Source: a virus
IMG/VR virus record: IMGVR_UViG_3300009512_000010
Location: 62,001 to 126,000 of that record
Length of the DNA stretch: 64,000 nt
Direction: 5' to 3' (one strand)
Made by a program: the position numbers and the translations under genes. Shown in pieces: positions 1 to 64,000 of the stretch (its first letter is position 1; every line of letters starts with the position of its first letter). The notes under the pieces were generated by a model. That model saw only the letters and a list, made by a program, of their open reading frames with translations, was not told the DNA's origin and searched no databases.

Positions 1-1727
1 TTTTGCGTTAGCTCGTAGGTATGGGGTCCCACAATTAATAGAACCCCATACCCTTTGCATGCGCTCTCTAGTCGAGCGGCTGTACTGACACTGTCTCCGA
101 GGATATCATAGGAGTGTCTGGATGTAGAACCCATCTCTCCAATATAACCAAGGCCAGTATTAATGCCAGCACCCATACCGACTTGCGGTTTACCTTGTTC
201 CATAAGTTTTTCATTAAATTTCTCCACTGCTTTTAGCATGTTTAGTCCAACCTGTACCGCAGTCTTTGGATGACTGGGATCTGGGATTGGAGCGTTGTGT
301 ATGTGCATAGTTGCGTCACCGATATATTTGATGATCATTCCGTTGGCATCTAGCACAGGTTGTGTTATTGCATCCATGTAACTGTTCATCACTGTTGTCA
401 AACCTTTAACATCATCTCCGAACGATTCACCCAATGGGGTGAAACCTCTAAGATCAGAAAATACAATGCTTACTTTTTTCTTCCGACCTTCTTTAATTAG
501 TTGTGGGTTCTTCTGTAGTAACTCCACAACTTCTGGTGAAGCATATCCACCGAATTGTTTCTTAATTGCTTGTTTCTCTAGGAACTCTCTAACAAACTTA
601 ATACCATATACTTGCAATGCTATGATCACAAAGACTATGGTAGGTGCTGTCACATCTATTAGCATCTTCTCTGTATTATACATGTACATTGAATATGGTA
701 TGACAGAACCGATAAGAACACCTGTCGCAATCAGTCCTACTATCATCCATTTGCTTAGTGCAATTAGAGCCAAGCCACCAATCACAATAGCAAGTAGTTC
801 CGCCATTGGTGCCCAATCGGGACGTTGGATGTTAGTTCCATTAAACATTGTGCCTAGAACTGCCGCTTGGACTTCCCCTGCATATACAGATCCCATAGCA
901 GTTGGGGTAGGATTGGCTATACCTGCGGCTGTCACGTCAACGATAACAACTGCACCATCAAAGTTTGGTAGATCCGTTATGGACACTCTCTTACTCTTTT
1001 GGCTCCAATCGATCCAGACACGACCTTCACTGTCAGTTGGGATAATACCGAACTGAGGGATCCTCATCTTCTCTATACCGTTGGGCTGTAATTTGATTTG
1101 AAAGCTAATGTCGCCTGCAAGAACACGTAATGTCTCAAGTGCTAGGCTAGGGTATAGTGTACCATCAACCATTGCTACGGTTGGCATACGTCTAACCACA
1201 CCATCTATCTCTGGTTCTGTGCTAATGATCCCTGCACCAACAGAGTTTTGTTCTATGATTGGGACGTTAGCAATTATGCCATCGTATGGAAGAATTGCAT
1301 GCAAATGCTCTGGATTGATAATAGCCGCACCAGGATTGATAGGTTCGTTCTTAGTTTTGTCTGATGGGCGTGAAGCTAGGACTACAGGATAATCGTATAG
1401 AATATCACCCATATATGCATCACCACCTAAACGATCCTCTTCTGGCATCATGATTGTCCAGACCACAAGACCCGCACCCGAATCATATAAACCTTTTATT
1501 ATATCACCATAAACGTTTCTTGGAAAGGGGTATTGACCATATTTGTTTAAAGCTTCTTCATCTATCTCTGCAACATAGATGTTATTATCTACAGGCTCTT
1601 GGTTAATGATCAGTTGATCAAAATAGTTCAGTCTAATGCTTTGTACAAAGTTAGACGGATATACAAACGTATATACTAAAACTGCTAGGGTTAATATTGC
1701 CCACCAAGGACTCAATAGTTTCTTCAT
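1..1727 (-). CDS. CHASE2-domain class III adenylate cyclase (3' end off the window)
   Basis: A membrane sensor cyclase predicted to make cAMP from ATP. About 575 residues are visible; the C-terminus is cut by the window edge. An N-terminal signal-anchor is followed by an extracytoplasmic CHASE2 region (about residues 30-310, with IYVAEIDEEALNKYG), then hydrophobic segments at about 316-385 and a cyclase catalytic domain from about 395. The metal-binding Asp is in FSDLRGFTPLG near residue 421, and the second Asp is in KYIGDATM. The Lys of KYIGD and the Asp of SYDILGD form the pair usual for ATP rather than GTP. The Asn expected before the AARLE arginine is Ser (GDSVSTAARLE). The start codon overlaps the stop of the upstream curlin gene as TAATG, so translation is probably coupled. 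FecR and CHASE2-cyclase genes also occur next to each other in bacteria. Family assignment is firm; function in the phage is unknown. Confidence 0.9.
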   Translation of the reverse strand, partial: MKKLLSPWWAILTLAVLVYTFVYPSNFVQSIRLNYFDQLIINQEPVDNNIYVAEIDEEALNKYGQYPFPRNVYGDIIKGLYDSGAGLVVWTIMMPEEDRLGGDAYMGDILYDYPVVLASRPSDKTKNEPINPGAAIINPEHLHAILPYDGIIANVPIIEQNSVGAGIISTEPEIDGVVRRMPTVAMVDGTLYPSLALETLRVLAGDISFQIKLQPNGIEKMRIPQFGIIPTDSEGRVWIDWSQKSKRVSITDLPNFDGAVVIVDVTAAGIANPTPTAMGSVYAGEVQAAVLGTMFNGTNIQRPDWAPMAELLAIVIGGLALIALSKWMIVGLIATGVLIGSVIPYSMYMYNTEKMLIDVTAPTIVFVIIALQVYGIKFVREFLEKQAIKKQFGGYASPEVVELLQKNPQLIKEGRKKKVSIVFSDLRGFTPLGESFGDDVKGLTTVMNSYMDAITQPVLDANGMIIKYIGDATMHIHNAPIPDPSHPKTAVQVGLNMLKAVEKFNEKLMEQGKPQVGMGAGINTGLGYIGEMGSTSRHSYDILGDSVSTAARLESACKGYGVLLIVGPHTYELTQ

Positions 1728-2500
1728 TAGTTACCGTTCTGGTCTATGTTAAGTGCGCAACCAGTATCAAGAAAACAAGTTCCCACAACAGAATATGTCA
1801 TACTGTTAGATCCGTACTGTGTAGAGTTAATATCTGCCATTGCATTACTTCCTGTTTCAATATCTATACTCACAGAATGGTTGCCAGATCCTGTCTGAGA
1901 TATATCGAAATCATGGGGTGAGCCTAACATATCGAGAAATGCGTATTTGGATGATCCTGTCTGTGTCAACAGCACGTCATTATCATCACCACTAACCATG
2001 ATATCTGCTTCATGGGTATTACCATCTTGGTCTACAGTAATAGTATTGTCATCACCGTTTGCTTCTATTTTCGCACTATTGTAATCACCGTCTTGATCAA
2101 TAACAATAGTTTGATCATTATCACCACCATTACCTAGTTCGCCATTTGCAAGGTTATAATTGCCATTTTGTTCAATATCAATAACACAATTATTACCATG
2201 GCAATCTAAACTTGCTGAGTTGTTATCACCTGTTTGCGACAGATTGTTTATTCCATTACCAGAACTCATCCATACCCACGCTTGATTATTGTCACCTGTT
2301 TGCGCATATGTAGTGCTTGTGTTGTTACCACTCACTTGAGCCTTACCGCCCGAACCAGTTATCTTATTGTTAGCACCATCTTGAGTGATGGTCATGTCTG
2401 TATTATCACCAACTTGCCTCACATAAACCTCATTAGACCAACTAGCGTTGCTGATAAATGTCAATAGAGTTGCCAGTGTTATCCCCCAACCTGTAGTCAT
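1727..2500 (-). CDS. Curlin-repeat (CsgA/CsgB-like) secreted protein
   Basis: A 257-residue predicted amyloid-type subunit. An N-terminal signal peptide (about residues 1-22, ending near NASWS) is followed by about eleven curlin-like repeats with the core Q-x-G-x-x-N (QVGDN, QDGAN, QTGDN, QNGNY, QDGDY, QTGSG, QYGSN, QNGN). These match the Gln/Asn ladder of CsgA. There are four Cys (DCHGNNC and CFLDTGC), which canonical CsgA lacks. The ATG has a GGGAG ribosome site and lies inside the end of the FecR gene (59-base overlap). It ends at the TAATG junction with the cyclase gene. The natural partner is the CsgG/CsgF secretion channel encoded upstream in the same operon. It could also be a nucleator (CsgB) rather than the major subunit. 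Confidence 0.85.
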   Translation of the reverse strand: MTTGWGITLATLLTFISNASWSNEVYVRQVGDNTDMTITQDGANNKITGSGGKAQVSGNNTSTTYAQTGDNNQAWVWMSSGNGINNLSQTGDNNSASLDCHGNNCVIDIEQNGNYNLANGELGNGGDNDQTIVIDQDGDYNSAKIEANGDDNTITVDQDGNTHEADIMVSGDDNDVLLTQTGSSKYAFLDMLGSPHDFDISQTGSGNHSVSIDIETGSNAMADINSTQYGSNSMTYSVVGTCFLDTGCALNIDQNGN

Positions 2501-3575
2501 ATAACTCCCAATCGTTCTGTTGCAGATCTATGGTATAACCATATGCCTGATTTAATCTTAGTTGTACGAAGTTTTCTCCGCTATCATTTCTTCTAGAGAA
2601 CACCCAATTAGGTGTTTGGTTTAGTAAGGAGATACCTGTCAATGGATCTAATCCGTATATATTCGCTTCCTGTCTTAGTAGCATTGCATTCTGATCGGCA
2701 AGCTCATCACTAAACAACCTCTTTAATGCCTCATTCAATTGATCTAACATATCATACAGTAAGTCTTTAAGGTAGTCTACGTCCAAGTCGAGTTCAGTAA
2801 GCCAAATTCCCTCTATTGAATCAACTAAGGCGTCATAGTCCAATCCCTCATACTGTAAAAAGTCTAACCCAAGAAAGTCTGCGGCCTGTCGTTTCTCAAT
2901 TAGAATTCTACTTTGCTCTTCAAAGTATGGGTTCTTCTTACGTAGGATCAACAGTTGGTTGATCATGCTTTCATCAATGTCCAACAAAAGTGGTGGTGTT
3001 GGTTTATTGTTACTAGTTGATGCTACCGTAACTTGAAATGCTTTATTAAGTACGACAAATCCAGCATCTGTCTCGACTGTTATCTCTCCTGTGTAGCACA
3101 TACCTGCGGCATCACAACTTGGAAGTAATGTGACCATACTACTACCTGTTTCATCTACAACCATAATGAAGTCTGTGCCACGAACACCAATCGTTGCAGA
3201 TGGAGTTCGTATTCTTACCCTCTGTCTACTATTTTTAGCAATCTGACCACTTGCGTATCGGATTGTTCCTAAACTTGCTTTGAGACCAAGTGATCCCTTT
3301 CCAGTAGATGGGTCATAAACAAAGTCATCAATGATGAGACGTGAGTGTTCTGTTATGTCAACTCTTGTCTCATCAATGAAGTTGATAGTCATGGCAGAGT
3401 TAGCCGTAACTGCCGTATCATCCATTTGTATTCCAGTACCCTTCTCCGCACTTATTTCGGAGTTATCACGCTCAATCGCCGCACCACCTTCTTTACCTTT
3501 AAGTTGGGCAATCTCGCCAATGTTTGCATATGCCGAAGTAGACATACACACTAATAATAAAAAGTACTTTAACAT
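2442..3575 (-). CDS. FecR-domain secreted protein
   Basis: A 377-residue exported protein with a signal peptide at residues 1-17 (cleavage after SAYA) and a FecR domain at about 20-180. Hallmarks are the acidic or Asn-rich strand INFIDETRVDI, then LGLKASLGTIRYASGQI and IRTPSATIGVRGTDF. The last motif is highly typical of periplasmic FecR-domain proteins found with CHASE2 cyclases and surface proteins, rather than of the TonB regulator FecR itself. The C-terminal half (about 200-377) is helical and Leu/Asp-rich with no recognised domain. It sits between two curlin-repeat genes and its start overlaps the stop of the upstream one by one base. A periplasmic scaffold or sensor linking curlin export to the cyclase is an inference. 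Confidence 0.82.
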   Translation of the reverse strand: MLKYFLLLVCMSTSAYANIGEIAQLKGKEGGAAIERDNSEISAEKGTGIQMDDTAVTANSAMTINFIDETRVDITEHSRLIIDDFVYDPSTGKGSLGLKASLGTIRYASGQIAKNSRQRVRIRTPSATIGVRGTDFIMVVDETGSSMVTLLPSCDAAGMCYTGEITVETDAGFVVLNKAFQVTVASTSNNKPTPPLLLDIDESMINQLLILRKKNPYFEEQSRILIEKRQAADFLGLDFLQYEGLDYDALVDSIEGIWLTELDLDVDYLKDLLYDMLDQLNEALKRLFSDELADQNAMLLRQEANIYGLDPLTGISLLNQTPNWVFSRRNDSGENFVQLRLNQAYGYTIDLQQNDWELYDYRLGDNTGNSIDIYQQR

Positions 3576-4294
3576 CAGTCAGATTGTGTGATGTTTATAG
3601 CTTGTGTATCGCCATTTGTGTGAAGATCAATTACGTTGTCGTATATACCACTTTGGTTTATAACAACAGCATGCCCACGACCCTTTAGGTCAAGACTGAT
3701 TGTGTGTCCGTTAAGATCTCCATCACCAGAAACGTCAATGTCTAATGTGCTGTTACTCGTTTCAAGACTTGCGTTCTTATCAATTGCTACTGTTATAGAC
3801 GCACTTGTACCATCAACATCTGTTGTGATAACGTTTCCGCTATCGTCAACTGTGAAGTTGATTGTAGAGTTACTCGCATCTGCGGTTTCACCAATATTGA
3901 TTGTATAGTCTTGGTTGTCGCCATCGGCATCAATGTTGAGTGTCACAGTATCACAGTTACCCCCAGCGGCACTAGAACACATAAGATCGATCTCGTTATT
4001 ACTACCCAATATGTCCCAAGTACCTACATAGGTACTACCAAGAATTTGTGCCGTAATGCTGTTCGAGTTACCTGTCTGTGTTATGCTGAATGTCATAGAG
4101 TCGGAAGCACCACTAACAGATCCTAAAACTACATCTTGTAGACTAGTACCTATGGTGTTGTTCTGACCGTCTTGGACAATGTCCAAATCTAAAGTGTCGC
4201 CAACCTGTGTTATGTATATGTCGTTTGCATTAATCGGTGTCAGTGGTATACAAAGTGCGCATACCAATAGTATAAACTTTGATGAATACTTCAT
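3575..4294 (-). CDS. Second curlin-repeat-like secreted protein
   Basis: A 239-residue protein with a signal peptide (about 1-23, ending PINA) and degenerate curlin repeats: IYITQVGDTLDLDIVQDG near the mature N-terminus, ITQTGNSNSI, and a C-terminal VVINQSGIYDNVIDL and INITQSD. The middle is rich in Asp/Asn/Thr/Ser beta strands (ASNSTINFTVDDSGN, TLDIDVSGDGDLNG) with fewer canonical Gln steps than its neighbour. The mature start (NDIYITQVGD) resembles that of the other curlin protein (NEVYVRQVGD), so the two are probably paralogues acting as subunit and nucleator. It lies 12 bases after csgG. Which of the two is CsgA-like cannot be decided here. Confidence 0.75.
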   Translation of the reverse strand: MKYSSKFILLVCALCIPLTPINANDIYITQVGDTLDLDIVQDGQNNTIGTSLQDVVLGSVSGASDSMTFSITQTGNSNSITAQILGSTYVGTWDILGSNNEIDLMCSSAAGGNCDTVTLNIDADGDNQDYTINIGETADASNSTINFTVDDSGNVITTDVDGTSASITVAIDKNASLETSNSTLDIDVSGDGDLNGHTISLDLKGRGHAVVINQSGIYDNVIDLHTNGDTQAINITQSD

Positions 4295-4306
4295 TGTTCT
4301 TTCCTA

Positions 4307-5107
4307 TCATCCGCCAGTCTTTGGATCTACCAAAAACTTCCAGAATTGTCTGTTTTTCCCTTCGTTAATAAGTTCAATAACGCCAGCTTCTATCGCTGAT
4401 CTGACTGCATAATTAACTGGTTCATTCAAACTATAACCAGTTTCCGCTTCAACTAACTTAGTTCCCATATCAAAGAACTTGAACATATCTGCACCTGTTT
4501 GGTGACTTGCTATGTTCTTTTCAGTAGCAACACTCAGTAATACCTTACCTGTGTTAACACTAACTAATCTCATGACTATTGTGACGGTATCAACTCTATA
4601 TTGTTGTTGAACACCAAGACCAAGATACTTTGCACCTGATCCACCTGTAGCCACACTTGAGTCATAACCAACAATGCCACCCTCAAGAATGAGACCAGCA
4701 AATACCATTGGCTTTAGAGGCGTAGGTCCGTCTGCGAGGTTCTTCTCATAGACTTCTCTTGTGTTTCTAACAAGCTGTCTCTCTCTGATTAAATTGTCAA
4801 GACCAACTCGTTCAACAACCTCAAACCATGTTCCGTGACCAACATCTTGTAATGCTTTGATCACCCATACTTCCGCACCTTGAGTAACGGCACTACTTAA
4901 ACTTGCACCCCCACCGCTAGGCTTTCTCTGTCCTGTCATATCCTTAAACTGATAAACAGCAATGGTCATAATCTTACCATCCATCTGAGGATAGTCGGAA
5001 ATATCATTAGGAGAAACCTGTACCACAGGCTCTTGTCCTATAGGATACTGCGAAGGATCCACACAACCTGCAAGTAATGCTATTATCGTTATCAAAGCAA
5101 AACGCAT
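4307..5107 (-). CDS. csgG: CsgG-family curli secretion lipoprotein
   Basis: The outer-membrane pore that exports curli subunits. The 266 residues begin with a lipoprotein signal and lipobox (LLAGC, Cys15). The CsgG/HfaB core follows: MTIAVYQFKDMTGQRKPSG, then SSAVTQGAEVWVIKALQD, WFEVVERVGLDNLIRERQ, MVFAGLILEGGIVGYDS and DTVTIVMRLVSVNTGKVLLS. Length and motif order match E. coli CsgG (about 277 residues). It overlaps the stop of csgF by one base. The late promoter at 6386 suggests expression with the virion genes. A pore assembled late in infection might also help envelope disruption or release, which is inference. Confidence 0.93.
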   Translation of the reverse strand: MRFALITIIALLAGCVDPSQYPIGQEPVVQVSPNDISDYPQMDGKIMTIAVYQFKDMTGQRKPSGGGASLSSAVTQGAEVWVIKALQDVGHGTWFEVVERVGLDNLIRERQLVRNTREVYEKNLADGPTPLKPMVFAGLILEGGIVGYDSSVATGGSGAKYLGLGVQQQYRVDTVTIVMRLVSVNTGKVLLSVATEKNIASHQTGADMFKFFDMGTKLVEAETGYSLNEPVNYAVRSAIEAGVIELINEGKNRQFWKFLVDPKTGG

Positions 5108-5571
5108 CAGAAGTTAAACTCCCCTGATCCTGGAATAGTAATGGTTGTAGTACCATCGTCATTTGTTATGACTAAGGTGATAGATCCTGTAGTAGAATCT
5201 TTAGACCACTCAATCGTACTTCCCTCAATCTCTGTAGATCCGCTACTAGCGCAATCATCTCCTGTACACTCCGCAAACATGGAGTCAACCATCTGTTTAC
5301 TCAGTGTCGCATATATTCTACTCTCAAGGTTCTTAATAAATTTGTTTAATGTAGTATTCTCTAGCTCACGCTCAATGCGATTAGCTTCCGCTCTCATTTC
5401 GTCTTTTCGGTCTTTATTCCTATTGAACAGTAATTGCTCAGTAGATAGTGCATGGGACGAATATCCTTGCCCACTAAAGGAAGGGTTCTTAAAAGTAAAA
5501 GTTAACTCCGCATTACTTTGTGTTGGGAGTAACACCAAAGCTATTAGGCTTAGGATCATCTTCTTTTTCAT
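5107..5571 (-). CDS. csgF: CsgF-family curli assembly factor
   Basis: CsgF caps the CsgG pore and anchors nucleation at the surface. The chosen start gives 154 residues with an immediate signal peptide (MKKKMILSLIALVLLP, cleavage after SNA). The mature N-terminus, ELTFTFKNPSFSGQ, closely follows the CsgG-binding segment of known CsgF proteins (FTFRNPNFGG in E. coli). A charged helix follows, then a C-terminal beta region ending with phenylalanine. A longer frame to 5640 adds 23 residues that destroy the signal peptide, so it was rejected. The gene overlaps the previous one by 59 bases and abuts csgG. Confidence 0.88.
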   Translation of the reverse strand: MKKKMILSLIALVLLPTQSNAELTFTFKNPSFSGQGYSSHALSTEQLLFNRNKDRKDEMRAEANRIERELENTTLNKFIKNLESRIYATLSKQMVDSMFAECTGDDCASSGSTEIEGSTIEWSKDSTTGSITLVITNDDGTTTITIPGSGEFNF

Positions 5572-5863
5572 CGGCTTGACCTGTTGAGTTGTGCGTTTCG
5601 CTCGTTGATTGGAACTTAGCAACTTCATTATCCATGCCACGATGTTCCAACACCATCGAAAGCTTACTGTTTAATCTTATCATATCATTATCAAGCATAC
5701 GAACTCTATCGACCAACCGTATCAGAGTCATCATAGTTTCGCCAATAACAGGGTCAATAGTTTCCGTAACCCACTTCCATATAAAGTAGATAAAGTAACC
5801 CATGCCAACAGAGGCAACGACAGGAAAGCCGTATTCACTTATAGCTTGGGTTACACTATCCAT
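5513..5863 (-). CDS. Small membrane protein with C-terminal coiled coil (a)
   Basis: About 116 residues from an ATG one base after the previous stop. It has one N-terminal membrane segment (YGFPVVASVGMGYFIYFIW), a heptad-like region (MMTLIRLVDRVRMLDNDMIR) and a hydrophilic, acidic tail. It resembles the product of 6102-6380 in layout: D-x(n)-GFP, a Gly/Ala-rich membrane segment, then a leucine-zipper-like helix. The two are likely paralogues. The layout recalls small holin-type proteins, but no family can be named. It precedes csgF and csgG in what looks like one operon, so a role in membrane insertion or release is possible. Confidence 0.7.
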   Translation of the reverse strand: MDSVTQAISEYGFPVVASVGMGYFIYFIWKWVTETIDPVIGETMMTLIRLVDRVRMLDNDMIRLNSKLSMVLEHRGMDNEVAKFQSTSETHNSTGQADEKEDDPKPNSFGVTPNTK

Positions 5864-5864
5864 C

Positions 5865-6101
5865 CTAGTCCTTATTCTCATAAATTATAGAAGCATATGA
5901 TTGATCATCAATAGCTTCATTATGAATATTACCGTGTATACTGCCAACATTCTCAAAGTATCCGTTAGGACCTACTCTGAACATATCACCAATTTCGAGT
6001 TTCACATCATCAATAACGAAGAACTTATCATCTGTGTTCTTTCCATTGAGAATCCGAAACCCATTACTAAACTTAGATAGTACCAAGTCTTTCCAAATCA
6101 T
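5865..6101 (-). CDS. Small protein of unknown function in the curli operon
   Basis: A 78-residue soluble protein that I do not recognise. It is mixed alpha/beta, with Gly turns (FRILNGKN, FRVGPNGYFENVG) and an acidic C-terminus, and has no signal or membrane segment. It is packed between the two small membrane-protein genes with no spacing on either side, which supports it being a real, co-translated gene. Confidence 0.6.
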   Translation of the reverse strand: MIWKDLVLSKFSNGFRILNGKNTDDKFFVIDDVKLEIGDMFRVGPNGYFENVGSIHGNIHNEAIDDQSYASIIYENKD

Positions 6102-6380
6102 TTAATCTCTCCTTGCGTCTTCCTTACCTTCGTTAGCCGCAATACGGTCAATATTAGGTTTGACATTTAGAGCATAACTAAGTAAGGCATCAATTTTCAC
6201 TAAATCGTTGTTCATTGTCTGCACCCTATTGTCAAGGGAACCGATTATACTTCTAAGAGTTGTTACAGATTCTGTAACACTCGCTAGGATAAACCTCAAT
6301 GTGATAAACACGAACACCCCTGCGGCCATTGCCCCAGCTATCGGAAATCCCACTTTATCTATTATTGCAAATATATCCAT
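6102..6380 (-). CDS. Small membrane protein with coiled coil (b), first gene of the curli operon
   Basis: A 92-residue protein with a membrane helix at about 10-33 (VGFPIAGAMAAGVFVFITL) and then a helical region (TLRSIIGSLDNRVQTMNN). It is a probable paralogue of the 5513-5863 product. A TATAAATA late box lies only 5-12 bases upstream of the ATG, so the mRNA would be nearly leaderless unless initiation is at Met18 (position 6329). Its place at the head of the csgF/csgG operon suggests an accessory role in the envelope; holin-like function is a guess. Confidence 0.65.
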   Translation of the reverse strand: MDIFAIIDKVGFPIAGAMAAGVFVFITLRFILASVTESVTTLRSIIGSLDNRVQTMNNDLVKIDALLSYALNVKPNIDRIAANEGKEDARRD

Positions 6381-6385
6381 ACACC

Positions 6386-6393
6386 TATTTATA
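6386..6393 (-). promoter_or_regulatory. T4-type late promoter box (TATAAATA) for the curli operon
   Basis: A perfect TATAAATA on the minus strand just upstream of the first gene of the curli/cyclase operon. The same octamer precedes gp21, gp20, gp18 and gp13 here, so the operon is probably transcribed late by gp55-RNA polymerase. Confidence 0.65.
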
Positions 6394-6426
6394 CAAAAAG
6401 AAAGGGGAACCCGAAGATTCCCCTTT
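6394..6426 (-). terminator. Rho-independent terminator after the porin/tmRNA unit
   Basis: On the minus strand AAAGGGGAA pairs with TTCCCCTTT around a C-UUCG-G tetraloop and is followed by CTTTTT. It sits between the porin-like gene and the late promoter of the curli operon, insulating the two. Confidence 0.85.
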
Positions 6427-6483
6427 ACATCGTTCTCTAACCGTAGAGTTCATCGGATGTGTTAGGCCATCACACCATTCGTA

Positions 6484-7251
6484 TTAGAATGAAAAGGACA
6501 AATTCAAGGAAGGTGAATATTGTTCGCTATTCATGTCGTAGTTAAGCTTGCTTTCGATAGAAGCGGCATCACTAAGACCAATTAGATAAGAACCACCAAG
6601 GTTCTGTGTCAGGTCATTTTCGTCACCGTTCAAGTAACCTGTGATACCAAGCAATGTTGTTGAGCCTTCGTATGCCCATACATCGTTTGCGTATGTCATT
6701 ACGGTATCAACAGATTGGTCCTTGATCTCAAGACCAAAACCCACACCAACAGCAATATCTTTAGTGTTGATGTTATAGTCGGCAGAAGTAGATGCTGTAA
6801 TACCACCAAGTTCTAGTTGGTAAGCACCTTGCAAACTTGCAATGTCTGTTACGTCTGTACCGATATCAGTAAATGCGAGACCTACACTTACACCAGACCA
6901 AGCGGCTTGCAATGATGTTCCCATAGACGGATCTGCAAGTGGGCTATTTGCGGCAGAAGCTTCACCTTCTACGAAAAGGTTTCCTTGTTTACCAAAAGAC
7001 AGACTAGCTGAACCAACTGCGTGGCCTACGTTCCAGTCGCCTACTGCTAGTTTGTCGTCTGCACCAGCAACTACTTCGACGCCACCAAAGGCATCGCCTA
7101 CGGCAGTCACATCAAAAGCGATTTTCTTTGTGGCGATATACTTACCCGCAGTGTTTTCTGTGATGTCAATGTCAGCATCTACGGCGATATCCGCACCAAA
7201 TGCACTTGTTGACATAGCAATCATTGCTAGAGAAGAGATTAATAGTTTCAT
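6484..7251 (-). CDS. Porin-like outer-membrane beta-barrel protein
   Basis: A 255-residue exported protein. A signal peptide (MKLLISSLAMIAMSTSAFGA) is followed by alternating beta strands rich in Gly, Ala, Ser and Thr, and by a C-terminal strand ending in phenylalanine (LNLSFSF), the signature recognised by the outer-membrane barrel machinery. It resembles small alphaproteobacterial porin-like proteins, but no subfamily is clear. It begins about 20 bases after the tmRNA coding piece with an AAGGA ribosome site, and no promoter of its own is evident, so it may share the tmRNA promoter. A UUCG terminator follows. A role in altering outer-membrane permeability, or excluding other phages by replacing the receptor, is speculation. 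Confidence 0.75.
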   Translation of the reverse strand: MKLLISSLAMIAMSTSAFGADIAVDADIDITENTAGKYIATKKIAFDVTAVGDAFGGVEVVAGADDKLAVGDWNVGHAVGSASLSFGKQGNLFVEGEASAANSPLADPSMGTSLQAAWSGVSVGLAFTDIGTDVTDIASLQGAYQLELGGITASTSADYNINTKDIAVGVGFGLEIKDQSVDTVMTYANDVWAYEGSTTLLGITGYLNGDENDLTQNLGGSYLIGLSDAASIESKLNYDMNSEQYSPSLNLSFSF

Positions 7252-7269
7252 GTTCTTGTTATTCCTTGT

Positions 7270-7592
7270 TAATTGTTAGTACGACTTTTCTGTTGCTAGG
7301 TAAGTCGCCAACCCCCTTAAATTAGGCCGCTAGGCGCAATTCAGAAGGAGCAAAGTTATTGTTTGCATTTAGTAGTTTTGACCAATTACGCAGTCACCCG
7401 ATAAACTCCACGTTCACTTTCACACCTGTCGATCCTAGTTCGCCCCCATCAAAAGCACATCATCTTCAACCCTCGTGAGGTCTGTGTCTCTGCAAAAACA
7501 CCTTATTGCAGTAAGGCGTAATGTGCTTGTGGTGGAGGCGTTGGGTACTGCCCCCAAGTCCAGAATGTGTCCACGTTGCTTCAACGTCTACA
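7270..7592 (-). ncRNA. ssrA: Circularly permuted two-piece tmRNA (alphaproteobacterial type)
   Basis: tmRNA rescues stalled ribosomes by acting as tRNA-Ala and as a short mRNA. Transcribed leftward, the acceptor piece (about 7592-7530) comes first: hairpin ACGTTG-AAG-CAACGT, T-arm TTGGG/CCCAA with a 7-base loop, then CGCCTCC, discriminator A and encoded CCA ending at 7530. The coding piece starts at 7447 with GGGGGCG, which pairs with CGCCTCC as a 7-bp acceptor stem whose third pair is G.U, the alanine identity element. The tag frame (7366-7322) and an H-type pseudoknot (7312-7282: GTTG/CAAC with CGACTT/AAGTCG) follow. About 82 bases separate the pieces and would be removed by processing. The permuted order is the arrangement known from alphaproteobacteria. 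End positions are approximate. Confidence 0.93.
7322..7366 (-). other. tmRNA proteolysis-tag reading frame
   Basis: Starting from resume codon GCA at 7366, this frame encodes ANNNFAPSELRLAA and a TAA stop. The terminal L-A-A is the standard degradation signal for ClpXP/ClpAP-type proteases. The leading alanine is the resume codon rather than the charged alanine. Confidence 0.9.
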
Positions 7593-7598
7593 AGTTAT

Positions 7599-7627
7599 AT
7601 AGTATCACAGACCACCTAAAGTGTCAA
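7599..7627 (-). promoter_or_regulatory. Sigma70-type promoter for the tmRNA
   Basis: TTGACA, 17 bases, then TACTAT on the minus strand. The expected start is near 7592, immediately before the acceptor piece. It reads on into the porin-like gene with no terminator seen between. Confidence 0.75.
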
Positions 7628-7662
7628 CAGTCTGCGACATTGATTTAATGTTGTGATATATA

Positions 7663-8304
7663 TCACACAGGAGCGGCATACGTCTGTTCTAGTTCAACAG
7701 GTTGTGGTTCGTTGTAATCTACTTCGAACCCACCCTTATCAAACTTAGGCGGTGGCGCATTCATCTTCATTAGATGAGACACACCACCATGCAACTGTTC
7801 CATCAAGTTACGAGTGTTAAACTGCAACTCTTCAAGATCTCCATTGTTGTCGATAGTAAAGTCTGCCATCCACTGTTTAAGGCTCATGCTGTCATCGCCT
7901 TCACTAGGCAAATGATCTGAGCGATCAATCCAAATACAGAAGTCATAAACACCTGTATTCTGCATAGCAAAGAACTCACGTTTGTTACGTAGTCCACAGT
8001 AGATATCATACTCAGCAAACATTTGGCGACCTAATCGTGCGGCATCCTTCTTGTTGTATGCACAGATTGCATCATACCATTCAGCACGATGATTGTGTCG
8101 ATCTGCATAACACTCTTCAATATCTTTATAACCATATTTTGGCTTTAACATATCATAGATGAAGTGTTTACAACAAAAGTGACTACTGCTTTCAAATGTA
8201 TAGCCCATATTGTCTCTGAGCATTTCACACACGGTATCTTTACCATGCCTTCCATGCCCAATGATTAGTAGTTTTAGTTTAGGTAGTTCTGGTGCTGTTT
8301 CCAT
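7663..8304 (-). CDS. Deoxynucleoside monophosphate kinase (T4 gp1-like)
   Basis: A 213-residue P-loop kinase predicted to phosphorylate dNMPs for phage DNA synthesis. The Walker A motif GHGRHGKDT is at about residues 16-24, near the N-terminus, as in T4 gp1 (241 residues), and is followed by CEMLRDNMGYTFESSSHFC. A later ICGLRNKREFF-type region (YDIYCGLRNKREF) and FCIWIDRSDHLP fit the nucleotide-binding core. The C-terminus ends in a Pro/Glu-rich tail. It lies five bases after the lysin gene at the end of the epimerase-UvsX-gp41-ThyX operon, together with another nucleotide enzyme, ThyX. Confidence 0.78.
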   Translation of the reverse strand: METAPELPKLKLLIIGHGRHGKDTVCEMLRDNMGYTFESSSHFCCKHFIYDMLKPKYGYKDIEECYADRHNHRAEWYDAICAYNKKDAARLGRQMFAEYDIYCGLRNKREFFAMQNTGVYDFCIWIDRSDHLPSEGDDSMSLKQWMADFTIDNNGDLEELQFNTRNLMEQLHGGVSHLMKMNAPPPKFDKGGFEVDYNEPQPVELEQTYAAPV

Positions 8305-8309
8305 AATGA

Positions 8310-8780
8310 TTATTTCGCTTTGTAAAAGATGTGGGTTCCGATTGTTGTTGTTTTATTCATGTATTCTTCAGTAGCCCAATTAGGACTTACGTAGTCTGCG
8401 TGGTAGTGGTCTGCACCACCAGTATTGTCTTCAACACGTTCTCTCAACACATCGTCGGCAATGAGTTTAGCCTTGTGATATGCATAAAGATCCTTGGGAC
8501 TATGATCATCTATCTGCCATGTCCAAGAGAATTGTTTACGAGCGTATACAACTTCGCATACGGTGTTGCCATGTTTAGAGGAATCCACACGGTTCATAGT
8601 AACATGAGCCACTGCGTACTGTCCCTCTTCAGATTCACCACGTGCTTCGTGATACACATTTAATGCCAAGCATTCCTTAGCTTCTGCGTATTCTTTAGTA
8701 ACGATGGTTATACATGCGCCCAACGAAAGCATCATTGCCATCGTCAGGCCACCTGATAGAATGTTTCTGATACGTATCAT
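8310..8780 (-). CDS. SleB/CwlJ-type cell wall hydrolase, probable endolysin
   Basis: A 156-residue peptidoglycan hydrolase of the Hydrolase_2 family. The catalytic-domain opening ECLALNVYHEARGE is at about 36-49, followed by GQYAVAHVTMNRV and FSWTWQIDDHSP. The N-terminus has a hydrophobic segment ending in LSLGAC, which could be a lipobox or a signal-anchor, so it may be exported on its own. The start at 8780 is chosen because it has an AGGGG site and lies about 28 bases after the predicted transcription start. A second copy of the same AGGGGTACTTATGA sequence at 8804 overlaps the promoter. It probably serves in host lysis; an entry-phase virion role is also possible. Confidence 0.82.
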   Translation of the reverse strand: MIRIRNILSGGLTMAMMLSLGACITIVTKEYAEAKECLALNVYHEARGESEEGQYAVAHVTMNRVDSSKHGNTVCEVVYARKQFSWTWQIDDHSPKDLYAYHKAKLIADDVLRERVEDNTGGADHYHADYVSPNWATEEYMNKTTTIGTHIFYKAK

Positions 8781-8814
8781 AAGTACCCCTGTAATTCGCC
8801 TCATAAGTACCCCT

Positions 8815-8843
8815 AATATACTTCTGTTTTTACGACTTGTCAA
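8815..8843 (-). promoter_or_regulatory. Sigma70-type promoter ahead of the lysin gene
   Basis: TTGACA, 17 bases, TATATT on the minus strand. The expected start near 8808 leaves only the ATG at 8780 with a complete ribosome site, which decides the lysin start. Confidence 0.6.
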
Positions 8844-8846
8844 TGA

Positions 8847-9065
8847 CTAAATGTATTCTTTTTCAAGTTTCTTGATACCCAAAGACCAGTTTTCTGCGGC
8901 ATCTTGGATATATCGGATAGAATGGTTTGGAAAGTGTTCTGTGTAAAACATCTTGTCGTTACTATCAAAGTACTTAATGTAACCTCTTTCGGTTTTATAA
9001 TCGAAATGAACTTCACATTTGCCCTTTCCATCTTCAGCTTTGTAGGTTTCGAGTTTTCTACCCAT
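8847..9065 (-). CDS. Small protein of unknown function after thyX
   Basis: A 72-residue soluble protein I do not recognise. It has a charged N-terminus (GRKLETYKAEDGKGK), beta strands around CEVHFDYKTERGYIKYF and a Lys/Glu-rich C-terminal helix. Its start overlaps the end of thyX by eight bases. The overlapping longer frame (8840-9187) was rejected because it lies mostly inside thyX. Confidence 0.6.
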   Translation of the reverse strand: MGRKLETYKAEDGKGKCEVHFDYKTERGYIKYFDSNDKMFYTEHFPNHSIRYIQDAAENWSLGIKKLEKEYI

Positions 9066-9732
9066 CTTGAACGAACTCCTTTGTCATTGGAAATATCTTT
9101 GAGATCTCGACGGCAATGGCACGTGCCAGTTCCATATGTTCTAGTTGAGTTCCGTTGCCGCTTCTCAGTTCTATATAGTGTATCCAAGAACGCAAGGTTG
9201 CGTTTGCAAACAGACGAGATACAGTATTTCCTTCGGGTAGGACAGATCTCGCTTGTTCCTTTGCAATGCCCATTGAGATTGCCCAGTTATATGCCAACTT
9301 AGCTTCGTGGATGATCTGATCTTGTTTCATTCTCCATGCTCTAGCAAGTTCTTTATCCGTATTAGGCACGGAGTTCTGTCGGTTCTTAGTATCTTGCATA
9401 CGTGCTTCTCGAACAACAAATGCCTGTTTCATATCTTGAGGATCTGCATAGCGTTGCGAAAACTCTTGAAAAGACATTGAACGGTGGCGCAACAGTTGAC
9501 GTGCGATATCACGAGTTGTTTCCACACCAAGTGTACACGACACCATCTCCAACGGTGACCAATGTTTATGCTTAACCAAATATCGGATAAGCTTATCGGC
9601 AGTTTCCGTGTTCATTTCATTGGCTGGGTTTGATACCCTAGCACAATAACTAATAAGATCTTGAGCATCTTTGATACCCCCCTCAAACAGTTCTTTTGAG
9701 GGTTGAGGTGTTACTACTGTCCATACTTTCAT
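9058..9732 (-). CDS. thyX: Flavin-dependent thymidylate synthase ThyX
   Basis: Makes dTMP from dUMP using methylene-tetrahydrofolate and FAD/NADPH. The 224 residues contain the ThyX signature RHRSMSFQEFSQRY (the RHRxxSxxxxSxR motif), preceded by HWSPLEMVSCTLGVETTRDIARQLL. Length and motif placement fit the family (about 220-250). It lies four bases after gp41 in the replication operon and supplies nucleotide along with the gp1-like kinase. Many marine T4-like phages carry thyX. Confidence 0.95.
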   Translation of the reverse strand: MKVWTVVTPQPSKELFEGGIKDAQDLISYCARVSNPANEMNTETADKLIRYLVKHKHWSPLEMVSCTLGVETTRDIARQLLRHRSMSFQEFSQRYADPQDMKQAFVVREARMQDTKNRQNSVPNTDKELARAWRMKQDQIIHEAKLAYNWAISMGIAKEQARSVLPEGNTVSRLFANATLRSWIHYIELRSGNGTQLEHMELARAIAVEISKIFPMTKEFVQDG

Positions 9733-9736
9733 CGTA

Positions 9737-11104
9737 TCATTCCATCTTGAAGTTATTGAATTTCTCTTGTGCGGTGGTATTATCGAATACAGGAATATCC
9801 TTCATCAGACCTTCAGTCGGATCCCCTTCGGCATCCATCAGTCTCATTCGTGATCTATCTATACCCACAACAAACCGCTTATTAGTACTAACGTCATTAT
9901 ATCGGTTCTTAAGCTGTTTAACCATAACTTGACCAACAGCATCTAATTCCTCAGTTGCTATCAAAGCAACCATCAGGTCTGCCGTAGCGGGTAATCCAAA
10001 AGACTCACTCGTGTCTTCAAGCCCAACATCCGAGTTACCAAAACCAGAACGTGTCGTTTGCGTTGCAGTGAAGAGCGGGAGATCGAATTCCACCGCCAGT
10101 CCACGAAGTTCTTCTGCAATCGCCTTAATGTAAGTATAAGAATTAATTGATCCCCCCATTGCTTTCATACGTGAAGAAGAACAGATGTTCAGATAATCAA
10201 TAAAGATGATATCTGGCTTGAACTTCTTCTTTAGCTTTAATTCATTTAGTAGTGCTCTAAAGTGTCCTGCGTGTGCAGAACCTGTTGGATACTCTTTAAC
10301 AATAAGCTTACCACAGTTGCCTTTACGAAGACGTGCAATCTTTTCAGAGTATGCATCACGAGACAGTGTGTCTAGTTCGTTAATAGGAACGTTTAGAATA
10401 TTTGCATCAACACGTTCCGCAATACGTTCTTCGCTCATCTCCATTGTGATATAGAGAACGTTCTTACCTTGCTCCATAGCGGCACCAGCAATGTGACACA
10501 TGGCAAGAGATTTACCAACGCCTGTACCTGCAAGGATAACGTTTAGAGACTTGTTAGGAATACCACCTTTAGTGATTGTATTTAGCATCTCAATATCGAA
10601 AGGCATTTTCTCTTCATCAGCGTGATAGAAGTCGAAACGCTTATCGAAGTCTTCAATATAGTCGTGACCAATGTTGGCATCAAAGCTAACACTTAAAGCA
10701 TCAGACAACAGATCAGGCAAAGCATTCTTAGTCAGGGATTGGTGCTTACCATCAATGATGCTAATACCTTCCATGATTGCATTATGAACCGCACGATCTT
10801 GACACCACTTCTCAGTCTTATCAACTAGCCATTCCATGTCGATCTCTTCAATCTTGAAGATTTCTGGTAGTAGCTGAACCGCTTCATTGTATACGGCATC
10901 AGATAATCCAGAAGCTTCATCAAGTTCGATCTTGAATGACTCTAGGGTGGGAAGCCTGTTGTACTTGCCAACAAACTTCCCTACTTCTAGAAACAGCTTA
11001 GAATATACACTCCCGAAGTATTCGGGCTTGATAAAAGGTAGTACCTTGCGCATGTAGTTTTCGTCAACCAATATGTTGCGAAGTATTACCTGATCTATAT
11101 TCAT
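9737..11104 (-). CDS. gp41: Replicative DNA helicase gp41 (DnaB family)
   Basis: A hexameric 5'-3' helicase that unwinds the fork and partners the primase. It has 455 residues, close to T4 gp41 (475). The N-terminal helical domain (1-140) is followed by a RecA-like core with Walker A GTGVGKS at about 193-199, LYITMEMSEERIAERVDAN (motif H1a), IIFIDYLNICSS (Walker B) and a C-terminal TATQTTRSG region typical of DnaB. Its start overlaps the preceding small gene (ATGA). It is co-transcribed with UvsX and ThyX. Confidence 0.93.
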   Translation of the reverse strand: MNIDQVILRNILVDENYMRKVLPFIKPEYFGSVYSKLFLEVGKFVGKYNRLPTLESFKIELDEASGLSDAVYNEAVQLLPEIFKIEEIDMEWLVDKTEKWCQDRAVHNAIMEGISIIDGKHQSLTKNALPDLLSDALSVSFDANIGHDYIEDFDKRFDFYHADEEKMPFDIEMLNTITKGGIPNKSLNVILAGTGVGKSLAMCHIAGAAMEQGKNVLYITMEMSEERIAERVDANILNVPINELDTLSRDAYSEKIARLRKGNCGKLIVKEYPTGSAHAGHFRALLNELKLKKKFKPDIIFIDYLNICSSSRMKAMGGSINSYTYIKAIAEELRGLAVEFDLPLFTATQTTRSGFGNSDVGLEDTSESFGLPATADLMVALIATEELDAVGQVMVKQLKNRYNDVSTNKRFVVGIDRSRMRLMDAEGDPTEGLMKDIPVFDNTTAQEKFNNFKME

Positions 11105-11421
11105 TTTGATTCCCTTGTTTCTACCGATTCATCTTTAATTGAGTTTACTAATACTGCCGATAATACATCACCTACGACTAATTGTAAAGCAGTATCTTCG
11201 GGTTCTAGATCAGGATCTGGTGTAGATATGATATCAAAGTTGAACGACATCATTGGCTCTTCATTTTCGCCACTAACCTTCAACTCACCGAAAGCAAATA
11301 CAGTTTCTACGAAATCGCCTGTCATGATACGAATACACCAGTTTTCCTCTTCCCCAGGAACCATCTCATAATCTACATTCTCTTCGGGTAGTTCCCTATC
11401 GAACTGTTCATCGTATTTCAT
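11101..11421 (-). CDS. Acidic protein between uvsX and gp41, unknown function
   Basis: 106 residues, strongly acidic (runs such as ELPEENVDYEMVPGEEEN), predicted beta-rich in the middle and helical at the C-terminus. No known motif. It is coupled to both neighbours by overlaps (uvsX stop and gp41 start), which suggests a replication or recombination accessory protein. That role is inferred from position only. Confidence 0.65.
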   Translation of the reverse strand: MKYDEQFDRELPEENVDYEMVPGEEENWCIRIMTGDFVETVFAFGELKVSGENEEPMMSFNFDIISTPDPDLEPEDTALQLVVGDVLSAVLVNSIKDESVETRESK

Positions 11422-12470
11422 TACTCTTCCTCTATTAACTTATCGAAGTCGATATTACTCTTGTAACCGATAGTGAAGGTCTGTTTGATAAAGTCTTTGA
11501 AGTCTGTCTCTGCCATGATACGTGTCCAGAACTCTTCTTTGAGCGCATCTGCCGCACGTGACTTAGATGTAAGAACTTCACCAGTTTCTGGATTAATACC
11601 CTCATACCAACCAATAGTTGGTTTACGAACAAATCCACCTGCAAGAGCAACCTCTAACAACCCACTATACTTCTCAACTCCACCTTCCCATGATACTGAG
11701 ATAGGGATCTTAGACTTCTCTTTAACAGAACGAGACTTCTCAATATTGATAACAAAGTCATACCCTGTAATATTTACACCAGTCTTAACTTGTCTACGAC
11801 CAAGGATCCAGATATCATTAGCAGAGTAGTAAATACCTGTACCACCAGACACAACTGCTTTAGAGAACATCTCTTGAGTTTGATATGTGTGGTTAACAGC
11901 CAACAATGGGATATCCTTCATAGCCAAGTATGGTGTACACATACGGAACAAACTCTTAAGTTGTTTGGCACGTGTCATATCACCTACAGACTTTTCGGAT
12001 ACTGCGTCATCCTTTTCCTTCTTGGATGCAAGGTTGCCGATAGAATCGATAACAACGACAACATTATCTTTCTTATCCATGCCCTCTAGTTGTGAGATCA
12101 AATCAAACTTGAGTTCTTCGATATCAGTAATAGGTGTGTGTAGTACACGAGATGTGTCGATACCAAACTGTTCGAAGTAACTTTGTGGGGATCCAAACTC
12201 GCTGTCATAAAACAATAGAACAGCATCTTTGTTGGCATCAAGATATGCCCCTGCCATAAGCAAGGCAAACGATGTCTTAAAGTGCTTAGATGGTCCTGCC
12301 AGAACTGTCAATCCCGGAGATAGACCCCCATCCACAGATCCAGACAAAGCAACATTGACCATAGGAACCGATGTTGGAACCATGACCTTGTTGTTGAAGA
12401 AGTCCGATTCAGAAAGCACTTCCGTGGCCTTCAGCTTCGTGTTCTTCTTGAGTTTATCCATTATACTCAT
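11421..12470 (-). CDS. uvsX: UvsX RecA-like recombinase
   Basis: Strand-exchange protein for recombination-dependent replication. The 349 residues contain Walker A GPSKHFKT at about 59-66 (the unusual SxHFK form shared with T4 UvsX), LLFYDSEFGSP, VVVVIDSIGNLASK (Walker B) and VNHTYQTQEMF (loop and mediator region). Length is near T4 UvsX (390). It overlaps the cytidylyltransferase stop by four bases. Its partner UvsY is at 32098-32541. Confidence 0.94.
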   Translation of the reverse strand: MSIMDKLKKNTKLKATEVLSESDFFNNKVMVPTSVPMVNVALSGSVDGGLSPGLTVLAGPSKHFKTSFALLMAGAYLDANKDAVLLFYDSEFGSPQSYFEQFGIDTSRVLHTPITDIEELKFDLISQLEGMDKKDNVVVVIDSIGNLASKKEKDDAVSEKSVGDMTRAKQLKSLFRMCTPYLAMKDIPLLAVNHTYQTQEMFSKAVVSGGTGIYYSANDIWILGRRQVKTGVNITGYDFVINIEKSRSVKEKSKIPISVSWEGGVEKYSGLLEVALAGGFVRKPTIGWYEGINPETGEVLTSKSRAADALKEEFWTRIMAETDFKDFIKQTFTIGYKSNIDFDKLIEEE

Positions 12471-12895
12471 TTAGTCTTCCTTTCATTGCAAACACGTTCT
12501 CGTAGATCACTCGTAGAGAACCTATGTGTTCGACTGTTATAATATGTTTCGATCCCCAACTGTCGAGCAAGCTCTTTACCAGTAAAGTCTCTATTCTTAT
12601 ATTCGTCACCAAGTATGCGAACATTAATTGGATACATGTTAATTATATCAATCAAATCTGATTCTGTACAGTAGATAATGACCTCATCAACATATTCAAT
12701 AGCTTCAAGTTGTGCTTGTCTTTCTACAATGCTTTGTATAGGACTATTCTTCTCATTACGATCAACAGAGGGATCAATCTGCAAGGCACAGATTAGCCAA
12801 TCACATTGTGACTTAGCCTCACGCAACATCATCACATGACCTGCATGCAATAAATCAAATGTAGAGGCAGTTAGCCCCACACGTTTAGTTGACAT
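12467..12895 (-). CDS. Cytidylyltransferase-like nucleotidyltransferase (TagD/HldE type)
   Basis: A 142-residue protein of the HxGH superfamily that transfers a nucleotide to a phosphorylated alcohol or sugar. It has TFDLLHAGHVMML (HxGH at about 17-20), a central LGDEYKNRDFTG and the C-terminal RTHRFSTSDLR, which matches the R-T-x-G-I-S-T-T loop of glycerol-3-phosphate cytidylyltransferases. The substrate cannot be fixed from sequence. It overlaps the sugar epimerase upstream and uvsX downstream, so a cell-surface sugar gene is wired into the recombination operon. Confidence 0.8.
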   Translation of the reverse strand: MSTKRVGLTASTFDLLHAGHVMMLREAKSQCDWLICALQIDPSVDRNEKNSPIQSIVERQAQLEAIEYVDEVIIYCTESDLIDIINMYPINVRILGDEYKNRDFTGKELARQLGIETYYNSRTHRFSTSDLRERVCNERKTK

Positions 12896-13862
12896 TATAG
12901 TATTCCTTATACCACCCTACAAACTTAGCAACCCCATCTTTCATAGGTGTAGTCGGATTATACCCCAATTTCTTAAGTTTGTCAATAGACGCCCAAGTGT
13001 CTTTTGCATCTGCTTTGTGCATTGGGACTGGATTACGAATTGCCTTGCGTCCCAAGTTATACTCAATAGCATCAACAAAATCGGTTAGTGGGATACGTTT
13101 ACCATATGCAATGTTAAAGACTTCGTTGTAATGTTCCTCATGATTAGGATGTAATCCCTGAGCGTGTGTGTGCTTCAACGTAATCATGATACCTTGTACA
13201 ACATCATCAATGTAAGTGAAGTCTCTTGACATATCACCGTAGTTATACAAATCAATACGATCCTCATCAATGATCTTGGTGGTGAAATCGAATAGTGCCA
13301 TATCGGGGCGACCCCAAGGACCGTAAACCGTAAAGAACCTAAGTCCTACTGTATTGCGAATTGGACTAGACATAAACTGCGCTTCATTAGCGGCTTTAGT
13401 AAATGAGTATGGATTGAGTGCACGTGGTAGCTTTTCGTATTCATCTTGTGGCATAGGATTACCTGCCATAACCGAAGACGAAGATGCGTACACAATGTTC
13501 TCAATACCTGCTTCCTCACAGGCTGTGATCAAGTTCTGCGAACCTGTCATGTTATTATCAATGTATTGCTGTGGATTATTAAGAGAATGTCTAACCCCAG
13601 CATATGCCGCTAGGTGCATTACGATGTCGGGGTATTCTCCCATGATGAAATCAGTGATACTATCCAGATCTTTGAGATCCATATAGGATGTCTCTACACC
13701 ACGCATTCTTAGATTGTTTGCTCTAGCATTCTTTAGAGAAACATCATAATAGTGGTTGAAGTTATCAAATCCTACAACTTCATGTCCATCGTCTAGTAGC
13801 GAGTTGGCAAGGTGATATCCTATAAACCCTGCCATTCCTGTGATCATTACTTTCATATCCAT
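12885..13862 (-). CDS. NAD-dependent sugar epimerase (UDP-glucuronate 4-epimerase-like)
   Basis: A 325-residue short-chain dehydrogenase/reductase (extended type). A Rossmann motif GMAGFIGYHLA at about 9-19 is followed by GFDNFNHYYDVSLK, a stretch typical of UDP-glucuronate epimerases (NDYYDVxLK). Then come MHLAAYAGVRHSL, SSSSVMAGNPMP, the catalytic YSFTK (Tyr-x3-Lys) and RFFTVYGPWGRPDMA. Its likely reaction is UDP-GlcA to UDP-GalA, which follows naturally from the UDP-glucose dehydrogenase encoded just upstream. It is first in an operon with a good sigma70 promoter. Confidence 0.87.
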   Translation of the reverse strand: MDMKVMITGMAGFIGYHLANSLLDDGHEVVGFDNFNHYYDVSLKNARANNLRMRGVETSYMDLKDLDSITDFIMGEYPDIVMHLAAYAGVRHSLNNPQQYIDNNMTGSQNLITACEEAGIENIVYASSSSVMAGNPMPQDEYEKLPRALNPYSFTKAANEAQFMSSPIRNTVGLRFFTVYGPWGRPDMALFDFTTKIIDEDRIDLYNYGDMSRDFTYIDDVVQGIMITLKHTHAQGLHPNHEEHYNEVFNIAYGKRIPLTDFVDAIEYNLGRKAIRNPVPMHKADAKDTWASIDKLKKLGYNPTTPMKDGVAKFVGWYKEYYNVN

Positions 13863-13874
13863 CTCCTTTAATGC

Positions 13875-13903
13875 ATTATAGCATATCTAGGAAACGTTGT
13901 AAA
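13875..13903 (-). promoter_or_regulatory. Sigma70-type promoter for the epimerase-uvsX-gp41 operon
   Basis: TTTACA, 17 bases, TATAAT on the minus strand, about 12 bases before the epimerase ATG region. It overlaps the end of the UDP-glucose dehydrogenase gene. Confidence 0.75.
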
Positions 13904-14708
13904 CCACTTTCTGCTCTTTTTCTCTATCATCCAGTTCGTATTGTGAACGGATCTTGTTATTCTCTTTAATCACTAGATCAAGTATTGACATTGTTCCGCT
14001 ACCAAATGCACTGAATGCATTAGTATCTTTAGGGAAGCAAGCACCACCAAAACCAAAACGACCATCTTCACCAGGAACCACAGTATGGGAAGAATTAATC
14101 CTCTCATCAGCACCAATAGCACTAATAACAGTATCGTAATCAGAACCATTTCCATCAATCAACTCCTTAAATTGGTTGAACCACATAACCTTTGTGGCAA
14201 GAAACGAATTAACCCCATACTTAACAAACGATGCATCTTGTGCAGTCATCTTGTGTACTGGACACGGTTTACATTTACTCGATTCTTTATATAACTTGTG
14301 TAGATCATCGGTTGACTGATCAGATCCACCAAAGATGTGCATAGGCGGATTAACAAAGTCGTGTAGTGCGTTTCGTTCTGTGAGGAACTCAGGATTGTAG
14401 ACCACCCTGTCAAACATACCAGACAACTGTTTAACTATACTTGGAATGACTGTAGACTTAATAATGATAAGTCCGTTTGTTATCAAAGCAAGTTTAGTAA
14501 CCACACTTATAACTGTTGAGGCGTCAATAGATCCGTCTTCACCAAATGGTGTTGGTACGCAAACAAATGATGCATCCGTATCAGGATCCACATCATCAAC
14601 ATCTGTACCTAAATTAGGATCTATTAACTGCAATTTGTTATCCTTGTAGGTAAAGCCATGTTCAACAGCTTTACCCACAAATCCATAACCAACCACTGCA
14701 ATACGCAT
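13887..14708 (-). CDS. UDP-glucose/GDP-mannose dehydrogenase family protein
   Basis: Oxidises a nucleotide sugar to its uronic acid using NAD. The 273-residue protein has the Rossmann GYGFVGKAV at about 7-15, SFVCVPTPFGEDGSID, IIIKSTVIPS, YNPEFLTERNA and the catalytic Cys in FGGACFPKDT. It is shorter than bacterial Ugd (about 390-430) because the C-terminal dimer or UDP-binding domain is largely missing, as is seen in other phage versions. The start at 14708 is chosen because an upstream in-frame start would run into the preceding gene. It probably supplies UDP-glucuronate to the epimerase. Confidence 0.85.
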   Translation of the reverse strand: MRIAVVGYGFVGKAVEHGFTYKDNKLQLIDPNLGTDVDDVDPDTDASFVCVPTPFGEDGSIDASTVISVVTKLALITNGLIIIKSTVIPSIVKQLSGMFDRVVYNPEFLTERNALHDFVNPPMHIFGGSDQSTDDLHKLYKESSKCKPCPVHKMTAQDASFVKYGVNSFLATKVMWFNQFKELIDGNGSDYDTVISAIGADERINSSHTVVPGEDGRFGFGGACFPKDTNAFSAFGSGTMSILDLVIKENNKIRSQYELDDREKEQKVVYNVS

Positions 14709-14709
14709 A

Positions 14710-14904
14710 TTACCCACCACCTTGAAAACCAACCTTTACTCTATACCACACTTTCTGATGGAAGATCTTGGCCTTTAATTCCTCAATTTCACTTGTCTCA
14801 AAGCCCACTGCACCCATTCTATGGTGTTGCAGTAGAGCTAGAGCCTCATCAATTAGCGCAATATCATTCACGCTTAATTCAAATTTAGTATTGGGTTTAG
14901 CCAT
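14710..14904 (-). CDS. Small helical protein, unknown
   Basis: 64 residues, no known family. It has a helix-rich pattern (NDIALIDEALALLQHHRM and SEIEELKAKIFHQK) and a Gly-rich end. It overlaps the cupin gene by eight bases and precedes the dehydrogenase by one base, so it is probably translated. Confidence 0.5.
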   Translation of the reverse strand: MAKPNTKFELSVNDIALIDEALALLQHHRMGAVGFETSEIEELKAKIFHQKVWYRVKVGFQGGG

Positions 14905-15241
14905 GCCCTACAGTTTCTCTTTTAATATCTTGATGATTGAATTCTGCCCAATACAATTCAAAGGCAACACCTTCTTCAAGACATTCAAACTGATGATACA
15001 CCCCAGGCTTTACCTTAGTGTACATCCCAGGATCTAGAATAGTCTCGTCAACAAGATCATAATCATTCTGCCAAACACGAATGAGCATACGCCCACTCTC
15101 GACATAGAAACCATTCCATTTGAATTCGTGGAGATGCTTAGAGCATACTCCACCTTTATTCATTTCAATACGATGAAACTCTAAAGCACCATTTGCTTCT
15201 ACAAGTTCCGTATTTCCCCATACTTTTCCAGCTACTGTCAT
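14897..15241 (-). CDS. Cupin-fold protein, possibly sugar-related
   Basis: A 114-residue single-domain cupin. Conserved cupin motif 1 is seen at KHLHEFKWNGFYVESG (His residues for a metal site), and motif 2 at DPGMYTKVKPGVYHQFE. Small cupins of this layout occur among sugar isomerases and epimerases and as dehydratase partners. Neighbouring KDO, dehydrogenase and epimerase genes suggest a role in surface-sugar synthesis, but the substrate is unknown. Confidence 0.72.
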   Translation of the reverse strand: MTVAGKVWGNTELVEANGALEFHRIEMNKGGVCSKHLHEFKWNGFYVESGRMLIRVWQNDYDLVDETILDPGMYTKVKPGVYHQFECLEEGVAFELYWAEFNHQDIKRETVGHG

Positions 15242-16201
15242 TTAATATCCATTCGGTACTAGGACGTAATGTATCATAAGGACAATTCCCAACGAAGCAC
15301 CAAGCCCAACCATCATCTTCAAGAAGTCTTTACCTATTAATGGAAACACTGTCTTGAGTTTTCCCTTACCTGTATATGTAGCCATTGCTAACTCACGTCC
15401 ACATAAGAGACCTACAAACACCCATGTTGTTGACATAGGAATATCATTCAACTCTTTAAAGAAGAATAGAATTGCCCAATAGACTGCATCGATAATAGTA
15501 GCAGAACGTACATAACGTGTGTTGTGCTTCTCAATAACAATCTGTTGGATCTTACCACCACCTTCACGTAGCATGAATGCCAAACCACCAACAAAGACTA
15601 CACTAATCATAATCATCAATGGAACGTCAAGTTGTCTTGGAAGGAACACTGCGATATTAGCTACATCATGAGACAACCAAGTAAACCATAGGAAACCTGT
15701 TGTAACCCATTGACCAACTCGCCAATACGCTTTGTGCTCTTCTTTGACTGGTTTAGCTTCATCCAGAAGCCGACTTACGATCATCCAGATTGCATAAGCG
15801 GCAACTGCAGCAACAGCATAACCCATCATAGATTTCATTAGCATTTTCTCTAACACGAATGTAGAAGCAAATGCCGATAGAACCAAGAATGATGTGGATA
15901 CTGGAACCCCCACTCTGGTCAATAGTAAAAGTACTGCTGGTGCCATTGCATGATACCACTGTACTTCTTGAAACGGAATCTTATTAAGTCTTCCATAACT
16001 AATATCACCACCATTCGTATACCAACCATACCAAAGAGTATAGAGTAGTACACCAGAAGCGGCTAACCACATAGTCTTCCAACTAAATCTTTCGTTATTA
16101 CTTGCAATCCATGTACCCAAAGTCTGTACCGAATCGTTTGCTATTACTGAGTAAGCGGCGAATATAAATCCTACCACCATCCATATCGTCAATGCATCCA
16201 T
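15242..16201 (-). CDS. PHO4/PiT-type inorganic phosphate transporter
   Basis: A 319-residue polytopic membrane protein with about 8-10 hydrophobic segments. Both halves of the PiT repeat are visible. The first has ANDSVQTLGTWIAS at about 21-34 and GVPVSTSFLVLSAF; the second has LSHDVANIAVF and IPMSTTWVFVGLLCGREL. These match the family GANDxANxxGT and PVSTTH signatures. It is shorter than E. coli PitA (499) but has both signature pairs. The start at 16201 follows the kdsB stop by one base; a longer frame to 16234 lies inside kdsB. Placement in an expressed operon suggests the phage boosts phosphate uptake during infection (inference). Confidence 0.83.
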   Translation of the reverse strand: MDALTIWMVVGFIFAAYSVIANDSVQTLGTWIASNNERFSWKTMWLAASGVLLYTLWYGWYTNGGDISYGRLNKIPFQEVQWYHAMAPAVLLLLTRVGVPVSTSFLVLSAFASTFVLEKMLMKSMMGYAVAAVAAYAIWMIVSRLLDEAKPVKEEHKAYWRVGQWVTTGFLWFTWLSHDVANIAVFLPRQLDVPLMIMISVVFVGGLAFMLREGGGKIQQIVIEKHNTRYVRSATIIDAVYWAILFFFKELNDIPMSTTWVFVGLLCGRELAMATYTGKGKLKTVFPLIGKDFLKMMVGLGASLGIVLMIHYVLVPNGY

Positions 16202-16202
16202 T

Positions 16203-16874
16203 TTATATCCTCTTTCTTCTCCACTTGTTAGCATCCTTTGGTGTATTTATTTCTATACCATTCCAGTCAACAGGATGACAACCAATTGTTGTGCCCATAT
16301 GCATCCATCTAAGTTGCTCCAAACCGTGTTCAATCTCCATGGCACAAGGTGTCGTACCATAGAATTGCAATGCTTCTCTACTATATCCGTATACACCTAA
16401 GTGGTGCTCATCTAATAGTAAAGTACGAGTAAACGATTTGGCTGTATTGGTTTTAACATCTCTGTCAACCTTAACACAATTAGGATCTCGACTTGGATTC
16501 TTAGCACACACTGTGGTCACGTCATATGTATTCAATCCTTTGAGGATCATATCGATCACATCCACAGTAACGTCTGGCATATCTCCTTGAACATTAATAA
16601 AGCGATTATACTTATGAAAGAACCCATTGTCAATAGCCCCTGCACATCTTTCTGTGCCATTATTATAAGGGGTTTCATCTATCCAACAATACCTAGATCC
16701 AAACAGTTCAAAGATCCGCATATCATCTGTGAGCACAAACGTGTCTAGTCCAGACTTTGTGCACTCATCAAACACACGTTTGATCATAGGCTTTCCATCA
16801 AGATCTACTAATGGCTTACCTTCGTATCTAGTAGATCCCCATCTAGCGGGAATAAGAATAGCGGTAGATATCAT
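16203..16874 (-). CDS. kdsB: CMP-KDO synthetase (KdsB-like)
   Basis: Activates the LPS sugar KDO with CTP. The 223 residues carry the family opening IPARWGSTRYEGKPLVDLDG (Arg/Ser/Lys of the CTP loop), then FVLTDDMRI, NGTERCAGA (the H/N-G-T-E-R motif), INVQGDMPDV and a C-terminal LEQLRWM. It is slightly shorter than E. coli KdsB (248). It overlaps the kdsA stop by 32 bases and follows KdsA in the pathway. The pair indicates the phage alters or sustains host LPS/capsule core synthesis. Confidence 0.92.
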   Translation of the reverse strand: MISTAILIPARWGSTRYEGKPLVDLDGKPMIKRVFDECTKSGLDTFVLTDDMRIFELFGSRYCWIDETPYNNGTERCAGAIDNGFFHKYNRFINVQGDMPDVTVDVIDMILKGLNTYDVTTVCAKNPSRDPNCVKVDRDVKTNTAKSFTRTLLLDEHHLGVYGYSREALQFYGTTPCAMEIEHGLEQLRWMHMGTTIGCHPVDWNGIEINTPKDANKWRRKRI

Positions 16875-17610
16875 AGACTATATCCTTAAAGTTTTTTAGA
16901 TACACCATATTAGCACCATCACTTGGTGCGCTTGGCGGATCCTTATGTACCTCTAAAAAGAAGTTGTTAACGCCCAAAGCAGAGGCAGAACGAGTAAGAC
17001 CTGCAACGTAATCACGATTACCACCAGACGATTTACCGAGTGCACTAGGCTTTTGTACTGAGTGCGTTGCATCAAATACCAACGGTACATCGTAGTTATC
17101 AAGCATGTACTGAATACCATTAAAATCGACCACAAGATTGTTATAACCAAAACAAACACCTCTCTCTGTAATCCATACTTCTTTAGCTCCTTCTGTTTTG
17201 GATAGCACACCAGATATATCCCAAGGTGCCATAAATTGACTTTTCTTGATATTCACGATACAGTCTGTTTCACATGCGACCTTAATAAGATCTGTTTGTC
17301 TTGCTAGGAATGCTGGAATTTGCAATACATCAACAGTACCCTTTACTCTATTAATCTCCCCTGTTGTGTGAACATCAGTAAGGATCTGAAGATTAGGAAG
17401 TTCTTTCCGCATCTCCCTAAAGGCTTTAAGTGTCTTATCTATACCAAGACCACGAACTCCACTCTCATGACTTCGGTTAGCCTTATCATAACTCGCTTTG
17501 AATATGTAATCGAACCCAAAGCTTCGACACACACTTTCACACTCAGCCGCAATTTCCATGGACTGTTCAAAGCTTTCGTGTTGACAAGGACCTGCAATGA
17601 TCCGTGTCAT
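16843..17610 (-). CDS. kdsA: KDO-8-phosphate synthase (KdsA)
   Basis: Condenses phosphoenolpyruvate and arabinose-5-phosphate to KDO-8-P. The 255-residue protein begins IIAGPCQHES, then FKASYDKANRSHESGVRG (the KxSFDKANR active-site loop with a conservative change), LTDVHTTGEI, LQIPAFLARQTDL, NIKKSQFMAPWD, FDATHSVQKPS and EVHKDPPSAPSDG. All catalytic landmarks of KdsA are present. It overlaps the small basic gene upstream by four bases and kdsB by 32. No arabinose-5-phosphate isomerase is seen, so the host would supply that substrate. Confidence 0.95.
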   Translation of the reverse strand: MTRIIAGPCQHESFEQSMEIAAECESVCRSFGFDYIFKASYDKANRSHESGVRGLGIDKTLKAFREMRKELPNLQILTDVHTTGEINRVKGTVDVLQIPAFLARQTDLIKVACETDCIVNIKKSQFMAPWDISGVLSKTEGAKEVWITERGVCFGYNNLVVDFNGIQYMLDNYDVPLVFDATHSVQKPSALGKSSGGNRDYVAGLTRSASALGVNNFFLEVHKDPPSAPSDGANMVYLKNFKDIVYDIYRYSYSR

Positions 17611-17735
17611 TTACCCTTCTTTCTCATACGACGAAGTTTGGCATAAAGACTTTTAGTCTTACCCTCAATAATCCCCTTAATCACGGAACGGCGTACACGA
17701 GCGGTACGATCCTTTGCAATACGTTGTGCCTTCAT
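17607..17735 (-). CDS. 42-residue highly basic protein
   Basis: A short gene of about 42 codons that starts with MKAQRIAKDRTARVRRSV and ends LRRMRKKGK. About a third of its residues are Arg or Lys, with few acidic residues. Its start is joined to the primase-like stop as TAATG and its stop overlaps the kdsA start as ATGA. This double coupling supports real translation. It could bind nucleic acid, but no family is recognised. Confidence 0.6.
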   Translation of the reverse strand: MKAQRIAKDRTARVRRSVIKGIIEGKTKSLYAKLRRMRKKGK

Positions 17736-18667
17736 TATATAACTCCATTTTTGTATATATATTCCAATGCCCGATCTGCTTCAACTTGCAGTGGACGGTT
17801 GTTATACCAGTTTCCATTCTCTGCATCAAACTGAGAACACATCTCTGCAATCTGATCAGACGTTATAGGATAACCACGATAGCTTGCATTCCCTGCCGTC
17901 TTAACCATTATAGCATACATCTTAGAATACCAACCAGTCTCACTGATCGAAGCGTATTCGATTGCTAGGTTCTTAGGCCAGAATGGGCAGTCACGATAAC
18001 CTGTCCAAGTATACTGAGTATTGTTTAGTTTTGATTTGCGGTGCTCTAGCACGGCGACTTGCATCTCTGGTGAGAGACGGTCTATAAAGTTCTTACTATC
18101 ACGACTTTTGTCATATGGGTGTGATGCTAGAAGAGCATCGACATCAATAGGCCGACCAGTATTAACATAAAAGAAGCTGTTAGCGTTAGGGTAGTCAGCT
18201 GGTATGTAATACATACGAGACATGTCCTTAGTCTGTGCATCTCCAATTGAACCAAGCCACTTGTTGAGGGCATACCAGAAGTGATGAATTCTAGATTGCT
18301 CAACCTCTGTTTCAAGATCGAATACAATGCGAAACTTAGGATGTACGTCCGTGCTACTAGCAGTGCTATAAACAACGTAATTATAATCACCGTACTTAGA
18401 AGCAAGCTCATGTTCTAGGTTCCCTTCGAAGACATGATCATCAACATCAACAGCACCCCAACATCCCCAAGACAGGACATTTTTGTTCGCTCTAGTTGTA
18501 CCAGATGTATAAACAGCTGGTGATATAAGTTCTGCATGCTTTTTCCCTTCGGATGGTGTCGTTGACAGCTTCCGCAATAGTTCAACAAACTCAGGCCAAG
18601 TTTGGAAGTCAATCCGCTTGTCTGTTTTGTTATCATACTGATTCTTGAATACTGTCAACGAGTACAT
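17735..18667 (-). CDS. Putative archaeal-eukaryotic-type primase (PrimPol-like)
   Basis: A 310-residue protein without a Toprim or zinc finger. The pattern fits AEP-type phage primases: acidic catalytic strand WGAVDVDDHVFEGN at about 69-82, then YVVYSTASSTDVHPKFRIVF (the S-x-H...R-x-R/V strand) and a later DMSRMYYIPADYPNANSFF. It stands near gp43, gp41 and the clamp genes. A T4 gp61-type primase is not visible in the window, so this may replace it. The Ser-x-His element is degenerate (STDVH), so the assignment is moderate. Confidence 0.6.
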   Translation of the reverse strand: MYSLTVFKNQYDNKTDKRIDFQTWPEFVELLRKLSTTPSEGKKHAELISPAVYTSGTTRANKNVLSWGCWGAVDVDDHVFEGNLEHELASKYGDYNYVVYSTASSTDVHPKFRIVFDLETEVEQSRIHHFWYALNKWLGSIGDAQTKDMSRMYYIPADYPNANSFFYVNTGRPIDVDALLASHPYDKSRDSKNFIDRLSPEMQVAVLEHRKSKLNNTQYTWTGYRDCPFWPKNLAIEYASISETGWYSKMYAIMVKTAGNASYRGYPITSDQIAEMCSQFDAENGNWYNNRPLQVEADRALEYIYKNGVI

Positions 18668-18689
18668 ATTATATCCTTATCTATACGTT

Positions 18690-18718
18690 AGTATAACACA
18701 TCCTATTCTGTTTGTAAA
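18690..18718 (-). promoter_or_regulatory. Sigma70-type promoter for the primase-KDO-phosphate operon
   Basis: TTTACA, 17 bases, TATACT on the minus strand, 22 bases before the primase-like ATG. The -35 box overlaps the end of the mazG-like gene. Confidence 0.75.
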
Positions 18719-19068
18719 GACTTTTCATAAGACATCTCATGGGGCAGTGGTTGCATATCACCCTCTTTAACAAAGACACCATCAATCATCTTGCCTTTAC
18801 GATCTTTGATATCATCATAAGCAACCTGTAGACACTCTTCCATAGTCAACTCATTACGTGTCATGATGTTGATAAGAACAACCATCATATCACCAATGTC
18901 ATCACGAATGTCTTGACCCTTGCAGATGTTATCAGACAACTCCCCTGCTTCTTGGATCAATTTCATATATTGATCTTTATCGGTACTACCCTCAATCAAG
19001 TTGCGATCATGGTGCCATTGCGCAATCTTATCGACTAGATTGTTTGTAGATGATTTCCAAATAGACAT
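18703..19068 (-). CDS. MazG-like nucleotide pyrophosphohydrolase
   Basis: A 121-residue all-alpha NTP pyrophosphatase. The metal-binding motif is split as usual: LIQEAGELSDN (E-x-x-E) at about 36-46, and DDIGDMMVVLINIM (E/D-x-x-D) at about 55-68. MazG proteins in marine phages have been proposed to act on (p)ppGpp or (d)NTPs; the substrate here is unknown. The start at 19068 is joined to the upstream stop as TAATG. Confidence 0.85.
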   Translation of the reverse strand: MSIWKSSTNNLVDKIAQWHHDRNLIEGSTDKDQYMKLIQEAGELSDNICKGQDIRDDIGDMMVVLINIMTRNELTMEECLQVAYDDIKDRKGKMIDGVFVKEGDMQPLPHEMSYEKSLQTE

Positions 19069-19763
19069 TAAACAATTCCTTTTAATACTTCGTAGGTATT
19101 TTCCCACGACTTTACTGCATGTACCACACTCTGTGGCCTACTACTTACCGCTACCGCAATATCATGGTCATTACCACCTAGCGCAGTCTTGTCTCCAAAG
19201 AAGACTATCTCTCCTTCAAAATCTGGTAGGATCTGAGCCTTACCACATCCTACAGGGGTGATATCCAATCCAGTGTCACCAGCTACTGTAGCTTGAATGT
19301 GACCCTTGAATCTATAGTTGAACTCGTCAGCAATTGCTTTACGTTCATTAGTCATCTCATCATACCAAACATAGTCTTGGCGTTGATAAGGTCCTGCACC
19401 ACGACCAACCACACTGAAGTTACACAACCCAGGACGGTGATCAAAATGCTTACCTGTCCTAACACTATACAACGATCCATGCAATCTGTCAAGCAAGAAC
19501 AGGTTGGCTTCGTTAGTCAGTTTCCAATCATTTGTTTTGATACCAACTCCCTTATTATAGACATCATTACCAGAACACTGATAGACTTTTAGTTTCTCCC
19601 ATAGGTCAAAGCCAATCTGATCTATGGTCATTTCCTTTGGAGATCCTGTGACCAATGTTGTATTATGGGTAGCAATCCAATTAGTAAAGAATTCTAGGAA
19701 CTCCTTATCCATCTTAGATCTACTAGGTGTAAGCGTTCCGTCTACGTCAAATATGTAATTCAT
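19068..19763 (-). CDS. Eukaryotic-type phosphomannomutase (HAD superfamily)
   Basis: A 231-residue HAD phosphotransferase resembling eukaryotic PMM. It has FDVDGTLTPSRSKM at about 5-18 (nucleophile Asp6 and acid/base Asp8), LVTGSPKEM, a cap region with LCNFSVVGRGAG (PMM: NVSPIGR) and the C-terminal FFGDKTALGGNDHDI (PMM: FFGDKTxPGGND). It would interconvert mannose-6-P and mannose-1-P, or a related hexose phosphate. The start at 19763 gives the proper HAD beginning; upstream codons overlap gp43. It sits between DNA polymerase and MazG, away from the other sugar genes. Confidence 0.8.
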   Translation of the reverse strand: MNYIFDVDGTLTPSRSKMDKEFLEFFTNWIATHNTTLVTGSPKEMTIDQIGFDLWEKLKVYQCSGNDVYNKGVGIKTNDWKLTNEANLFLLDRLHGSLYSVRTGKHFDHRPGLCNFSVVGRGAGPYQRQDYVWYDEMTNERKAIADEFNYRFKGHIQATVAGDTGLDITPVGCGKAQILPDFEGEIVFFGDKTALGGNDHDIAVAVSSRPQSVVHAVKSWENTYEVLKGIV

Positions 19764-22273
19764 ACAAAAAAGTCCTCTAATGTCATTGTGTCTTCGTGTC
19801 TCCAACCAATCGCAGATAAGATAGGCTCTAGGGGATCTAGGAACGTCTTCTCAAACTGCTTTTCATAATCGATGTACTTATGTAGAGCCATCTCTTGAGG
19901 TAGATATTGTGGAAACGCCAAAACGTTCTCTTTGAGTGGGTTGGGTAGACGCATGTATGCAAACTTGATCTTCTCGCCATTCTGGATTAACCCATAACGC
20001 TTGTTCAGCGAAAGACGTTTGATCTCGTTGTTATAAACCAACGCACCACGAACATGAATAGGACAACCTTTTGCATAAGGCTTATTCTTGTTCTGAGTGC
20101 TTGGAACTGCTACCCACTTATCGACATCGCTCACCCCACGAGGGAATGATACCGCTTCGGGTCCTAGAGTGTTAAACTCTTTACGGAATTCCGAAATGTA
20201 CTGTTGAGTTGTTTGCTCAGTACCGTTGATGATTACATGAAAGATCTCTTTAAGTTTGGTTCGAACTACCATAGGCGTAGAAGATTTGATAGCTTCAATA
20301 CCCATGATCTTAAGCTTAGGTTCTGTGTACTGCACACCTTCGTTGTTATGAACATTCAAGATGTACCGCTTCTTGGCAGTCCAAATACCACGGTCTGCAA
20401 TCGCTTCACGCTCCATGTCCATACGGTTTGTAAGGGCATTCATGTGAGTAAACAACTCGGCGTATGAAATCTCTAGCTTCTTAACAAAATGCTCTTCACA
20501 GATCTTATCCAATCCTTTGACAGGATCTTTGAGATCTAGCCTATTGACGAGATCAGCAAACGAGACATACAAAGAGTCAGTATCAATCGCAATCACATAG
20601 TCTTTATCTTTTGTTTTGAGAATAGAATTCATCTCTTTGTTTACGGCTTTCTCTGCCCATAGAATGGACAACTGACCAGACAACGTAATGCCTTCTGCCA
20701 AACGCAAATCGTAGTAACGGAAGTAGCGGTTGCCTAACGCACCATACAAAGAGTTCAATAGGATCTTAATAGCCATCTGTTGGTTCTCAAGGTTATTGAT
20801 CAACTTCTCATCTTCGATAGAGCCTGTCTTCTCGAAACGCTTCTTGGCTTCGATCATCTTACCCTTAACGGCTTTACGTTCCGCATAGTAATCTACAATG
20901 ATCTTTGGTAGGATGCCTTGCTTGTCTTTACGATATTGCGAACCGTTAGCCGCAACTGAATACTCGCTATTAGCTGGGGATCCATTCAAGTAACGTTCCA
21001 CACCACCTTCTACCATACCAGGCATTAGTGTCTCAGGTGACATGTTGTATTGGACAATCAGGTTAGGATAGAGTGACGCAAGGTCAAATGATACAACCCA
21101 ATCATGAGCACCAACCATAGGATCTTTAACATACCCACCCGGATATGACATCTTAGGGTGATCTTGAACAGGCGGAACAATGATATTGTCTTGAGCCAAC
21201 TTACGATAAATGATGCTATCCCAAATGGCTGTAGTGCCGAATGTGTCAGATACGTTCACACCACCACGATATGTCATAGTCAGAACTAGAGCAATCAAGC
21301 CCATCTTCTCATCAATACGCTCCACAACTTGAACATCACGGATGTTATAGTCGATGAACTTTTGATAGTCATTCTTGTACAACTCGTGCAATGATCCATG
21401 CTCTTCATAGGACAACTTGCGCTCACCTAAAACTGTGTGTGCAATATGGTCTAGGGCATAGGACTCTTGTGTGCCGTATGAGTAACCAAACTTCTTGAAC
21501 AACTCCATGTAGTCGGCTTGTTGGATACCAACCAAATCATAGTATTGGTGCTCACGCCCCATGATGGTCTTGTTACGGTCATTAACCATATTCCAAGGAG
21601 ACATCCGCTTAACTGCCGTAGGAGATCCGATACGAGCCAAACGATTAATCAAGTAAGGCACGTCAAAGAACTTGATGTTCCAACCTGTAATAATGTCAGG
21701 TGGGTTCTTCTCCCAATAGGTTAAGAACTTAGTAAGTAGTTCCTCTTCACTAGCACACTTGGTGTATTGTATGAGGTCACTGCCCATGTTCAATTCTGTC
21801 TTCTCATAGTCATAGTCACCAAGACCCCACACATGGTAGACTTGAGACTTACTTGATTTCAAAGCAATTGAGATAACAGGGAATAGCGCATCTTCTGGTT
21901 TAGGGAATCCTTCATCAGAAGCAACCTCAATATCAAAGTTTACTACGTTTACATGCTCTTTCTTGAACTTGATATCATTAGGGAAACGTTCAGTAACGAA
22001 CTGTGCAATGAAGTTGGTGTTACCATAGATCTTGAAAGACTCAAGATCCTTGTACTTGTCACGAAAGTCCATAGCCTCTTTCATAGATCCAAAGTTCATA
22101 GGAGCTAGAGGCCAACCATCTAAACCACGACAAGGTGGGTTATCACGATCTTGAGATGTAATGTATAGGGTTGGTTGGAACTTGATCCGCTTGGTAATCG
22201 CAGATCCATTATCGTTATAGCCACGATATAAGAGCGTGTTGCCGTATTTGTTGATAGACGTATAGAACGACAT
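19760..22273 (-). CDS. gp43: DNA polymerase gp43 (family B)
   Basis: Replicative polymerase with proofreading. The 837 residues (T4: 898) contain exonuclease motifs FDIEVASDEG (about 111-120), NIKFFDVPYLINRL and YNIRDVQVVERID. The polymerase motifs are FDLASLYPNLIVQYNMSPET (A), KILLNSLYGALGNR (B) and AIDTDSLYVSF (C, the DTDS pair), with KKRYILNV downstream. It has a strong ribosome site GAAGGAG and a perfect consensus promoter. RegA, encoded at 23342, is the likely translational repressor of this and other early genes. Confidence 0.97.
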   Translation of the reverse strand: MSFYTSINKYGNTLLYRGYNDNGSAITKRIKFQPTLYITSQDRDNPPCRGLDGWPLAPMNFGSMKEAMDFRDKYKDLESFKIYGNTNFIAQFVTERFPNDIKFKKEHVNVVNFDIEVASDEGFPKPEDALFPVISIALKSSKSQVYHVWGLGDYDYEKTELNMGSDLIQYTKCASEEELLTKFLTYWEKNPPDIITGWNIKFFDVPYLINRLARIGSPTAVKRMSPWNMVNDRNKTIMGREHQYYDLVGIQQADYMELFKKFGYSYGTQESYALDHIAHTVLGERKLSYEEHGSLHELYKNDYQKFIDYNIRDVQVVERIDEKMGLIALVLTMTYRGGVNVSDTFGTTAIWDSIIYRKLAQDNIIVPPVQDHPKMSYPGGYVKDPMVGAHDWVVSFDLASLYPNLIVQYNMSPETLMPGMVEGGVERYLNGSPANSEYSVAANGSQYRKDKQGILPKIIVDYYAERKAVKGKMIEAKKRFEKTGSIEDEKLINNLENQQMAIKILLNSLYGALGNRYFRYYDLRLAEGITLSGQLSILWAEKAVNKEMNSILKTKDKDYVIAIDTDSLYVSFADLVNRLDLKDPVKGLDKICEEHFVKKLEISYAELFTHMNALTNRMDMEREAIADRGIWTAKKRYILNVHNNEGVQYTEPKLKIMGIEAIKSSTPMVVRTKLKEIFHVIINGTEQTTQQYISEFRKEFNTLGPEAVSFPRGVSDVDKWVAVPSTQNKNKPYAKGCPIHVRGALVYNNEIKRLSLNKRYGLIQNGEKIKFAYMRLPNPLKENVLAFPQYLPQEMALHKYIDYEKQFEKTFLDPLEPILSAIGWRHEDTMTLEDFFV

Positions 22274-22299
22274 ATTTACTCCTTCAAGTTTGTTAGCTC

Positions 22300-22328
22300 A
22301 TTATAATACAAATGTGGGATAATGTCAA
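22300..22328 (-). promoter_or_regulatory. Consensus sigma70 promoter for gp43
   Basis: TTGACA, exactly 17 bases, TATAAT on the minus strand. It lies between the terminator at 22341-22367 and the gp43 ATG. Confidence 0.85.
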
Positions 22329-22340
22329 ACCCCAAATGGT

Positions 22341-22367
22341 AAAAGGGGGCAATTAATGCCCCCCTTT
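22341..22367. terminator. Bidirectional-looking terminator between the clamp-loader and gp43 operons
   Basis: GGGGGCA and TGCCCCC arms flank a TTAAT-type loop, extended by AAAG/CTTT. On the minus strand it is followed by TTTT. It closes the gp44...DUF1127 operon. Confidence 0.8.
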
Positions 22368-22371
22368 ATAT

Positions 22372-22542
22372 TTAAAGATCTTTGGTATCTGTCATCATTA
22401 GATACTTAGCTTCTTCATGGTAGCCCATTCTAGCCAATTCGGATGCGGCACGAGCCTTACCTACGGATAGAAAGAAGCTGTTAAATCCGCTAAACAACCC
22501 ACTAAGTGGTGCGTTAACGTAGTTCAAGATTGCAGTAGCCAT
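22372..22542 (-). CDS. 56-residue helical protein next to DUF1127 gene
   Basis: Begins MATAILNYVNAPLSGLFSGF and continues through a helix with ARAASELARMGYHEEAKYL. The second part resembles short helical stretches found in small alphaproteobacterial proteins that accompany DUF1127 genes. The start is joined to the DUF1127-like stop as TAATG, and it ends just before the terminator. Confidence 0.6.
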   Translation of the reverse strand: MATAILNYVNAPLSGLFSGFNSFFLSVGKARAASELARMGYHEEAKYLMMTDTKDL

Positions 22543-22823
22543 TACACTGAACCTTTCAAGTTAGGATTTACTTCTTTGATGAATTCATCGCTAAAGTTAA
22601 TTCGTTCACTTAAATGTCCTACACTGCCATTGGCAATGCTGTAAATGTCACCTCTACATAGACCGATATCATTTAGGTCTTTTGTAGATAGTTTGTTCAA
22701 CTCTTTAATAGTTTCACGAACTAATGATGCATGTCTGTGGTGTGCATAAAGCGATCTGAACGCTTCAAAGATTGTTTCGATTGCCCGAACCGAAAAGCTA
22801 TGGGCTGTTAGTATGTGTTGCAT
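22542..22823 (-). CDS. DUF1127 (YjiS-like) protein
   Basis: A 93-residue protein. The DUF1127 motif is at about 38-62: RETIKELNKLSTKDLNDIGL followed by CRGDI, with an Arg/His-rich stretch before it. DUF1127 proteins are small and common in alphaproteobacteria; some have been linked to RNA turnover and phosphate or stress responses. The start at 22823 (ATG with GAGGA upstream) is preferred to a TTG at 22847; both overlap the Hsp20 end. Confidence 0.72.
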   Translation of the reverse strand: MQHILTAHSFSVRAIETIFEAFRSLYAHHRHASLVRETIKELNKLSTKDLNDIGLCRGDIYSIANGSVGHLSERINFSDEFIKEVNPNLKGSV

Positions 22824-23259
22824 TGTTAGGTTTATCCTCTGAACCAATATTGATTTTTCGAGGACGCTGATCTTCTGGGACGAGAAAGTTCAATTTAATT
22901 GCTAGAATACCGTCTTGAATATCTGCTCCGTGCACTTGCACGTGTTCTGATAGCCTAAAGGTGCGTTTGAACTTCTTCGTGGAAATACCACGATGAACGT
23001 ATTCACGACCCTTACTTTTGTGTTCTCCAGTAACAGTTAATGTCCGTTCATGCAACTCAATGTCGATACCCTCTTTACTGAAACCTGCGACTGCTAACTC
23101 AATTAGATAGTCACTCTCAGATGTCTTGAGGATATTGTGAGGTGGATAATGATCATGGGCATGTTTAGTAACATGATCCAATTCTTTAAAAAGGTGATCA
23201 AAGCCCACGAATGCGGCGGATGGAAATAGCCCTGTGGCTGTAGTGTGTTTGCTTATCAT
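22798..23259 (-). CDS. Hsp20 small heat-shock protein
   Basis: A 153-residue IbpA-type chaperone that holds unfolding proteins. The alpha-crystallin domain runs from about residue 40 to 130: YLIELAVAGFSKEGIDIEL, TLTVTGEHK, EYVHRGISTKKFKRTFRLSE, and GILAIKLNFLVPEDQRPRKI (the conserved G-x-L and I/V-P region). Hsp20 is frequent in T4-like marine phages. It lies 82 bases after regA, a small gap with no clear promoter. Confidence 0.92.
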   Translation of the reverse strand: MISKHTTATGLFPSAAFVGFDHLFKELDHVTKHAHDHYPPHNILKTSESDYLIELAVAGFSKEGIDIELHERTLTVTGEHKSKGREYVHRGISTKKFKRTFRLSEHVQVHGADIQDGILAIKLNFLVPEDQRPRKINIGSEDKPNNATHTNSP

Positions 23260-23341
23260 AATGGTTTCTCCTGTAAAGCAAGAATAGGTTAATAGCCAGA
23301 GTAATTCTGCACTACGCCCTTATTTAGTCATTTAATGTCTT

Positions 23342-23758
23342 CTACTTGTTACCTATGTTGTACTTGGGACATAGTTCCCACTTCACCTTCTCTTTGAAGG
23401 GAATGATTTTAATCTGTCTTAATGGGGCTAGAGGCTCTATATTCTGACCAGACACGATTGATACTAATCCCCAATCGGACATCAGTGTTGTAATGGTATT
23501 TCGTCTAGCGAGATCGTTCTCTTCCAAGTTTGATTTCTTACCATCCAGTAAGAAGAGTTCTTTGAAGTGTACGATAAAGTATCTACCCTGTTTGTGTAGG
23601 ATATGACAGGACTGAAACAGCTTGTTATCTTTCCTACTTGCCACACCGATACGAGTCAATGTCTCCCTAATCTTAAGGAAATCATCTGGTTCATTTAGAG
23701 TAATCTCAAGCATATGCTTGGGAGTCCACTCCACAATCTTAGTTTCTTCTTTTTCCAC
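23342..23758 (-). CDS. regA: RegA translational repressor
   Basis: Binds ribosome sites of early phage mRNAs. The core closely follows T4 RegA: MLEITLNEPDDFLKIRETLT, then QSCHILHKQGRYFIVHFKE, RNTITTLMSDWGLVSIVSGQ and a C-terminal PKYNIGNK. T4 RegA starts at the equivalent of MLEITL (23713). An upstream GTG (23758) would add 15 residues and overlap gp62; which start is used is uncertain. It is in the clamp-loader operon, the same order as in T4 (44-62-regA-43). Confidence 0.92.
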   Translation of the reverse strand: MEKEETKIVEWTPKHMLEITLNEPDDFLKIRETLTRIGVASRKDNKLFQSCHILHKQGRYFIVHFKELFLLDGKKSNLEENDLARRNTITTLMSDWGLVSIVSGQNIEPLAPLRQIKIIPFKEKVKWELCPKYNIGNK

Positions 23759-24134
23759 CCTTATTCACCTTATTCTTAATTATCGTTAATTGCTCAGGTG
23801 ACAATAGAGCCAAAGTTTGTAGGGCGATTCTGTTACTATACCCATAATATTCCTTGACAGCTTCAATATCACTTTCAGTAGACGCCTTAGTCCACTTAGA
23901 AAAGCGTTTTCTTTTCCTTACTATATTTATAAGAAATTGGAACTGTAGTTTGCTGTCGAGGTGGTGGTTAATGTTCATTTCATTAGCCACCGCTACTGTG
24001 TCTGGAAAGTAACTTAATGATCTGTTGATCATAAAAGCGGAATATGACTTCTCGGTCATATCATCTATCATGATGTCCTTCTTACTTGAGTTGATTGCGT
24101 TGAGCCAATCGAATGGACTTAATCCTTTACTCAT
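23739..24134 (-). CDS. gp62: Clamp loader small subunit gp62
   Basis: One subunit of the gp44/gp62 loader for the gp45 clamp. It is 131 residues, shorter than T4 gp62 (187). The recognisable parts are the N-terminal SPFDWLNAINSSKKDIM, the basic KRKRFSKWTKA and EAVKEYYGYSNRIALQTLAL near the end. Synteny (gp44, glutaredoxin, gp62, regA) supports it. It overlaps the glutaredoxin stop by four bases. Confidence 0.87.
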   Translation of the reverse strand: MSKGLSPFDWLNAINSSKKDIMIDDMTEKSYSAFMINRSLSYFPDTVAVANEMNINHHLDSKLQFQFLINIVRKRKRFSKWTKASTESDIEAVKEYYGYSNRIALQTLALLSPEQLTIIKNKVNKGGKRRN

Positions 24135-24379
24135 TCGATACCACCATCAATGTTAGGCCACTCAATACGCTCAATACGACTTTCGAGATTGCTTCTATCA
24201 AGATCCGTAGAAGATCCTAGCTGTACGTCTCTGCCCTTGTAATACAATTGTGGATAGGTGGAATGGCCTTTTGGTAATGGCTCATTATTAACCGTTTCAT
24301 ATTCTAACTCCCAATCATCAAGCTTCTCTTTGAGAAAATGACAATAAACGCATTTATCTTTGGTGTATAATACTAGCAT
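24131..24379 (-). CDS. Glutaredoxin
   Basis: An 82-residue thiol-disulfide reductase. It begins with the thioredoxin-fold strand MLVLYTKDKCVYCHFLKEKL, with CVYC as the active site (Cys10/Cys13), and has the cis-proline TYPQLYYKGRDVQLG. It probably supplies electrons to a ribonucleotide reductase, though none is in this window. It is inserted between gp44 and gp62 and overlaps both by one to four bases. Confidence 0.9.
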   Translation of the reverse strand: MLVLYTKDKCVYCHFLKEKLDDWELEYETVNNEPLPKGHSTYPQLYYKGRDVQLGSSTDLDRSNLESRIERIEWPNIDGGIE

Positions 24380-25317
24380 TAGACAAACTCCACGTTAGCC
24401 ATGATCTCAGTCATACAAGCCACAACGTTTAGCTCATGATCTGCGACAAATGCATTCTTATATTGATAATCTGCTAGGATTAGAACTAGTTGAGGAATTG
24501 ACTGTGGGGAAACCTTTTCACCCATAGCATCGTAGATACCACGAAAGATAGCAGAAGCATCAACATCAATGTTGTTGACAACCCATGTACGCATCTTCTT
24601 AAAGTTCTTATCTTTAAGATGTCCTAAGAGATCATTATACTGACTACTAGTGCCCACCATCCGATTACTAATAACCAAGTGCCCACTCGTTCCAGAACGT
24701 TGTGCTTCGTTAAGAATCCTTCGCCAGTCGGGGGCGTGTTTAAGGATGATCTCTGCCGCATCTTTTGTTTCATAGGTTACACCTTCTGAATTAAGAATTG
24801 TGCCAAGACGACCTAAGAAACCTTCAGCTAGAGTAGCCATCTGCTTCTTAGACGTGTTGAATTCATAGACGCCACACCGTGAGTGGAGTGGTTCGATAAT
24901 ACGGTTCTTGAAGTTACATGTCAGGATAAACCGACAATTGTTCGAGAACTCTTCAATAAAGCCACGCAATGCTGGTTGCGTAGACTGTGGATTTAGATAG
25001 TCAGCCTCATCAAGGATAACCACCTTGTAGCCACCTTGCAATGATACAGACGAAGCAAACTGCTTAATCTTACCACGCAAGGTGTCAATGTTACCTTCTT
25101 CGGATCCATTAACTAAAATGTAATCCAAGTCTAGTTCATTACATAGTGCTTTGGCTACGGTTGTCTTTCCAAGTCCCGCTGTACCAGTGAATAGCATATT
25201 AGGCACTTCACCAGAGTCAACGATACCTTGGAAAGTATCTTTCAAATCTTTAGGCAAGATAGTATCTTTAATAGTCTTTGGGCGATACTTCTCTACCCAT
25301 AAAAAGTCTTTAGACAT
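24379..25317 (-). CDS. gp44: Clamp loader large subunit gp44 (AAA+)
   Basis: The ATPase that opens the gp45 clamp. The 312-residue protein (T4: 319) begins FLWVEKYRPKTIKD. It has Walker A GTAGLGKT at about 45-52, Walker B VVILDEADYLN, sensor 1 FILTCNFKNRIIEPL and the arginine finger in HSRC. It heads an operon with its own promoter. Confidence 0.95.
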   Translation of the reverse strand: MSKDFLWVEKYRPKTIKDTILPKDLKDTFQGIVDSGEVPNMLFTGTAGLGKTTVAKALCNELDLDYILVNGSEEGNIDTLRGKIKQFASSVSLQGGYKVVILDEADYLNPQSTQPALRGFIEEFSNNCRFILTCNFKNRIIEPLHSRCGVYEFNTSKKQMATLAEGFLGRLGTILNSEGVTYETKDAAEIILKHAPDWRRILNEAQRSGTSGHLVISNRMVGTSSQYNDLLGHLKDKNFKKMRTWVVNNIDVDASAIFRGIYDAMGEKVSPQSIPQLVLILADYQYKNAFVADHELNVVACMTEIMANVEFV

Positions 25318-25344
25318 TCACGTTCTCCATGATCAAGTTAATTC

Positions 25345-25373
25345 ATTATATAGTATATTGGAGTGGTTGTAAA
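25345..25373 (-). promoter_or_regulatory. Sigma70-type promoter for the gp44 operon
   Basis: TTTACA, 17 bases, TATAAT on the minus strand, just after the gp45 operon ends. Confidence 0.8.
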
Positions 25374-25381
25374 CCTCTAGT

Positions 25382-25606
25382 TTACGACTTGCTTCCCTTC
25401 GCTTCATATGCTTCAGACAAAGAGATAGCTTGAATGGATTGGTCACGCAATGTGCCAATTGTAGAAAGCTCTTCTCCACGAAATCCACCACGTTGTACAA
25501 TAGCGTCAATAACTGCGACTGTACTGCGTCCGATTTGAGCCATCAGACTATATGCCTGAGCATGCTCGTCTGTCGTAGGGGTTGGGGTAGGTGTATTCTT
25601 GCTCAT
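25382..25606 (-). CDS. Small protein after gp45, unknown
   Basis: 74 residues. A Thr/Pro-rich start (SKNTPTPTPTTDE) is followed by amphipathic helices (YSLMAQIGRSTVAVIDAIVQ and SIQAISLSEAYEAK). No family recognised. It follows gp45 by three bases and ends before the gp44 promoter. Confidence 0.6.
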   Translation of the reverse strand: MSKNTPTPTPTTDEHAQAYSLMAQIGRSTVAVIDAIVQRGGFRGEELSTIGTLRDQSIQAISLSEAYEAKGSKS

Positions 25607-25609
25607 AAT

Positions 25610-26287
25610 TTAAGCTCCGTATGTTGATGATTTTTCGAATGCAATCCAGTAAGAGATGCCAAGTTCGGCACAACTGAATAGTGAGATGTTCTTTGATGAG
25701 ATAGAAACTTCATAATTACCTGGAATCAGTTTAAGATTAGCAATTGTTACAATGAAGTTAAATGTCGCAGTAGTGTCAAAGTCACCAACTACGTCGATAG
25801 AGTATACATTAGAAGTGGCATTCTTACTATCAACAACAGACAACGTAAGCACACCATCACTGCCTGTAATGGATAACTCTGTATGTCCTAGTGCGGATGC
25901 GGCTCGTTTAACACGACCTAGAGTGTCAGCATCTAATGTGAAGTTTACGTCACTTGTTGGCATTACCACATTCTTACGTGGTTTAGTCAACATCTCAGGA
26001 TCTGAATAGAAATACTTGATCTTACTTCTACCAGAAGAATCACTAACGGTAAGATAGTCGTCAGAGAAATCTAGATTGGGAGTATCAACTAAGGACAACA
26101 CCCCAAGGAATGAGTTCAAGTCATATACACCGAATGTAGTCGGAAAGTCTTCAACAATTTGTGCTGATGACAAGATATTAGTGGCTTCCGAAATTGTTCG
26201 GACAGTGTTACCCTTCTCAATGACCATGTTGGAATTGATACCAGCATAGTTCTTAAGGATTGATAGCGTGTTTTCAGATAGTTCCAT
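25610..26287 (-). CDS. gp45: Sliding clamp gp45
   Basis: Trimeric processivity clamp, and in T4 also the activator of late transcription. The 225-residue protein (T4: 228) starts MELSENTLSILKNYAGINSN and contains FGVYDLNSFLGVLSLVDTP, both closely parallel to T4 gp45. ATG codons occur at 26290 and 26287; the second matches the T4 start and has better spacing from GGAG. Confidence 0.93.
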   Translation of the reverse strand: MELSENTLSILKNYAGINSNMVIEKGNTVRTISEATNILSSAQIVEDFPTTFGVYDLNSFLGVLSLVDTPNLDFSDDYLTVSDSSGRSKIKYFYSDPEMLTKPRKNVVMPTSDVNFTLDADTLGRVKRAASALGHTELSITGSDGVLTLSVVDSKNATSNVYSIDVVGDFDTTATFNFIVTIANLKLIPGNYEVSISSKNISLFSCAELGISYWIAFEKSSTYGA

Positions 26288-26316
26288 CATATGGCTCCAT
26301 AGTTATAATGTAAATT

Positions 26317-26345
26317 AGTATAGCTCAGTTAGAACTATATGTCAA
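26317..26345 (-). promoter_or_regulatory. Sigma70-type promoter for gp45
   Basis: TTGACA, 17 bases, TATACT on the minus strand, between the gp46 stop and the gp45 start. Confidence 0.8.
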
Positions 26346-26349
26346 GTAG

Positions 26350-28065
26350 TTACTTCATCTTACTGAAGTTTTTGTCCTTAAAGAAGGTTAGCTTCTTATC
26401 GAACTTTCCGTCTAAGATCTCTCCTTTATGTGAGATTACAAATACGTTTGTTTCATCTCCCAAACTATATATGATCTTCATTAGATTGTCAACCCCATCA
26501 TGATCCAATGACGAGTCAAATGTTTCGTCAAGGATTAATAGGTTAGTGGATATTGAATTCTTCATCTTAGCAATCATGCGCCAAGTGAATAGTAGTGCTA
26601 GATCGATGCGTTGCTTCTCGCCTTCTGAGAATGAATCGTATGAGAATGTGTCACGATGACGTGATCTGATAGTCTCACTGAAGTTCTCATCCAGATTAAA
26701 GTGCACAAAGAAGTCTAGAATTTGTAGGTACTTATTCACCAAGTTATTGATGACAGGCAAATACTGTTTAATGATCTTAGTCTTGATGCCTGTGTCTTTA
26801 AGCATCTCACTCATAGCAATGTTGTATGCCAATGTCTCATTATCTGTAAGACGAGTTTCGAATGCGGTTTCACGCTCTTCTTGTAGATCTACAAGGTTGT
26901 TGCGCTCCTTAGAGATGTCGCCATCTTTACCACGAATAGCTTCCATTTTATCTTGGAGATCTTTGATGTGAGACTGTAGTCTAGCTATCTCCCTATTGTT
27001 AGCATTAGTGTCATTTGTTTTCGAAGCAATTATCTGTACCTTTTCATTTAATACATTCAGCCTATCCTCAATGGTACGTGCTTCACTATTAGCCTTAGTC
27101 AATCCCTTTTTAAGTTCAACCGCACGGCTCTTAGCCTTTTTAAGCTTCTGCCCCTTAAGATCTTCGGTGATGCCCTGTTCACATGTAGGGCAGTTATCAT
27201 TAGTATCAAAGAACTGCGCTTCAGCGACCACCGTACTAATCTGTTGAGTAATAGTCGCTTGGAAATGTAACAGTGATGTCTTATTGTTGTTAGTAGTGGA
27301 TAGACCATCAGATAGGCCATCAGATAGGGATTCTATCTCAAGACCAATAGATTCATTCTCTTCTTGCAATTGACGAATAGTTTCACGAGACATATCAACT
27401 TGCTCTTCACTATCGCTAATTTGTTCACCGCTTAGGTTCTCAACCTCTCGAATATACTTCTTCTGTAGGTCAATCTTCTCTTGGTATAGATCAATTTGGT
27501 ATGTAGTCTCACGAATGTTCTCTTTGAGTTCAGAGTTCTTCTCTTTAACCAATCCGTTCATCTTAGAGAATACACCAATGTCCAAGAGATCCTCAATCAC
27601 CTCACGACGATGTGCCGAAGACAACTGCATGAATGGTACGAATGATGACGAACCAAGCACAACGATTTGATGGAATGATTTGTGATTAAGCTTTAAGATG
27701 TTCTGTTCTAAGATCCGTTGGTAATCACGTGCATGTGATGACTGGTTGATCATACCACCATCTTTGTAGATTTCAAATTTAGTAGGCTTAATACCACGCA
27801 CAACCCTAAAGTCGGTCTGCCCAATAGAGAACTCTACCTCAACGATACAATCCTTCTTGTTTATTGAGTTGACTAACTGTCCCTTTGAAATGCTACGATG
27901 TGGTTTTCCGAATAGAGCAAGTGAGATACCGTCTAACATAGTAGACTTACCTGCGCCATTATGACCAAGGACAAGTGTGGACTTAGTATCAGTAAAGTCT
28001 ATCGTAGTCCAAGTGTTCCCAGACGATAGTAAGTTCTTATACTTAAGAGTTTTGAATACAATCAT
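26350..28065 (-). CDS. gp46: Recombination endonuclease subunit gp46 (SbcC/Rad50-like)
   Basis: ATPase half of the Mre11/Rad50-type nuclease that resects ends for recombination-dependent replication. The 571 residues (T4: 560) have Walker A GHNGAGKS at 34-41, a coiled coil from about 170 to 420 with a zinc hook CPTC in the middle, ABC signature FSEGEKQRIDLAL and D-loop LLILDETFDSSLD near 500-525. It overlaps the 75-residue gene by four bases. Confidence 0.95.
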   Translation of the reverse strand: MIVFKTLKYKNLLSSGNTWTTIDFTDTKSTLVLGHNGAGKSTMLDGISLALFGKPHRSISKGQLVNSINKKDCIVEVEFSIGQTDFRVVRGIKPTKFEIYKDGGMINQSSHARDYQRILEQNILKLNHKSFHQIVVLGSSSFVPFMQLSSAHRREVIEDLLDIGVFSKMNGLVKEKNSELKENIRETTYQIDLYQEKIDLQKKYIREVENLSGEQISDSEEQVDMSRETIRQLQEENESIGLEIESLSDGLSDGLSTTNNNKTSLLHFQATITQQISTVVAEAQFFDTNDNCPTCEQGITEDLKGQKLKKAKSRAVELKKGLTKANSEARTIEDRLNVLNEKVQIIASKTNDTNANNREIARLQSHIKDLQDKMEAIRGKDGDISKERNNLVDLQEERETAFETRLTDNETLAYNIAMSEMLKDTGIKTKIIKQYLPVINNLVNKYLQILDFFVHFNLDENFSETIRSRHRDTFSYDSFSEGEKQRIDLALLFTWRMIAKMKNSISTNLLILDETFDSSLDHDGVDNLMKIIYSLGDETNVFVISHKGEILDGKFDKKLTFFKDKNFSKMK

Positions 28066-28289
28066 GCTACACCTATCATCTCAACGTCTGCTTCGGTTTC
28101 AATCCACAGTTTAGCACCACACGGTCTAGGGGAGTCGGGACGGTAAACCATCTTTGAAGATCCCTTGATATCAACTTCCATACAGTATGTGATATCACGA
28201 CCCTGTTCTACTCGAACCACAGGCTTACTCTCATCACGTTTGTTATTACGCTGAATGATGTTCCTGTTAATGTGTATAATAGTTGTCAT
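28062..28289 (-). CDS. Small protein between gp47 and gp46
   Basis: 75 residues, mostly beta. It has a basic start (IIHINRNIIQRNNKRDE) and a Pro/Gly-rich centre (VYRPDSPRPCGAKLWIET). It resembles small unnamed proteins that occupy this position in other T4-like phages. It overlaps both neighbours by four bases (ATGA), so it is certainly embedded in the operon; its role is unknown. Confidence 0.65.
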   Translation of the reverse strand: MTTIIHINRNIIQRNNKRDESKPVVRVEQGRDITYCMEVDIKGSSKMVYRPDSPRPCGAKLWIETEADVEMIGVA

Positions 28290-29353
28290 ACTATTTCCAA
28301 CGACTGAGCCTCAGTAAATAGGTCTCGCATGCTCATCTTTAATCGATCCTTGTCAAGTTCCGTTACGACATTTTCGATATAGGCGTCTAGTAAAACAGAA
28401 GTCTCTTCAGCCGATATACCTTCATCAGATACTTTGTCACCAAGAAACTCTTGAAAGGTCTCGGCAATCTTAAGATCATGAATGTCTCTGTTTTGTATTC
28501 TATCAACAAATCGATCAAATGTAAAGAGGTCAATCTTAGTTAATACGATTATCTTTACAAACTTGCCATCTACTTGACTGAAGTCGTATGCGTCATACTT
28601 ATCAGACTTATGAGAATCGTCATAATATATACGATGAAACAGAGTATGTGGATTACGCACTTCGGTAATCTCACGTGTTTCGGTATCTAATGTATGGAAG
28701 TATTTGTTGTCATGAGCATCAGACCAAGTGAACTCTAACTGAGATCCAAGGTAATGAATGTTGTCTTGATTCGATTTAGTGTGGAAGTGTCCAGACATAA
28801 CTAACTCAAACCTAGAGAACAATGCAGGATCCATACCTTTAGGGTTTACTACACCCTTCATCATATCAAAACCCTGTAGCTCTAGGTGACCACCCAAGAT
28901 ATCAGCCTTACAGTTTGCAATGAAGTCTAGGCTTTCAGCTTCGTTCTCATCACAAATCCAAGGCAACAATGCCATCTTCATACCATCGTAGTCCATCACT
29001 GTAGGTTTGTGTACAATGTGGATCTCATTCATATAGTGACCAAGTAGCTCTTTCAAGCTATTCAGTTCATTAGTATTCTTGAAGAATGTGTCATGGTTAC
29101 CACAGATGATGTCCATGGTAATGCCATAGTCTCTCAGTTTCGCAAGAAAGAACTGGCGGTTACGATTAAGAGCATTGAAGTTAATGAACTTTCTGTTATC
29201 AAAGTAATCACCAAGATGCACGATATGCTTAATATCATGCGCCAAAAGGTGAGGAAAGAATACATCAGTATAGAACTTCTCAGCATTATTGAGAAAGATA
29301 TCATCACTATTGCGCACCCCAAGATGGGTATCATTTAGAATTGCAATTTTCAT
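28286..29353 (-). CDS. gp47: Recombination endonuclease subunit gp47 (SbcD/Mre11-like)
   Basis: Nuclease half of the gp46/47 complex. The 355 residues (T4: 339) carry the metallophosphoesterase motifs NDTHLGVRN (D-x-H), HLGDYFDNRK (GD-x-x-D), CGNHDTFF (GNHD), LGGHLELQG and MSGHFHTKS (GHxH). It follows gp55 by six bases, as part of the same transcription unit. Confidence 0.95.
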   Translation of the reverse strand: MKIAILNDTHLGVRNSDDIFLNNAEKFYTDVFFPHLLAHDIKHIVHLGDYFDNRKFINFNALNRNRQFFLAKLRDYGITMDIICGNHDTFFKNTNELNSLKELLGHYMNEIHIVHKPTVMDYDGMKMALLPWICDENEAESLDFIANCKADILGGHLELQGFDMMKGVVNPKGMDPALFSRFELVMSGHFHTKSNQDNIHYLGSQLEFTWSDAHDNKYFHTLDTETREITEVRNPHTLFHRIYYDDSHKSDKYDAYDFSQVDGKFVKIIVLTKIDLFTFDRFVDRIQNRDIHDLKIAETFQEFLGDKVSDEGISAEETSVLLDAYIENVVTELDKDRLKMSMRDLFTEAQSLEIV

Positions 29354-29359
29354 TATAAA

Positions 29360-29965
29360 TTAGTCCTTATCGTTTAGGAACTCACTAAGATCAGAATCGG
29401 CTTTAACTTCTCGCTTCTTACGTTTCTTCTCCGCTTTAACAAACTCTTTAACAACACTATCGTTCTCTTTGACCTTTTCGATACGATCTTTCAAGATATC
29501 AACATAGTTAGTACCAACCAACCTACTGAACTCTTCAGACATGTCTAGGCTCATAAACGCTTCAACGCCTTGAGTTGTCATAAATTTGTACTTAATGTCT
29601 TGTTGTTTCTTCTCTTTAGCGATCCGTCGAAGGAATGCATACCAAGAGATCTGAGTGAAGTACGCAAACGCATTGGGTTTACCTGTACGTGTAGCCGCCT
29701 CAATGTTGTAATTTTCAACTGCACGTAAACAATTCTCAACTGCATCCATAACCATCTCTTCACGGTAAGTGTACCGAATGAAGTTAGATTTGTGAGACAG
29801 TCCTTCAGCAATCTTTAGAAAGCATTGAGCAATGTAATTAGGAACAATAGGTAGTGCAACCTCATTGTCCTTAGCAATCATAACAGTCTTCACATACTCA
29901 ACAACAGACGCAGAAAACTCTGCATTGTTAACGTAGTGAATACTAGCTCTTTTGGTTCGTGCCAT
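29360..29965 (-). CDS. gp55: Late-transcription sigma factor gp55
   Basis: Directs host RNA polymerase to TATAAATA late promoters. The 201-residue protein (T4: 185) has a sigma region 2-like core: EEMVMDAVENCLRAVENYN followed by GKPNAFAYFTQISWYAFLRR, as in T4 gp55. The C-terminus is highly charged (KKRKKREVKADSDLSEFLND), fitting the clamp-binding tail. It has a strong GAAAGGAG site and its own sigma70 promoter. The partner gp33 is not seen in the window. Confidence 0.93.
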   Translation of the reverse strand: MARTKRASIHYVNNAEFSASVVEYVKTVMIAKDNEVALPIVPNYIAQCFLKIAEGLSHKSNFIRYTYREEMVMDAVENCLRAVENYNIEAATRTGKPNAFAYFTQISWYAFLRRIAKEKKQQDIKYKFMTTQGVEAFMSLDMSEEFSRLVGTNYVDILKDRIEKVKENDSVVKEFVKAEKKRKKREVKADSDLSEFLNDKD

Positions 29966-29989
29966 TAGTGGCTCCTTTCAATTACAATT

Positions 29990-30018
29990 ATTGTACCACA
30001 TATGACACAGGTTGTAAA
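29990..30018 (-). promoter_or_regulatory. Sigma70-type promoter for gp55-gp47-gp46
   Basis: TTTACA, 17 bases, TACAAT on the minus strand. It faces away from the plus-strand promoter at 30128, with tandem repeats between the two. Confidence 0.75.
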
Positions 30019-30030
30019 GCATAAAATAGA

Positions 30031-30119
30031 GTTGTACTTTGATGCCTACAAAGTATAACTAATGCCTGCATGTTGTACTTTGATGCCTACAAAGTATAAC
30101 TAATGCCTGCATGTTGTAT
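30031..30119. repeat. 41-bp tandem repeat (two copies plus 7 bases) between divergent promoters
   Basis: Copies at 30031-30071 and 30072-30112 are identical, and a third begins at 30113. Each holds a 7-bp inverted repeat, TACTTTG-ATGCCTA-CAAAGTA, plus the related words ATGCCTA and ATGCCTG. The position, between the gp55 promoter and a perfect plus-strand promoter, suggests operator sites for a regulator. This 224-base gap holds no gene. Confidence 0.85.
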
Positions 30120-30127
30120 TTTAGGGG

Positions 30128-30156
30128 TTGACAGAATCGCTATTCTATAGTATAAT
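30128..30156 (+). promoter_or_regulatory. Perfect consensus sigma70 promoter on the plus strand with no gene
   Basis: TTGACA, 17 bases, TATAAT. Transcription would start near 30163 and run antisense into the LSm-like gene and uvsW. Downstream there is only a GGGGAGAGAG ribosome-like site with an 8-codon frame (MHLIFAIP). Confidence 0.75.
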
Positions 30157-30189
30157 AAAGTAACACTTTGGGAAACAGGGGAGAGAGTA

Positions 30190-30594
30190 TTAATGCATCT
30201 TATCTTTGCGATTCCTTAAAAAGGAAATGATGTTATCTTTCTCTTCTTCTGTCACTACAGACAGGCTTTCCTCTATAGATTCCTCAACAGCCTCTTCTAG
30301 ATTCATATCTATTTGAAGAAACTTAACTGTTTCTGTGTAGTTATCTATAGTCTCTGGTGCGGGCTGTGCATCAAGAGTGATGTGTCCAGCATTCAAAACC
30401 ATAATCATATCATGTTGTACTTGTTGTAGCATCCACGGACGCATAGAGCACATACGATGCTCATCCTTCATCACATAGTGTATGACTAGGGCATTCTTAA
30501 TGACAACCTCATCAGATTCATCACTGTTCCAATCTATTACGTCACAGACAATCTCAGACCCATCTACTAGCTTAAACTGTCTTATATCACTCAT
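30190..30594 (-). CDS. Conserved T4-type protein with possible LSm-like N-terminus
   Basis: 134 residues. The N-terminal 75 residues form a strand pattern reminiscent of LSm/Hfq-like barrels (FKLVDGSEIVCDVIDW, then EVVIKNALVIHYVM), followed by an acidic helical C-terminus (EEAVEESIEESL). Unnamed proteins of this kind occur in other marine T4-like phages. The start overlaps the uvsW stop by four bases. RNA binding is only suggested by fold resemblance. Confidence 0.6.
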   Translation of the reverse strand: MSDIRQFKLVDGSEIVCDVIDWNSDESDEVVIKNALVIHYVMKDEHRMCSMRPWMLQQVQHDMIMVLNAGHITLDAQPAPETIDNYTETVKFLQIDMNLEEAVEESIEESLSVVTEEEKDNIISFLRNRKDKMH

Positions 30595-32105
30595 TGTTTT
30601 AGTTCCACTTCATATATTTTGTGCTTAAATGATTCCCTTGCGTATATCTTAACACGTTCTGCCGAATGTAAAAGGGTGTAATTCTTTCGGCTCTTCCAGT
30701 GTAAATCATCTGCAATATCATATAACTGTGTAGTCGATCCATCATCTGAGTTACGCAGTCCACGTCCGATAGACTGTAGGACTTTAACCTGTGACTTAGA
30801 CGGTGATGCAAACACAATGTTATGTAGGTTACGAATATTGATCCCTGTAGAGAACGTACCTAAACTTGCTACAATGATTGCATTCTTTTGTGTTTCAATG
30901 ATTTGCCTGATTGCTTCCCTATCATTAGTATCTACCTCACCAGACACAAAGAAGATCTTACGCTTACTGTGTGCTTTGTTCTTAATTAACTCATATAGTA
31001 CTTTACCATGCTTTTCAACATATTGAAAGAGAACTAACGTGTTCCCACTCTGATCTAAAGCTAGGTTAGTGATTAAGCGGTTTCTTGCTTCATTTTTTAC
31101 GATAAAGTCTAGTTCCGCATGGTAGTCTTTCTTACCCCAAGCCTTTCTAACATCTTCTGGATATTTAAGTAATAGAACCTTAATATCTAACGGTGCTAGT
31201 GTATTATCGTCTTGAAGCTTCTTTGTGGTTGTAACATTATATATACGTCCAAATAGTCCTTCTAACACCAACTTGTGTGTTTTAGTTCCATCAAGTGTAC
31301 CTGTTGTACCAAATCTATACTCAGCTTCTCTACTCTTATTCATGATGCCAGTAAGCGACTTGGATTTAAAGTTGTGTACCTCATCTCCAAAGATGGTGCC
31401 AAACTGTTCAAACCATACTCCAGGTAATTTGTAGATAGACTGCCATGTCGATACGAATACACGTTGGCTCATGTTCATCTTAGGTTTACCAGAATAGATC
31501 CTGTGCACTTCCTTCTCTACATCAAAGCTCTCGTCATAGGTTGAGTAGTCTTCGAAATCTGCATACATCTGTTGCACCAAGGATGTTGTGGGAACAACAA
31601 CCAACACCTTCTTAGTGGAGTTCTGTAGCATCCACCGCATCAGCATATAGATGATCAATGACTTACCAGATCCTGTTGGTGATAGTAGAATGGCTCTTTT
31701 ACGATGAACAGCCTCTACCATTGCCTCTAATTGGTATTCTCTAGGAGCAATCTTATTACCCCGACTTGTTAACTTTAGTCCTTTTACGAAGTTGATTAGA
31801 TCATCAAAGTCGATATCATTAACCGAGTCAGGTCTACCATAGTACGAATCGTGCTCAATTTCAATCACATAGCCACGTGCTTTGGCGAACTCTTCTACGT
31901 ATGAGAACAGGCCAATGGGCAACTCGCATGACTGAGAATTAAAGAGTCGGATCTTTCCATCCCACATCTTATTCCTATACGATGGTACGAACTTGTATCC
32001 TGGCACATAGAATGAGAAGAAGTCAACTAATTCATTTGCTATTCCGGGTATTGTGTGTACAAGACATACAGATTGATTCTTTTGGGTTATTACTAATTTA
32101 TCCAC
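30591..32105 (-). CDS. uvsW: UvsW helicase
   Basis: A superfamily 2 helicase acting on branched DNA and R-loops, switching origin to recombination-dependent replication. The 504-residue protein (T4: 503) has an N-terminal DNA-binding region, LLSPTGSGKSLIIY (motif I), GDEVHNFKS (motif II, DEVH), FGTTGTLDG (motif III), FVSGEVDTNDREAI, VASLGTFSTGINI and QSIGRGLRNSDDG (motif VI). It overlaps uvsY by eight bases. Confidence 0.95.
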   Translation of the reverse strand: MDKLVITQKNQSVCLVHTIPGIANELVDFFSFYVPGYKFVPSYRNKMWDGKIRLFNSQSCELPIGLFSYVEEFAKARGYVIEIEHDSYYGRPDSVNDIDFDDLINFVKGLKLTSRGNKIAPREYQLEAMVEAVHRKRAILLSPTGSGKSLIIYMLMRWMLQNSTKKVLVVVPTTSLVQQMYADFEDYSTYDESFDVEKEVHRIYSGKPKMNMSQRVFVSTWQSIYKLPGVWFEQFGTIFGDEVHNFKSKSLTGIMNKSREAEYRFGTTGTLDGTKTHKLVLEGLFGRIYNVTTTKKLQDDNTLAPLDIKVLLLKYPEDVRKAWGKKDYHAELDFIVKNEARNRLITNLALDQSGNTLVLFQYVEKHGKVLYELIKNKAHSKRKIFFVSGEVDTNDREAIRQIIETQKNAIIVASLGTFSTGINIRNLHNIVFASPSKSQVKVLQSIGRGLRNSDDGSTTQLYDIADDLHWKSRKNYTLLHSAERVKIYARESFKHKIYEVELKQ

Positions 32106-32541
32106 CAGCTTCGAACTGCCTCCATTTAATCATGTTACCAATTGTTTGATGTCTCCAATTGATATTAGTAACGATTTCCTTAAGTGCTTCTACGTTAGTC
32201 TGTCGCAGTGTGATTAGTTCCACAGTCTTTTGGATATCAGTGTCAGCATCATAGTAGTAGTCCATCTCCCCCTTAAGAACTTTAAGACCATTGAACGGAT
32301 CGTATTCCCAACCCAAATCTTCAATTTGGTCTTGAGTTAGCTTACCATTATAGTAGAGCCACTTTTTCTTTAACAGTGATTTTTGTGAAAGTTCTGCCTT
32401 CTTCAACTGCAACTTGGCAATTGATAGAAGTTCTAGATACTTTGCGTGTAGTGTTGGTGAATTTCTACTAGTCTCATCTAGGTTGAATTGCTCAATAACA
32501 CTATCGGTTTTCCACATTTCCAGAACAGTTTCTAGGTTCAT
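32098..32541 (-). CDS. uvsY: UvsY recombination mediator
   Basis: Loads UvsX on single-stranded DNA. The 147 residues (T4: 137) are helical and charged, with motifs shared with T4 UvsY: TLHAKYLELLSIAKLQLKKA and KKKWLYYNGKLT. The ATG at 32541 has GGAG eight bases upstream and is preferred to a TTG at 32547. It is adjacent to uvsW as in T4. Confidence 0.92.
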   Translation of the reverse strand: MNLETVLEMWKTDSVIEQFNLDETSRNSPTLHAKYLELLSIAKLQLKKAELSQKSLLKKKWLYYNGKLTQDQIEDLGWEYDPFNGLKVLKGEMDYYYDADTDIQKTVELITLRQTNVEALKEIVTNINWRHQTIGNMIKWRQFEAGG

Positions 32542-32574
32542 TATCAAACTCCATAATCATTTTATATACCTTAT

Positions 32575-33063
32575 CTATACGATATCAAAGTAGGTAAAAC
32601 TGAACGATATCGGCGCAGTGATGTATTGCACATCCGCCGCATTAGCAGTTAAGTTTACACTCCCAAGCAAAGTTGGGACGCAGTCTCTGTAGATGAATTT
32701 GTTCGTTGTGTTGTTGTGGCTAGACAGTATGGACAGTGTAATGTCGGCTACTGAAGAAACTCCTGCATCACTCGCACGAACATCTTTAGTCTCAACCAAG
32801 CGTTCTAACCATGTGTACATTTCTTTATAACCACTCATGTCCTCATCTAATAGGATCTCCATAGTCAATTCGTCATACAGGATCTTATCACCAGCAGTAT
32901 GAATTGCGACACGACTATACTGTACCTCAGTCTGTGCTACAGATACTGATGGGTGTACTACCGATTGAACAAAGAACTCAAGGTTAGGATAGTTTTTCCT
33001 ATTGATTGATATCTTGTATCCAGTTGGTTGTAAGAAGTTCTCGTTCTTGGTTAAAGTTGCCAT
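32575..33063 (-). CDS. gp19-like tail tube or baseplate protein
   Basis: 162 residues. The fold pattern matches the T4 gp19 tube family: N-terminal GYKISINRKNYPNLEFFVQS, then HPSVSVAQTEVQYSRVAIHT, MEILLDEDMSGYKEMYTWLE and a terminal FIYRDCVPT with ISFSFTYFDIV. The YRDCxPT element is equivalent to FRGCFPT in gp19 at 43654. It is probably a tube initiator or baseplate-associated paralogue. It lies downstream of the IscA-like gene and its late promoter. Confidence 0.7.
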   Translation of the reverse strand: MATLTKNENFLQPTGYKISINRKNYPNLEFFVQSVVHPSVSVAQTEVQYSRVAIHTAGDKILYDELTMEILLDEDMSGYKEMYTWLERLVETKDVRASDAGVSSVADITLSILSSHNNTTNKFIYRDCVPTLLGSVNLTANAADVQYITAPISFSFTYFDIV

Positions 33064-33072
33064 GGTCTTTCC

Positions 33073-33432
33073 TTAGAATTGTGGGACAGCTAGAGCATCG
33101 ATGTCGAAGTTTACGCTAACTCCACATCCACAACTACTCTTAGCGTTGGGGTTATTGACTTCAAAGTTGCTTCCTGTGAGACTTTGCACATAGTCAACTT
33201 CAGTGCCAATTAGAAACATAACACTAGCTGTGCTAATTACGAAGTTACCAGACTCACATTCAATGACTTCATCTTGAGGGTTTACTTCATCCGATTGCAT
33301 TGTACCCCAATCATACTCAAATCCTGCGCAACCACCACCTTTAAGGTTTAGGCTAATCGCATAACAATCGTTCTCAATACAAAGCCTACTAATCTGTGCA
33401 TCTGCTTTGGGGGTGACTGTGCATATAGTCAT
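33073..33432 (-). CDS. IscA/ErpA-type iron-sulfur carrier (HesB-like)
   Basis: A 119-residue A-type Fe-S carrier. Conserved cysteines are at GGGCAGFEYDW (Cys35) and the C-terminal SSCGCGVS, the three-Cys set of the family, and the strand VEYVQSLTGSxFxVxNPNA-type sequence (VDYVQSLTGSNFEVNNPNA) lies before it. The ATG at 33432 has AGGAG seven bases upstream. A late box at 33454 precedes it. It may help mature the many [4Fe-4S] radical SAM enzymes encoded at 54-63 kb (inference). Confidence 0.92.
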   Translation of the reverse strand: MTICTVTPKADAQISRLCIENDCYAISLNLKGGGCAGFEYDWGTMQSDEVNPQDEVIECESGNFVISTASVMFLIGTEVDYVQSLTGSNFEVNNPNAKSSCGCGVSVNFDIDALAVPQF

Positions 33433-33453
33433 ATAGGTTCTCCTCTTCATGTC

Positions 33454-33461
33454 TATTTATA
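33454..33461 (-). promoter_or_regulatory. Late promoter box upstream of the IscA-like gene
   Basis: Exact TATAAATA on the minus strand, 22-29 bases before the ATG at 33432. It overlaps nothing coding. Confidence 0.7.
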
Positions 33462-33475
33462 CTCAAAAATAATGC

Positions 33476-33504
33476 TTGACTGTGCATTTCGAATCATATA
33501 TAAA
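33476..33504 (+). promoter_or_regulatory. Sigma70-type promoter for the small plus-strand gene
   Basis: TTGACT, 17 bases, TATAAA. It lies inside the 5' part of the longer open frame and so fixes the gene start at 33535. Confidence 0.7.
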
Positions 33505-33534
33505 GATGGTATAGCAACAGAGAAAGAGATCGAC

Positions 33535-33732
33535 ATGCACAAGAAAAACAGTTATTTCTTTGAGTCAAAAGAAGAAGCGCAAAAGTATATGGAAGGGTTT
33601 AATATGCCAAATACTGGACGCCCTGATCGTGACACATATGTAACAGGACCTTTCGATCATGATAGCGGTCACCAAGTTGGAGACCCAAAACGTCAAGTCG
33701 GGTTTGCTGTCGAAGTTGAAATCTATAAGTAA
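33535..33732 (+). CDS. Small plus-strand protein, unknown
   Basis: A 65-residue hydrophilic protein starting MHKKNSYFFESKEEAQKYME, with GFNMPNTGRPDRDTYVTGPF in the middle. No family recognised. The open frame extends back to 33472, but the promoter at 33476-33504 lies in that extension, and AGAGAAAGAG precedes the ATG at 33535. It is one of few plus-strand genes in the left 53 kb, flanked by paired terminators. Confidence 0.7.
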   Translation: MHKKNSYFFESKEEAQKYMEGFNMPNTGRPDRDTYVTGPFDHDSGHQVGDPKRQVGFAVEVEIYK

Positions 33733-33737
33733 ATTGC

Positions 33738-33781
33738 AAAAAAAAGGCTATCGCCTTAGTTGATACCTAGAAGCGATAGCC
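33738..33781 (-). terminator. Terminator for the capsid operon
   Basis: GGCTATCGC and GCGATAGCC arms (33746-33781) with eight T on the minus strand (33745-33738). It stops leftward transcription from gp23. Confidence 0.9.
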
Positions 33782-33792
33782 AGTAATGATGT

Positions 33793-33819
33793 GGGTGGGG
33801 TTTGATCCCCACCCTTTTT
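33793..33819 (+). terminator. Terminator for the small plus-strand gene
   Basis: GGGTGGGG-TTTGAT-CCCCACCC followed by TTTTT on the plus strand. It faces the terminator at 33738. Confidence 0.9.
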
Positions 33820-33826
33820 GTTATGT

Positions 33827-35143
33827 TTATGCAGAAACCATGATGTTGTCTACACGGAAGATTCTGTAGTATTGGTTAGTCTTAGCAGTTGCCAAGCCAT
33901 CACGTCCAGAAGCCGCACCAACGAATGGGTTAGAAACCATGCCGTAGCGTGTTTTGAAACCGATTTTTGGTTGGAAGTTATCTTCACCAACAGCCCGCAT
34001 CATTGTAAGCGGTACGTATGGGCAATAGAATACACCAGCATCGTATGGGTTTGTGCCTTTATAGCCTACAGTTACGTAGTCTACTGTTGCATATGGATCG
34101 ATGTACACTTTTGTACGTCCGTTAAGAACACCAGCAAACAAGTTACCTGTGTCATCTACGTTCAAGTTAGCCGCAATAGCTGGAGCGTAATCCAACATGC
34201 CAGCCGCCGCTAGTGCAGAAGCAACATCAGAAGAACACATAACTACGTTACCTTTTCCTCTACGTGTTTCTTTAGCAATTGCGTTTGCTTCACGTTCGAT
34301 TTGTACCATCAAACCTTTAAACTTCTCAGCAGACCAACGACCATCAGCATCTGTGCTCATGTTGAAGATACCACGTACTGCAACGTTAGACTGTTGTGCA
34401 CCTGATTTAGCTTGTGAGTTGATTGTACGGATTACTTCACGGTTCATTTCGCTCAAGATTTCAGTTGACAAGATGTTTGCCAATTCTGTTTCAGCATCCA
34501 AACCATGGATTGCTTTCAAGTCTTGTGCTAGTTCTAGTGAGTACTCAGCTTTCAAAGCACGTGATTTTGCAGTCACTGTTGCTTTTTCGATTGAGAAGCC
34601 CATTTCAGCAAAAGCGTTACCAGCGGCATCGCCAAGTGCTTCAGCAGAGTCTGTATCCATTCCGCCACCTGCAAGTGCAGTCAAACGGTCTGAGTCAATT
34701 GTTTTCACATCGTTTGCGTTTGCAACGTCAAGACCTGATGGGCTTGATGGTTGTGCGGCAGAGTTCTGTGTACCTGAGAAGCGTGTATCTGCTTCGTTGA
34801 ACAAAGCTTCTGTACCACCTTGTGATGTGTACTTTGACTTCATTGCGAAGATCAAGCCTGTTGGACCTGACATTGGCTGAACACCAGCAAGGTCATATGC
34901 CAACATGTTTGGAGCGGCACGACGAACTAGTGAGATCAAGATTGGATCCCAGTTTGCTACGTTTGAGCCTGTTGCGTTAGTCGGTGCGGCTTCAGTCAAC
35001 TGACGCTCTTCAAGAAGAGCCTTTTCAGTGTTTTCCAAAAGAGCGGCAGTTACCGAGCGTTTGTGTGAGTCTGTAATGGAACCAGCAGTTTCTTCGTTAA
35101 GAACTGGTGACCATTTTTCGACTAGGTTGTCGTATGTATTCAT
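33827..35143 (-). CDS. gp23: Major capsid protein gp23
   Basis: The HK97-fold shell subunit. The 438 residues (T4: 521) begin MNTYDNLVEKWSPVLNEETA and contain WDPILISLVRRAAPNMLAYD, VQPMSGPTGLIFAMKSKY and the conserved C-terminal YVPLTMMRAVGEDNFQPKIG followed by FKTRYGMVSNPF, all strongly typical of gp23. In T4 the N-terminus is removed by gp21; the helical leader of about 60 residues fits this. It lies last in the gp21-22-23 unit and ends before a strong terminator. Confidence 0.97.
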   Translation of the reverse strand: MNTYDNLVEKWSPVLNEETAGSITDSHKRSVTAALLENTEKALLEERQLTEAAPTNATGSNVANWDPILISLVRRAAPNMLAYDLAGVQPMSGPTGLIFAMKSKYTSQGGTEALFNEADTRFSGTQNSAAQPSSPSGLDVANANDVKTIDSDRLTALAGGGMDTDSAEALGDAAGNAFAEMGFSIEKATVTAKSRALKAEYSLELAQDLKAIHGLDAETELANILSTEILSEMNREVIRTINSQAKSGAQQSNVAVRGIFNMSTDADGRWSAEKFKGLMVQIEREANAIAKETRRGKGNVVMCSSDVASALAAAGMLDYAPAIAANLNVDDTGNLFAGVLNGRTKVYIDPYATVDYVTVGYKGTNPYDAGVFYCPYVPLTMMRAVGEDNFQPKIGFKTRYGMVSNPFVGAASGRDGLATAKTNQYYRIFRVDNIMVSA

Positions 35144-35158
35144 TGGAATAATTCCCTT

Positions 35159-36172
35159 TTACTTTTGAGATTTTCTGATTGCAGAAAGGTAGGTTTGCAT
35201 CACGTCTGAAGTTGCTTCGGAGATTGCATCAGATGCATCGTCTACAGTTTCTTCTGCGATAGTGGATTCAATTGCTTCTGGTTTGAAATTTGCTTCCTTC
35301 ACGATTGCAACTTTTTCTGCAAACGATTCAGCATCATGGAATTCAAAACCTTCAACTAATTTGGTTAGTTTTTCAACTTGGGTATCTGCCAAACCTTTAG
35401 ATGCTTCAGCAATAACTGCTTCACGTCTAAATGTGTCTAGCTCTACAGACAATGACATTGCTTCTTCAGTGCGCTCGTTAATTGCTGTTTCCAGTTCTTT
35501 AACTTGCTCAGATAGATCGTCAACTAGGTCGAGTTTCTCATCTGGTACTGCAATGTAAGATTCGGTGAATACGTCTTTCAACTTCTCCATGAATCCTTCT
35601 GCGATTTCTGTGCGAAGTCCTGATTGAATGGCAACTTTGTTGTCCTCAACCCATGACTCAACTACATAGTTTAGGTAGCTATCAACTTGTTCAGCCAATT
35701 CAGCTTTCTGTGTAGAAAGTTCTTCAGCTAATTCAGTTGCATAAGTTTCTTCCAGACGATCAATTTCCTCTGTAAGCTTGGCTTTAATAGCAGATTCAAA
35801 GATAATGCTGGTTTTAGTCTTGAACTCTTCGGAAAGAGTTGCTTCAGACTCAACTAATGCATCAAGCTCGTTAGTATAGTTGAATTCTACTGCACTAGCT
35901 TCTGCTACTGCGGTTCCTTCAGCGTCTACTTCTTCGCCCATCATTTTACTGTAAGACGCTTGAAGATCTGTTTTCTTCATCTTCGAAATCTTACCGTACA
36001 TTGCATTAATCATTCCAGCTTTGGTCTTTGGTGCCGCCGCCTGTGTTGTTGCTTTTGCGGCTTTATCGACAGAGTCGACAGAGTTCGCTTCAGCGTTTTT
36101 TGGATCATGAGCTTCTTCCACAACGTTCTCGTCATGGAGTTCTGCATCGATGATCTGAGTTTCTTCAGACAT
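35159..36172 (-). CDS. gp22: Prohead core scaffold gp22
   Basis: Internal scaffold degraded by the gp21 protease. The 337 residues are acidic and almost entirely helical (TYATELAEELSTQKAELAEQ, LDLVDDLSEQVKELETAINE), as expected of gp22 (T4: 269). It lies between gp21 and gp23, as in T4. The first 50 residues are Ala/Glu-rich and low in complexity. Confidence 0.9.
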   Translation of the reverse strand: MSEETQIIDAELHDENVVEEAHDPKNAEANSVDSVDKAAKATTQAAAPKTKAGMINAMYGKISKMKKTDLQASYSKMMGEEVDAEGTAVAEASAVEFNYTNELDALVESEATLSEEFKTKTSIIFESAIKAKLTEEIDRLEETYATELAEELSTQKAELAEQVDSYLNYVVESWVEDNKVAIQSGLRTEIAEGFMEKLKDVFTESYIAVPDEKLDLVDDLSEQVKELETAINERTEEAMSLSVELDTFRREAVIAEASKGLADTQVEKLTKLVEGFEFHDAESFAEKVAIVKEANFKPEAIESTIAEETVDDASDAISEATSDVMQTYLSAIRKSQK

Positions 36173-36183
36173 GCTGTACTCCT

Positions 36184-36846
36184 TTACATGCTTTTTGTTT
36201 TGAGTAACGAGAGGAAATTCTTAAACTCACGTGTTTGAGCCTCATAGAGGTCAGCACGTGGAGCCTTCTTAATCTCAGTCTCCATTCTTTCAATTTCTCT
36301 TGCTTCGATTACGCCGTTATTCCAAACCCAGTCCACACCTTCCATTATTCCATTTACGAAAGCTTGCGGGGCGGATGGATCTTGTACAATATCAACTGTA
36401 TTTAGAATGAAATCGTCTTTGACCATTGTTACGCCGTTTCTCTGTTCGAGACTACCCATACCACGAGTTGACACACCTAGTTGAACACCACCATCCAGCA
36501 GACCTTTTACAATCTTACCCATAGGTGTATCCAATATTTGCGCCTTACCCATCACATTATCACCAGCCCATTCGAGCTTGGTGATTAGATGGGATACCTT
36601 GTCTAAGTTAACAGTTGGACCTTCGGGGTGATTTAACTCACCAACTGCTCTCTTAGTCATTACTTGATCCGTAACGTATTTATCTACTGCCTTCTCCATT
36701 ATGGCTTTAGGGTAGATACGCCCATTACGGTTTTTTGATTCAGCCATTGCAAAGATACCTTCGATAACATACGATTTCTCGCCTTTATCGTTAGCCTCGA
36801 CTATGCATTGCACATCGGTCTCAGTATACTCTGTAATTAGCTTCAT
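36184..36846 (-). CDS. gp21: Prohead protease gp21
   Basis: A serine protease that matures the capsid. The 220-residue protein (T4: 212) has MAESKNRNGRIYPKAIM, the His motif GELNHPEGP, the Ser motif LGVSTRGMGS and VDIVQDPSAPQAF. A ribosome site AGGA precedes the ATG. Three TATAAATA boxes lie upstream. Confidence 0.95.
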   Translation of the reverse strand: MKLITEYTETDVQCIVEANDKGEKSYVIEGIFAMAESKNRNGRIYPKAIMEKAVDKYVTDQVMTKRAVGELNHPEGPTVNLDKVSHLITKLEWAGDNVMGKAQILDTPMGKIVKGLLDGGVQLGVSTRGMGSLEQRNGVTMVKDDFILNTVDIVQDPSAPQAFVNGIMEGVDWVWNNGVIEAREIERMETEIKKAPRADLYEAQTREFKNFLSLLKTKSM

Positions 36847-36866
36847 GTTCTTGTGTCCTAATGTTC

Positions 36867-36883
36867 TATTTATACTATTTATA
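36867..36883 (-). promoter_or_regulatory. Two late promoter boxes for gp21-22-23
   Basis: TATAAATA at 36867-36874 and again at 36876-36883, nine bases apart on the minus strand. The nearer box would give a leader of about 15 bases containing AGGA. Confidence 0.8.
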
Positions 36884-36913
36884 CATTTTAGAACTTGTAG
36901 TTATATATAACTT

Positions 36914-36921
36914 TATTTATA
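36914..36921 (-). promoter_or_regulatory. Third late promoter box upstream of gp21
   Basis: TATAAATA on the minus strand, overlapping the 3' end of the preceding gene. It adds to the pair at 36867. Confidence 0.55.
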
Positions 36922-37309
36922 ACCAAATTCTTTGTGGGGCAGAAGGTGTCACGCCATGTGACGTGTCCAATGCTTCCACTGCTTCTCTAACTTCATCACC
37001 CACTAAACGGATATTCACGTGCCAACCATCTAAGGCTTGTATCTCAGGATACTCCATGTCATTATCATCTGTCAGTGTATTGCCTGTAGGTTCGCTTAGT
37101 GTTCCCACAACATCAATAGCATAGTTAGATGTGTTTGACACTAGGTAAGGATCGCCTACGTTTGTAGTGGTCTCCTCGCCTGTATCCTCGTTTACTGTAG
37201 TTTCAGTGTCTTGTGTATAGAAGTCTGATAATACTGTAGTCATTGCGGCTTCGTTAGCTAACTTTAAATAAAAGTCAATCTTTATTGTTTCTAATTCTTC
37301 AATGCTCAT
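36917..37309 (-). CDS. Unknown protein after the lectin-like virion gene
   Basis: 130 residues. A helical N-terminus (SIEELETIKIDFYLKLANEA) is followed by a Thr/Asp-rich segment (DTETTVNEDTGEETTTNVGD) and a WHVNIRLVGDEVREAVEAL region. It overlaps the preceding gene by four bases and probably acts with it, for example as an assembly partner or an additional virion protein. Not recognised. Confidence 0.6.
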   Translation of the reverse strand: MSIEELETIKIDFYLKLANEAAMTTVLSDFYTQDTETTVNEDTGEETTTNVGDPYLVSNTSNYAIDVVGTLSEPTGNTLTDDNDMEYPEIQALDGWHVNIRLVGDEVREAVEALDTSHGVTPSAPQRIWL

Positions 37310-38910
37310 GTTGTTAGCTCCTGTAGCTGTGTGTCTGATAATCTACGTGGGTAGTATTTGACTGACTTGATGTGTCCTAGTTGATCGCCAGCAAGTTGAT
37401 AGTCTACGTCAGTATAGCCGGCTACTGTGGCAGTATGTATGGTGGTATTAGAAAGAACCGAGTTTTGACCAATCGAACCACCATCTACACAAACAGATAT
37501 ATACTCGCCATTTTTAACCACAACCGCAATTTTAGATGTTTGGTTAGCTGTTATAGGGAAATTGGGACTAGAGGCACTATTCATAAACTGAGCAGTCATG
37601 GTACCCGAATATGTTGACCAAATGCTGAAATCATAACCAGCCCCATATCTAGTTAGTAGCACCTGATTAGTATCAACAGATGGAAATGTTGGGGTAAACT
37701 CAACTACCCAAGTAGAAGCCTCGTTGTTATGTCCAAAACTTGACCTTGGGATGATAGCATCATCTGCCGCCCTAGTAACGGTGACACTAAATCCTGTTGG
37801 GATGTAGGACGAAGGGAAAGCGCCAGCTTCGAATTGTGCGCCCCATAAGAACACACTATCTCCAATCGCATTAGTGACATTACTCCAAGGGTCGCCATTG
37901 CCCTCTGTTGGCTTTGGAGAGAACAACACACGATTCCAGCCAGTAGTTATGCCCCATGCTTGGCAAAGATACCAACCATTAGGGTAAGCGGTTATTTTGG
38001 TGTGACCAATAGTAGTGGACTTGTTCCCTGTAACGCCATTTGCAAGGTCAAAGTACGCCCAGCAATCCCCAGCTTGTCCGAAACCAAGCCAATCAACTGT
38101 GTCAGCTTTAGCGAAGACACTAACGCAACCACCAGTAGGCACATCTTCATTTGTAAAAGCTCCATTGTTTGCGGACGCATTCTTAGCGGCAATTCTGTCG
38201 GCTGTTAAATTGCCATCAGGTGCAACTGCTACATTACCTGTTGTTGTTACTGCATTATATGCCTTCCAGTACGAATTCGTGAAATCCTCAGAATACCTCG
38301 CAATGTTAGTCCGAGCTTCCTCAATCAGTAAACCTTTGACTGCACCAGTAGCATCGTACTCAATGCGAGGGATGTTATTTGCATGGTTCCAAAGTTGAAG
38401 TGTGCCATCAGCTTGATCGAAGAGGACTTCTTCAATGGATACGTTGTCAATAAACTTGTCAAAGCTATTAGAGATTACGTTATCAAAGGCCATATAGCCG
38501 TTTGCTGTTGGAGATATAAGAAGCTCGTTTGAGCCAGTGTTTATATAGCTTCCATTGTAGATAAATGTACCTGTTCCGTTATCATTACCCCAAATCCGAA
38601 GTTTCATGCTTGTGTTCACTGGAGTACCAACAGATGTTGAAGCATCAAATCTAACTCTATATGTTTTTCCTACCTTTACATAAGCTTTAGTAGATGAAAG
38701 GCTTTGGTTAGGTTCACTATTAGCCAGAAGTGCCGCTTTGCCATTGCTGTAAGTCCAACTACTCTCAGCGTTCCAACCAGATAAATCAGTATCAAACGTG
38801 CCATTCGTAACCAAATTGTTGCCATAGCTAATCTTGCGTAGTGCTGTACCCCCACTTGCACGGGAGAATGTAAGTATATCAGTTGCACTGTCGTATTGTT
38901 TAGTACCCAT
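37306..38910 (-). CDS. Virion adhesin with carbohydrate-binding and LamG-like domains (a)
   Basis: 534 residues, beta-rich. The N-terminus has VTNGTFDTDLSGWNAESSW, a jelly-roll binding module pattern. The middle (about 205-375) has the phage module ARYSEDFTNSYWKAYN, AVAPDGNLTADRI and FLWGAQFEAGAFPSSYIPTG. The C-terminus (about 390-534) resembles a concanavalin/LamG lectin fold (STWVVEFTPTFPSVDTNQVL, then YYPRRLSDTQLQEL). Probably a capsid- or tail-decorating receptor-binding protein. Two in-frame ATGs exist; 38910 has better spacing from GGAG than 38916. Confidence 0.72.
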   Translation of the reverse strand: MGTKQYDSATDILTFSRASGGTALRKISYGNNLVTNGTFDTDLSGWNAESSWTYSNGKAALLANSEPNQSLSSTKAYVKVGKTYRVRFDASTSVGTPVNTSMKLRIWGNDNGTGTFIYNGSYINTGSNELLISPTANGYMAFDNVISNSFDKFIDNVSIEEVLFDQADGTLQLWNHANNIPRIEYDATGAVKGLLIEEARTNIARYSEDFTNSYWKAYNAVTTTGNVAVAPDGNLTADRIAAKNASANNGAFTNEDVPTGGCVSVFAKADTVDWLGFGQAGDCWAYFDLANGVTGNKSTTIGHTKITAYPNGWYLCQAWGITTGWNRVLFSPKPTEGNGDPWSNVTNAIGDSVFLWGAQFEAGAFPSSYIPTGFSVTVTRAADDAIIPRSSFGHNNEASTWVVEFTPTFPSVDTNQVLLTRYGAGYDFSIWSTYSGTMTAQFMNSASSPNFPITANQTSKIAVVVKNGEYISVCVDGGSIGQNSVLSNTTIHTATVAGYTDVDYQLAGDQLGHIKSVKYYPRRLSDTQLQELTT

Positions 38911-38912
38911 GA

Positions 38913-41432
38913 TCATTCACTCCAATCTAGTACGGTAAAGCTGGTTTCACTGCCGTCGAAGGTCAGGCTCAGAGATGGTTCAGTTGATGGTAGAGTTGCT
39001 TCAACTATACCTGCGTCTGTTAAGTCTTCATTCCACACTCTGAATTGAGCTATTGTACCCATGAAGTCATAGCCTAAGTTTAGGTCTGTGGTTGACAGAT
39101 CAGGTAAAGCTACAGGTGTTGTGTTGGCTGTTAGTGCTGTACCATCGGTAGCTCCGTTGATAAACGTAGAGCCTTGGCGAGAACTCAGGTTAAACGGAAC
39201 AAGAATGCCTTCATTGTATACAACTCCAGTAGCAATAGTGTCATTAACACCACCCGCAACCTGTTGAAACAAAACTCTAAGACCATCGCCTGTATTAGTC
39301 CCACCTACTATTGAGATATTGTCACTACCATTTGCTCTCCAACGCATAAATTGGTGAGCACTAAACTCATCCTGATCAGCATAAGTTATCTTACCGTCCA
39401 TCTGTATTGACACAGAGAGAGGGTTGATTTCTTTTACTGAGATGTTGTCGAAAGCTGATACGTTACCTCCATTACCCATTACGATTGCGGAAATATAAGA
39501 CGTTGTTGCTGTTGCCTTAAAAGTAAGACCTAACGGCGCATCAGTGGCAGTATAGTTTATGATACCACCCTTAATCGTACCGCCACCACTATTTGTAAGG
39601 TAAAGTGTCGCCCCTGGTCCACCATTACCAGATATGGCTCGACCAACGCCACTGACCTGATAAAACCTTCCAACGATAGTGGGAACACCTGTTACAACTC
39701 TACCATTGGCTGGCCCAGCAGTGAGATGCATTTCACCACTAACAGCGGCAGAGGTTGCGGAGGAGCTACCAGCCACCCAACCAGATACATCCGTATCAAA
39801 TGTACCATTAGTAACCAACTCAGTGCCTGTAGTCTCAACAGGAGTAGGATAAGTCAGGTTAGCGGCAGGGACTGTTAGTGTCTCAGCCGCCCTAGTAACG
39901 GCGACATTATCTGCCGAGATGTAGCTTGATGGGGTTGCGCCTTCTTCCATTTGTGCGCCATAAACAAAGATAGTACCAGCCTGTGTTGCTAAAATTCTAG
40001 CTCTAACTTGGTCAGGTGTTCCCGAAGCGAGAGTCGACGTAACGGTAAACCGTTGCCATTCATTAGTAAGGGTATGAGTTACTGCGGTGTAACCAAGTCC
40101 ACCACCACTAAATAGCAGAACAGTGCTTACTTCACTAGCAGTCCCTGCCTTTATCCAGACAGAGAACGTATAGGTCTGACCAACACTAGGAACATGACCA
40201 GATATCTTTCTAGTGTAGCCATTAGAAGCCATGTCAAACTTTGTAGCATTTGTTGTGCCATCAGGGGAAATTGCAGAGTTTGGGGTAACAGTGATGTTTG
40301 ATGGAAGCCATTTAAGATATGCCACATTACCAAAGTCGTTAGAGTATGTGCATATGTTAGTCCGAGCTTCACTCTCGTGGAGGATGCCTTCGTTAACCCA
40401 AGCATCACCATTGTAGATGTGATGACCACGACGAGAAAGGTAGGCAGGAGTAGTTGTCGTTGGAACGTAGCTGTCACCACGGTCAGGGTTGTTTACCATG
40501 CCACCGAGGTCACTGCGGAATGTGTGTGCGCCCCAGACATAGATGCCCGAAGTTCCATCTCCTACAAGTGCAGGGCTTGGGTTAACAGGATTACCAGACT
40601 GGTTAAAAGGCATGATAGCCGCCCAAGGAGATGAGCCTGTCTGTGTTGTAATATCAACAGCGCACAAATACCATCCGTCTCCAACAGAAGTAATAGTGGG
40701 ATTACCAACATAACCAACAGTACCGTATTGTACCCCACCAGCGAGTGTTCCTGATGTTAAGTTGAAAGTAGCAACTGACCAGTAACCTGAACCATTTGTA
40801 ACAGCTAATGCAACATGGTCCCATTCTGCGGCTTTAGCATAAACAGCTATTGTTCTTCCCGCTACTGCCACACTCTGTTGAGACCTACCCCTTGTATCTC
40901 CAGAACCTTCGATTATCTTATCGGCAGTTAATGTACCATCTGGTGCAGTAGTAGCGTTTGCAACAGATGTTAAGTTCGTTACCCAATTTGAATTAGTGAA
41001 GTCTTGACTATAGGTCATCAAGTTATGCGGACGCCACTTCAGCAAGCCATCACTGTCTGTCATGGTCGCATTAGAGGAAGCTGAGTGAGTTATAGATGCA
41101 TCAAAGGTACTAGCAGTGCCATTCGTGTCAAAGACACTCTCCTTGAAGTCGAGAATGAGCTTTGGTTCAAGAGCAAGTACTCCATACGAAGACACCGACG
41201 ATCTCAAATCCCAATAGGATTTACTGATCTCGCCATGAACATGGGGATCATTAGGATCAGCTTCATTACTTCCTACTCTGTGACAGCGCACATAGGTTGA
41301 TTGACCGTGCTCAGTTCTTATACCATTTTCTGATTTCTGCCATAGCGCACGTAGGGGGTGCCCGACACCTGGATCAGGAGGGGATTGGTCGTACTGATAC
41401 TGAGAGTTTCCTGGTATATGCCTAAATGCCAT
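38913..41432 (-). CDS. Large virion adhesin with repeated carbohydrate-binding modules (b)
   Basis: 839 residues. An N-terminal segment (about 1-80: DPGVGHPLRALWQKSENG) is followed by two copies of the binding module, at about 135-325 (MTYSQDFTNSNWVTNLT...IYVWGAH) and about 360-510 (CTYSNDFGNVAYLKWLPSN...FVYGAQMEEGATPSSYI). An ELVTNGTFDTDVSGW module follows at about 540-680, then a LamG-like C-terminus. Its modules are shared with the 37306 protein, implying duplication. It is placed between the portal and protease genes. Receptor or surface binding is inferred. Confidence 0.72.
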   Translation of the reverse strand: MAFRHIPGNSQYQYDQSPPDPGVGHPLRALWQKSENGIRTEHGQSTYVRCHRVGSNEADPNDPHVHGEISKSYWDLRSSVSSYGVLALEPKLILDFKESVFDTNGTASTFDASITHSASSNATMTDSDGLLKWRPHNLMTYSQDFTNSNWVTNLTSVANATTAPDGTLTADKIIEGSGDTRGRSQQSVAVAGRTIAVYAKAAEWDHVALAVTNGSGYWSVATFNLTSGTLAGGVQYGTVGYVGNPTITSVGDGWYLCAVDITTQTGSSPWAAIMPFNQSGNPVNPSPALVGDGTSGIYVWGAHTFRSDLGGMVNNPDRGDSYVPTTTTPAYLSRRGHHIYNGDAWVNEGILHESEARTNICTYSNDFGNVAYLKWLPSNITVTPNSAISPDGTTNATKFDMASNGYTRKISGHVPSVGQTYTFSVWIKAGTASEVSTVLLFSGGGLGYTAVTHTLTNEWQRFTVTSTLASGTPDQVRARILATQAGTIFVYGAQMEEGATPSSYISADNVAVTRAAETLTVPAANLTYPTPVETTGTELVTNGTFDTDVSGWVAGSSSATSAAVSGEMHLTAGPANGRVVTGVPTIVGRFYQVSGVGRAISGNGGPGATLYLTNSGGGTIKGGIINYTATDAPLGLTFKATATTSYISAIVMGNGGNVSAFDNISVKEINPLSVSIQMDGKITYADQDEFSAHQFMRWRANGSDNISIVGGTNTGDGLRVLFQQVAGGVNDTIATGVVYNEGILVPFNLSSRQGSTFINGATDGTALTANTTPVALPDLSTTDLNLGYDFMGTIAQFRVWNEDLTDAGIVEATLPSTEPSLSLTFDGSETSFTVLDWSE

Positions 41433-41434
41433 TG

Positions 41435-41647
41435 TTAAGCCTTATATTGCTTGACGAATTCCGCCCCAGCCTTTTTTGCTGTGTTTAAGTCACGGAATGT
41501 GTCCAACTTGTCGTTGTCAACGTAGGTAACAAACTTGTTTTTTATCTTGTGAACCATTACACTAATACCAGAAATTTTGGTATCGAAGACATGTTCGCCC
41601 GGAGGCATCTTCTTTTTAGCTTCACGTATCTCTGAGAACTTCTTCAT
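41435..41647 (-). CDS. Small protein upstream of the adhesins, unknown
   Basis: 70 residues, very basic and beta/alpha mixed: FSEIREAKKKMPPGEHVFDT, then a strand VHKIKNKFVTYVDNDKL and a helix TAKKAGAEFVKQYKA. It resembles small unnamed proteins of T4-like head regions. It starts just below a late box. Confidence 0.6.
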   Translation of the reverse strand: MKKFSEIREAKKKMPPGEHVFDTKISGISVMVHKIKNKFVTYVDNDKLDTFRDLNTAKKAGAEFVKQYKA

Positions 41648-41672
41648 TGATGTTACCTTTTGTTTCAGCTAT

Positions 41673-41680
41673 TATTTATA
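41673..41680 (-). promoter_or_regulatory. Late promoter box for the adhesin operon
   Basis: TATAAATA on the minus strand, 26-33 bases before the ATG at 41647. Confidence 0.7.
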
Positions 41681-41696
41681 ACAATTAGCCTTGCTA

Positions 41697-41930
41697 TTAT
41701 GCGGCAGTTTCTTCTACTTCTGGTACATCAATTTCGACCTCAGTAGCGTCATTATCAACTACAGCATCTTCACCACCATTGTGGATGATATTAGCAACCG
41801 CAATCTTCTCAGCATCTAATGCGTCACCAATCTTTGCGGTCATCATATCTTGGAACGTTGGTTCCGCTTTCGCAAAGTCTTTGACTGCTACTTGATCAAT
41901 GAAGTTTGTTAGTGTATCGTTCATTTCCAT
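41697..41930 (-). CDS. Probable small prohead core protein (gp67/gp68-like)
   Basis: 77 residues, acidic and helical: DTLTNFIDQVAVKDFAKAEP, TFQDMMTAKIGDALDAEKIA and an acidic tail VEIDVPEVEETAA. The helical core with an acidic tail, and the place between the portal and prohead genes, matches the small core proteins gp67/gp68 of T4. It overlaps the gp20 stop by one base. Identification is by position and composition. Confidence 0.55.
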   Translation of the reverse strand: MEMNDTLTNFIDQVAVKDFAKAEPTFQDMMTAKIGDALDAEKIAVANIIHNGGEDAVVDNDATEVEIDVPEVEETAA

Positions 41931-43588
41931 TATTTATCATCTTTCTTTTGTTTAGGATCCTTGGGATCTTTCTTAGGCTTGTCAGTGTCTACCCTTGGTT
42001 TCTCTTCGGGTTCGTCTGGCACTACCTTGACTTCAACTGGTGCAGGTTTGGGTTCGTTATACTCTTCATCCCCACCTTCATCTGGCATAGTCTCGCCATC
42101 AGCTTCTTCCTGCTTCATTTGTTTCTTCATCTCTTCCATCTCTTCATCAGATAGGTTCAAGACGTTCTTAAATACCCATTCCTTAGAATAGAACTCGCCA
42201 ACGTACTGTTGTGTCATATCTAGGGTCTGTAGTCTTTCTCTGACCAATTCTGCATTGCGAAGTTCTGCAAAATGGTTATCAGACACATAGTCAACAACCA
42301 TCTCGTTACGCCATGCTTCCCAATCTTCATTAGTAATAGTTCCTTTCAGAACAAGTTGCTTTCTAAGGATCTCTAGGAATAGTCCAGAGAAGCGGCGACG
42401 AAGTCTATCGACGAACTTCTGAAATTTAAGTTCGTCACGGTTGATCTCTGTGGATCTACCTAATAGCCCACTCTGTTGCTCTCCCTCTAGTCTTGAGGCA
42501 GGGACATTCAATGATCTATATAGACGTTTCTGGAAGTAGATAATATCGTCAATCTGTCCAAGGTTCTCTCCACCCGGAAGTGTAGAGATTTCTGTACCAC
42601 GACCACCTTCACGTCTTGGTAGCCAAAAGTCTTCCAACATAGACATGTGCTTGCGGTCATCTTTAAGCTTACCTGTATTAGCATCGTATACCAACTTATT
42701 GCGGTACTTAGTCATAATGCCCTTCATGTACTCTTCTGACTTACCACGTGGCATGTTGCCTACGTCAATGTAGAAGATCCTACGTTCTGGTGCACGTGCT
42801 AAACGATAGATGACCAAACTGTCTTCCATCATACGCAATTGGTTAATTGGTTTTAGAGCTTTATGTAGATATGAAACAACCTTCTTACGGCTCTCATCTA
42901 ATAGACCAGATGTCACATAACTCACACTGTCTGGTGTTAACTTAATACCGTTGACTGTTTCTCCAGGTTTATCCTGATAGATGAAGTGTTCGTCAACTTT
43001 CTCGACGATCTTTGCACCTGTTAGTGGATCTTTCTTAGTCCTTACTTCCTTAACCTTACGGATCTTGGTAGCATCGATAGCACGTACTTCTTGAATACCT
43101 GCTTTTAGATTTGATTCATTTACAACTAGGTGGTGATACATCCGCCCATCGATATAAAAGCGTCTGAAGATGTCATGTCCAAGATCGTTGAACTTAAGCA
43201 TAACCAATACGTTATCAAACTCTAGTTGGATCTCTTTCTTAATTTTATCTGAAGCTTCGACATCATCAAGAACAAGCTTGACTGATAGTCCCTTATCCTC
43301 AATGGTAACTGCTTCGTTTACAATATCTTCGATAGCCGCATCGACTTCGGGATGCATAGCAACCCCACGATACTGCCTAATTAGTTCTACGTTGTCTTTG
43401 GATTCATCACCGTCTAGGTTTACATATTGACCGAAGTGAGAACCAGATGCAGTAACGTATCCTGCTCCATCATCATCCGTTGGTGGTACAATGGAATCAA
43501 GTTGATTCTTAGCCGCCGCTTTACGTGCGCCAGCTCTACGAATCTCGAAGCCGAATAATTTAATGCCTTGATTACTGTTGTCTGCCAT
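41930..43588 (-). CDS. gp20: Portal protein gp20
   Basis: Dodecameric DNA entry vertex. The 552 residues (T4: 524) contain YVNLDGDESKDNVELIRQYR, HPEVDAAIEDIVNEAV, SYLHKALKPINQLRMMEDSL, VIYRLARAPERRIFYIDVGN, KYRNKLVYDANTGK, GGRGTEISTLPGGENLGQID and FQKFVDRLRRRFS, all typical of gp20. The C-terminus is Glu/Lys/Pro-rich. A late box at 43640 precedes it. Confidence 0.97.
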   Translation of the reverse strand: MADNSNQGIKLFGFEIRRAGARKAAAKNQLDSIVPPTDDDGAGYVTASGSHFGQYVNLDGDESKDNVELIRQYRGVAMHPEVDAAIEDIVNEAVTIEDKGLSVKLVLDDVEASDKIKKEIQLEFDNVLVMLKFNDLGHDIFRRFYIDGRMYHHLVVNESNLKAGIQEVRAIDATKIRKVKEVRTKKDPLTGAKIVEKVDEHFIYQDKPGETVNGIKLTPDSVSYVTSGLLDESRKKVVSYLHKALKPINQLRMMEDSLVIYRLARAPERRIFYIDVGNMPRGKSEEYMKGIMTKYRNKLVYDANTGKLKDDRKHMSMLEDFWLPRREGGRGTEISTLPGGENLGQIDDIIYFQKRLYRSLNVPASRLEGEQQSGLLGRSTEINRDELKFQKFVDRLRRRFSGLFLEILRKQLVLKGTITNEDWEAWRNEMVVDYVSDNHFAELRNAELVRERLQTLDMTQQYVGEFYSKEWVFKNVLNLSDEEMEEMKKQMKQEEADGETMPDEGGDEEYNEPKPAPVEVKVVPDEPEEKPRVDTDKPKKDPKDPKQKKDDK

Positions 43589-43609
43589 AGTTTCTTTCCA
43601 TTTAAAAGT

Positions 43610-43637
43610 AAGGTAGAGGAGTTTCCCCCTCTACCTT
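43610..43637 (-). terminator. Strong hairpin between gp19 and gp20
   Basis: Perfect 10-bp arms (AAGGTAGAGG/CCTCTACCTT) with an 8-base loop. On the minus strand it is followed by ACTTTTAA, so it may end the gp18-gp19 unit. It also lies at the predicted 5' end of the gp20 late transcript. Confidence 0.6.
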
Positions 43638-43639
43638 GT

Positions 43640-43647
43640 TATTTATA
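43640..43647 (-). promoter_or_regulatory. Late promoter box for gp20
   Basis: TATAAATA on the minus strand, immediately upstream of the hairpin at 43610-43637. Confidence 0.75.
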
Positions 43648-43653
43648 CTACTA

Positions 43654-44181
43654 TTAAGTAGTGGTATTTGATTCCCAGTATTGGATTTGGAATTCAACAG
43701 GGAACTCCTCAATCGCACCAGTTGTATCATAATTCAGATCAATAGCACCTACATTGGTTGGGAAACAACCACGGAAAGTGTATGATTTGAGTACTGTTTC
43801 GTCACGATCCAATTGCTCAACAATAAGATCAGACTGATAGTCAGCAGGGTTAACAATACCAGTGTTAGTTGTGTGACCGTTAATACCGTTCATCCAACGT
43901 TCCATACTGTCACGAACACCGAAGTCCGTATCGTTAATGATTGTTACAGTCCATGGTTCAAATGTTCTGTCGCCAGCAATTTGCAATTGTCTACCTCTGA
44001 ATGATACAGGGATAGGTGCAATCACAGATGCAGGTAACTGAGCACCCTTACACATGAATGATGTTTGTTCGACGTTGCCACCAGCATAAGCAGGGAAGTT
44101 GACTGTTACCTTAAATAGGTTAGGTCTAGCTCCACCACCAGCGAGTTTGGCTTTAAAATCGTCTACTCCAAGAATAGCCAT
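43654..44181 (-). CDS. gp19: Tail tube protein gp19
   Basis: Forms the inner tube. The 175 residues (T4: 163) contain RPNLFKVTVNFPAYAGG, QTSFMCKGAQLPASVIAPIP, VSFRGRQLQIAGDRTFEPWT, FGVRDSMERWMNGINGH and FRGCFPTNVGAIDLNYDTT. These match gp19 in order. It follows gp18 by 23 bases. Confidence 0.95.
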   Translation of the reverse strand: MAILGVDDFKAKLAGGGARPNLFKVTVNFPAYAGGNVEQTSFMCKGAQLPASVIAPIPVSFRGRQLQIAGDRTFEPWTVTIINDTDFGVRDSMERWMNGINGHTTNTGIVNPADYQSDLIVEQLDRDETVLKSYTFRGCFPTNVGAIDLNYDTTGAIEEFPVEFQIQYWESNTTT

Positions 44182-44204
44182 TTAAATGTTCCTTTCTACT
44201 CTAC

Positions 44205-45932
44205 TTATACCGTGCCTACAACTTCTTCAAACTCTACGCCGCTACGTACTGCAACGAAGTTAAGGGTGATGAAGTTGATGGAACGTGCTGGTTTGATGAA
44301 AATGTTAGCGATAAATTCGTTACGATCAATAACAGACGATGTGTTATTTGTTTCGTCACAAACTACCTTAAAGTCTGTAATGCCACGGCGACCTTTGATT
44401 TCTCTTAGGACTGGCTCTACGATGTTAACAAATTCTGCACGAGTGAACTCATCATTAAGTTCAAACATTACGTTTTTAGCCGCTTCGCCAATGGCTCTCT
44501 CAACTACGAGGAACAATCTGCGAACATTGATACGATCAAATGCGGATGGTCTACTCATGTGTGTCTTATCACCAAAGAGTAAAACACCTTGACCTGGAAT
44601 ATTGCCAACAGGGTTAATGCCTGCTTTATACAATGTATCACGTTGCGTTTTAGTTGGATTGTAAACAGTAGATGTAACACCTAAGTATTGACCACGTCTT
44701 CCACCAGCTGGTGAGATCCATGGTGCACCGTTTGCATCAGATGCAGACATAATGCCCGCTGTAGATGAAGCGGCAGGGATGCTAACATACTTATCGTTGT
44801 ACTTGTCATACACTTTCAGCCAGTTACAATCGACAAACAATGTGCTGTCGTATGTAAATGTGTCGGCTGTAGCAGTAACATTTGTTGTGATTGTAGTTGA
44901 GTTGTTTACGCCAATGATGTCACTACTAGCAGGACCTGCAACCACTACGCAATCTTTACGTAATTTTGCTGTTGCAACAAGATCGTTAACGACTGTTGTT
45001 TGGTCTGCACGACTTGTCATACCCGGAGCAATCAAGAAGTCTACTGTAACCGTATCAACGTCTTCGTATAGATCGAAGCTTGATGTGATATCTCCAGCAG
45101 TGAAGCCACTTGATGTTACGCCACCTGATAGGTTATATGTCTTAACAGCAGGTGCTGATAGGATGAAATCTTCTCCACTATCTGCTAGTGTGCCTGCACC
45201 TACATCTGTAAATGCTGTTTCAAATCCAGCCATCCAAACATAGTTTGAACCTGTGTTGACGATGTCTTTAACGTAGTTGGTTGAGCCATCTGCGTTCTTA
45301 GCACCAAGTGCCAAAGATACGAATGGGTAAGTTTCAAGAACTGCACCCTTTGATCCAAAGTTACCATCTTTATCGATAACCGCAATGTGAACCTCATCGT
45401 TCAAAGCGTTTTTGTCTGCCGCATGTGCGGATGTTCCGGGTTGACCATCAAAGCTAGGTTTATAAGCCCAATTTGTGAATGATGCTGTGTGTGCAGGACA
45501 TACTTGAATTTCTAATGCATCCCCAAGCTCACCTGGGTATTTTGCAATGAATGTGTGACCGTCTGAGTCACGGCTTGCGATTTGGGTGTCCCAATCGTCT
45601 GCGTTTTTGATTACTGGGTTGTCTGTAGTGGCGTTAACATTATCGTGTGCATTTCTTGCATTTGATGTGATAGAACGTGTTACAAACAAGTCTGAGCTAT
45701 AACGTAAGTAGTATGCCGCAGTGTGAAAGTCTGAACTGAAAGCATCGTTAGGTGTGCCAAATGTAGCCGCAAGTTCGGTCTCGTTAGAGATACGCTGTCT
45801 TGTTTCTACTGGACCCCAACGGAAGCCGCCAACTATTGCACCAGTTGTAGATTGTACGTTAGGCACTGTGCCTGACAGATCTACTTCTTTGATAACAATC
45901 GCTGGACTTTGGGATGGTGTTCCAATTGCCAT
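44205..45932 (-). CDS. gp18: Tail sheath protein gp18
   Basis: Contractile sheath subunit. The 575 residues (T4: 659) begin with the conserved SPAIVIKEVDLSGTVPNVQ, then TGAIVGGFRWGPVETRQ and AAYYLRYSSDLFVTRSI. Near the C-terminus are FGDKTHMSRPSAFDRINVRR, FLVVERAIGEAAKNVMFELN and GITDFKVVCDETNN, all sheath hallmarks. A late box lies about 64 bases upstream. Confidence 0.97.
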   Translation of the reverse strand: MAIGTPSQSPAIVIKEVDLSGTVPNVQSTTGAIVGGFRWGPVETRQRISNETELAATFGTPNDAFSSDFHTAAYYLRYSSDLFVTRSITSNARNAHDNVNATTDNPVIKNADDWDTQIASRDSDGHTFIAKYPGELGDALEIQVCPAHTASFTNWAYKPSFDGQPGTSAHAADKNALNDEVHIAVIDKDGNFGSKGAVLETYPFVSLALGAKNADGSTNYVKDIVNTGSNYVWMAGFETAFTDVGAGTLADSGEDFILSAPAVKTYNLSGGVTSSGFTAGDITSSFDLYEDVDTVTVDFLIAPGMTSRADQTTVVNDLVATAKLRKDCVVVAGPASSDIIGVNNSTTITTNVTATADTFTYDSTLFVDCNWLKVYDKYNDKYVSIPAASSTAGIMSASDANGAPWISPAGGRRGQYLGVTSTVYNPTKTQRDTLYKAGINPVGNIPGQGVLLFGDKTHMSRPSAFDRINVRRLFLVVERAIGEAAKNVMFELNDEFTRAEFVNIVEPVLREIKGRRGITDFKVVCDETNNTSSVIDRNEFIANIFIKPARSINFITLNFVAVRSGVEFEEVVGTV

Positions 45933-45995
45933 GGTTATTTTCCTTTTGAAATGATAAGTAATACATAATGCGGTGGGATTTCAAGGTTACGCTGT

Positions 45996-46003
45996 TATTT
46001 ATA
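45996..46003 (-). promoter_or_regulatory. Late promoter box for gp18-gp19
   Basis: TATAAATA on the minus strand between the gp17 stop and the gp18 start. Confidence 0.75.
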
Positions 46004-46015
46004 AGAAAACTATTC

Positions 46016-47632
46016 CTAGCTTAAGTCCCACTTATCACTTACCGTTATCCCCCAACCGAATCTTTCGTGATCTACTGGTGGTGGTTGATCCCCCACACCA
46101 TCATCCACAAACCCAAATGGTAAAACGTCCGCTTCAATATCAGCCATTCGTTGTTGAAACAACATGTCTTTGAGATTGATATCCGTCATATCACCAAAGA
46201 ATGCACTAGAAGCAAAATATCCAAACATAACAAAGTTCATCACAAGATCGTCATGGTTGCCGTTAGATGCTTCAAAAGAGTTGCCTCTAGCCTCAAATGT
46301 GGAGATCTCAATGATGGTCTGTTCGTCCACAATATCGAGTTTGTGGTTCTCAAGGATGTCTTTAAAACCAGAACAACCAATACGTTTAATCTTTCTGTTC
46401 ATCTCAATGCCGATACCACTACTCTTTGTAGCACTTTCGACGTGCATATTCTCATACTCTAGATCTTGGTATAACCCTTGACACACCAAAGACCCCTGAT
46501 CATTACTCTCTACTATCACGTATGCGTTGTTATATGCTGTGGCGAACTTAAAGATAATGTCTGGAAACAGAATAGGTGAGATCCTATTATTTCTATAGAC
46601 AGCCACTTGTCTGAATGGTACTGTACTAATATCGATCATATTGAATGTCGAGTAGTCTTGACCTCTGCCTTTAGCCACGTCAACACAACAAATGTATTCG
46701 TGGTTCTTTACTGTTTCTTCATAGATTAGACAATCCCCATTAACTCTAATGGGGTTCTTGGCTCTCAACTTCATCAGTGTTTCAGCATCGATTAATGTAT
46801 CACCTGTACCAAAGAACGTATTACCGTACTCTTGGTCAAACTGTAATTGGCTTGTGTTGTTGATCGTCTCTTGTTTCCACGCATCATCACGACCCGGAAC
46901 ATCCCACCAATCAACTCTGAACGGTATGAATGTATTGGTTTGTTGTTGAGCACCTTCCCAAATCTTATGGAATACATTACCAATGCCGTTAGCAGTGGAT
47001 GTAATGATAACCTTGGTGTCCTTACCAGATGACACAACAGGATATGTTGATGTGTAGAATTGAGCATCGTTCTCAACGAATGCAAACTCGTCAAGGAACA
47101 GTAGGTTGATAGATAGACCACGAATAGAAGATCCGCTTGTAGCAGACGCAAGGATCTTAGAGTTGTTACTGAATTCTATTGAACCTTTGTTAAGTGCTTT
47201 AGTTCCTGGTTGTAGGAAGTATGGTAGGTTCTCTAACATAAGAGTAACACGTGCCAACATCTCCCTAGCAGTAGCACCTTTGTTTGCTAGGATAGCAACG
47301 TTCTTCTCTGTGTGGAAGATAGCATACCATAGAATGTACGCAACGGATGAGATAGATTTACCAGATTGCCGACAGGCCAACACAATAGAGAAACGATTAT
47401 TGTTGAAGTGGTCAAACATCGTCTCTTGATATGGATACAGATCGAAGTTAACTAAGCCTCTGTCAAGGTGAATAACCTTACAGTAGTTCTTAGCAAAATA
47501 CTTAGGATCTTCCATACACTTTTTGTACTCAAGGATCGTTTCCTGAGACCATGGAGCTATTACCCCATCCTTCTTGACGTTATTATTGCCAAGGTAGCCT
47601 TGTTCTTTATTCACCATCAGGCGTAATGTCAA
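46016..47632 (-). CDS. gp17: Terminase large subunit gp17
   Basis: DNA-packaging ATPase and nuclease. The 538 residues (T4: 610) have Walker A ACRQSGKS at about 86-93, Walker B NLLFLDEFAFVEN, motif III IITSTANG, and nuclease acids in CCVDVAKGRGQDYS, VIVESNDQGS and NGNHDDLVMNFVM. It overlaps gp16 by 26 bases. Confidence 0.97.
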   Translation of the reverse strand: MTLRLMVNKEQGYLGNNNVKKDGVIAPWSQETILEYKKCMEDPKYFAKNYCKVIHLDRGLVNFDLYPYQETMFDHFNNNRFSIVLACRQSGKSISSVAYILWYAIFHTEKNVAILANKGATAREMLARVTLMLENLPYFLQPGTKALNKGSIEFSNNSKILASATSGSSIRGLSINLLFLDEFAFVENDAQFYTSTYPVVSSGKDTKVIITSTANGIGNVFHKIWEGAQQQTNTFIPFRVDWWDVPGRDDAWKQETINNTSQLQFDQEYGNTFFGTGDTLIDAETLMKLRAKNPIRVNGDCLIYEETVKNHEYICCVDVAKGRGQDYSTFNMIDISTVPFRQVAVYRNNRISPILFPDIIFKFATAYNNAYVIVESNDQGSLVCQGLYQDLEYENMHVESATKSSGIGIEMNRKIKRIGCSGFKDILENHKLDIVDEQTIIEISTFEARGNSFEASNGNHDDLVMNFVMFGYFASSAFFGDMTDINLKDMLFQQRMADIEADVLPFGFVDDGVGDQPPPVDHERFGWGITVSDKWDLS

Positions 47633-47969
47633 TCACTTCTGTGGGTAATTCTTTGACATCCTGTAACATACGTTGAAGATCTGTACTAGATCCGATAAAG
47701 ACATTGTTATTGGTTGTTCCAGCACTTTCAATAGCTGGAGCATCACTCTTCTGAATATCTTTATTCTTCTTATTAAGATCCATAAGCTTGTCGTTAACAT
47801 CAGCAACGTTCTTGATCATACCAGACAACACCTCATAGGCACGTGGATGTTCACTTTCTCGTGCAACTTCCATCATCATGCTTAAGGCATCTTGTCCCTT
47901 TTCGATCAGATCGTAATATGTCTCTCGTGACTTATCATAATCACTCTTGATATTAGTCTCATCCGTCAT
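47607..47969 (-). CDS. gp16: Terminase small subunit gp16
   Basis: DNA-recognition partner of gp17. The 120 residues (T4: 164) are helical: KSRETYYDLIEKGQDALSMM, ESEHPRAYEVLSGMIKNVAD and VNDKLMDLNKKNKDI, then VFIGSSTDLQRMLQ, all resembling gp16. It overlaps gp15 by 11 bases. Confidence 0.92.
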   Translation of the reverse strand: MTDETNIKSDYDKSRETYYDLIEKGQDALSMMMEVARESEHPRAYEVLSGMIKNVADVNDKLMDLNKKNKDIQKSDAPAIESAGTTNNNVFIGSSTDLQRMLQDVKELPTEVIDITPDGE

Positions 47970-48735
47970 CGCTCGTTATTTCCTCATAATTATAAGTCTT
48001 AGTAAATCCGTAGTCAGAATCATACATTGGTATTATTGTGGGGGTTGTCGTTGTCGTAAGTACCTTAGTACCCTTTTCGAGTTCGTATTCCATGATAGAC
48101 TTAGTAATGACTTCGCCATCATCGATTGCACCTGTGAAGCTAGTCTTAACTTCAAAGTCCATTACATATTGTACTGACTGTCTTTGTTCTTGTTGACCCT
48201 CACCCTCATTGACAAACGCCACTGATTGTAGTGTAATTGGAACATCTTCTTTGATATCTGGATAGTCTTTGTACGGTCTCATAGTCACAGTGTATTGTGG
48301 TGCAAAGGTTGGTATGATCTGTTCTACAATTTGTAGAGCATCATCCTGATTATTTGCATAGATCCCAAGAGAAAATGTTACAATGTAGGGAACTGATTGT
48401 TTTACTTTGGCACGTTTACTGTTGTCGTTTACTGTCGCTTGTTGAAGTCTAGCGTTAGTCTTAGACAACTGTCGTGTCGCATCATATGCCATTGAAGTCA
48501 TCTCAAAGGTCATGCGTGGCAACTTTATAGCAACTGAATCGTCAACACCAAATTCGCCCACCTGTTGTAACCTAAGAAGAAACTTAGATCTAGGAGAGTA
48601 TGCCAAAGGAACACGAATTGTGCTTAACACTTTGCCGTTCTTGTCCGTTCTCATTACATGGATCTTTGTAAAGAGCGAACCGAATATAGCTACTGTTTTA
48701 CGTAGTCTCTCGTGATAAAAGTAATCATTAAACAT
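47959..48735 (-). CDS. gp15: Tail sheath terminator/neck protein gp15
   Basis: Caps the tail for head joining. The 258 residues (T4: 272) open MFNDYFYHERLRKTVAIFGS with FTKIHVMR, followed by IRVPLAYSPRSKFLLRL, close to the gp15 pattern. The middle has PRMTFEMTSMAYDATRQLSK and YIVTFSLGIYANNQDDALQI. It abuts the gene upstream by one base. Confidence 0.93.
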   Translation of the reverse strand: MFNDYFYHERLRKTVAIFGSLFTKIHVMRTDKNGKVLSTIRVPLAYSPRSKFLLRLQQVGEFGVDDSVAIKLPRMTFEMTSMAYDATRQLSKTNARLQQATVNDNSKRAKVKQSVPYIVTFSLGIYANNQDDALQIVEQIIPTFAPQYTVTMRPYKDYPDIKEDVPITLQSVAFVNEGEGQQEQRQSVQYVMDFEVKTSFTGAIDDGEVITKSIMEYELEKGTKVLTTTTTPTIIPMYDSDYGFTKTYNYEEITSDDG

Positions 48736-49547
48736 TAGCTTGAAAGTCCTGTGCTTTTACTGATTTCGCCAAATGGATTGCCTTCACTAAAGTCTAGGAA
48801 GTCCTCTATCTCAGTAGCAAATTCGAAGTTCTGTTGATCTACAGTATCTTTCTGCGTAGAGCTAACAATCTTAGCAGTAGCACCTGAGTTTTGCCCAGTG
48901 AGATACTTGCCAGTCGATGGTAGTGCGAATGATCCCAAGTTGTTTGCCGAACCAACATGAATAAGCGATAAGATTTCGCTACTATCATTGTATGCCGCAA
49001 CTTCGGCTGTCAAAACACCACCGTCTGATGCGCTGTCTTGGTTAACATATTCGCCAACAAGAAACGGTTGGAATAGCTGTGGATCTGATATTAGAATAGA
49101 TGGTGGGGAAGTATAGAAATCTCCACTGTCCACAATTGTTATTGAAGTAAGTTTACTAGTAGCACTGTCTAGATTTGGGTATCCAACTGCAATAAAGTCA
49201 GTCGCATTCTTACTTGGACCTAAAATCGTAACAGCAGGTACAGATTGATATCCTTGACCACTATCCGTTAGAGTAACCGAGTTAACTCTTCCGTTTAGAA
49301 CTGTTGCAGTTGCAGTTGCCGTAGTGCCAACACTAGATGCAATTGTAATAGTAGGAGTAGATCCATCCTCATAGTAGCTTCCGCCACTATCGATGTTAAT
49401 TTGGTTAAGACTGCCACTATTCAAAATAGCGATTAGTCTTGCTGGTTTCTTGGCTGTTGTGGGTGCCGAAAAGGTTATGGAAGGAACTGTTGTGTATAGA
49501 TCACCACTGTCAGTAAGAGTAATGCTTGTGATACCTTGTAATGACAT
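48735..49547 (-). CDS. Repeat-rich neck-region protein inserted between gp14 and gp15
   Basis: 270 residues with four or five repeats of a beta unit ITLTDSGDLYTTVPSITFSA (variants INIDSGGSYYEDGSTPTITI, VTLTDSGQGYQSVPAVTILG, ITIVDSGDFYTSPPSILISD). A short helical C-terminus (FEFATEIEDFLDFSEGNPFG) follows. T4 has no separate gene here. It may be a neck decoration or whisker-type protein, or an extension of gp14. It overlaps both neighbours by one base. Confidence 0.65.
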   Translation of the reverse strand: MSLQGITSITLTDSGDLYTTVPSITFSAPTTAKKPARLIAILNSGSLNQINIDSGGSYYEDGSTPTITIASSVGTTATATATVLNGRVNSVTLTDSGQGYQSVPAVTILGPSKNATDFIAVGYPNLDSATSKLTSITIVDSGDFYTSPPSILISDPQLFQPFLVGEYVNQDSASDGGVLTAEVAAYNDSSEILSLIHVGSANNLGSFALPSTGKYLTGQNSGATAKIVSSTQKDTVDQQNFEFATEIEDFLDFSEGNPFGEISKSTGLSS

Positions 49548-50140
49548 TATGAAATACTCGCTGTTGCTGTTGCGGTCTTACCACGATTAACTTTAATGTC
49601 ATATCTATAGGCATTATCAATCTCAATTTGATCGATATTCGCATTACCTGTATCAATATCTTCGTCATTGTATTCAAACAATTCACAACGGATCTTATAT
49701 GTTGGTAGGTTGTTTAGCTGATAGAAAGGCTGTTCGTGCTCAACGTGCACGATCTGAAACAGTTTGCCTGCAAATGGGGTGTAAATAAGATCGCCTTCTG
49801 CTGGCCTATCTGTCTTAATCTCGTTATCAAACTTACGTACTGTTTGGTTCCAACGCCTTTTGGCTACGACAAGTGTTACACTGTCTCTGATCTCTACACC
49901 AAACTTACTGAATAAGTCGCCTTCACCGTCAAACCCATCATTGTTCTCCACATACATCTCAAGTCTGTAACTAGAGTTGAATGAGGATACTGGATCTTCT
50001 TTAAACACATCATCTACGTTCACTAGATCACGTGGCATGTAATACATGTCCTGACCATAGATCCGCAATGCTTCGATTGTTAGATCTTCGTAAAGAAGTT
50101 GTTCTGACTTATGACCATCTGAAAAGTATAAATTGCGCAT
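49547..50140 (-). CDS. gp14: Neck protein gp14
   Basis: Head completion protein. The 197 residues (T4: 256) have QLLYEDLTIEALRIYGQDMY, YMPRDLVNVDDVFKEDPVSS, YRLEMYVENNDGFDGEGDLF, SKFGVEIRDSVTLVVAKRRW and GDLIYTPFAGKLFQIVHVEH, the gp14 pattern. The C-terminus is truncated relative to T4, which fits the repeat protein next door being a split-off part. Confidence 0.92.
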   Translation of the reverse strand: MRNLYFSDGHKSEQLLYEDLTIEALRIYGQDMYYMPRDLVNVDDVFKEDPVSSFNSSYRLEMYVENNDGFDGEGDLFSKFGVEIRDSVTLVVAKRRWNQTVRKFDNEIKTDRPAEGDLIYTPFAGKLFQIVHVEHEQPFYQLNNLPTYKIRCELFEYNDEDIDTGNANIDQIEIDNAYRYDIKVNRGKTATATASIS

Positions 50141-50141
50141 A

Positions 50142-50894
50142 TTAACCTACAAAGAATTCTACAGGGAGTTCATGCTCTAGTCTCATATCCTCTTCGAGTT
50201 TCAATACTTCTGCGTTTGCGGCCTCTAGTATAGCCAAGCCATTCATCGTCACACCACCAGGCAATTGCATACCTTCAAACTTACTAAGGTTTTGCCCCCA
50301 TTGTTGCTTGACCAATGCAGTAAAGTATGCCTTAACAAACCTGTCGTTATACACTGATGTGTTTGCTACAGGATCTACAAGTTGAGTGCCTTCTACAATA
50401 ATGTATTGGCCTTCTTTAATATCTTGTGTTTCAAACTCGCCATGAATGTATAGCTTACTTTCGTATTGAGAGTAATTAACCTGTGGCATTCCGTTTAGTG
50501 TTTGGTCAATCATAGCAATGTGCTGTTGCATCATTGTATAATATGCCATGTCTCCCATGAACTTACCCATGACTGCAAGATCGTTCAACCTAAGCTGATA
50601 GCCCAAAGAGAACATTCCGCTAGAAGAAGCCCCACCATTGATTGGAAGGACTCTTTTCACAAATAGATAGTCGGATGGGATAGGGATATATTTGTTAGTG
50701 ACATCATCTGCCGTAATAAGATACTTTAGATAGACTGTCTTAGTCGCATCAGAATGGTACTCTTGAAAGTATTCAAGAGCTTCGTCCAATCTGTCTTCTA
50801 CTTGATCCTCATCAACATTAATTTCGAGAACAGGCTCACCCAATCTTCGCTTTGCATAGTCAATTAATGTCGATCTTGAATTCGGTTTTGCCAT
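50142..50894 (-). CDS. gp13: Neck protein gp13
   Basis: Head completion protein. The 250 residues (T4: 309) begin with the conserved LIDYAKRRLGEPVLEINVDE and QVEDRLDEALEYFQEYH, then ANTSVYNDRFVKAYFTALVK with QQWGQNLSKFEGMQLPGGV. It is first in the gp13-14-15-16-17 operon. Confidence 0.94.
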   Translation of the reverse strand: MAKPNSRSTLIDYAKRRLGEPVLEINVDEDQVEDRLDEALEYFQEYHSDATKTVYLKYLITADDVTNKYIPIPSDYLFVKRVLPINGGASSSGMFSLGYQLRLNDLAVMGKFMGDMAYYTMMQQHIAMIDQTLNGMPQVNYSQYESKLYIHGEFETQDIKEGQYIIVEGTQLVDPVANTSVYNDRFVKAYFTALVKQQWGQNLSKFEGMQLPGGVTMNGLAILEAANAEVLKLEEDMRLEHELPVEFFVG

Positions 50895-50925
50895 CTAACT
50901 CGTCCCATGTGTAATCCGTTACTTC

Positions 50926-50933
50926 TATTTATA
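50926..50933 (-). promoter_or_regulatory. Late promoter box for gp13-gp17
   Basis: TATAAATA on the minus strand, 32-39 bases upstream of the gp13 ATG and directly after the stop of the lysyl-hydroxylase-like gene. Confidence 0.75.
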
Positions 50934-52862
50934 CTAATTTATATCCCCAGGGTAGCGTTGTGTCCACATTGTAAAGCTATATTTCGTTCCCGAAACAAGT
51001 TCTGTACACTCATGACCGTGTGTGACCATGCCCGGAAACAGAATCATCTTACCACAAGGCACATCATCGTTGTTAACACCCTGTCTTGGGTAGATCAAAG
51101 ACGCACCTTTATAGTCATCATTGAGCTTAACGGATCCTGTAACAAGAGAGGCATCATTGTGCAAAGGCAAACTCTTTTGAGTGTCCACCGAATATCGCAT
51201 AACGAATGCATCACGCATACCATACATTTCAATAGGGTGCCAAAGCTTCTCTACGATTGGTACGATATGTTCTTTCCAATGGGTTTCTAGCTCATTCCAC
51301 AATCCTAGTTCTTTGACACGGATCTCATATGCTGGAAACTTATCTTCTGGCATAGGTGCCCACTTGCCGTGGTTATCACCCATTTCAATCAAACGATCAC
51401 ACTGGCTTTGTGTCATGAAGTCCACAACCATCATGTCCTTTTCAAGCATGTCAACCTTACCGTGATGGGGGATGAACATCGGAGACTGTGGAGTTGTTCC
51501 TAAAGCGGTTTTAGGTTTAGGCAATGCCTTTGTGTATTTGGTGTGCACTTGGCTCCATAGGTTATCAAACTTTACTTTAGCCTCAAACCCACCGTTACCA
51601 TGATATAGACAAGGAACAGTATTCGTGATTGGGTTCCATAGCTCATTACCTACGTCTACTTCTGGCTCGTGCGTTTGGAAGATATATTGTTCATAGTCCA
51701 ACCCTACAGAGAATTTAGTAGTATCGTTTAGCCAGACACGTTGCATGTATAGCTGATCGTCATCATCATCGTTAAGTCGTTCTCCAAAGAAGTCTTTTAA
51801 TGCACCAACCCTACCAATGTATTGTCCACTGTTGAGGTATTTGTAATGAAAGAGGTTGGGTTCTGGATGTAGGCTTTGCATGCTCTCGTCAGGCCAACAG
51901 CTTGCTTCTGCCCCGAATAGGATCTCTACAGAAGCGTCCATATACCGTTTAACGATTTCTTGTAGATTATTTGTAAAGAATACGTCATATGCATCTGTGA
52001 ATAGAAGAATATCGTTTTCGGGCAAGGTGTCGAGATAGTCTCGCACCAAGTTAACTTTATGTCCACCACCAGGGCCTTGCATGTCTGTACCAGCCCAATC
52101 GACATTAGTGCCCAAGTTCTTAACATCAAATCCCATTAGTGCCGCACTGTCATTCAATGCTACACACTTAGATCTATCCGTACCAACCGTAACCGCATGA
52201 ACATTGAAGTTTTGGAACCAATCGTCATGGCTTTGTGGCTCAATGTCAGATCCAAGAGCTTCTCTACTAATCTGTGTCGCAATCTCTACTTTGAGTGCTT
52301 GTACGTTATGTGTCTTTACCTTCTGAGCCAAGACCTCATCTACAGGGATGATCTTTCTGTGGAAACCACTATTAATAAGATCATGCGCCATTTTAACAGT
52401 TAGCATATATGCATGACCATTGTATGGATAGCAAGGCTTAACTAGGTGTTGATTGCCACCTTCTGTGACACCAGTTTCGTTATTCTCGTTGTGACCCAAA
52501 TATAGTAGATCGATATTATGCTCATCCATCCACTCGTGGTATTCGTTCTCTTTCCACTTAAATCTGTCGATCTTAACATCATCTTCGAAGATGATTGTAG
52601 TCTCGTTTAGTTCAACTACTTTCTGCCACGCCTGATAGTGTGATAGGAAGCAACCAACCTCACCCTTTGTAATTCTACGGTTCTTGAATGGATCACGCCA
52701 TTTGTGATTAACACCAAATTCATTGTCTACCATACGTTGGTGATCAATGTCATGACCATCAATAGCAAATACGAATTGATAATCTTCCAACCAACCACAT
52801 TCACCCATAAAGGATCTTTTTCTGTCAGTTCTTCGATTTAGATTAATAACTAGCTTGTGCAT
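50934..52862 (-). CDS. GT25 + PLOD-type glycosyltransferase + 2OG lysyl-hydroxylase-like fusion
   Basis: 642 residues in three parts. (1) About 1-205: a GT25 glycosyltransferase (LVINLNRRTDRK, GCFLSHYQAWQKV, IIFEDDVKI with EDD at 93-95). (2) About 220-440: a region like the glycosyltransferase domain of animal procollagen-lysine hydroxylases (NDILLFTDAYDVFF with DxxD at 290-293, KYLNSGQYIG, DDDDDQLYMQRVW, LDYEQYIFQT). (3) About 470-642: a 2OG-Fe(II) oxygenase with His568-x-Asp570, distal His617 in LFPGMVTHGHECTE and a 2OG-binding Lys627 at +10 where PLOD enzymes have Arg. Animal LH3 and a mimivirus enzyme combine such activities to hydroxylate and glycosylate lysine in collagen-like proteins. 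No collagen-like substrate is seen here. Confidence 0.85.
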   Translation of the reverse strand: MHKLVINLNRRTDRKRSFMGECGWLEDYQFVFAIDGHDIDHQRMVDNEFGVNHKWRDPFKNRRITKGEVGCFLSHYQAWQKVVELNETTIIFEDDVKIDRFKWKENEYHEWMDEHNIDLLYLGHNENNETGVTEGGNQHLVKPCYPYNGHAYMLTVKMAHDLINSGFHRKIIPVDEVLAQKVKTHNVQALKVEIATQISREALGSDIEPQSHDDWFQNFNVHAVTVGTDRSKCVALNDSAALMGFDVKNLGTNVDWAGTDMQGPGGGHKVNLVRDYLDTLPENDILLFTDAYDVFFTNNLQEIVKRYMDASVEILFGAEASCWPDESMQSLHPEPNLFHYKYLNSGQYIGRVGALKDFFGERLNDDDDDQLYMQRVWLNDTTKFSVGLDYEQYIFQTHEPEVDVGNELWNPITNTVPCLYHGNGGFEAKVKFDNLWSQVHTKYTKALPKPKTALGTTPQSPMFIPHHGKVDMLEKDMMVVDFMTQSQCDRLIEMGDNHGKWAPMPEDKFPAYEIRVKELGLWNELETHWKEHIVPIVEKLWHPIEMYGMRDAFVMRYSVDTQKSLPLHNDASLVTGSVKLNDDYKGASLIYPRQGVNNDDVPCGKMILFPGMVTHGHECTELVSGTKYSFTMWTQRYPGDIN

Positions 52863-52887
52863 AATGATTCCTTTTCAGTGTTATATA

Positions 52888-53448
52888 TTAGTCTCTGTAG
52901 AGATACAAATCAACAGGGACGCAGATCCGTAGTTCGGAGTAGTAAGGGTTGACGTGGTGATAAGCGAAACTTGGGAAGATCAAGAAGTCTCCTGTCTCAG
53001 GTTGATGATGATGTCTGTTAAACATTGGATTGAAATATTCGTCATACCCCCGATTGGCATTAGATCTAGGATCGTGTAGCACCAAGTCGCCGCCCGAATT
53101 TTGATCTTCTGCTAGTATATAGAACACGCCAGATAAGTGTGCTCCCGAATGATTGTGAATAGTCATTGAATAGTCTTTACCGTGACCAGTGATCCAACCC
53201 TTTAGCTTGTAGTTGTCCCAATCCTCAATAGAGCAATCAATAGTACTCTTTAGGTAGTCATTAAAAGCACTCTTAACAGTACTATTAAAGGCACTCATAA
53301 CAGCACTCTTATCATCCAATATGTTATATCCACCCAAATCGCTAGGTGGTTCGTTTAGATTGTATGTGCTAAATATATGTTCCACTAAACCAGTGGTGTC
53401 GAACTTTCCTTGACCCATCTGTGTAGGCCATAGATTATGGATATCCAT
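52888..53448 (-). CDS. 2OG-Fe(II) oxygenase
   Basis: 186 residues of the phage/marine 2OG oxygenase type: YSMTIHNHSGAHLSGVFYIL (His for iron), GGDLVLHDPRS, a His-rich insert, then PETGDFLIFPSFAYHHVNPY (distal His) and ELRICVPVDL (2OG-binding Arg). The start is preceded by an AGAAGTGAG site. It sits back-to-back with the radical SAM operon, sharing a 92-base divergent region. The substrate is unknown; protein hydroxylation is plausible by context. Confidence 0.85.
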   Translation of the reverse strand: MDIHNLWPTQMGQGKFDTTGLVEHIFSTYNLNEPPSDLGGYNILDDKSAVMSAFNSTVKSAFNDYLKSTIDCSIEDWDNYKLKGWITGHGKDYSMTIHNHSGAHLSGVFYILAEDQNSGGDLVLHDPRSNANRGYDEYFNPMFNRHHHQPETGDFLIFPSFAYHHVNPYYSELRICVPVDLYLYRD

Positions 53449-53499
53449 CTCACTTCTTTCATCATGTTAATATACATCTATATATACTAGTAATAACAC

Positions 53500-53528
53500 T
53501 TGACTCTATGTTTCGGGTATGCTAGAAA
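53500..53528 (+). promoter_or_regulatory. Sigma70-type promoter for the plus-strand radical SAM operon
   Basis: TTGACT, 17 bases, TAGAAA; the same -35 as the other plus-strand gene promoter at 33476. It is the only promoter candidate for the 5-kb operon and suggests early expression. Confidence 0.55.
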
Positions 53529-53558
53529 TAGGTATAACAAATGAAAAGAGAGAATCAC

Positions 53559-53843
53559 ATGACTATGATGAACACAGTACTTGACCAAATCAATCGTATG
53601 GACGCTTCAGAAATCAACCGTGTAGTTGAAGCGATCAAATCTCGCCGCAACTCACTGTCTTATGCCACAAACGCTACCTTGCGTGTTGGCGATATTGTCT
53701 CTTGGATGCGCCGTGATGGAAGCACTGTAACAGGATCTGTTAAGAAAGTTAATCAGAAAACAGTTATAGTAAATGAACGTAATAACCCCAATGTTTGGAA
53801 AGTATCTTCAAGCATGCTTACTCCACTGTCTATAGGTGGATAA
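53559..53843 (+). CDS. Small conserved-looking protein heading the radical SAM operon
   Basis: 94 residues. A helical N-terminus (LDQINRMDASEINRVVEAIK) is followed by a KOW/SH3-like beta region (LRVGDIVSWMRRDGSTVTGS, then VNQKTVIVNE and VWKVSSSMLTPL). Proteins of this type occur in other marine phages, so it is probably not a dedicated peptide substrate, although it ends in Gly-Gly. The ATG at 53559 has AGAGAG upstream; an earlier ATG at 53541 is too close to the expected transcript start. The stop overlaps the next start as TAATG. Confidence 0.65.
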   Translation: MTMMNTVLDQINRMDASEINRVVEAIKSRRNSLSYATNATLRVGDIVSWMRRDGSTVTGSVKKVNQKTVIVNERNNPNVWKVSSSMLTPLSIGG

Positions 53844-54307
53844 TGACATTTGACGAATTCTTCGACTTCTTGATGAGTGAAGAATGTTTTAATGACTGTT
53901 CGGTCTCCTTTATTAACAATAGAGGAGAACAACAGTACATAGAGCATGACGATTTATTTGCATATAGGGGCAAGGTGGTTGATCTTTGGTTTAGTGGAGA
54001 TGATACGATTAAGGTAGAGGGATATGAACGTATCCAACCTTATGATGGGACTATCCATATATTCTATGCTCCTACAAATGCTCCTTCATTTCCTGTACAT
54101 ACAGATCCTATAGATATCTATATCGAATGCCTTGATGGGCGTAAGATAATGGAAATTGACGACCAATACGTGATGATAGAAAAGGGAACGAAGATCTTTA
54201 TTCCCGCAGACACACCACACGTTGCGCTCAACTCAGAGAAAGCATTGACATTAAGCTATGGCATTAACGACACAAACACATTCGGTAATCTACGTAAAGA
54301 CTACTGA
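53843..54307 (+). CDS. Cupin/JmjC-like protein with possible Fe(II) site
   Basis: 154 residues. The C-terminal half has a cupin pattern: FPVHTDPIDIYIECLDGRKI (His-x-Asp), IEKGTKIFIPADTPHVALNS (second His) and ALTLSYGIND. The H-x-D...H spacing is like a mononuclear iron or JmjC/cupin oxygenase site. The N-terminal half (FDEFFDFLMSEECF) is unassigned. It is joined to the previous gene as TAATG and overlaps the first radical SAM gene by 50 bases, so it likely acts in the same pathway. Confidence 0.65.
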   Translation: MTFDEFFDFLMSEECFNDCSVSFINNRGEQQYIEHDDLFAYRGKVVDLWFSGDDTIKVEGYERIQPYDGTIHIFYAPTNAPSFPVHTDPIDIYIECLDGRKIMEIDDQYVMIEKGTKIFIPADTPHVALNSEKALTLSYGINDTNTFGNLRKDY

Positions 54308-55289
54308 AACTTGTAATCTTAATTGCAGTCACTGTTTTACTTCTGGTATGAATGGGCGTAAGATCTATTTTGATCACGTGAAGACCGCAAATTGGTGTAA
54401 CGAACTCGACACTGGCTCTAACCAGATCCATTTAGAGTACCATGGTGGTGAGCCTATGCTTGCGCCCATGGCACACCTACGAGAATTCCATGACATCACT
54501 AAAGCTCAATGGGGTGATCGTGCAACTCATGGTATCACAACAAATCTTGTGTTTAAGCTTACCGAAGAGAAACTTGCATTCTTTAGTGAAATCATTACAG
54601 GTGGTAACATCGGCACCTCATGGGATCCTAATATTCGTTTTACTAACGAACATCAAAGGAAGATGTGGGAAAATAATGTTAAGCAGTTGACAGGACTTGG
54701 GCATAGTGTCAAGTGCTTTATCTCTGTATCTAAGGATGTTATTAAACTACAACCGTTGGAGATTGCTGATTATATGGAGTCTCTTGGTGTTGCTGAGATC
54801 TCTTATGAACGACTTACCCATGATGGTAATGCCACAATCAATACGGACATCTTTCCTCATAACTCTGAACTAGATGCTTGGTGGATGCTGATGCATGAAC
54901 AAACTCAAGATCACCCTGTAGAAAACGGCTTTATGGGATCCATCTACGACAAGTTCAACAAAGGGCAGTTCCAGATCGGCACATTCTGTCGTGATTGCGA
55001 ACAAAAGATCCACACTATTAATGCAGACGGTACTGTCGCAGGCTGTCCTAACACCGCACCAACCATGCATTATGGTCATATAGATACACCAGCAAAGGAA
55101 GTAAGATTAAGTCCTAAGCGTATGGAGATCATATCTTGTGAACAGCATGAACGTGATGAACGGTGTTACAAATGTCCAGTCTTTATGTATTGCCATTCTG
55201 ACTGTCATCAGTTACAATGGATGGATGATGTGTGCCCTGCGCCTAAAACATTGATGATGAAGTTAGCGAAAGAGAAGAAATGGATTTAA
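54258..55289 (+). CDS. Radical SAM/SPASM-like protein 1
   Basis: 343 residues. The radical SAM cluster motif CNLNCSHC is Cys19/23/26, followed by HLEYHGGEPML (GGE motif for SAM binding) and HGITTNLVF. The C-terminus has CRDCEQKIHTINADGTVAGC and CYKCPVFMYCHSDC, typical of auxiliary [4Fe-4S] clusters (SPASM). Such enzymes commonly modify peptides or act as maturases. The frame overlaps its upstream neighbour by 50 bases and the next radical SAM gene by ten. Substrate unknown. Confidence 0.92.
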   Translation: MALTTQTHSVIYVKTTETCNLNCSHCFTSGMNGRKIYFDHVKTANWCNELDTGSNQIHLEYHGGEPMLAPMAHLREFHDITKAQWGDRATHGITTNLVFKLTEEKLAFFSEIITGGNIGTSWDPNIRFTNEHQRKMWENNVKQLTGLGHSVKCFISVSKDVIKLQPLEIADYMESLGVAEISYERLTHDGNATINTDIFPHNSELDAWWMLMHEQTQDHPVENGFMGSIYDKFNKGQFQIGTFCRDCEQKIHTINADGTVAGCPNTAPTMHYGHIDTPAKEVRLSPKRMEIISCEQHERDERCYKCPVFMYCHSDCHQLQWMDDVCPAPKTLMMKLAKEKKWI

Positions 55290-56317
55290 TCGTAAAGCCA
55301 ACCGAAGCGTGTAACTTCAAGTGTACATTTTGCTCGTCAACAGATATCGATCCCAATGAGGTTGGTCTGTTAGACTTGAGCTATATCTATAGGTTCTTAG
55401 AAAGGTTTCCAGAGACTAACACAATTATTGTTAATGGTGGTGACCCTCTTATGGTCAAGCCACAGTATTATCAAGATCTAATTGACCACCTTAATGAGCA
55501 TGATTACCCAGCAAGCATTAGCTTTACGTCCAACCTTTGGCCTTTCCTAATGAAACCTAAGAAGTGGTTACCCATCTTTCAGAACGAACGATTTGGTTGT
55601 GCCACATCATTTCAGTATGGTGGCGGTAGACTAAAAGGCGATTATTCAGAGTTCACAGAGGCAGACTTTTGGATGGTGTCTAATGCCATGTTGAAGCATA
55701 CAGGTGAACGTCCAGATTTTATCGCAGTTATTACAGAAGAGAATGAGCATCTCGCCATTAAGAATGTAGAACTAGCAAAAGAGATGGGCGTCGAGTGTAA
55801 GTTGAACTATGCTATGGCTTCTGGTGTACAGGGATCTACGTATCAATTAAGCAAGATCTACGAAACATATCTTGAGATTTATGACCGTGGTCTAGCCGAT
55901 CATGAGTTCAACACTAAGCAAATGATGAAACGTCTTGGGGGATCTTCTACATCATGCCCACAGAATAGAGCGTGTGATGAAGGTATCCGTGCATTTAACC
56001 CAGGAGGTGATTACTACTCTTGTGGTTCATTTGCAGATGATATGGATTATCCTATCGACTTCGAAACTGAGATGGCAGGAAAGTTGCAAACACCACTGCA
56101 ACACGACCCCAACATTCAGACAATGAAGATGGCTTGTTACACATGCCCTATGTTTGAAATCTGCAATGGTTGTAAGAAAACTGTGCGTGATATGAAACGT
56201 GAAGGTACTGTTGAAGGTCATTGTAGGCAGATGAAAGCATTGGCACCTCGTATCCTTGCTACCAATAATATGAGTCCTGATGGAGTGACGCCCTATGTCG
56301 ATGAATCTATCAATTAA
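55280..56317 (+). CDS. Radical SAM/SPASM-like protein 2
   Basis: 345 residues. CNFKCTFC at Cys11/15/18, IIVNGGDPLM (GGD), and FTSNLWPFL. C-terminal cysteines include SCPQNRACDEG, YYSCGSFADD and CYTCPMFEICNGCKK, with GHCRQM as the last ligand candidate. The layout resembles radical SAM maturases with auxiliary clusters. It overlaps both flanking radical SAM genes by 10 and 23 bases, so all four are probably co-translated. Confidence 0.92.
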   Translation: MDLIVKPTEACNFKCTFCSSTDIDPNEVGLLDLSYIYRFLERFPETNTIIVNGGDPLMVKPQYYQDLIDHLNEHDYPASISFTSNLWPFLMKPKKWLPIFQNERFGCATSFQYGGGRLKGDYSEFTEADFWMVSNAMLKHTGERPDFIAVITEENEHLAIKNVELAKEMGVECKLNYAMASGVQGSTYQLSKIYETYLEIYDRGLADHEFNTKQMMKRLGGSSTSCPQNRACDEGIRAFNPGGDYYSCGSFADDMDYPIDFETEMAGKLQTPLQHDPNIQTMKMACYTCPMFEICNGCKKTVRDMKREGTVEGHCRQMKALAPRILATNNMSPDGVTPYVDESIN

Positions 56318-57224
56318 CCCAACTTACTATTGTAACTTCTCTTGCGACTTTTGTTACTTGACAAAGCAACAGTTAAATGATAGACACAAGATAAACCCAA
56401 TGTGGTTACAACATTCTATGGGTCAAATAACAGATCCTATAACTCATGTTGATTTATATGGCGGTGAGATTGGATTACTAACACCAGAGTATTATTATTC
56501 GATCAAAGAGGTGATTAGGAGATACTATGGTGGTAGTATCCACATCAACACAAATCTGTCAGCATTTCCAGACTTCTTCCGTGATGATGATGTTACCCTA
56601 TCGGTATCTTATGACTTCCACGCAAGAGAGAAAGAACAGTTTGTTCTAAATAACATGATGAATGCTAATAAGGATCTTGCTGTCCTTATCCTTGCATCGC
56701 CTAAAGTATTGAAGATGGATGTGGAGTTTATGATCTTCACTCTTAACATGGTTTCTAATGTCAAGTCGGTAGAGATCAAGCCTTACTCTATCAACCAAGC
56801 CAATGCATTTGATGTTACTCATAAAGACTTTGAGGACTTCGTTATTAGGTTTGATGAGGCTAAGACTAAGAAGAACTTTGACTTCCAAAACATACACAAC
56901 ATTTATAGAAGTATAGATAAAGAGTACAATGCCTTTTCCAATGACCACGTCTATATCACACCATCTGGTAAGTTTGGCGTATTGGAGTTTGATAAGCATG
57001 ATAAAGAGTACTTCAAGGAGTATAGCACATATTATGAATATAAACAATGGGCAGATAACGAAGCTGTTGATAATCTTAGCGACATTTGTCGTAGCTGTAC
57101 CTATTTCGGTACATGTCTTACCGAGCACTATCGGTACGTATTGGATTTAGACAACAGTTGCAATGGATATAAAGGATTACTAGATTACTATGGAAAATTG
57201 GAAAGCGAGACAGAAGGCGTATAA
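56295..57224 (+). CDS. Radical SAM protein 3
   Basis: 309 residues. CNFSCDFC at Cys13/17/20, VDLYGGEIGLL (GGE), and HINTNLSAF. The C-terminal cysteines CRSCTYFGTCLTEHYR and NSCNGYKG suggest one auxiliary cluster with fewer ligands than proteins 1 and 2. ATGs at 56295 and 56301 are both possible. The C-terminal end overlaps the region before the next gene. Confidence 0.9.
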   Translation: MSMNLSINPTYYCNFSCDFCYLTKQQLNDRHKINPMWLQHSMGQITDPITHVDLYGGEIGLLTPEYYYSIKEVIRRYYGGSIHINTNLSAFPDFFRDDDVTLSVSYDFHAREKEQFVLNNMMNANKDLAVLILASPKVLKMDVEFMIFTLNMVSNVKSVEIKPYSINQANAFDVTHKDFEDFVIRFDEAKTKKNFDFQNIHNIYRSIDKEYNAFSNDHVYITPSGKFGVLEFDKHDKEYFKEYSTYYEYKQWADNEAVDNLSDICRSCTYFGTCLTEHYRYVLDLDNSCNGYKGLLDYYGKLESETEGV

Positions 57225-57228
57225 TCAT

Positions 57229-57588
57229 ATGACAACAAACCACCGTGACGATTTGACGGATGTTGATGTATTGAATAGGCCAGAATTTATTGTAGAAGAT
57301 GCTTTGATGCACTTCGATAAGAGAGTGGATCAGTGGATCTACCCAGCGAAGTCGTTCTTCGTTGCAATCTGCTATGCCAATTGGATAGCCGAAGACTTTG
57401 GTGAGCAGTTCTATGATGTACTAAACTATAACGAATTACTACCAGACGATCCACACTTCCTACCATATGAGAGAAGTAAAGAGATCTATGATGAGATCCT
57501 TTCTAAAGTTAATTTTGATAATACTAATGGTATGGTTCCAGATGTCTATGAGTATTACCAAGAGGAATTCATGATTGGACAACTTTGA
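57229..57588 (+). CDS. Small acidic protein within the radical SAM operon
   Basis: About 119 residues from ATG 57229 (an ATG at 57190 would add 13 residues and overlap the previous gene by 35 bases). Acidic and aromatic: HFDKRVDQWIYPAKSFFVAI, YANWIAEDFGEQFYDVLNYN and a terminal YEYYQEEFMIGQL. There is no Cys-rich or Gly-rich core. It is unknown, and a candidate partner or substrate-binding protein because it sits between radical SAM genes 3 and 4. Confidence 0.6.
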   Translation: MTTNHRDDLTDVDVLNRPEFIVEDALMHFDKRVDQWIYPAKSFFVAICYANWIAEDFGEQFYDVLNYNELLPDDPHFLPYERSKEIYDEILSKVNFDNTNGMVPDVYEYYQEEFMIGQL

Positions 57589-58657
57589 CTTCACCAAACA
57601 GCTACTGGAATCTAAACGTCCAGACATAGCCGAGATTGAGATGACACTCTTTGAGAACTGTCACCTCAACTGTTCTTTTTGTCACCACGACAAGAAGTCT
57701 ACAGTAGGCTTGTCTCGTGAAGAGATCTTCTCCAAGATCCCTCTAGTAGAAGAGCATGTTATTAAGATGAAGAACCGTGCAGACGTTATTCAGATCAATA
57801 TGCTTGGTGGAGAATTGTTTCAAGACCGAATATCTGAGTGGGCTTATGAGGTCTACTACGACTTCTTAGTTGAGATTAAGAAGATCTATGATGAACATAA
57901 GCAGAACATTAAAGTAGTTTGGGTAACATCCTTTCAGTTTAGTAAACGTGAGAGAGTTCAAAAACTACTTGATGATTTGAATGCAATAGACATTCCATCC
58001 TATATTATCTGTTCTTATGACTTTGATGGTAGACCTGTCAAAGGACCTTATGGCAAGAACATAGAATACTTTGCTGATTATATCACATCTATTAATATGG
58101 TTGCAACCACTATTTCTATTAAAAAGTTTATGGCAGATGAGGACGAGTACTTTCACTATCTGTATAATAAGTTTGATAACTTCTACTTTGATGATTACAT
58201 TCCTGATCGTGGTTATGACTATATGATCCCATCAGATAGTGAGTATCTTGAGTTCCTAAAGTTTGTGTATCATAACTATCCAGACATCAATCCTATCAAG
58301 GATCTGATCTATAACGAAACAAATCATATGCATTGCTTGGCTCTTAACAAGGTTACAATCTTTCCTGATAACTCTACATCAAACTGTAGATGGGATAGAT
58401 ATGACCAACGTGACTTCAACACGAAGTATGAGCCTAAAGATAATGCTGGTATGATGCAAGCTTATATGGATGAGAATGGTTGCTTGTCATGTAAGTGGTA
58501 CAACAAGTGTGGCTTTAGATGTTATACACAATGGGATTGGAAGAACCGTGAACGAGATCTGCCCGACTGTATAATGCGCATGTGGTTTAACTACATGGAC
58601 AAGACAGGACAAAACCAAATCACAGGATTTGATTACGTGGGAACAAACACTCCGTAA
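57575..58657 (+). CDS. Radical SAM/SPASM-like protein 4 (TTG start)
   Basis: 360 residues. CHLNCSFC is Cys29/33/36, MLGGELFQD follows (GGE) and WVTSFQFS replaces the usual strand. The C-terminus has HCLALNKVTIFPDNSTSNCR, CLSCKWYNKCGFRCYTQWDW and DLPDCIMR. The first in-frame ATG is at residue 23, too close to the cluster, so the TTG at 57575, with AGAGGA eight bases upstream, is preferred. It converges with and overlaps protein 5 by 38 bases. Confidence 0.88.
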   Translation: MDNFDFTKQLLESKRPDIAEIEMTLFENCHLNCSFCHHDKKSTVGLSREEIFSKIPLVEEHVIKMKNRADVIQINMLGGELFQDRISEWAYEVYYDFLVEIKKIYDEHKQNIKVVWVTSFQFSKRERVQKLLDDLNAIDIPSYIICSYDFDGRPVKGPYGKNIEYFADYITSINMVATTISIKKFMADEDEYFHYLYNKFDNFYFDDYIPDRGYDYMIPSDSEYLEFLKFVYHNYPDINPIKDLIYNETNHMHCLALNKVTIFPDNSTSNCRWDRYDQRDFNTKYEPKDNAGMMQAYMDENGCLSCKWYNKCGFRCYTQWDWKNRERDLPDCIMRMWFNYMDKTGQNQITGFDYVGTNTP

Positions 58658-59642
58658 CACCGTGATGCTCCATGTAGGATTGCACACCCTTATCGATACA
58701 CGTCATCATATGAGCACATCCAGAACAACTATCTGTATTGGCAGTGTATGCTAATTGCGACCCAAAGTTGTCGCTTTTGGCACTTATCCAAGATTCAATA
58801 TCATTCTCATCATGTACTTTAAACTTGTCTGTGCCTATCTTAACAATATCGTAGACGAATGGTGTCCAGAAGAAGTTGCCATTACAGTATGTGTAGTTAA
58901 GTTCTAAGGATCCGCCCTGTGCTTGATCGATGATAGTAGAGGGAAAAGCGTCTTCTGCCCAATCATCTAGCTTCTTCCACTTGTCTATTAGATGTTTCTG
59001 TACCTTAAACTTATCCGCTCTAAGAAACGATGGGTTAAGAGTTAAGATCGTGTCAAACTCATCGTCAGCAATATCTGAGAACTCTATGACTTTGGCATTG
59101 GTCTTATCGTCATTACCCATATTCATTACAAGATAGTAATTCAGATCGTCATCGAATAGGTTTAGCTTATCGATCATATCTTTGTATCCATGGGGGAACT
59201 TTTTAGGATCGATTGCTATGTTAGCATCGTACATGAACCCATCTATTTTGGGTATGCTGTTAAGTAATTCGATAACCTCCGTTGAGATGTTGGTTAGAGT
59301 CGTCACGAATTGTATAGTAGAAACCTTACTCAAACACTCTCGAAATGTTTCATCTCGCAATAACTCTATGACGTTGTTGTTGCCGAATAGATCAGTTGGT
59401 CCGATATTGATAGTGGAAACCCTATACCCATTATTATTGAACAAGTCAATAGCATTGTTTAATCTTTCGTAGGATCCCATGTTAGTGCCTAGTTTGTTTA
59501 CAAAACAACCCACACACTTGAACTCACATCCTGACAGAACTTCAGCATTGAATATAACCTTGATCTCGTGTCCTTCGTTAAAGGATAGATCAAAGTCTGC
59601 ATCAGCCTGAGCTTCTTTCTTGTTGTTAGTAACTATTCCCAT
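58620..59642 (-). CDS. Radical SAM protein 5 (GC-x3-C-x-GCF family)
   Basis: 340 residues. CEFKCVGCF with Cys39/43/46, then INIGPTDLFGNNNVIELLRD, the family element shared with proteins 6-8. The C-terminus has CSGCAHMMTC and TECLFPRNQ (C-x2-C-x5-C-x(n)-C). The ATG at 59642 has GAGG six bases upstream and overlaps the end of protein 6 by 17 bases; an earlier ATG (59675) has a weak site. Confidence 0.88.
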   Translation of the reverse strand: MGIVTNNKKEAQADADFDLSFNEGHEIKVIFNAEVLSGCEFKCVGCFVNKLGTNMGSYERLNNAIDLFNNNGYRVSTINIGPTDLFGNNNVIELLRDETFRECLSKVSTIQFVTTLTNISTEVIELLNSIPKIDGFMYDANIAIDPKKFPHGYKDMIDKLNLFDDDLNYYLVMNMGNDDKTNAKVIEFSDIADDEFDTILTLNPSFLRADKFKVQKHLIDKWKKLDDWAEDAFPSTIIDQAQGGSLELNYTYCNGNFFWTPFVYDIVKIGTDKFKVHDENDIESWISAKSDNFGSQLAYTANTDSCSGCAHMMTCIDKGVQSYMEHHGVTECLFPRNQIL

Positions 59643-60759
59643 GGTAATCCTCGTTATCGAATAGAGCAATAACATCTTTGTTTAATATACATTCAGATCT
59701 TCCCTCAAACATCGTATCCATAACTTTGGGTATCAATCTGTTGGAGCACACGTTGAGGTACTTACACGTTCCGCATTCTTTATTAGAACTATTTATTATC
59801 TGATCTGTAACGACTTGGTGTTTGTAATTTAAGATACCTTCTACTGTATGTGTAGTGATCTCGAAGTCATCTTTATAGATCTGAGCATTCTCATAGATGA
59901 ATGGTGACGCATATAGTTTGCCGTTGTGGATGTTCACCACCGCATAGTGAAATGCTTTGTGAGATAGATCCCCCTGTAAGAAGTGAAACTTGTTCTTAAA
60001 ACGATTGACATCACTAGACAAGTTTGTCAACATATCATTCCAAGCGAATAGTTTGTCTCCATGCTTGGTAGAATGGTTAAAGGATCTGACAACAGAGGGT
60101 AAGATTTCAATGACCGTGTCGTAGGTTTCACGTATGTAGTCGATAGCTTCGTATAGCCTGTCTTCGATACCCTCTACAATGTTAGTTGCCATAGAGATCT
60201 CAAAGTCCAACGAACTCTCTTTGAAGTTCATCACTCTGTTTCTCAATGCTTTCCTGTATCTTTTATCATCCAATACACGCACAAGATCTAAAGCAATCTG
60301 CACATCCCAAGACTCAACAACCTTACCAAGAGGAGACTTTTCGATAGCCTTGATCTTACCTAGAATATCATCTTCCGATAGAGACCCCATGATAGAACAG
60401 TTATGTTGAATGTTTCTATTACCTTCTGGTATCATAGAGATGGCATCAGATAATCTGGCATTGTGTATGATTTCTTCTAGGTTTTCTGCACCATAGAAGT
60501 CTGTAGGTCCGATAACAATATCGTCTAACACGACATCAGTTCTACCATGTAATTCGTATGCCAGATTGTGAAACATCTTAATTGACTTGGGATTCCAATT
60601 ACCTCTACGTTTAACAAAACAACCAGGACACATGTAAGAGCACCCTTCAAGTAATTCTAAAGTAACTTGGATCTTGTACTGCGTCATTGAGGATACTGAA
60701 GTAAACTCTTCTCCCACACCACCGTGCTTAACAATGTCTTTCCAACTATTATTTAACAT
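59626..60759 (-). CDS. Radical SAM protein 6 (GC-x3-C-x-GCF family)
   Basis: 377 residues. LELLEGCSYMCPGCFVKRRG with Cys40/44/47, then DDIVIGPTDFYGAENLEEII. The body has ISMATNIVEGIEDRLYEAID and an aromatic AFHYAVVNIHNGKLYASPFI. The C-terminal auxiliary motif is CGTCKYLNVC with SECILNKDV. It overlaps protein 7 by 11 bases. Closest in sequence to protein 7. Confidence 0.9.
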   Translation of the reverse strand: MLNNSWKDIVKHGGVGEEFTSVSSMTQYKIQVTLELLEGCSYMCPGCFVKRRGNWNPKSIKMFHNLAYELHGRTDVVLDDIVIGPTDFYGAENLEEIIHNARLSDAISMIPEGNRNIQHNCSIMGSLSEDDILGKIKAIEKSPLGKVVESWDVQIALDLVRVLDDKRYRKALRNRVMNFKESSLDFEISMATNIVEGIEDRLYEAIDYIRETYDTVIEILPSVVRSFNHSTKHGDKLFAWNDMLTNLSSDVNRFKNKFHFLQGDLSHKAFHYAVVNIHNGKLYASPFIYENAQIYKDDFEITTHTVEGILNYKHQVVTDQIINSSNKECGTCKYLNVCSNRLIPKVMDTMFEGRSECILNKDVIALFDNEDYHGNSY

Positions 60760-61912
60760 AGGAGATGTCCTTAATTCGTTCTAGTTCTGGATCGTCATCT
60801 GTTGTAACAAGAAACCTCTTACGATAACCCTTCTTATCGTTTTCAACAGAATAGTCATCCCACTGATACATCTTCTGAGCAGGTGCATTATAGTTATGTA
60901 TATGTTCCATCATATTCTGCTTAGGAGCAATACAACGATCAACTCCAAGGTAATCTCTGAGTAGAATAATCTTTCTATTGTAACAAGACATCATCAAGGG
61001 ACAAGTTTCGCACTCTGTGCCCTTGACCCTTTCCAACTGAGATTGTACAATAGGAAGCACATCGTCAAAGTTATCCACTTTAAACATCTCATGGTACAAT
61101 GCCATGTTTTCGTACATAAACGGCGAAATGAACCATTCGCCCTTTTTATAGTTTAGTACGGTATAGTTCATGCCACCGTGTGAGTGGTCTACCATTATGT
61201 TATTTAATTCTGTTTCTTTATAAGCACTTAGCTCGTTAAAGAAGTCATTAAACTTGTCTAATGTATCTAATATTAGTTTAGGCTTGTGAGAACGTGAAAC
61301 AGACGGTACAAAGTCTAATATCGTTTTAAAGCGTTCTATTGCACTTTTATGCAGTTTAACGTAGTCTAGGCCATAATCACGTATATTGACCACAAACGTA
61401 TATGTCACTTCATGTTCTAGGTTTTTATCAATGTACTCCAACATCTTGTGAATATGCTGTACATAATCCTCATCAAAGAACTTGTTAACATTCGTTGCGA
61501 TACCAATTTCAATCTCAGTATCTATGTTAATATTATTTGTTATGAAAGCAACCCATCGTGGAAGATCCCCATCAATCAGTGTGCTGACAAATGCAAGAAT
61601 GGGTGAGTTCTCATTAATGATATCGACTAGAGATGGCATGACCTCATAGAAGTTTTCGGACGCAAGAAAGTCTGTAGGTCCGATAAGGATCTCGTCAACC
61701 AAGATGCCTCTATCAGTTATGTCTCGTATGAAGTCTTTGGCTTTATGGATCTGATGTTCATCACTAGCATTACCTCTGCGATGCACAAAACATCCCGGAC
61801 ATTTGTGATGACAACCATCTAGGATATCAAGCTGAAGTTTAACCGCCGAGACTGGTTTAGTTTGCGTCTCTGTGGTTAGCTCGTAATATAAGTTGTTCTT
61901 AATTAACGGCAT
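60749..61912 (-). CDS. Radical SAM protein 7 (GC-x3-C-x-GCF family)
   Basis: 387 residues. LDILDGCHHKCPGCFVHRRG with Cys34/38/41, DEILIGPTDFLASENFYEVM, GIATNVNKFF, and GGMNYTVLNYKKGEWFISPF. The auxiliary motif is CETCPLMMSC with DRCIAPKQN. A C-terminal extension of about 50 residues (RKRFLVTTDDDPELERIKDI) is not present in proteins 5, 6 and 8. It overlaps protein 8 by 14 bases. Confidence 0.9.
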   Translation of the reverse strand: MPLIKNNLYYELTTETQTKPVSAVKLQLDILDGCHHKCPGCFVHRRGNASDEHQIHKAKDFIRDITDRGILVDEILIGPTDFLASENFYEVMPSLVDIINENSPILAFVSTLIDGDLPRWVAFITNNINIDTEIEIGIATNVNKFFDEDYVQHIHKMLEYIDKNLEHEVTYTFVVNIRDYGLDYVKLHKSAIERFKTILDFVPSVSRSHKPKLILDTLDKFNDFFNELSAYKETELNNIMVDHSHGGMNYTVLNYKKGEWFISPFMYENMALYHEMFKVDNFDDVLPIVQSQLERVKGTECETCPLMMSCYNRKIILLRDYLGVDRCIAPKQNMMEHIHNYNAPAQKMYQWDDYSVENDKKGYRKRFLVTTDDDPELERIKDISYVK

Positions 61913-62924
61913 GCATATATTCTTTCAAGGCAACACAAGTGTTCAACTTCCTTGACTTCATATACACGTGTATGTTTCTTTCTGCGCAACTCATTAGGTA
62001 TTCGCATGTGTTACAATCGTCTACTGTCTTTGCATACTCTAGGTTAGTGCCCAACCATTCCTGATCCATTGTAGTTTGAAACTCAGGTGTTCTCTGAATG
62101 ATTGCGTCATATAAAAATGGATTGATGTATAATTTGCCGTTGTAGAAACTATAGTTCTGACAGCCATATCCATTAAACCTAGCATCAAAGAATGTGTATA
62201 AGTTCCTCCACTCATCATTTATCTTCTGCTTACGCAGATCTGCCCTAAACATATCAAGAAACTTATTGACCTTACCACGTGCATTCTTGTCTGTCAAGAA
62301 AGAAGGTGCGATGACTATGGGTGCGTTAAAGTCTTCCTTGACTTTGGCACACAGATCATTATATCCTATTCTGTCAAACAAATCAGGAGTGTAGTTAACT
62401 CTGAACTGAACAGATCCAATGGTAAACATCTTTATGTTTTCAAGGAAGTTGGGGTCAAGGTCATCATCAAGATACGCCTCAACATCTAACACAATCTTAA
62501 AGTCGATATCTGGAATTCTATTGATGTTACGATAGATCTGCCAAATCATATCAAGTTTAGGCTTGACAACCTTTGGGTCTTGTAATAGTGTAGATGTAAA
62601 TCCGACACCACTTATAGCATACAGGTCTGTCATCGATGGGTGTGTCATCACCTCATCAAAGTTCTGAGCATCAAAGATGTCAGTTGGACCTATAGTAATT
62701 TCATCTGGATAGAACTGTCCCTTACACAACTCATCGTATAGAGTAGCCATGTGATCAGGTGATGTCAAGTTCTTTCTTGGGATAAAGCATCCGGGACACA
62801 TCTGATCACAACCATGGAGAATATCCAAGTTGATCTCTGTGCGTAGGAAATCGGTATTAACAGGGCTTATGCCATGAACGTAACGATAGTACCCTGCTTC
62901 TGTTGCATTAAGCTTTGTTATCAT
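61899..62924 (-). CDS. Radical SAM protein 8 (GC-x3-C-x-GCF family)
   Basis: 341 residues. LDILHGCDQMCPGCFIPRKN with Cys39/43/46, DEITIGPTDIFDAQNFDEVM, KIVLDVEAYLDDDL and GCQNYSFYNGKLYINPFLYD. The auxiliary motif is CNTCEYLMSC with NTCVALKEY. It overlaps the previous gene by 17 bases. The four proteins of this group form a tandem paralogous family. Confidence 0.9.
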   Translation of the reverse strand: MITKLNATEAGYYRYVHGISPVNTDFLRTEINLDILHGCDQMCPGCFIPRKNLTSPDHMATLYDELCKGQFYPDEITIGPTDIFDAQNFDEVMTHPSMTDLYAISGVGFTSTLLQDPKVVKPKLDMIWQIYRNINRIPDIDFKIVLDVEAYLDDDLDPNFLENIKMFTIGSVQFRVNYTPDLFDRIGYNDLCAKVKEDFNAPIVIAPSFLTDKNARGKVNKFLDMFRADLRKQKINDEWRNLYTFFDARFNGYGCQNYSFYNGKLYINPFLYDAIIQRTPEFQTTMDQEWLGTNLEYAKTVDDCNTCEYLMSCAERNIHVYMKSRKLNTCVALKEYMHAVN

Positions 62925-63666
62925 CTAGAATCAACATGAAATCGTCGGGAAAGAATGATACGATCTGATCCGTAATCTTAGTCTCACACATAATATGATA
63001 GAGATCTTTGCCGAAATATTTGGGGGAGTCGTTAAACACTTGTTTATTATATTCAATCGACAATCCGTTTTTACTCAAGATTAGTAGAAGCGCATCATAG
63101 CCTGTAGTGAGAAGTCTGGCAATATTAGGTCCACACGTAGCTGGTTTATCAACTACCTTGATGTCTTCAACCAGTTCTTTTAGATTTTTTTCGGTTAGCT
63201 TCATATCATCGTCAAGCCCATCGTATAGTTTAGTTAGGGCAAATGGTACTGAAGATGCAACTGTGGCGATTAAATCGTCAACCAATTGTTCATTATCTTC
63301 AATAAACTTATCGATAAGTTTTGGTGGGAACAGATATAATAGTTGGCTCTCTTGTTCACCAATGTCATGTCTATATTTGAACTTAATAATAAGAACAATG
63401 ATCCTAGCCAATAGAGGACAGTCAACCATAAAGTCTGATTTGATATACGCTTTAATCAAGTCTTCGTCAATAGAAGAGAACGTTGTCTTAAAGTTAGTGT
63501 TAGCCAAATAGATGATAATGTGCTGTGCAGACAACTTCTCTTTACTCTTAGCATAATCAACCCAAAGAACGTATTCTTCAAGTTCACTCTTGTCTTTATA
63601 GATCTGTACTAAGTGTTGAGGAGATAGTGGTAACTCATAACACGTACTCTCGTCTGGAGTTGTCAT
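62908..63666 (-). CDS. Unknown helical protein upstream of the minus-strand radical SAM genes
   Basis: 252 residues, mainly helical, with no motif I recognise: LSAQHIIIYLANTNFKTTFS, LLARIIVLIIKFKYRHDIGE and NIARLLTTGYDALLLILSKN. The start at 63666 has TAAGGA upstream and 13 bases after the previous stop; upstream in-frame codons run into that gene. It is co-transcribed with the radical SAM genes. Role unknown. Confidence 0.6.
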   Translation of the reverse strand: MTTPDESTCYELPLSPQHLVQIYKDKSELEEYVLWVDYAKSKEKLSAQHIIIYLANTNFKTTFSSIDEDLIKAYIKSDFMVDCPLLARIIVLIIKFKYRHDIGEQESQLLYLFPPKLIDKFIEDNEQLVDDLIATVASSVPFALTKLYDGLDDDMKLTEKNLKELVEDIKVVDKPATCGPNIARLLTTGYDALLLILSKNGLSIEYNKQVFNDSPKYFGKDLYHIMCETKITDQIVSFFPDDFMLILDDNKA

Positions 63667-63679
63667 AATATAGTATTCC

Positions 63680-64000
63680 TTACAATGGGTACTTGTGGAT
63701 AAGATATGGAATGCGGTTTTGTCTCTTAGAGAAGAACTGCACATCTGTATTTATCAGCTTCAAATCTGCGGTTAGATTGTCCATGTCAAAGTCATTCTGC
63801 AATACCTTGCGCACGATAGGAAACACATTCTTAAACTCTGTGTATAGATCCATATATTCCCAACCATCTGCGTCACTATCTGCCTTAGATTGGTGAGCCG
63901 CAAGGAATGCAGTATCGTCTTTAACCAAGTTCCACAACTCTTCTAGTTGATAGAAAGCGGCAGTATAGTTTCCAGCATTAGCCTTAGTAACATAACAGGA
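63680..64000 (-). CDS. Unknown protein, 5' end outside the window
   Basis: The last 106 residues of a gene that continues beyond the right edge. The visible part reads SCYVTKANAGNYTAAFYQLE, then ELWNLVKDDTAFLAAHQSKA with DSDADGWEYMDLYTEFKNVF, ending HKYPL. Soluble and charged; no family recognised. It lies upstream of the 63666 gene in the same orientation. An internal TTG at 63937 is not needed as a start because the frame is open to the edge. Confidence 0.55.
   Translation of the reverse strand, partial: SCYVTKANAGNYTAAFYQLEELWNLVKDDTAFLAAHQSKADSDADGWEYMDLYTEFKNVFPIVRKVLQNDFDMDNLTADLKLINTDVQFFSKRQNRIPYLIHKYPL

Follow-up and report, generated by a model that had tools for sequence, protein, structure and literature searches.

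Radical SAM enzymes of a T4-like phage are conserved together with a Cys/His-rich protein tail, their probable substrate

SPASM-type RiPP pathways, such as those of darobactin (DarE), dynobactin (DynA), ranthipeptide PapB, cyclophane AmcB, and CbpB, act on small peptides and employ one or few radical SAM (rSAM) enzymes. In the Hxs system, as laid out in the accessible text of PMC9062424, the target HxsA carries a His-Xaa-Ser motif and the rSAM enzymes are HxsB and HxsC. Phages with many rSAM genes have been in print since 2010. According to the available parts of the reports, Campylobacter phages CP220 and CPt10 encode 11 and 12 rSAM proteins (PMC2853527), the T4-like marine viral genome TARA_ERS488813_N000010 carries 12 rSAM genes (PMC5332604), and Aeromonas phage 332-Vera has eight within its structural cluster (PMC12390700); those same parts name no target, tail motif, or substrate for multi-rSAM phages. 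Partial accounts also place Burkholderia phages FLC6 and S13 and Ralstonia phages RP12 and RP31 in this group, whose members have several to twelve rSAM genes each, and we took the genome labeled SURPRISE13 to be the published phage S13, as the gene numbers agree. A sequence-only reading of the DNA studied here, which had held that no phage with this many rSAM genes was described, is therefore wrong on the number. Our literature search found no paper describing an rSAM set together with the tail presented below, with preprints and most subscription journals lying outside its scope.

We analyzed 64,000 nucleotides of a 160-kb record of a marine T4-like phage (hereafter the window; record position equals window position plus 62000). 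Eight overlapping rSAM-type ORFs of 309 to 387 aa span positions 54258 to 62924. All eight carry a Cx3Cx2C motif in the first 75 residues and a Cx2Cx5C motif in the last 90, and exactly 8 of the 68 little-overlapping window ORFs of at least 90 aa have both; residue shuffles averaged 0.025 with the N-terminal motif and 0.0 with the pair. These results bear out the eight rSAM genes of the sequence-only reading, and its overlaps, convergent arrangement, cupin, and small protein of no assigned function are all as it described. Its count of eight holds within the window; the cluster comprises nine enzymes, the ninth (W9, whose start codon is our choice) lying just beyond the right window end, and the whole record has about 14. 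Four of the additional rSAM genes sit in a carbamoyltransferase/aminotransferase island. Just left of the cluster are a PLOD-like glycosyltransferase and a 2OG oxygenase, and the record has collagen-like fibers. The features are as follows (window positions unless stated otherwise).

53846..54307 (listed ORF from 53795), plus strand: cupin/JmjC-like small protein (Pfam JmjC_2, 1.8e-5)
54258..55289, plus strand: rA, radical SAM/SPASM, CNLNCSHC and SPASM cysteines (HMM, 1.3e-117)
55280..56317, plus strand: rB, radical SAM, CNFKCTFC (Pfam Radical_SAM, 3.5e-7, over cut-off)
56295..57224, plus strand: rC, radical SAM, one auxiliary set Cx2Cx5Cx14C (Pfam, 2.1e-4, under cut-off)
57190..57588, plus strand: small conserved partner, phrog_20737 (PHROG, 2.3e-36; HMM, 2.9e-30)
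57575..58657, plus strand: rD, radical SAM, CHLNCSFC (Pfam, 8.7e-4, under cut-off; HMM, 1.4e-85)
58620..59675, minus strand: W5, rE paralogue, CEFKCVGC (phrog_31457, 1.4e-7; HMM, 9.4e-35)
59626..60759, minus strand: W6, rE paralogue, CSYMCPGC (phrog_31457, 3.2e-10; HMM, 1.5e-32)
60749..61912, minus strand: W7, rE paralogue, CHHKCPGC (Pfam Radical_SAM, 6.5e-4, under cut-off; phrog_31457, 1e-8; HMM, 2.1e-29)
61899..62924, minus strand: W8, rE paralogue, CDQMCPGC (phrog_31457, 1.4e-5; HMM, 1.1e-22)
62908..63744 (start possibly 63666), minus strand: h278, conserved partner (HMM built without the window, 7.7e-13)
63680..64000, on to record position 126783, minus strand: h367, partner cut by the window end (ORF in locus L022, 1681-2784)
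Record 126786-127964, minus strand, outside the window: W9, rE enzyme, CEQGCLGC
Record 127966-128352, minus strand, outside the window: tag protein 2, 128 aa, C-terminus CHSSCHTSCHTSRGRR
Record 128352-128738, minus strand, outside the window: tag protein 1, 128 aa, C-terminus CHSSCHTSCHTSRGRR

The plus-strand proteins rA to rD are assigned to the radical SAM superfamily on the basis of the Cx3Cx2C motif and a profile match in all four. Their matches to Pfam Radical_SAM are weak (E 3.5e-7 to 1.8e-3), with rA at 1.8e-3 and under the cut-off and only rB over it, and all four match phrog_1802 ("radical SAM domain-containing protein") at 6.5e-19 to 5.7e-54. On the minus strand, W5 to W8 match phrog_31457, a PHROG entry without assigned function, and W7 alone among them has a Pfam Radical_SAM hit, which at E 0.00065 stays below the cut-off. 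The Cx3Cx2C motif is present in 8/8 rE sequences compared and Cx2Cx5Cx16-18C in all of them, and a profile comparison of the rD (57575) family with rE gave a moderate link (probability 87%, E 3.6e-6). HMMs built without the window recover all eight window enzymes at 1e-22 to 6e-172.

The SPASM region of rA scores 29.9 bits against NCBIfam TIGR04085 (cut-off 27; 5.6e-7) and 20.3 against Pfam SPASM (cut-off 21.5; 7e-4). The corresponding TIGR04085 score of rB is 21.1 bits, under the cut-off of 27, and rC and rE have just one auxiliary cysteine set. The nearest NCBIfam models are DarE, CbpB, and PapB for rA and DynA for rB (6e-13), and the best peptide-maturase neighbors of these two enzymes lie at E 6e-13 to 5e-9, all far below cut-offs. 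By these comparisons, rA and rB appear to resemble the SPASM peptide maturases DarE, DynA, CbpB, PapB, and AmcB and, more weakly, HxsB and HxsC. The distance of both enzymes from the maturase cut-offs counts against the reading that we favor below, as do two results for rB: its second-best NCBIfam match is an anaerobic sulfatase maturase (1.4e-9), and in the PDB it comes nearest to sulfatase maturases and lysine 2,3-aminomutase. For rE, NCBIfam yielded either no match or weak NrdG matches only. Campylobacter phages were absent from the matches listed for rA and rB, and one was listed for rC at E 0.1.

The sequence-only reading also reported no RiPP precursor, which stands within the window, where the strict tail pattern is absent; two candidates are encoded 2.0 to 2.7 kb to its right. 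These 128-aa tag proteins lie 3′ of collagen-like tail-fiber genes and both terminate in CHSSCHTSCHTSRGRR followed by the stop codon. Tag genes 1 and 2 overlap by 1 base, and a 1-base gap separates tag gene 2 from W9. The tail is built of C-H-x-S/N repeats followed by SRGRR. We compared 156 distinct tag proteins (133 from IMG/VR, 17 from genomes, four from named phages, and two from the record itself), a set that omits L161 (CHRLCHGRCHRRRRRR, which looks like chance) and L195 (a short frame with no enzyme), both of which are retained in the 17 genome loci counted below. The H-x-S/N unit occurs three times in 137/156 of these proteins, and 129/156 end in SRGRR. Positions 4, 8, 12, and 14, which the search pattern left free, are S/N, S/N, S/A/N, and G/S in 150, 152, 156, and 153 of the 156, respectively, and are written in mixed synonymous codons across the same set. 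Variant tails with fewer cysteines (CHSSHSSHSSHSSRGRR, CHSNHCSHSNHGSRGRR, and CHGNFPPPCHGSRGRR) still have H-x-S/N at every His.

The tag proteins range in size from 116 to 364 aa, larger than usual RiPP precursors, and the bodies from Atu_ph07 and Phosso show no relation to other tag bodies; both points count against our main reading. Tag protein 1 of the window phage has no NCBIfam match, and tblastn with the tag protein against named phages returned none because tag bodies diverge. Tails were found via gene neighborhood and DNA pattern instead. The predicted fold of a close 128-aa relative from L106 (pLDDT 76.8, tail 52-62) matches nothing in the PDB or BFVD at E ≤0.001, so the designation as a fiber-tip protein rests on gene neighborhood. 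A protease, a transporter, and an RRE were not recognized, although no dedicated search was made, and this too weighs against a RiPP-like reading.

The tail and the enzymes are closely linked. Among loci matching the tail DNA pattern, the tail forms the very C-terminus of a protein in 115/120 from IMG/VR and 17/88 from genomes. The rA to rE families accompany 124/132 of these C-terminal tails (109/115 IMG/VR, 15/17 genome), as opposed to 1/5 IMG/VR and 0/71 genome loci that match the pattern without a complete C-terminal tail, although the loci counted are not independent events, as near-copies of the window phage are among the IMG/VR contigs. The sole enzyme-bearing exception, L144, has a tail truncated by the end of the available sequence. 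The 6 IMG/VR and 2 genome loci with a tag and no enzyme within the sequence covered count against our main reading. These final figures comprise all 120 IMG/VR and all 88 genome loci; earlier rounds had used 76 of 80 IMG/VR loci plus 5 earlier loci (4 chance-match loci having been dropped) and 80 of the 88 genome loci. Starting from the enzyme side, the tail DNA pattern was found in 30/50 whole records retrieved by rB and a reversed-pattern control in 0/50, and all 20 records that lack the pattern stop inside the cluster. Note that the 50 were taken from 80 rB loci, those left out being mostly short contigs, and the 80 from 322 relatives.

In the regions inspected of four named phages, the tag gene is directly 3′ of rA and the cupin family, whose HMM built without the window recovers the window protein at 1.2e-20, is kept just 5′ of rA. 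FLC6 and SURPRISE13 possess rA and rB, and the window rB is about 56 to 61% identical to its counterparts in four named jumbo phages. The copy number of rE varies, with one in SURPRISE13 and two in DT01, which counts against the main reading, and rE was not found in the cluster regions of Phosso and Atu_ph07. A protein free of Cx3Cx2C at the rE place in these two phages was considered as a dead rE and rejected for want of a profile link. Judged from gene content, the rSAM set is conserved as a set, rather than as scattered homologues of unrelated enzymes, and the cluster recurs in many phage sequences and some predatory bacteria.

The h278 family is present in 99/115 IMG/VR loci with a C-terminal tail. 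Its predicted model (pLDDT 91.1) has no clear fold match; the best Foldseek hit is at E 0.92 and the best VIA-align hit has a Z of 4.9 over 68 residues, results that exclude no family. The family name h367 is tentative because an HMM from its supposed relatives, built without the window, failed to pick up the window protein. For the virion context, the accessible part of PMC6102473 places the Atu_ph07 virion proteins in a cluster at CDS 170-215. In Atu_ph07, gp170 is the tag protein, and the two numberings agree on gp215 as the major head protein; by that partial account, the published virion-protein cluster begins at the gene number of the tag protein.

Bacteriovorax/Bdellovibrio-type genomes carry the rSAM-tail set as well, in several cases next to pilin-like/S74 fiber genes. 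Among 129 genomes from the order of a Bacteriovorax assembly, 13 contain rB (E up to 1e-30) and 5 contain the strict tail pattern, all 5 being among the 13. Seven of the remaining 8 rB-positive genomes have a variant tail that ends in SRGRR, and for the eighth locus, L335, which begins within the cluster, no tail could be read. The tail at one locus of this order, L336, is a pure H-S-S repeat, the only such tail. In the two Bacteriovorax-type clusters examined, the tag cluster adjoins S74 proteins, and the N-terminus of one of these matches a Pfam prepilin model above its cut-off. The available text on the MAT fibers of Bdellovibrio, surface fibers for prey recognition, states that 13/21 end in an S74 domain (PMC10769870), and the term "Radical SAM" is absent from the main text of that paper. 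The tag protein differs in being encoded by a separate gene.

Together, these data point to a RiPP-like maturation system whose rSAM enzymes probably modify the C-terminal tail of two small proteins whose genes lie with those of the fibers. The gene content provides one feature of a RiPP system, a co-encoded candidate precursor with a conserved core tied to candidate modifying enzymes. The sequence-only reading proposed a pathway modifying a virion or host protein; one acting on a virion-associated protein is the best reading, given the maturase likeness of rA and rB and the Cys/His tail that travels with the set. We propose that rA to rD and the rE paralogues would modify the tag-protein tail inside infected cells, ahead of virion assembly or in its course. 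The H-x-S/N unit would most likely be the modified unit, for example through a three-residue, cyclophane-type cross-link joining His to Ser/Asn, and the tail cysteines could be cross-linked as well or serve in metal or disulfide binding. SRGRR may be the recognition part for the enzymes, with h278, h367, and the 57190 protein perhaps acting as adaptors or chaperones and the cupin as an accessory oxygenase. The matured tail could then provide a rigid, resistant contact point of the fiber or tail tip with the host envelope.

Several other explanations were weighed. The tail might remain unmodified and form a metal-binding (Zn, Fe, or heme) tip or oligomerization device, with the rSAM enzymes modifying another virion protein, such as the neighboring fibers, and the linkage reflecting a shared structural block. 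Cys/His repeats suit metal binding, and the collagen-like fibers and nearby PLOD-like glycosyltransferase and 2OG oxygenase, other likely fiber-modifying enzymes, fit this view. However, we judge it unlikely, since the tail-enzyme link persists in Bacteriovorax-type genomes whose flanking fiber genes differ, and tails that lose cysteines while keeping H-x-S/N fit plain metal binding less well. It is very unlikely that the cluster yields a free, non-virion, bacteriocin-like peptide, cleaved from the tag protein and released at lysis or against competitors. Maturase similarity and a repeat core are RiPP-like, and RGRR could be a processing site, but the conserved SRGRR sits at the extreme C-terminus and does not lie between body and core, the export and cleavage functions mentioned above were not recognized, and the virion cluster of Atu_ph07, in the part of its report available, starts at the number of the tag gene.

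An auxiliary metabolic role in host cofactor, iron-sulfur, or small-molecule metabolism is the published reading for CP220 and CPt10 in the accessible text (PMC2853527), the 12-rSAM T4-like genome is discussed, in the available text, among Fe-S genes (PMC5332604), and the rSAM genes of the carbamoyltransferase/aminotransferase island could be understood in the same way. For the window set we find this role highly improbable, because the set is tied specifically to the tail gene, rA and rB are nearest to peptide maturases, and rE meets nothing in NCBIfam beyond weak NrdG models. Finally, the enzymes might act on a host protein or surface peptide, with the tag proteins as decoys, carriers, or adaptors. 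This we regard as scarcely credible: the same set stands in predator-type genomes, in several cases beside their own pilin-like/S74 genes, which argues for a self-encoded target.

The conserved tail is a concrete and checkable candidate substrate, and it is present in culturable phages too. Modification of the tail, if real, would bring RiPP-like chemistry to components of the virion and open up a large new group of rSAM enzymes whose target is defined. Host recognition by these phages would then need rethinking, the feature being invisible to sequence-based tail-fiber engineering, and the occurrence in predators would tie prey attachment to phage adsorption via one modification. More tentatively, and with somewhat less than even confidence, we suggest that rSAM cross-links on an H-x-S/N fiber-tip tail may constitute a hitherto unrecognized modification class, common through gene exchange to phages and to predatory bacteria that seize prey with related fibers, and arming the contact tips of both alike.

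Among the closest described systems is the Hxs system, in which, as proposed here, H-x-S units lie in a target encoded beside more than one rSAM enzyme. Weak HMM matches connect the two (rA with HxsB, 1.3e-6; rB with HxsC, 6.6e-6), at scores that do not reach the Hxs equivalog cut-offs (27.4 versus 370 bits for HxsB and 25.2 versus 267.9 bits for HxsC). Unlike Hxs, the proposed target here ends in SRGRR and usually has a Cys before each His, and five enzyme families are present, in a phage setting. With the DarE, DynA, PapB, AmcB, and CbpB maturases, the enzymes share an rSAM core and C-terminal auxiliary-cluster cysteines. In contrast to those SPASM-type RiPP pathways, four to nine rSAM enzymes are encoded here, beside a larger, fiber-associated protein.

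The 159,934-base record, of which bases 62001–126000 form the window, encodes a DNA polymerase, major head protein, portal, sheath and terminase that all match phage families. The closest relative of the head protein is that of Phage C48C1 (68% identity); Methylophilales and Pelagibacter phages come next, and T4-like cyanophages are more distant. A tmRNA gene (tag ANNNFAPSELRLAA) was also predicted at window positions 7231–7624, minus strand, and was printed as tmRNA*, which we take to denote the permuted type.

The eight radical SAM genes claimed by the sequence-only reading are real, and they are the sole carriers of both motifs among the 68 window ORFs (residue shuffles gave a mean of 0.025 ORFs with the N-terminal motif and 0.0 with both). 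They fall into five families, namely rA, rB, rC and rD on the plus strand, which are mutually related by profile comparison, and rE, with four paralogues on the minus strand. Because rE has a profile link to rD (probability 87%), invariant motifs and one weak Pfam match, we consider it a probable radical SAM family; its link to rA and rB is scarcely detectable. HMMs built without the window recovered every window family except the tentatively named partner protein h367, whose window copy gave no match.

Beyond the window, the record carries further radical SAM genes, including five on two other stretches (L023 and L024), which brings the total for the whole record to about 14.

Radical SAM genes beyond the window
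record 126786–127964, ninth enzyme, family rE, CEQGCLGC
L024 3195–4097, radical SAM gene
L023 632–1576, radical SAM gene
L023 6639–7319, radical SAM gene
L023 7665–8498, radical SAM gene
L023 8491–9168, radical SAM gene

Directly upstream of the ninth enzyme lie two 128-aa genes, tag 1 and tag 2, preceded on the same strand by two genes for collagen-like fibres. Tag 1 and tag 2 overlap by one base (TAATG), there is a single base between tag 2 and the ATG chosen as the start of the enzyme, and both proteins terminate in the Cys-His tail CHSSCHTSCHTSRGRR. Exact patterns revealed no third copy of this tail in the record.

The L023 genes belong to an island (L023 632–12941, record ~140.6–153 kb) that also encodes a carbamoyltransferase, a DegT aminotransferase and, by eye, proteins resembling PP-loop, nitroreductase and glycosyltransferase enzymes; it perhaps serves glycan or small-molecule synthesis. 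Two of its four radical SAM genes (6639–7319 and 8491–9168) are each followed by an overlapping-frame short Cys-containing ORF (7309–7665 and 9149–9442) that looks like the C-terminal part of a split or frameshifted gene. Separately, a 642-aa window protein (50934–52862, minus strand) combines a GT25 domain with a glycosyltransferase domain of the PLOD (collagen lysyl hydroxylase) type (1.3e-45), and its gene adjoins one for a 2OG-Fe(II) oxygenase (52888–53448, minus strand). The same phage has collagen-like GxKGQKG tail fibres (L022 4740–7517), and these two proteins may constitute a second fibre-modifying system.

A search for the same cluster in other phage genomes, as the sequence-only reading had advised, located it in named phages. 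By using tblastn with rA and with rB, we retrieved the identical seven records, representing six phages: Phosso, Atu_ph07 (two records), FLC6, FLC8, SURPRISE13 and DT01. In the four regions examined, genes for a small JmjC-like cupin, rA and a tag protein of 178–306 aa are consecutive, and those for the partner protein h278, rD, rB and rC come later, with other small genes interspersed. h367 accompanies h278 in two of the four, and rE lies ahead of rD in SURPRISE13 and behind rC in DT01. The four tag proteins end in CHSSCHTSCHGSRGRR, CHTSCHTSCHSARGRR, CHTSCHASCHSSRSRR and CHSSCHASCHNSRSRR. In Phosso and Atu_ph07, the fibre encoded upstream of the cluster has a C-terminal stretch in common with the 357-aa fibre of the window phage (36–39% identity, E ~2.5e-15). 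Between rD and rB, these two phages encode a protein lacking the radical SAM motif (L027 14189–15097, L028 14155–15057), for which profile comparison detected no relation to rE.

To gauge the frequency of the tail, we scanned for the DNA pattern TGYCAY-N6-TGYCAY-N6-TGYCAY-N6-MGNNNNMGNMG, which matched at least 120 stretches in IMG/VR and 88 in GTDB (one genome per species). Of the 120 IMG/VR matches listed, 115 encode the tail CH..CH..CH..R.RR immediately before a stop codon, as do 17 of the 88 GTDB matches, and rA–rE genes occur in the surrounding DNA of 109 of these 115 and 15 of these 17 loci. Where the complete C-terminal tail is absent, the corresponding values are 1/5 (IMG/VR matches listed) and 0/71 (GTDB), and the sole enzyme-bearing locus among those five has a tail interrupted by the end of its DNA stretch. 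Three (L057, L061 and L107) of the six tagged viral loci lacking a nearby enzyme belong to records with rB further away. At two tag loci (L032 and L047), rA alone was found in the DNA examined. Conversely, rB has 322 confirmed IMG/VR relatives, of which 80 were retained and 50 whole records were tested; 30 contain the pattern and none contains its reverse. Contig ranges and gene order indicate that all 20 pattern-free records stop within the cluster, before reaching the expected place of the tail gene.

At positions left free by the pattern, the 156 distinct tag proteins carry Ser or Asn at position 4 (150) and position 8 (152), Ser, Ala or Asn at position 12 (156), and Gly or Ser at position 14 (153). 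Three H-x-S/N units are present in 137 of them, and 129 end in SRGRR. Both codon families are used for Ser and for Arg, and therefore conservation acts on the protein sequence. The locus L060 has four CHxN units (CHSNCHSNCHSNCHTNRSRR); it also carries three rA-like genes. The bodies vary, with 151 forming 13 single-linkage groups. Profile comparison makes a short and a long set of bodies remote relatives (probability 98.8%) and also relates the long set (96.4%), but not the short one (1.5%), to Bacteriovorax-type bodies. Atu_ph07/Phosso bodies showed no profile relation to any of these three sets.

Fifteen tagged genome loci carry enzymes. Among the first 80 of the 88 loci, six of eleven such loci lie in assemblies labelled Bacteriovorax, Bacteriovoracaceae, Halobacteriovoraceae or Bdellovibrionaceae, and rB was found in all six of these predator-type genomes and in 4/4 others searched alongside. 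Among 129 genomes from the same order as the Bacteriovorax assembly, rB is present in 13, and the strict tail pattern occurs in five of these 13 versus none of the other 116. In seven of the remaining eight rB genomes the tail is altered, to CHGNFPPPCHGSRGRR in four and to CHTNVPTPPPCHASRGRR, CHSNHCSHSNHGSRGRR and CHSSHSSHSSHSSRGRR in the others; each His in these tails opens an H-x-S/N unit, and Cys drops from three to two or one. No phage structural genes were seen by eye around the set in the predator-type contigs examined, and in one genome (G162) the set sits on a 4.15-Mb contig. In two clusters a neighbour gene encodes an S74-chaperone-ending protein, which in one case also has a prepilin N-terminus that passes the Pfam cut-off; similar-looking genes occur in six more (L329–L334; one BLAST-confirmed), and none was seen in L324, L335 or L336. 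Excerpts of PMC10769870 state that Bdellovibrio recognises prey by fibres, many ending in S74. Adjoining the pilin-like/S74 gene in Bacteriovorax-type clusters are genes for related 184–209-aa proteins ending in ..GRHWVK(V/I)K or ..GRHWVQVK, two of which were tested and had no Pfam match.

Proteins ending in ..GRHWVK(V/I)K or ..GRHWVQVK
L321 3250–3804
L322 5695–6324
L329 426–1010
L333 14715–15299

We infer that the tail is probably the substrate of the enzymes; its use at a host-contact tip has roughly even chances. The excerpt of Attai et al. 2018 (PMC6102473) places most Atu_ph07 virion proteins within CDS 31–76, 170–215 and 284–329. The Atu_ph07 tag protein is gp170, and the major head protein is gp215 in both numberings, so the 170–215 range suggests, as far as that excerpt goes, that gp170 is among the detected virion proteins.

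The models nearest to rA and rB are maturases of darobactin, dynobactin, ranthipeptides and cyclophanes, all far below cut-offs; a sulfatase maturase is the second-nearest model to rB. Because the H-x-S/N unit is constant and is retained where Cys is lost, our first guess is His-to-Ser/Asn cross-links, which we advance tentatively; HxsB and HxsC resemble rA and rB less than the peptide maturases do. Cys thioethers are another possibility, as is hydroxylation by the cupin or 2OG enzymes, whether in place of such cross-links or in addition to them. Aromatic-x-Asn cyclophanes and His-Xaa-Ser systems are both treated in PMC9062424.

The statement that no described phage system has this many radical SAM genes does not stand, since phages with up to 12 have been published. 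According to excerpts of the respective reports, CP220 and CPt10 have 11 and 12, interpreted as metabolic (PMC2853527), a T4-like marine genome has 12, presented among Fe-S genes (PMC5332604), and 332-Vera has eight within a structural cluster (PMC12390700). Parts of the set are listed for FLC6 and S13, with no function given in the excerpts, and some radical SAM genes for RP12/RP31. Six tail strings had no occurrence in the literature searched, and its titles and passages yielded no description of a tagged substrate. Both the class of chemistry and the underlying logic of maturases paired with a repeat core belong to a known type; the target, setting and composition do not.
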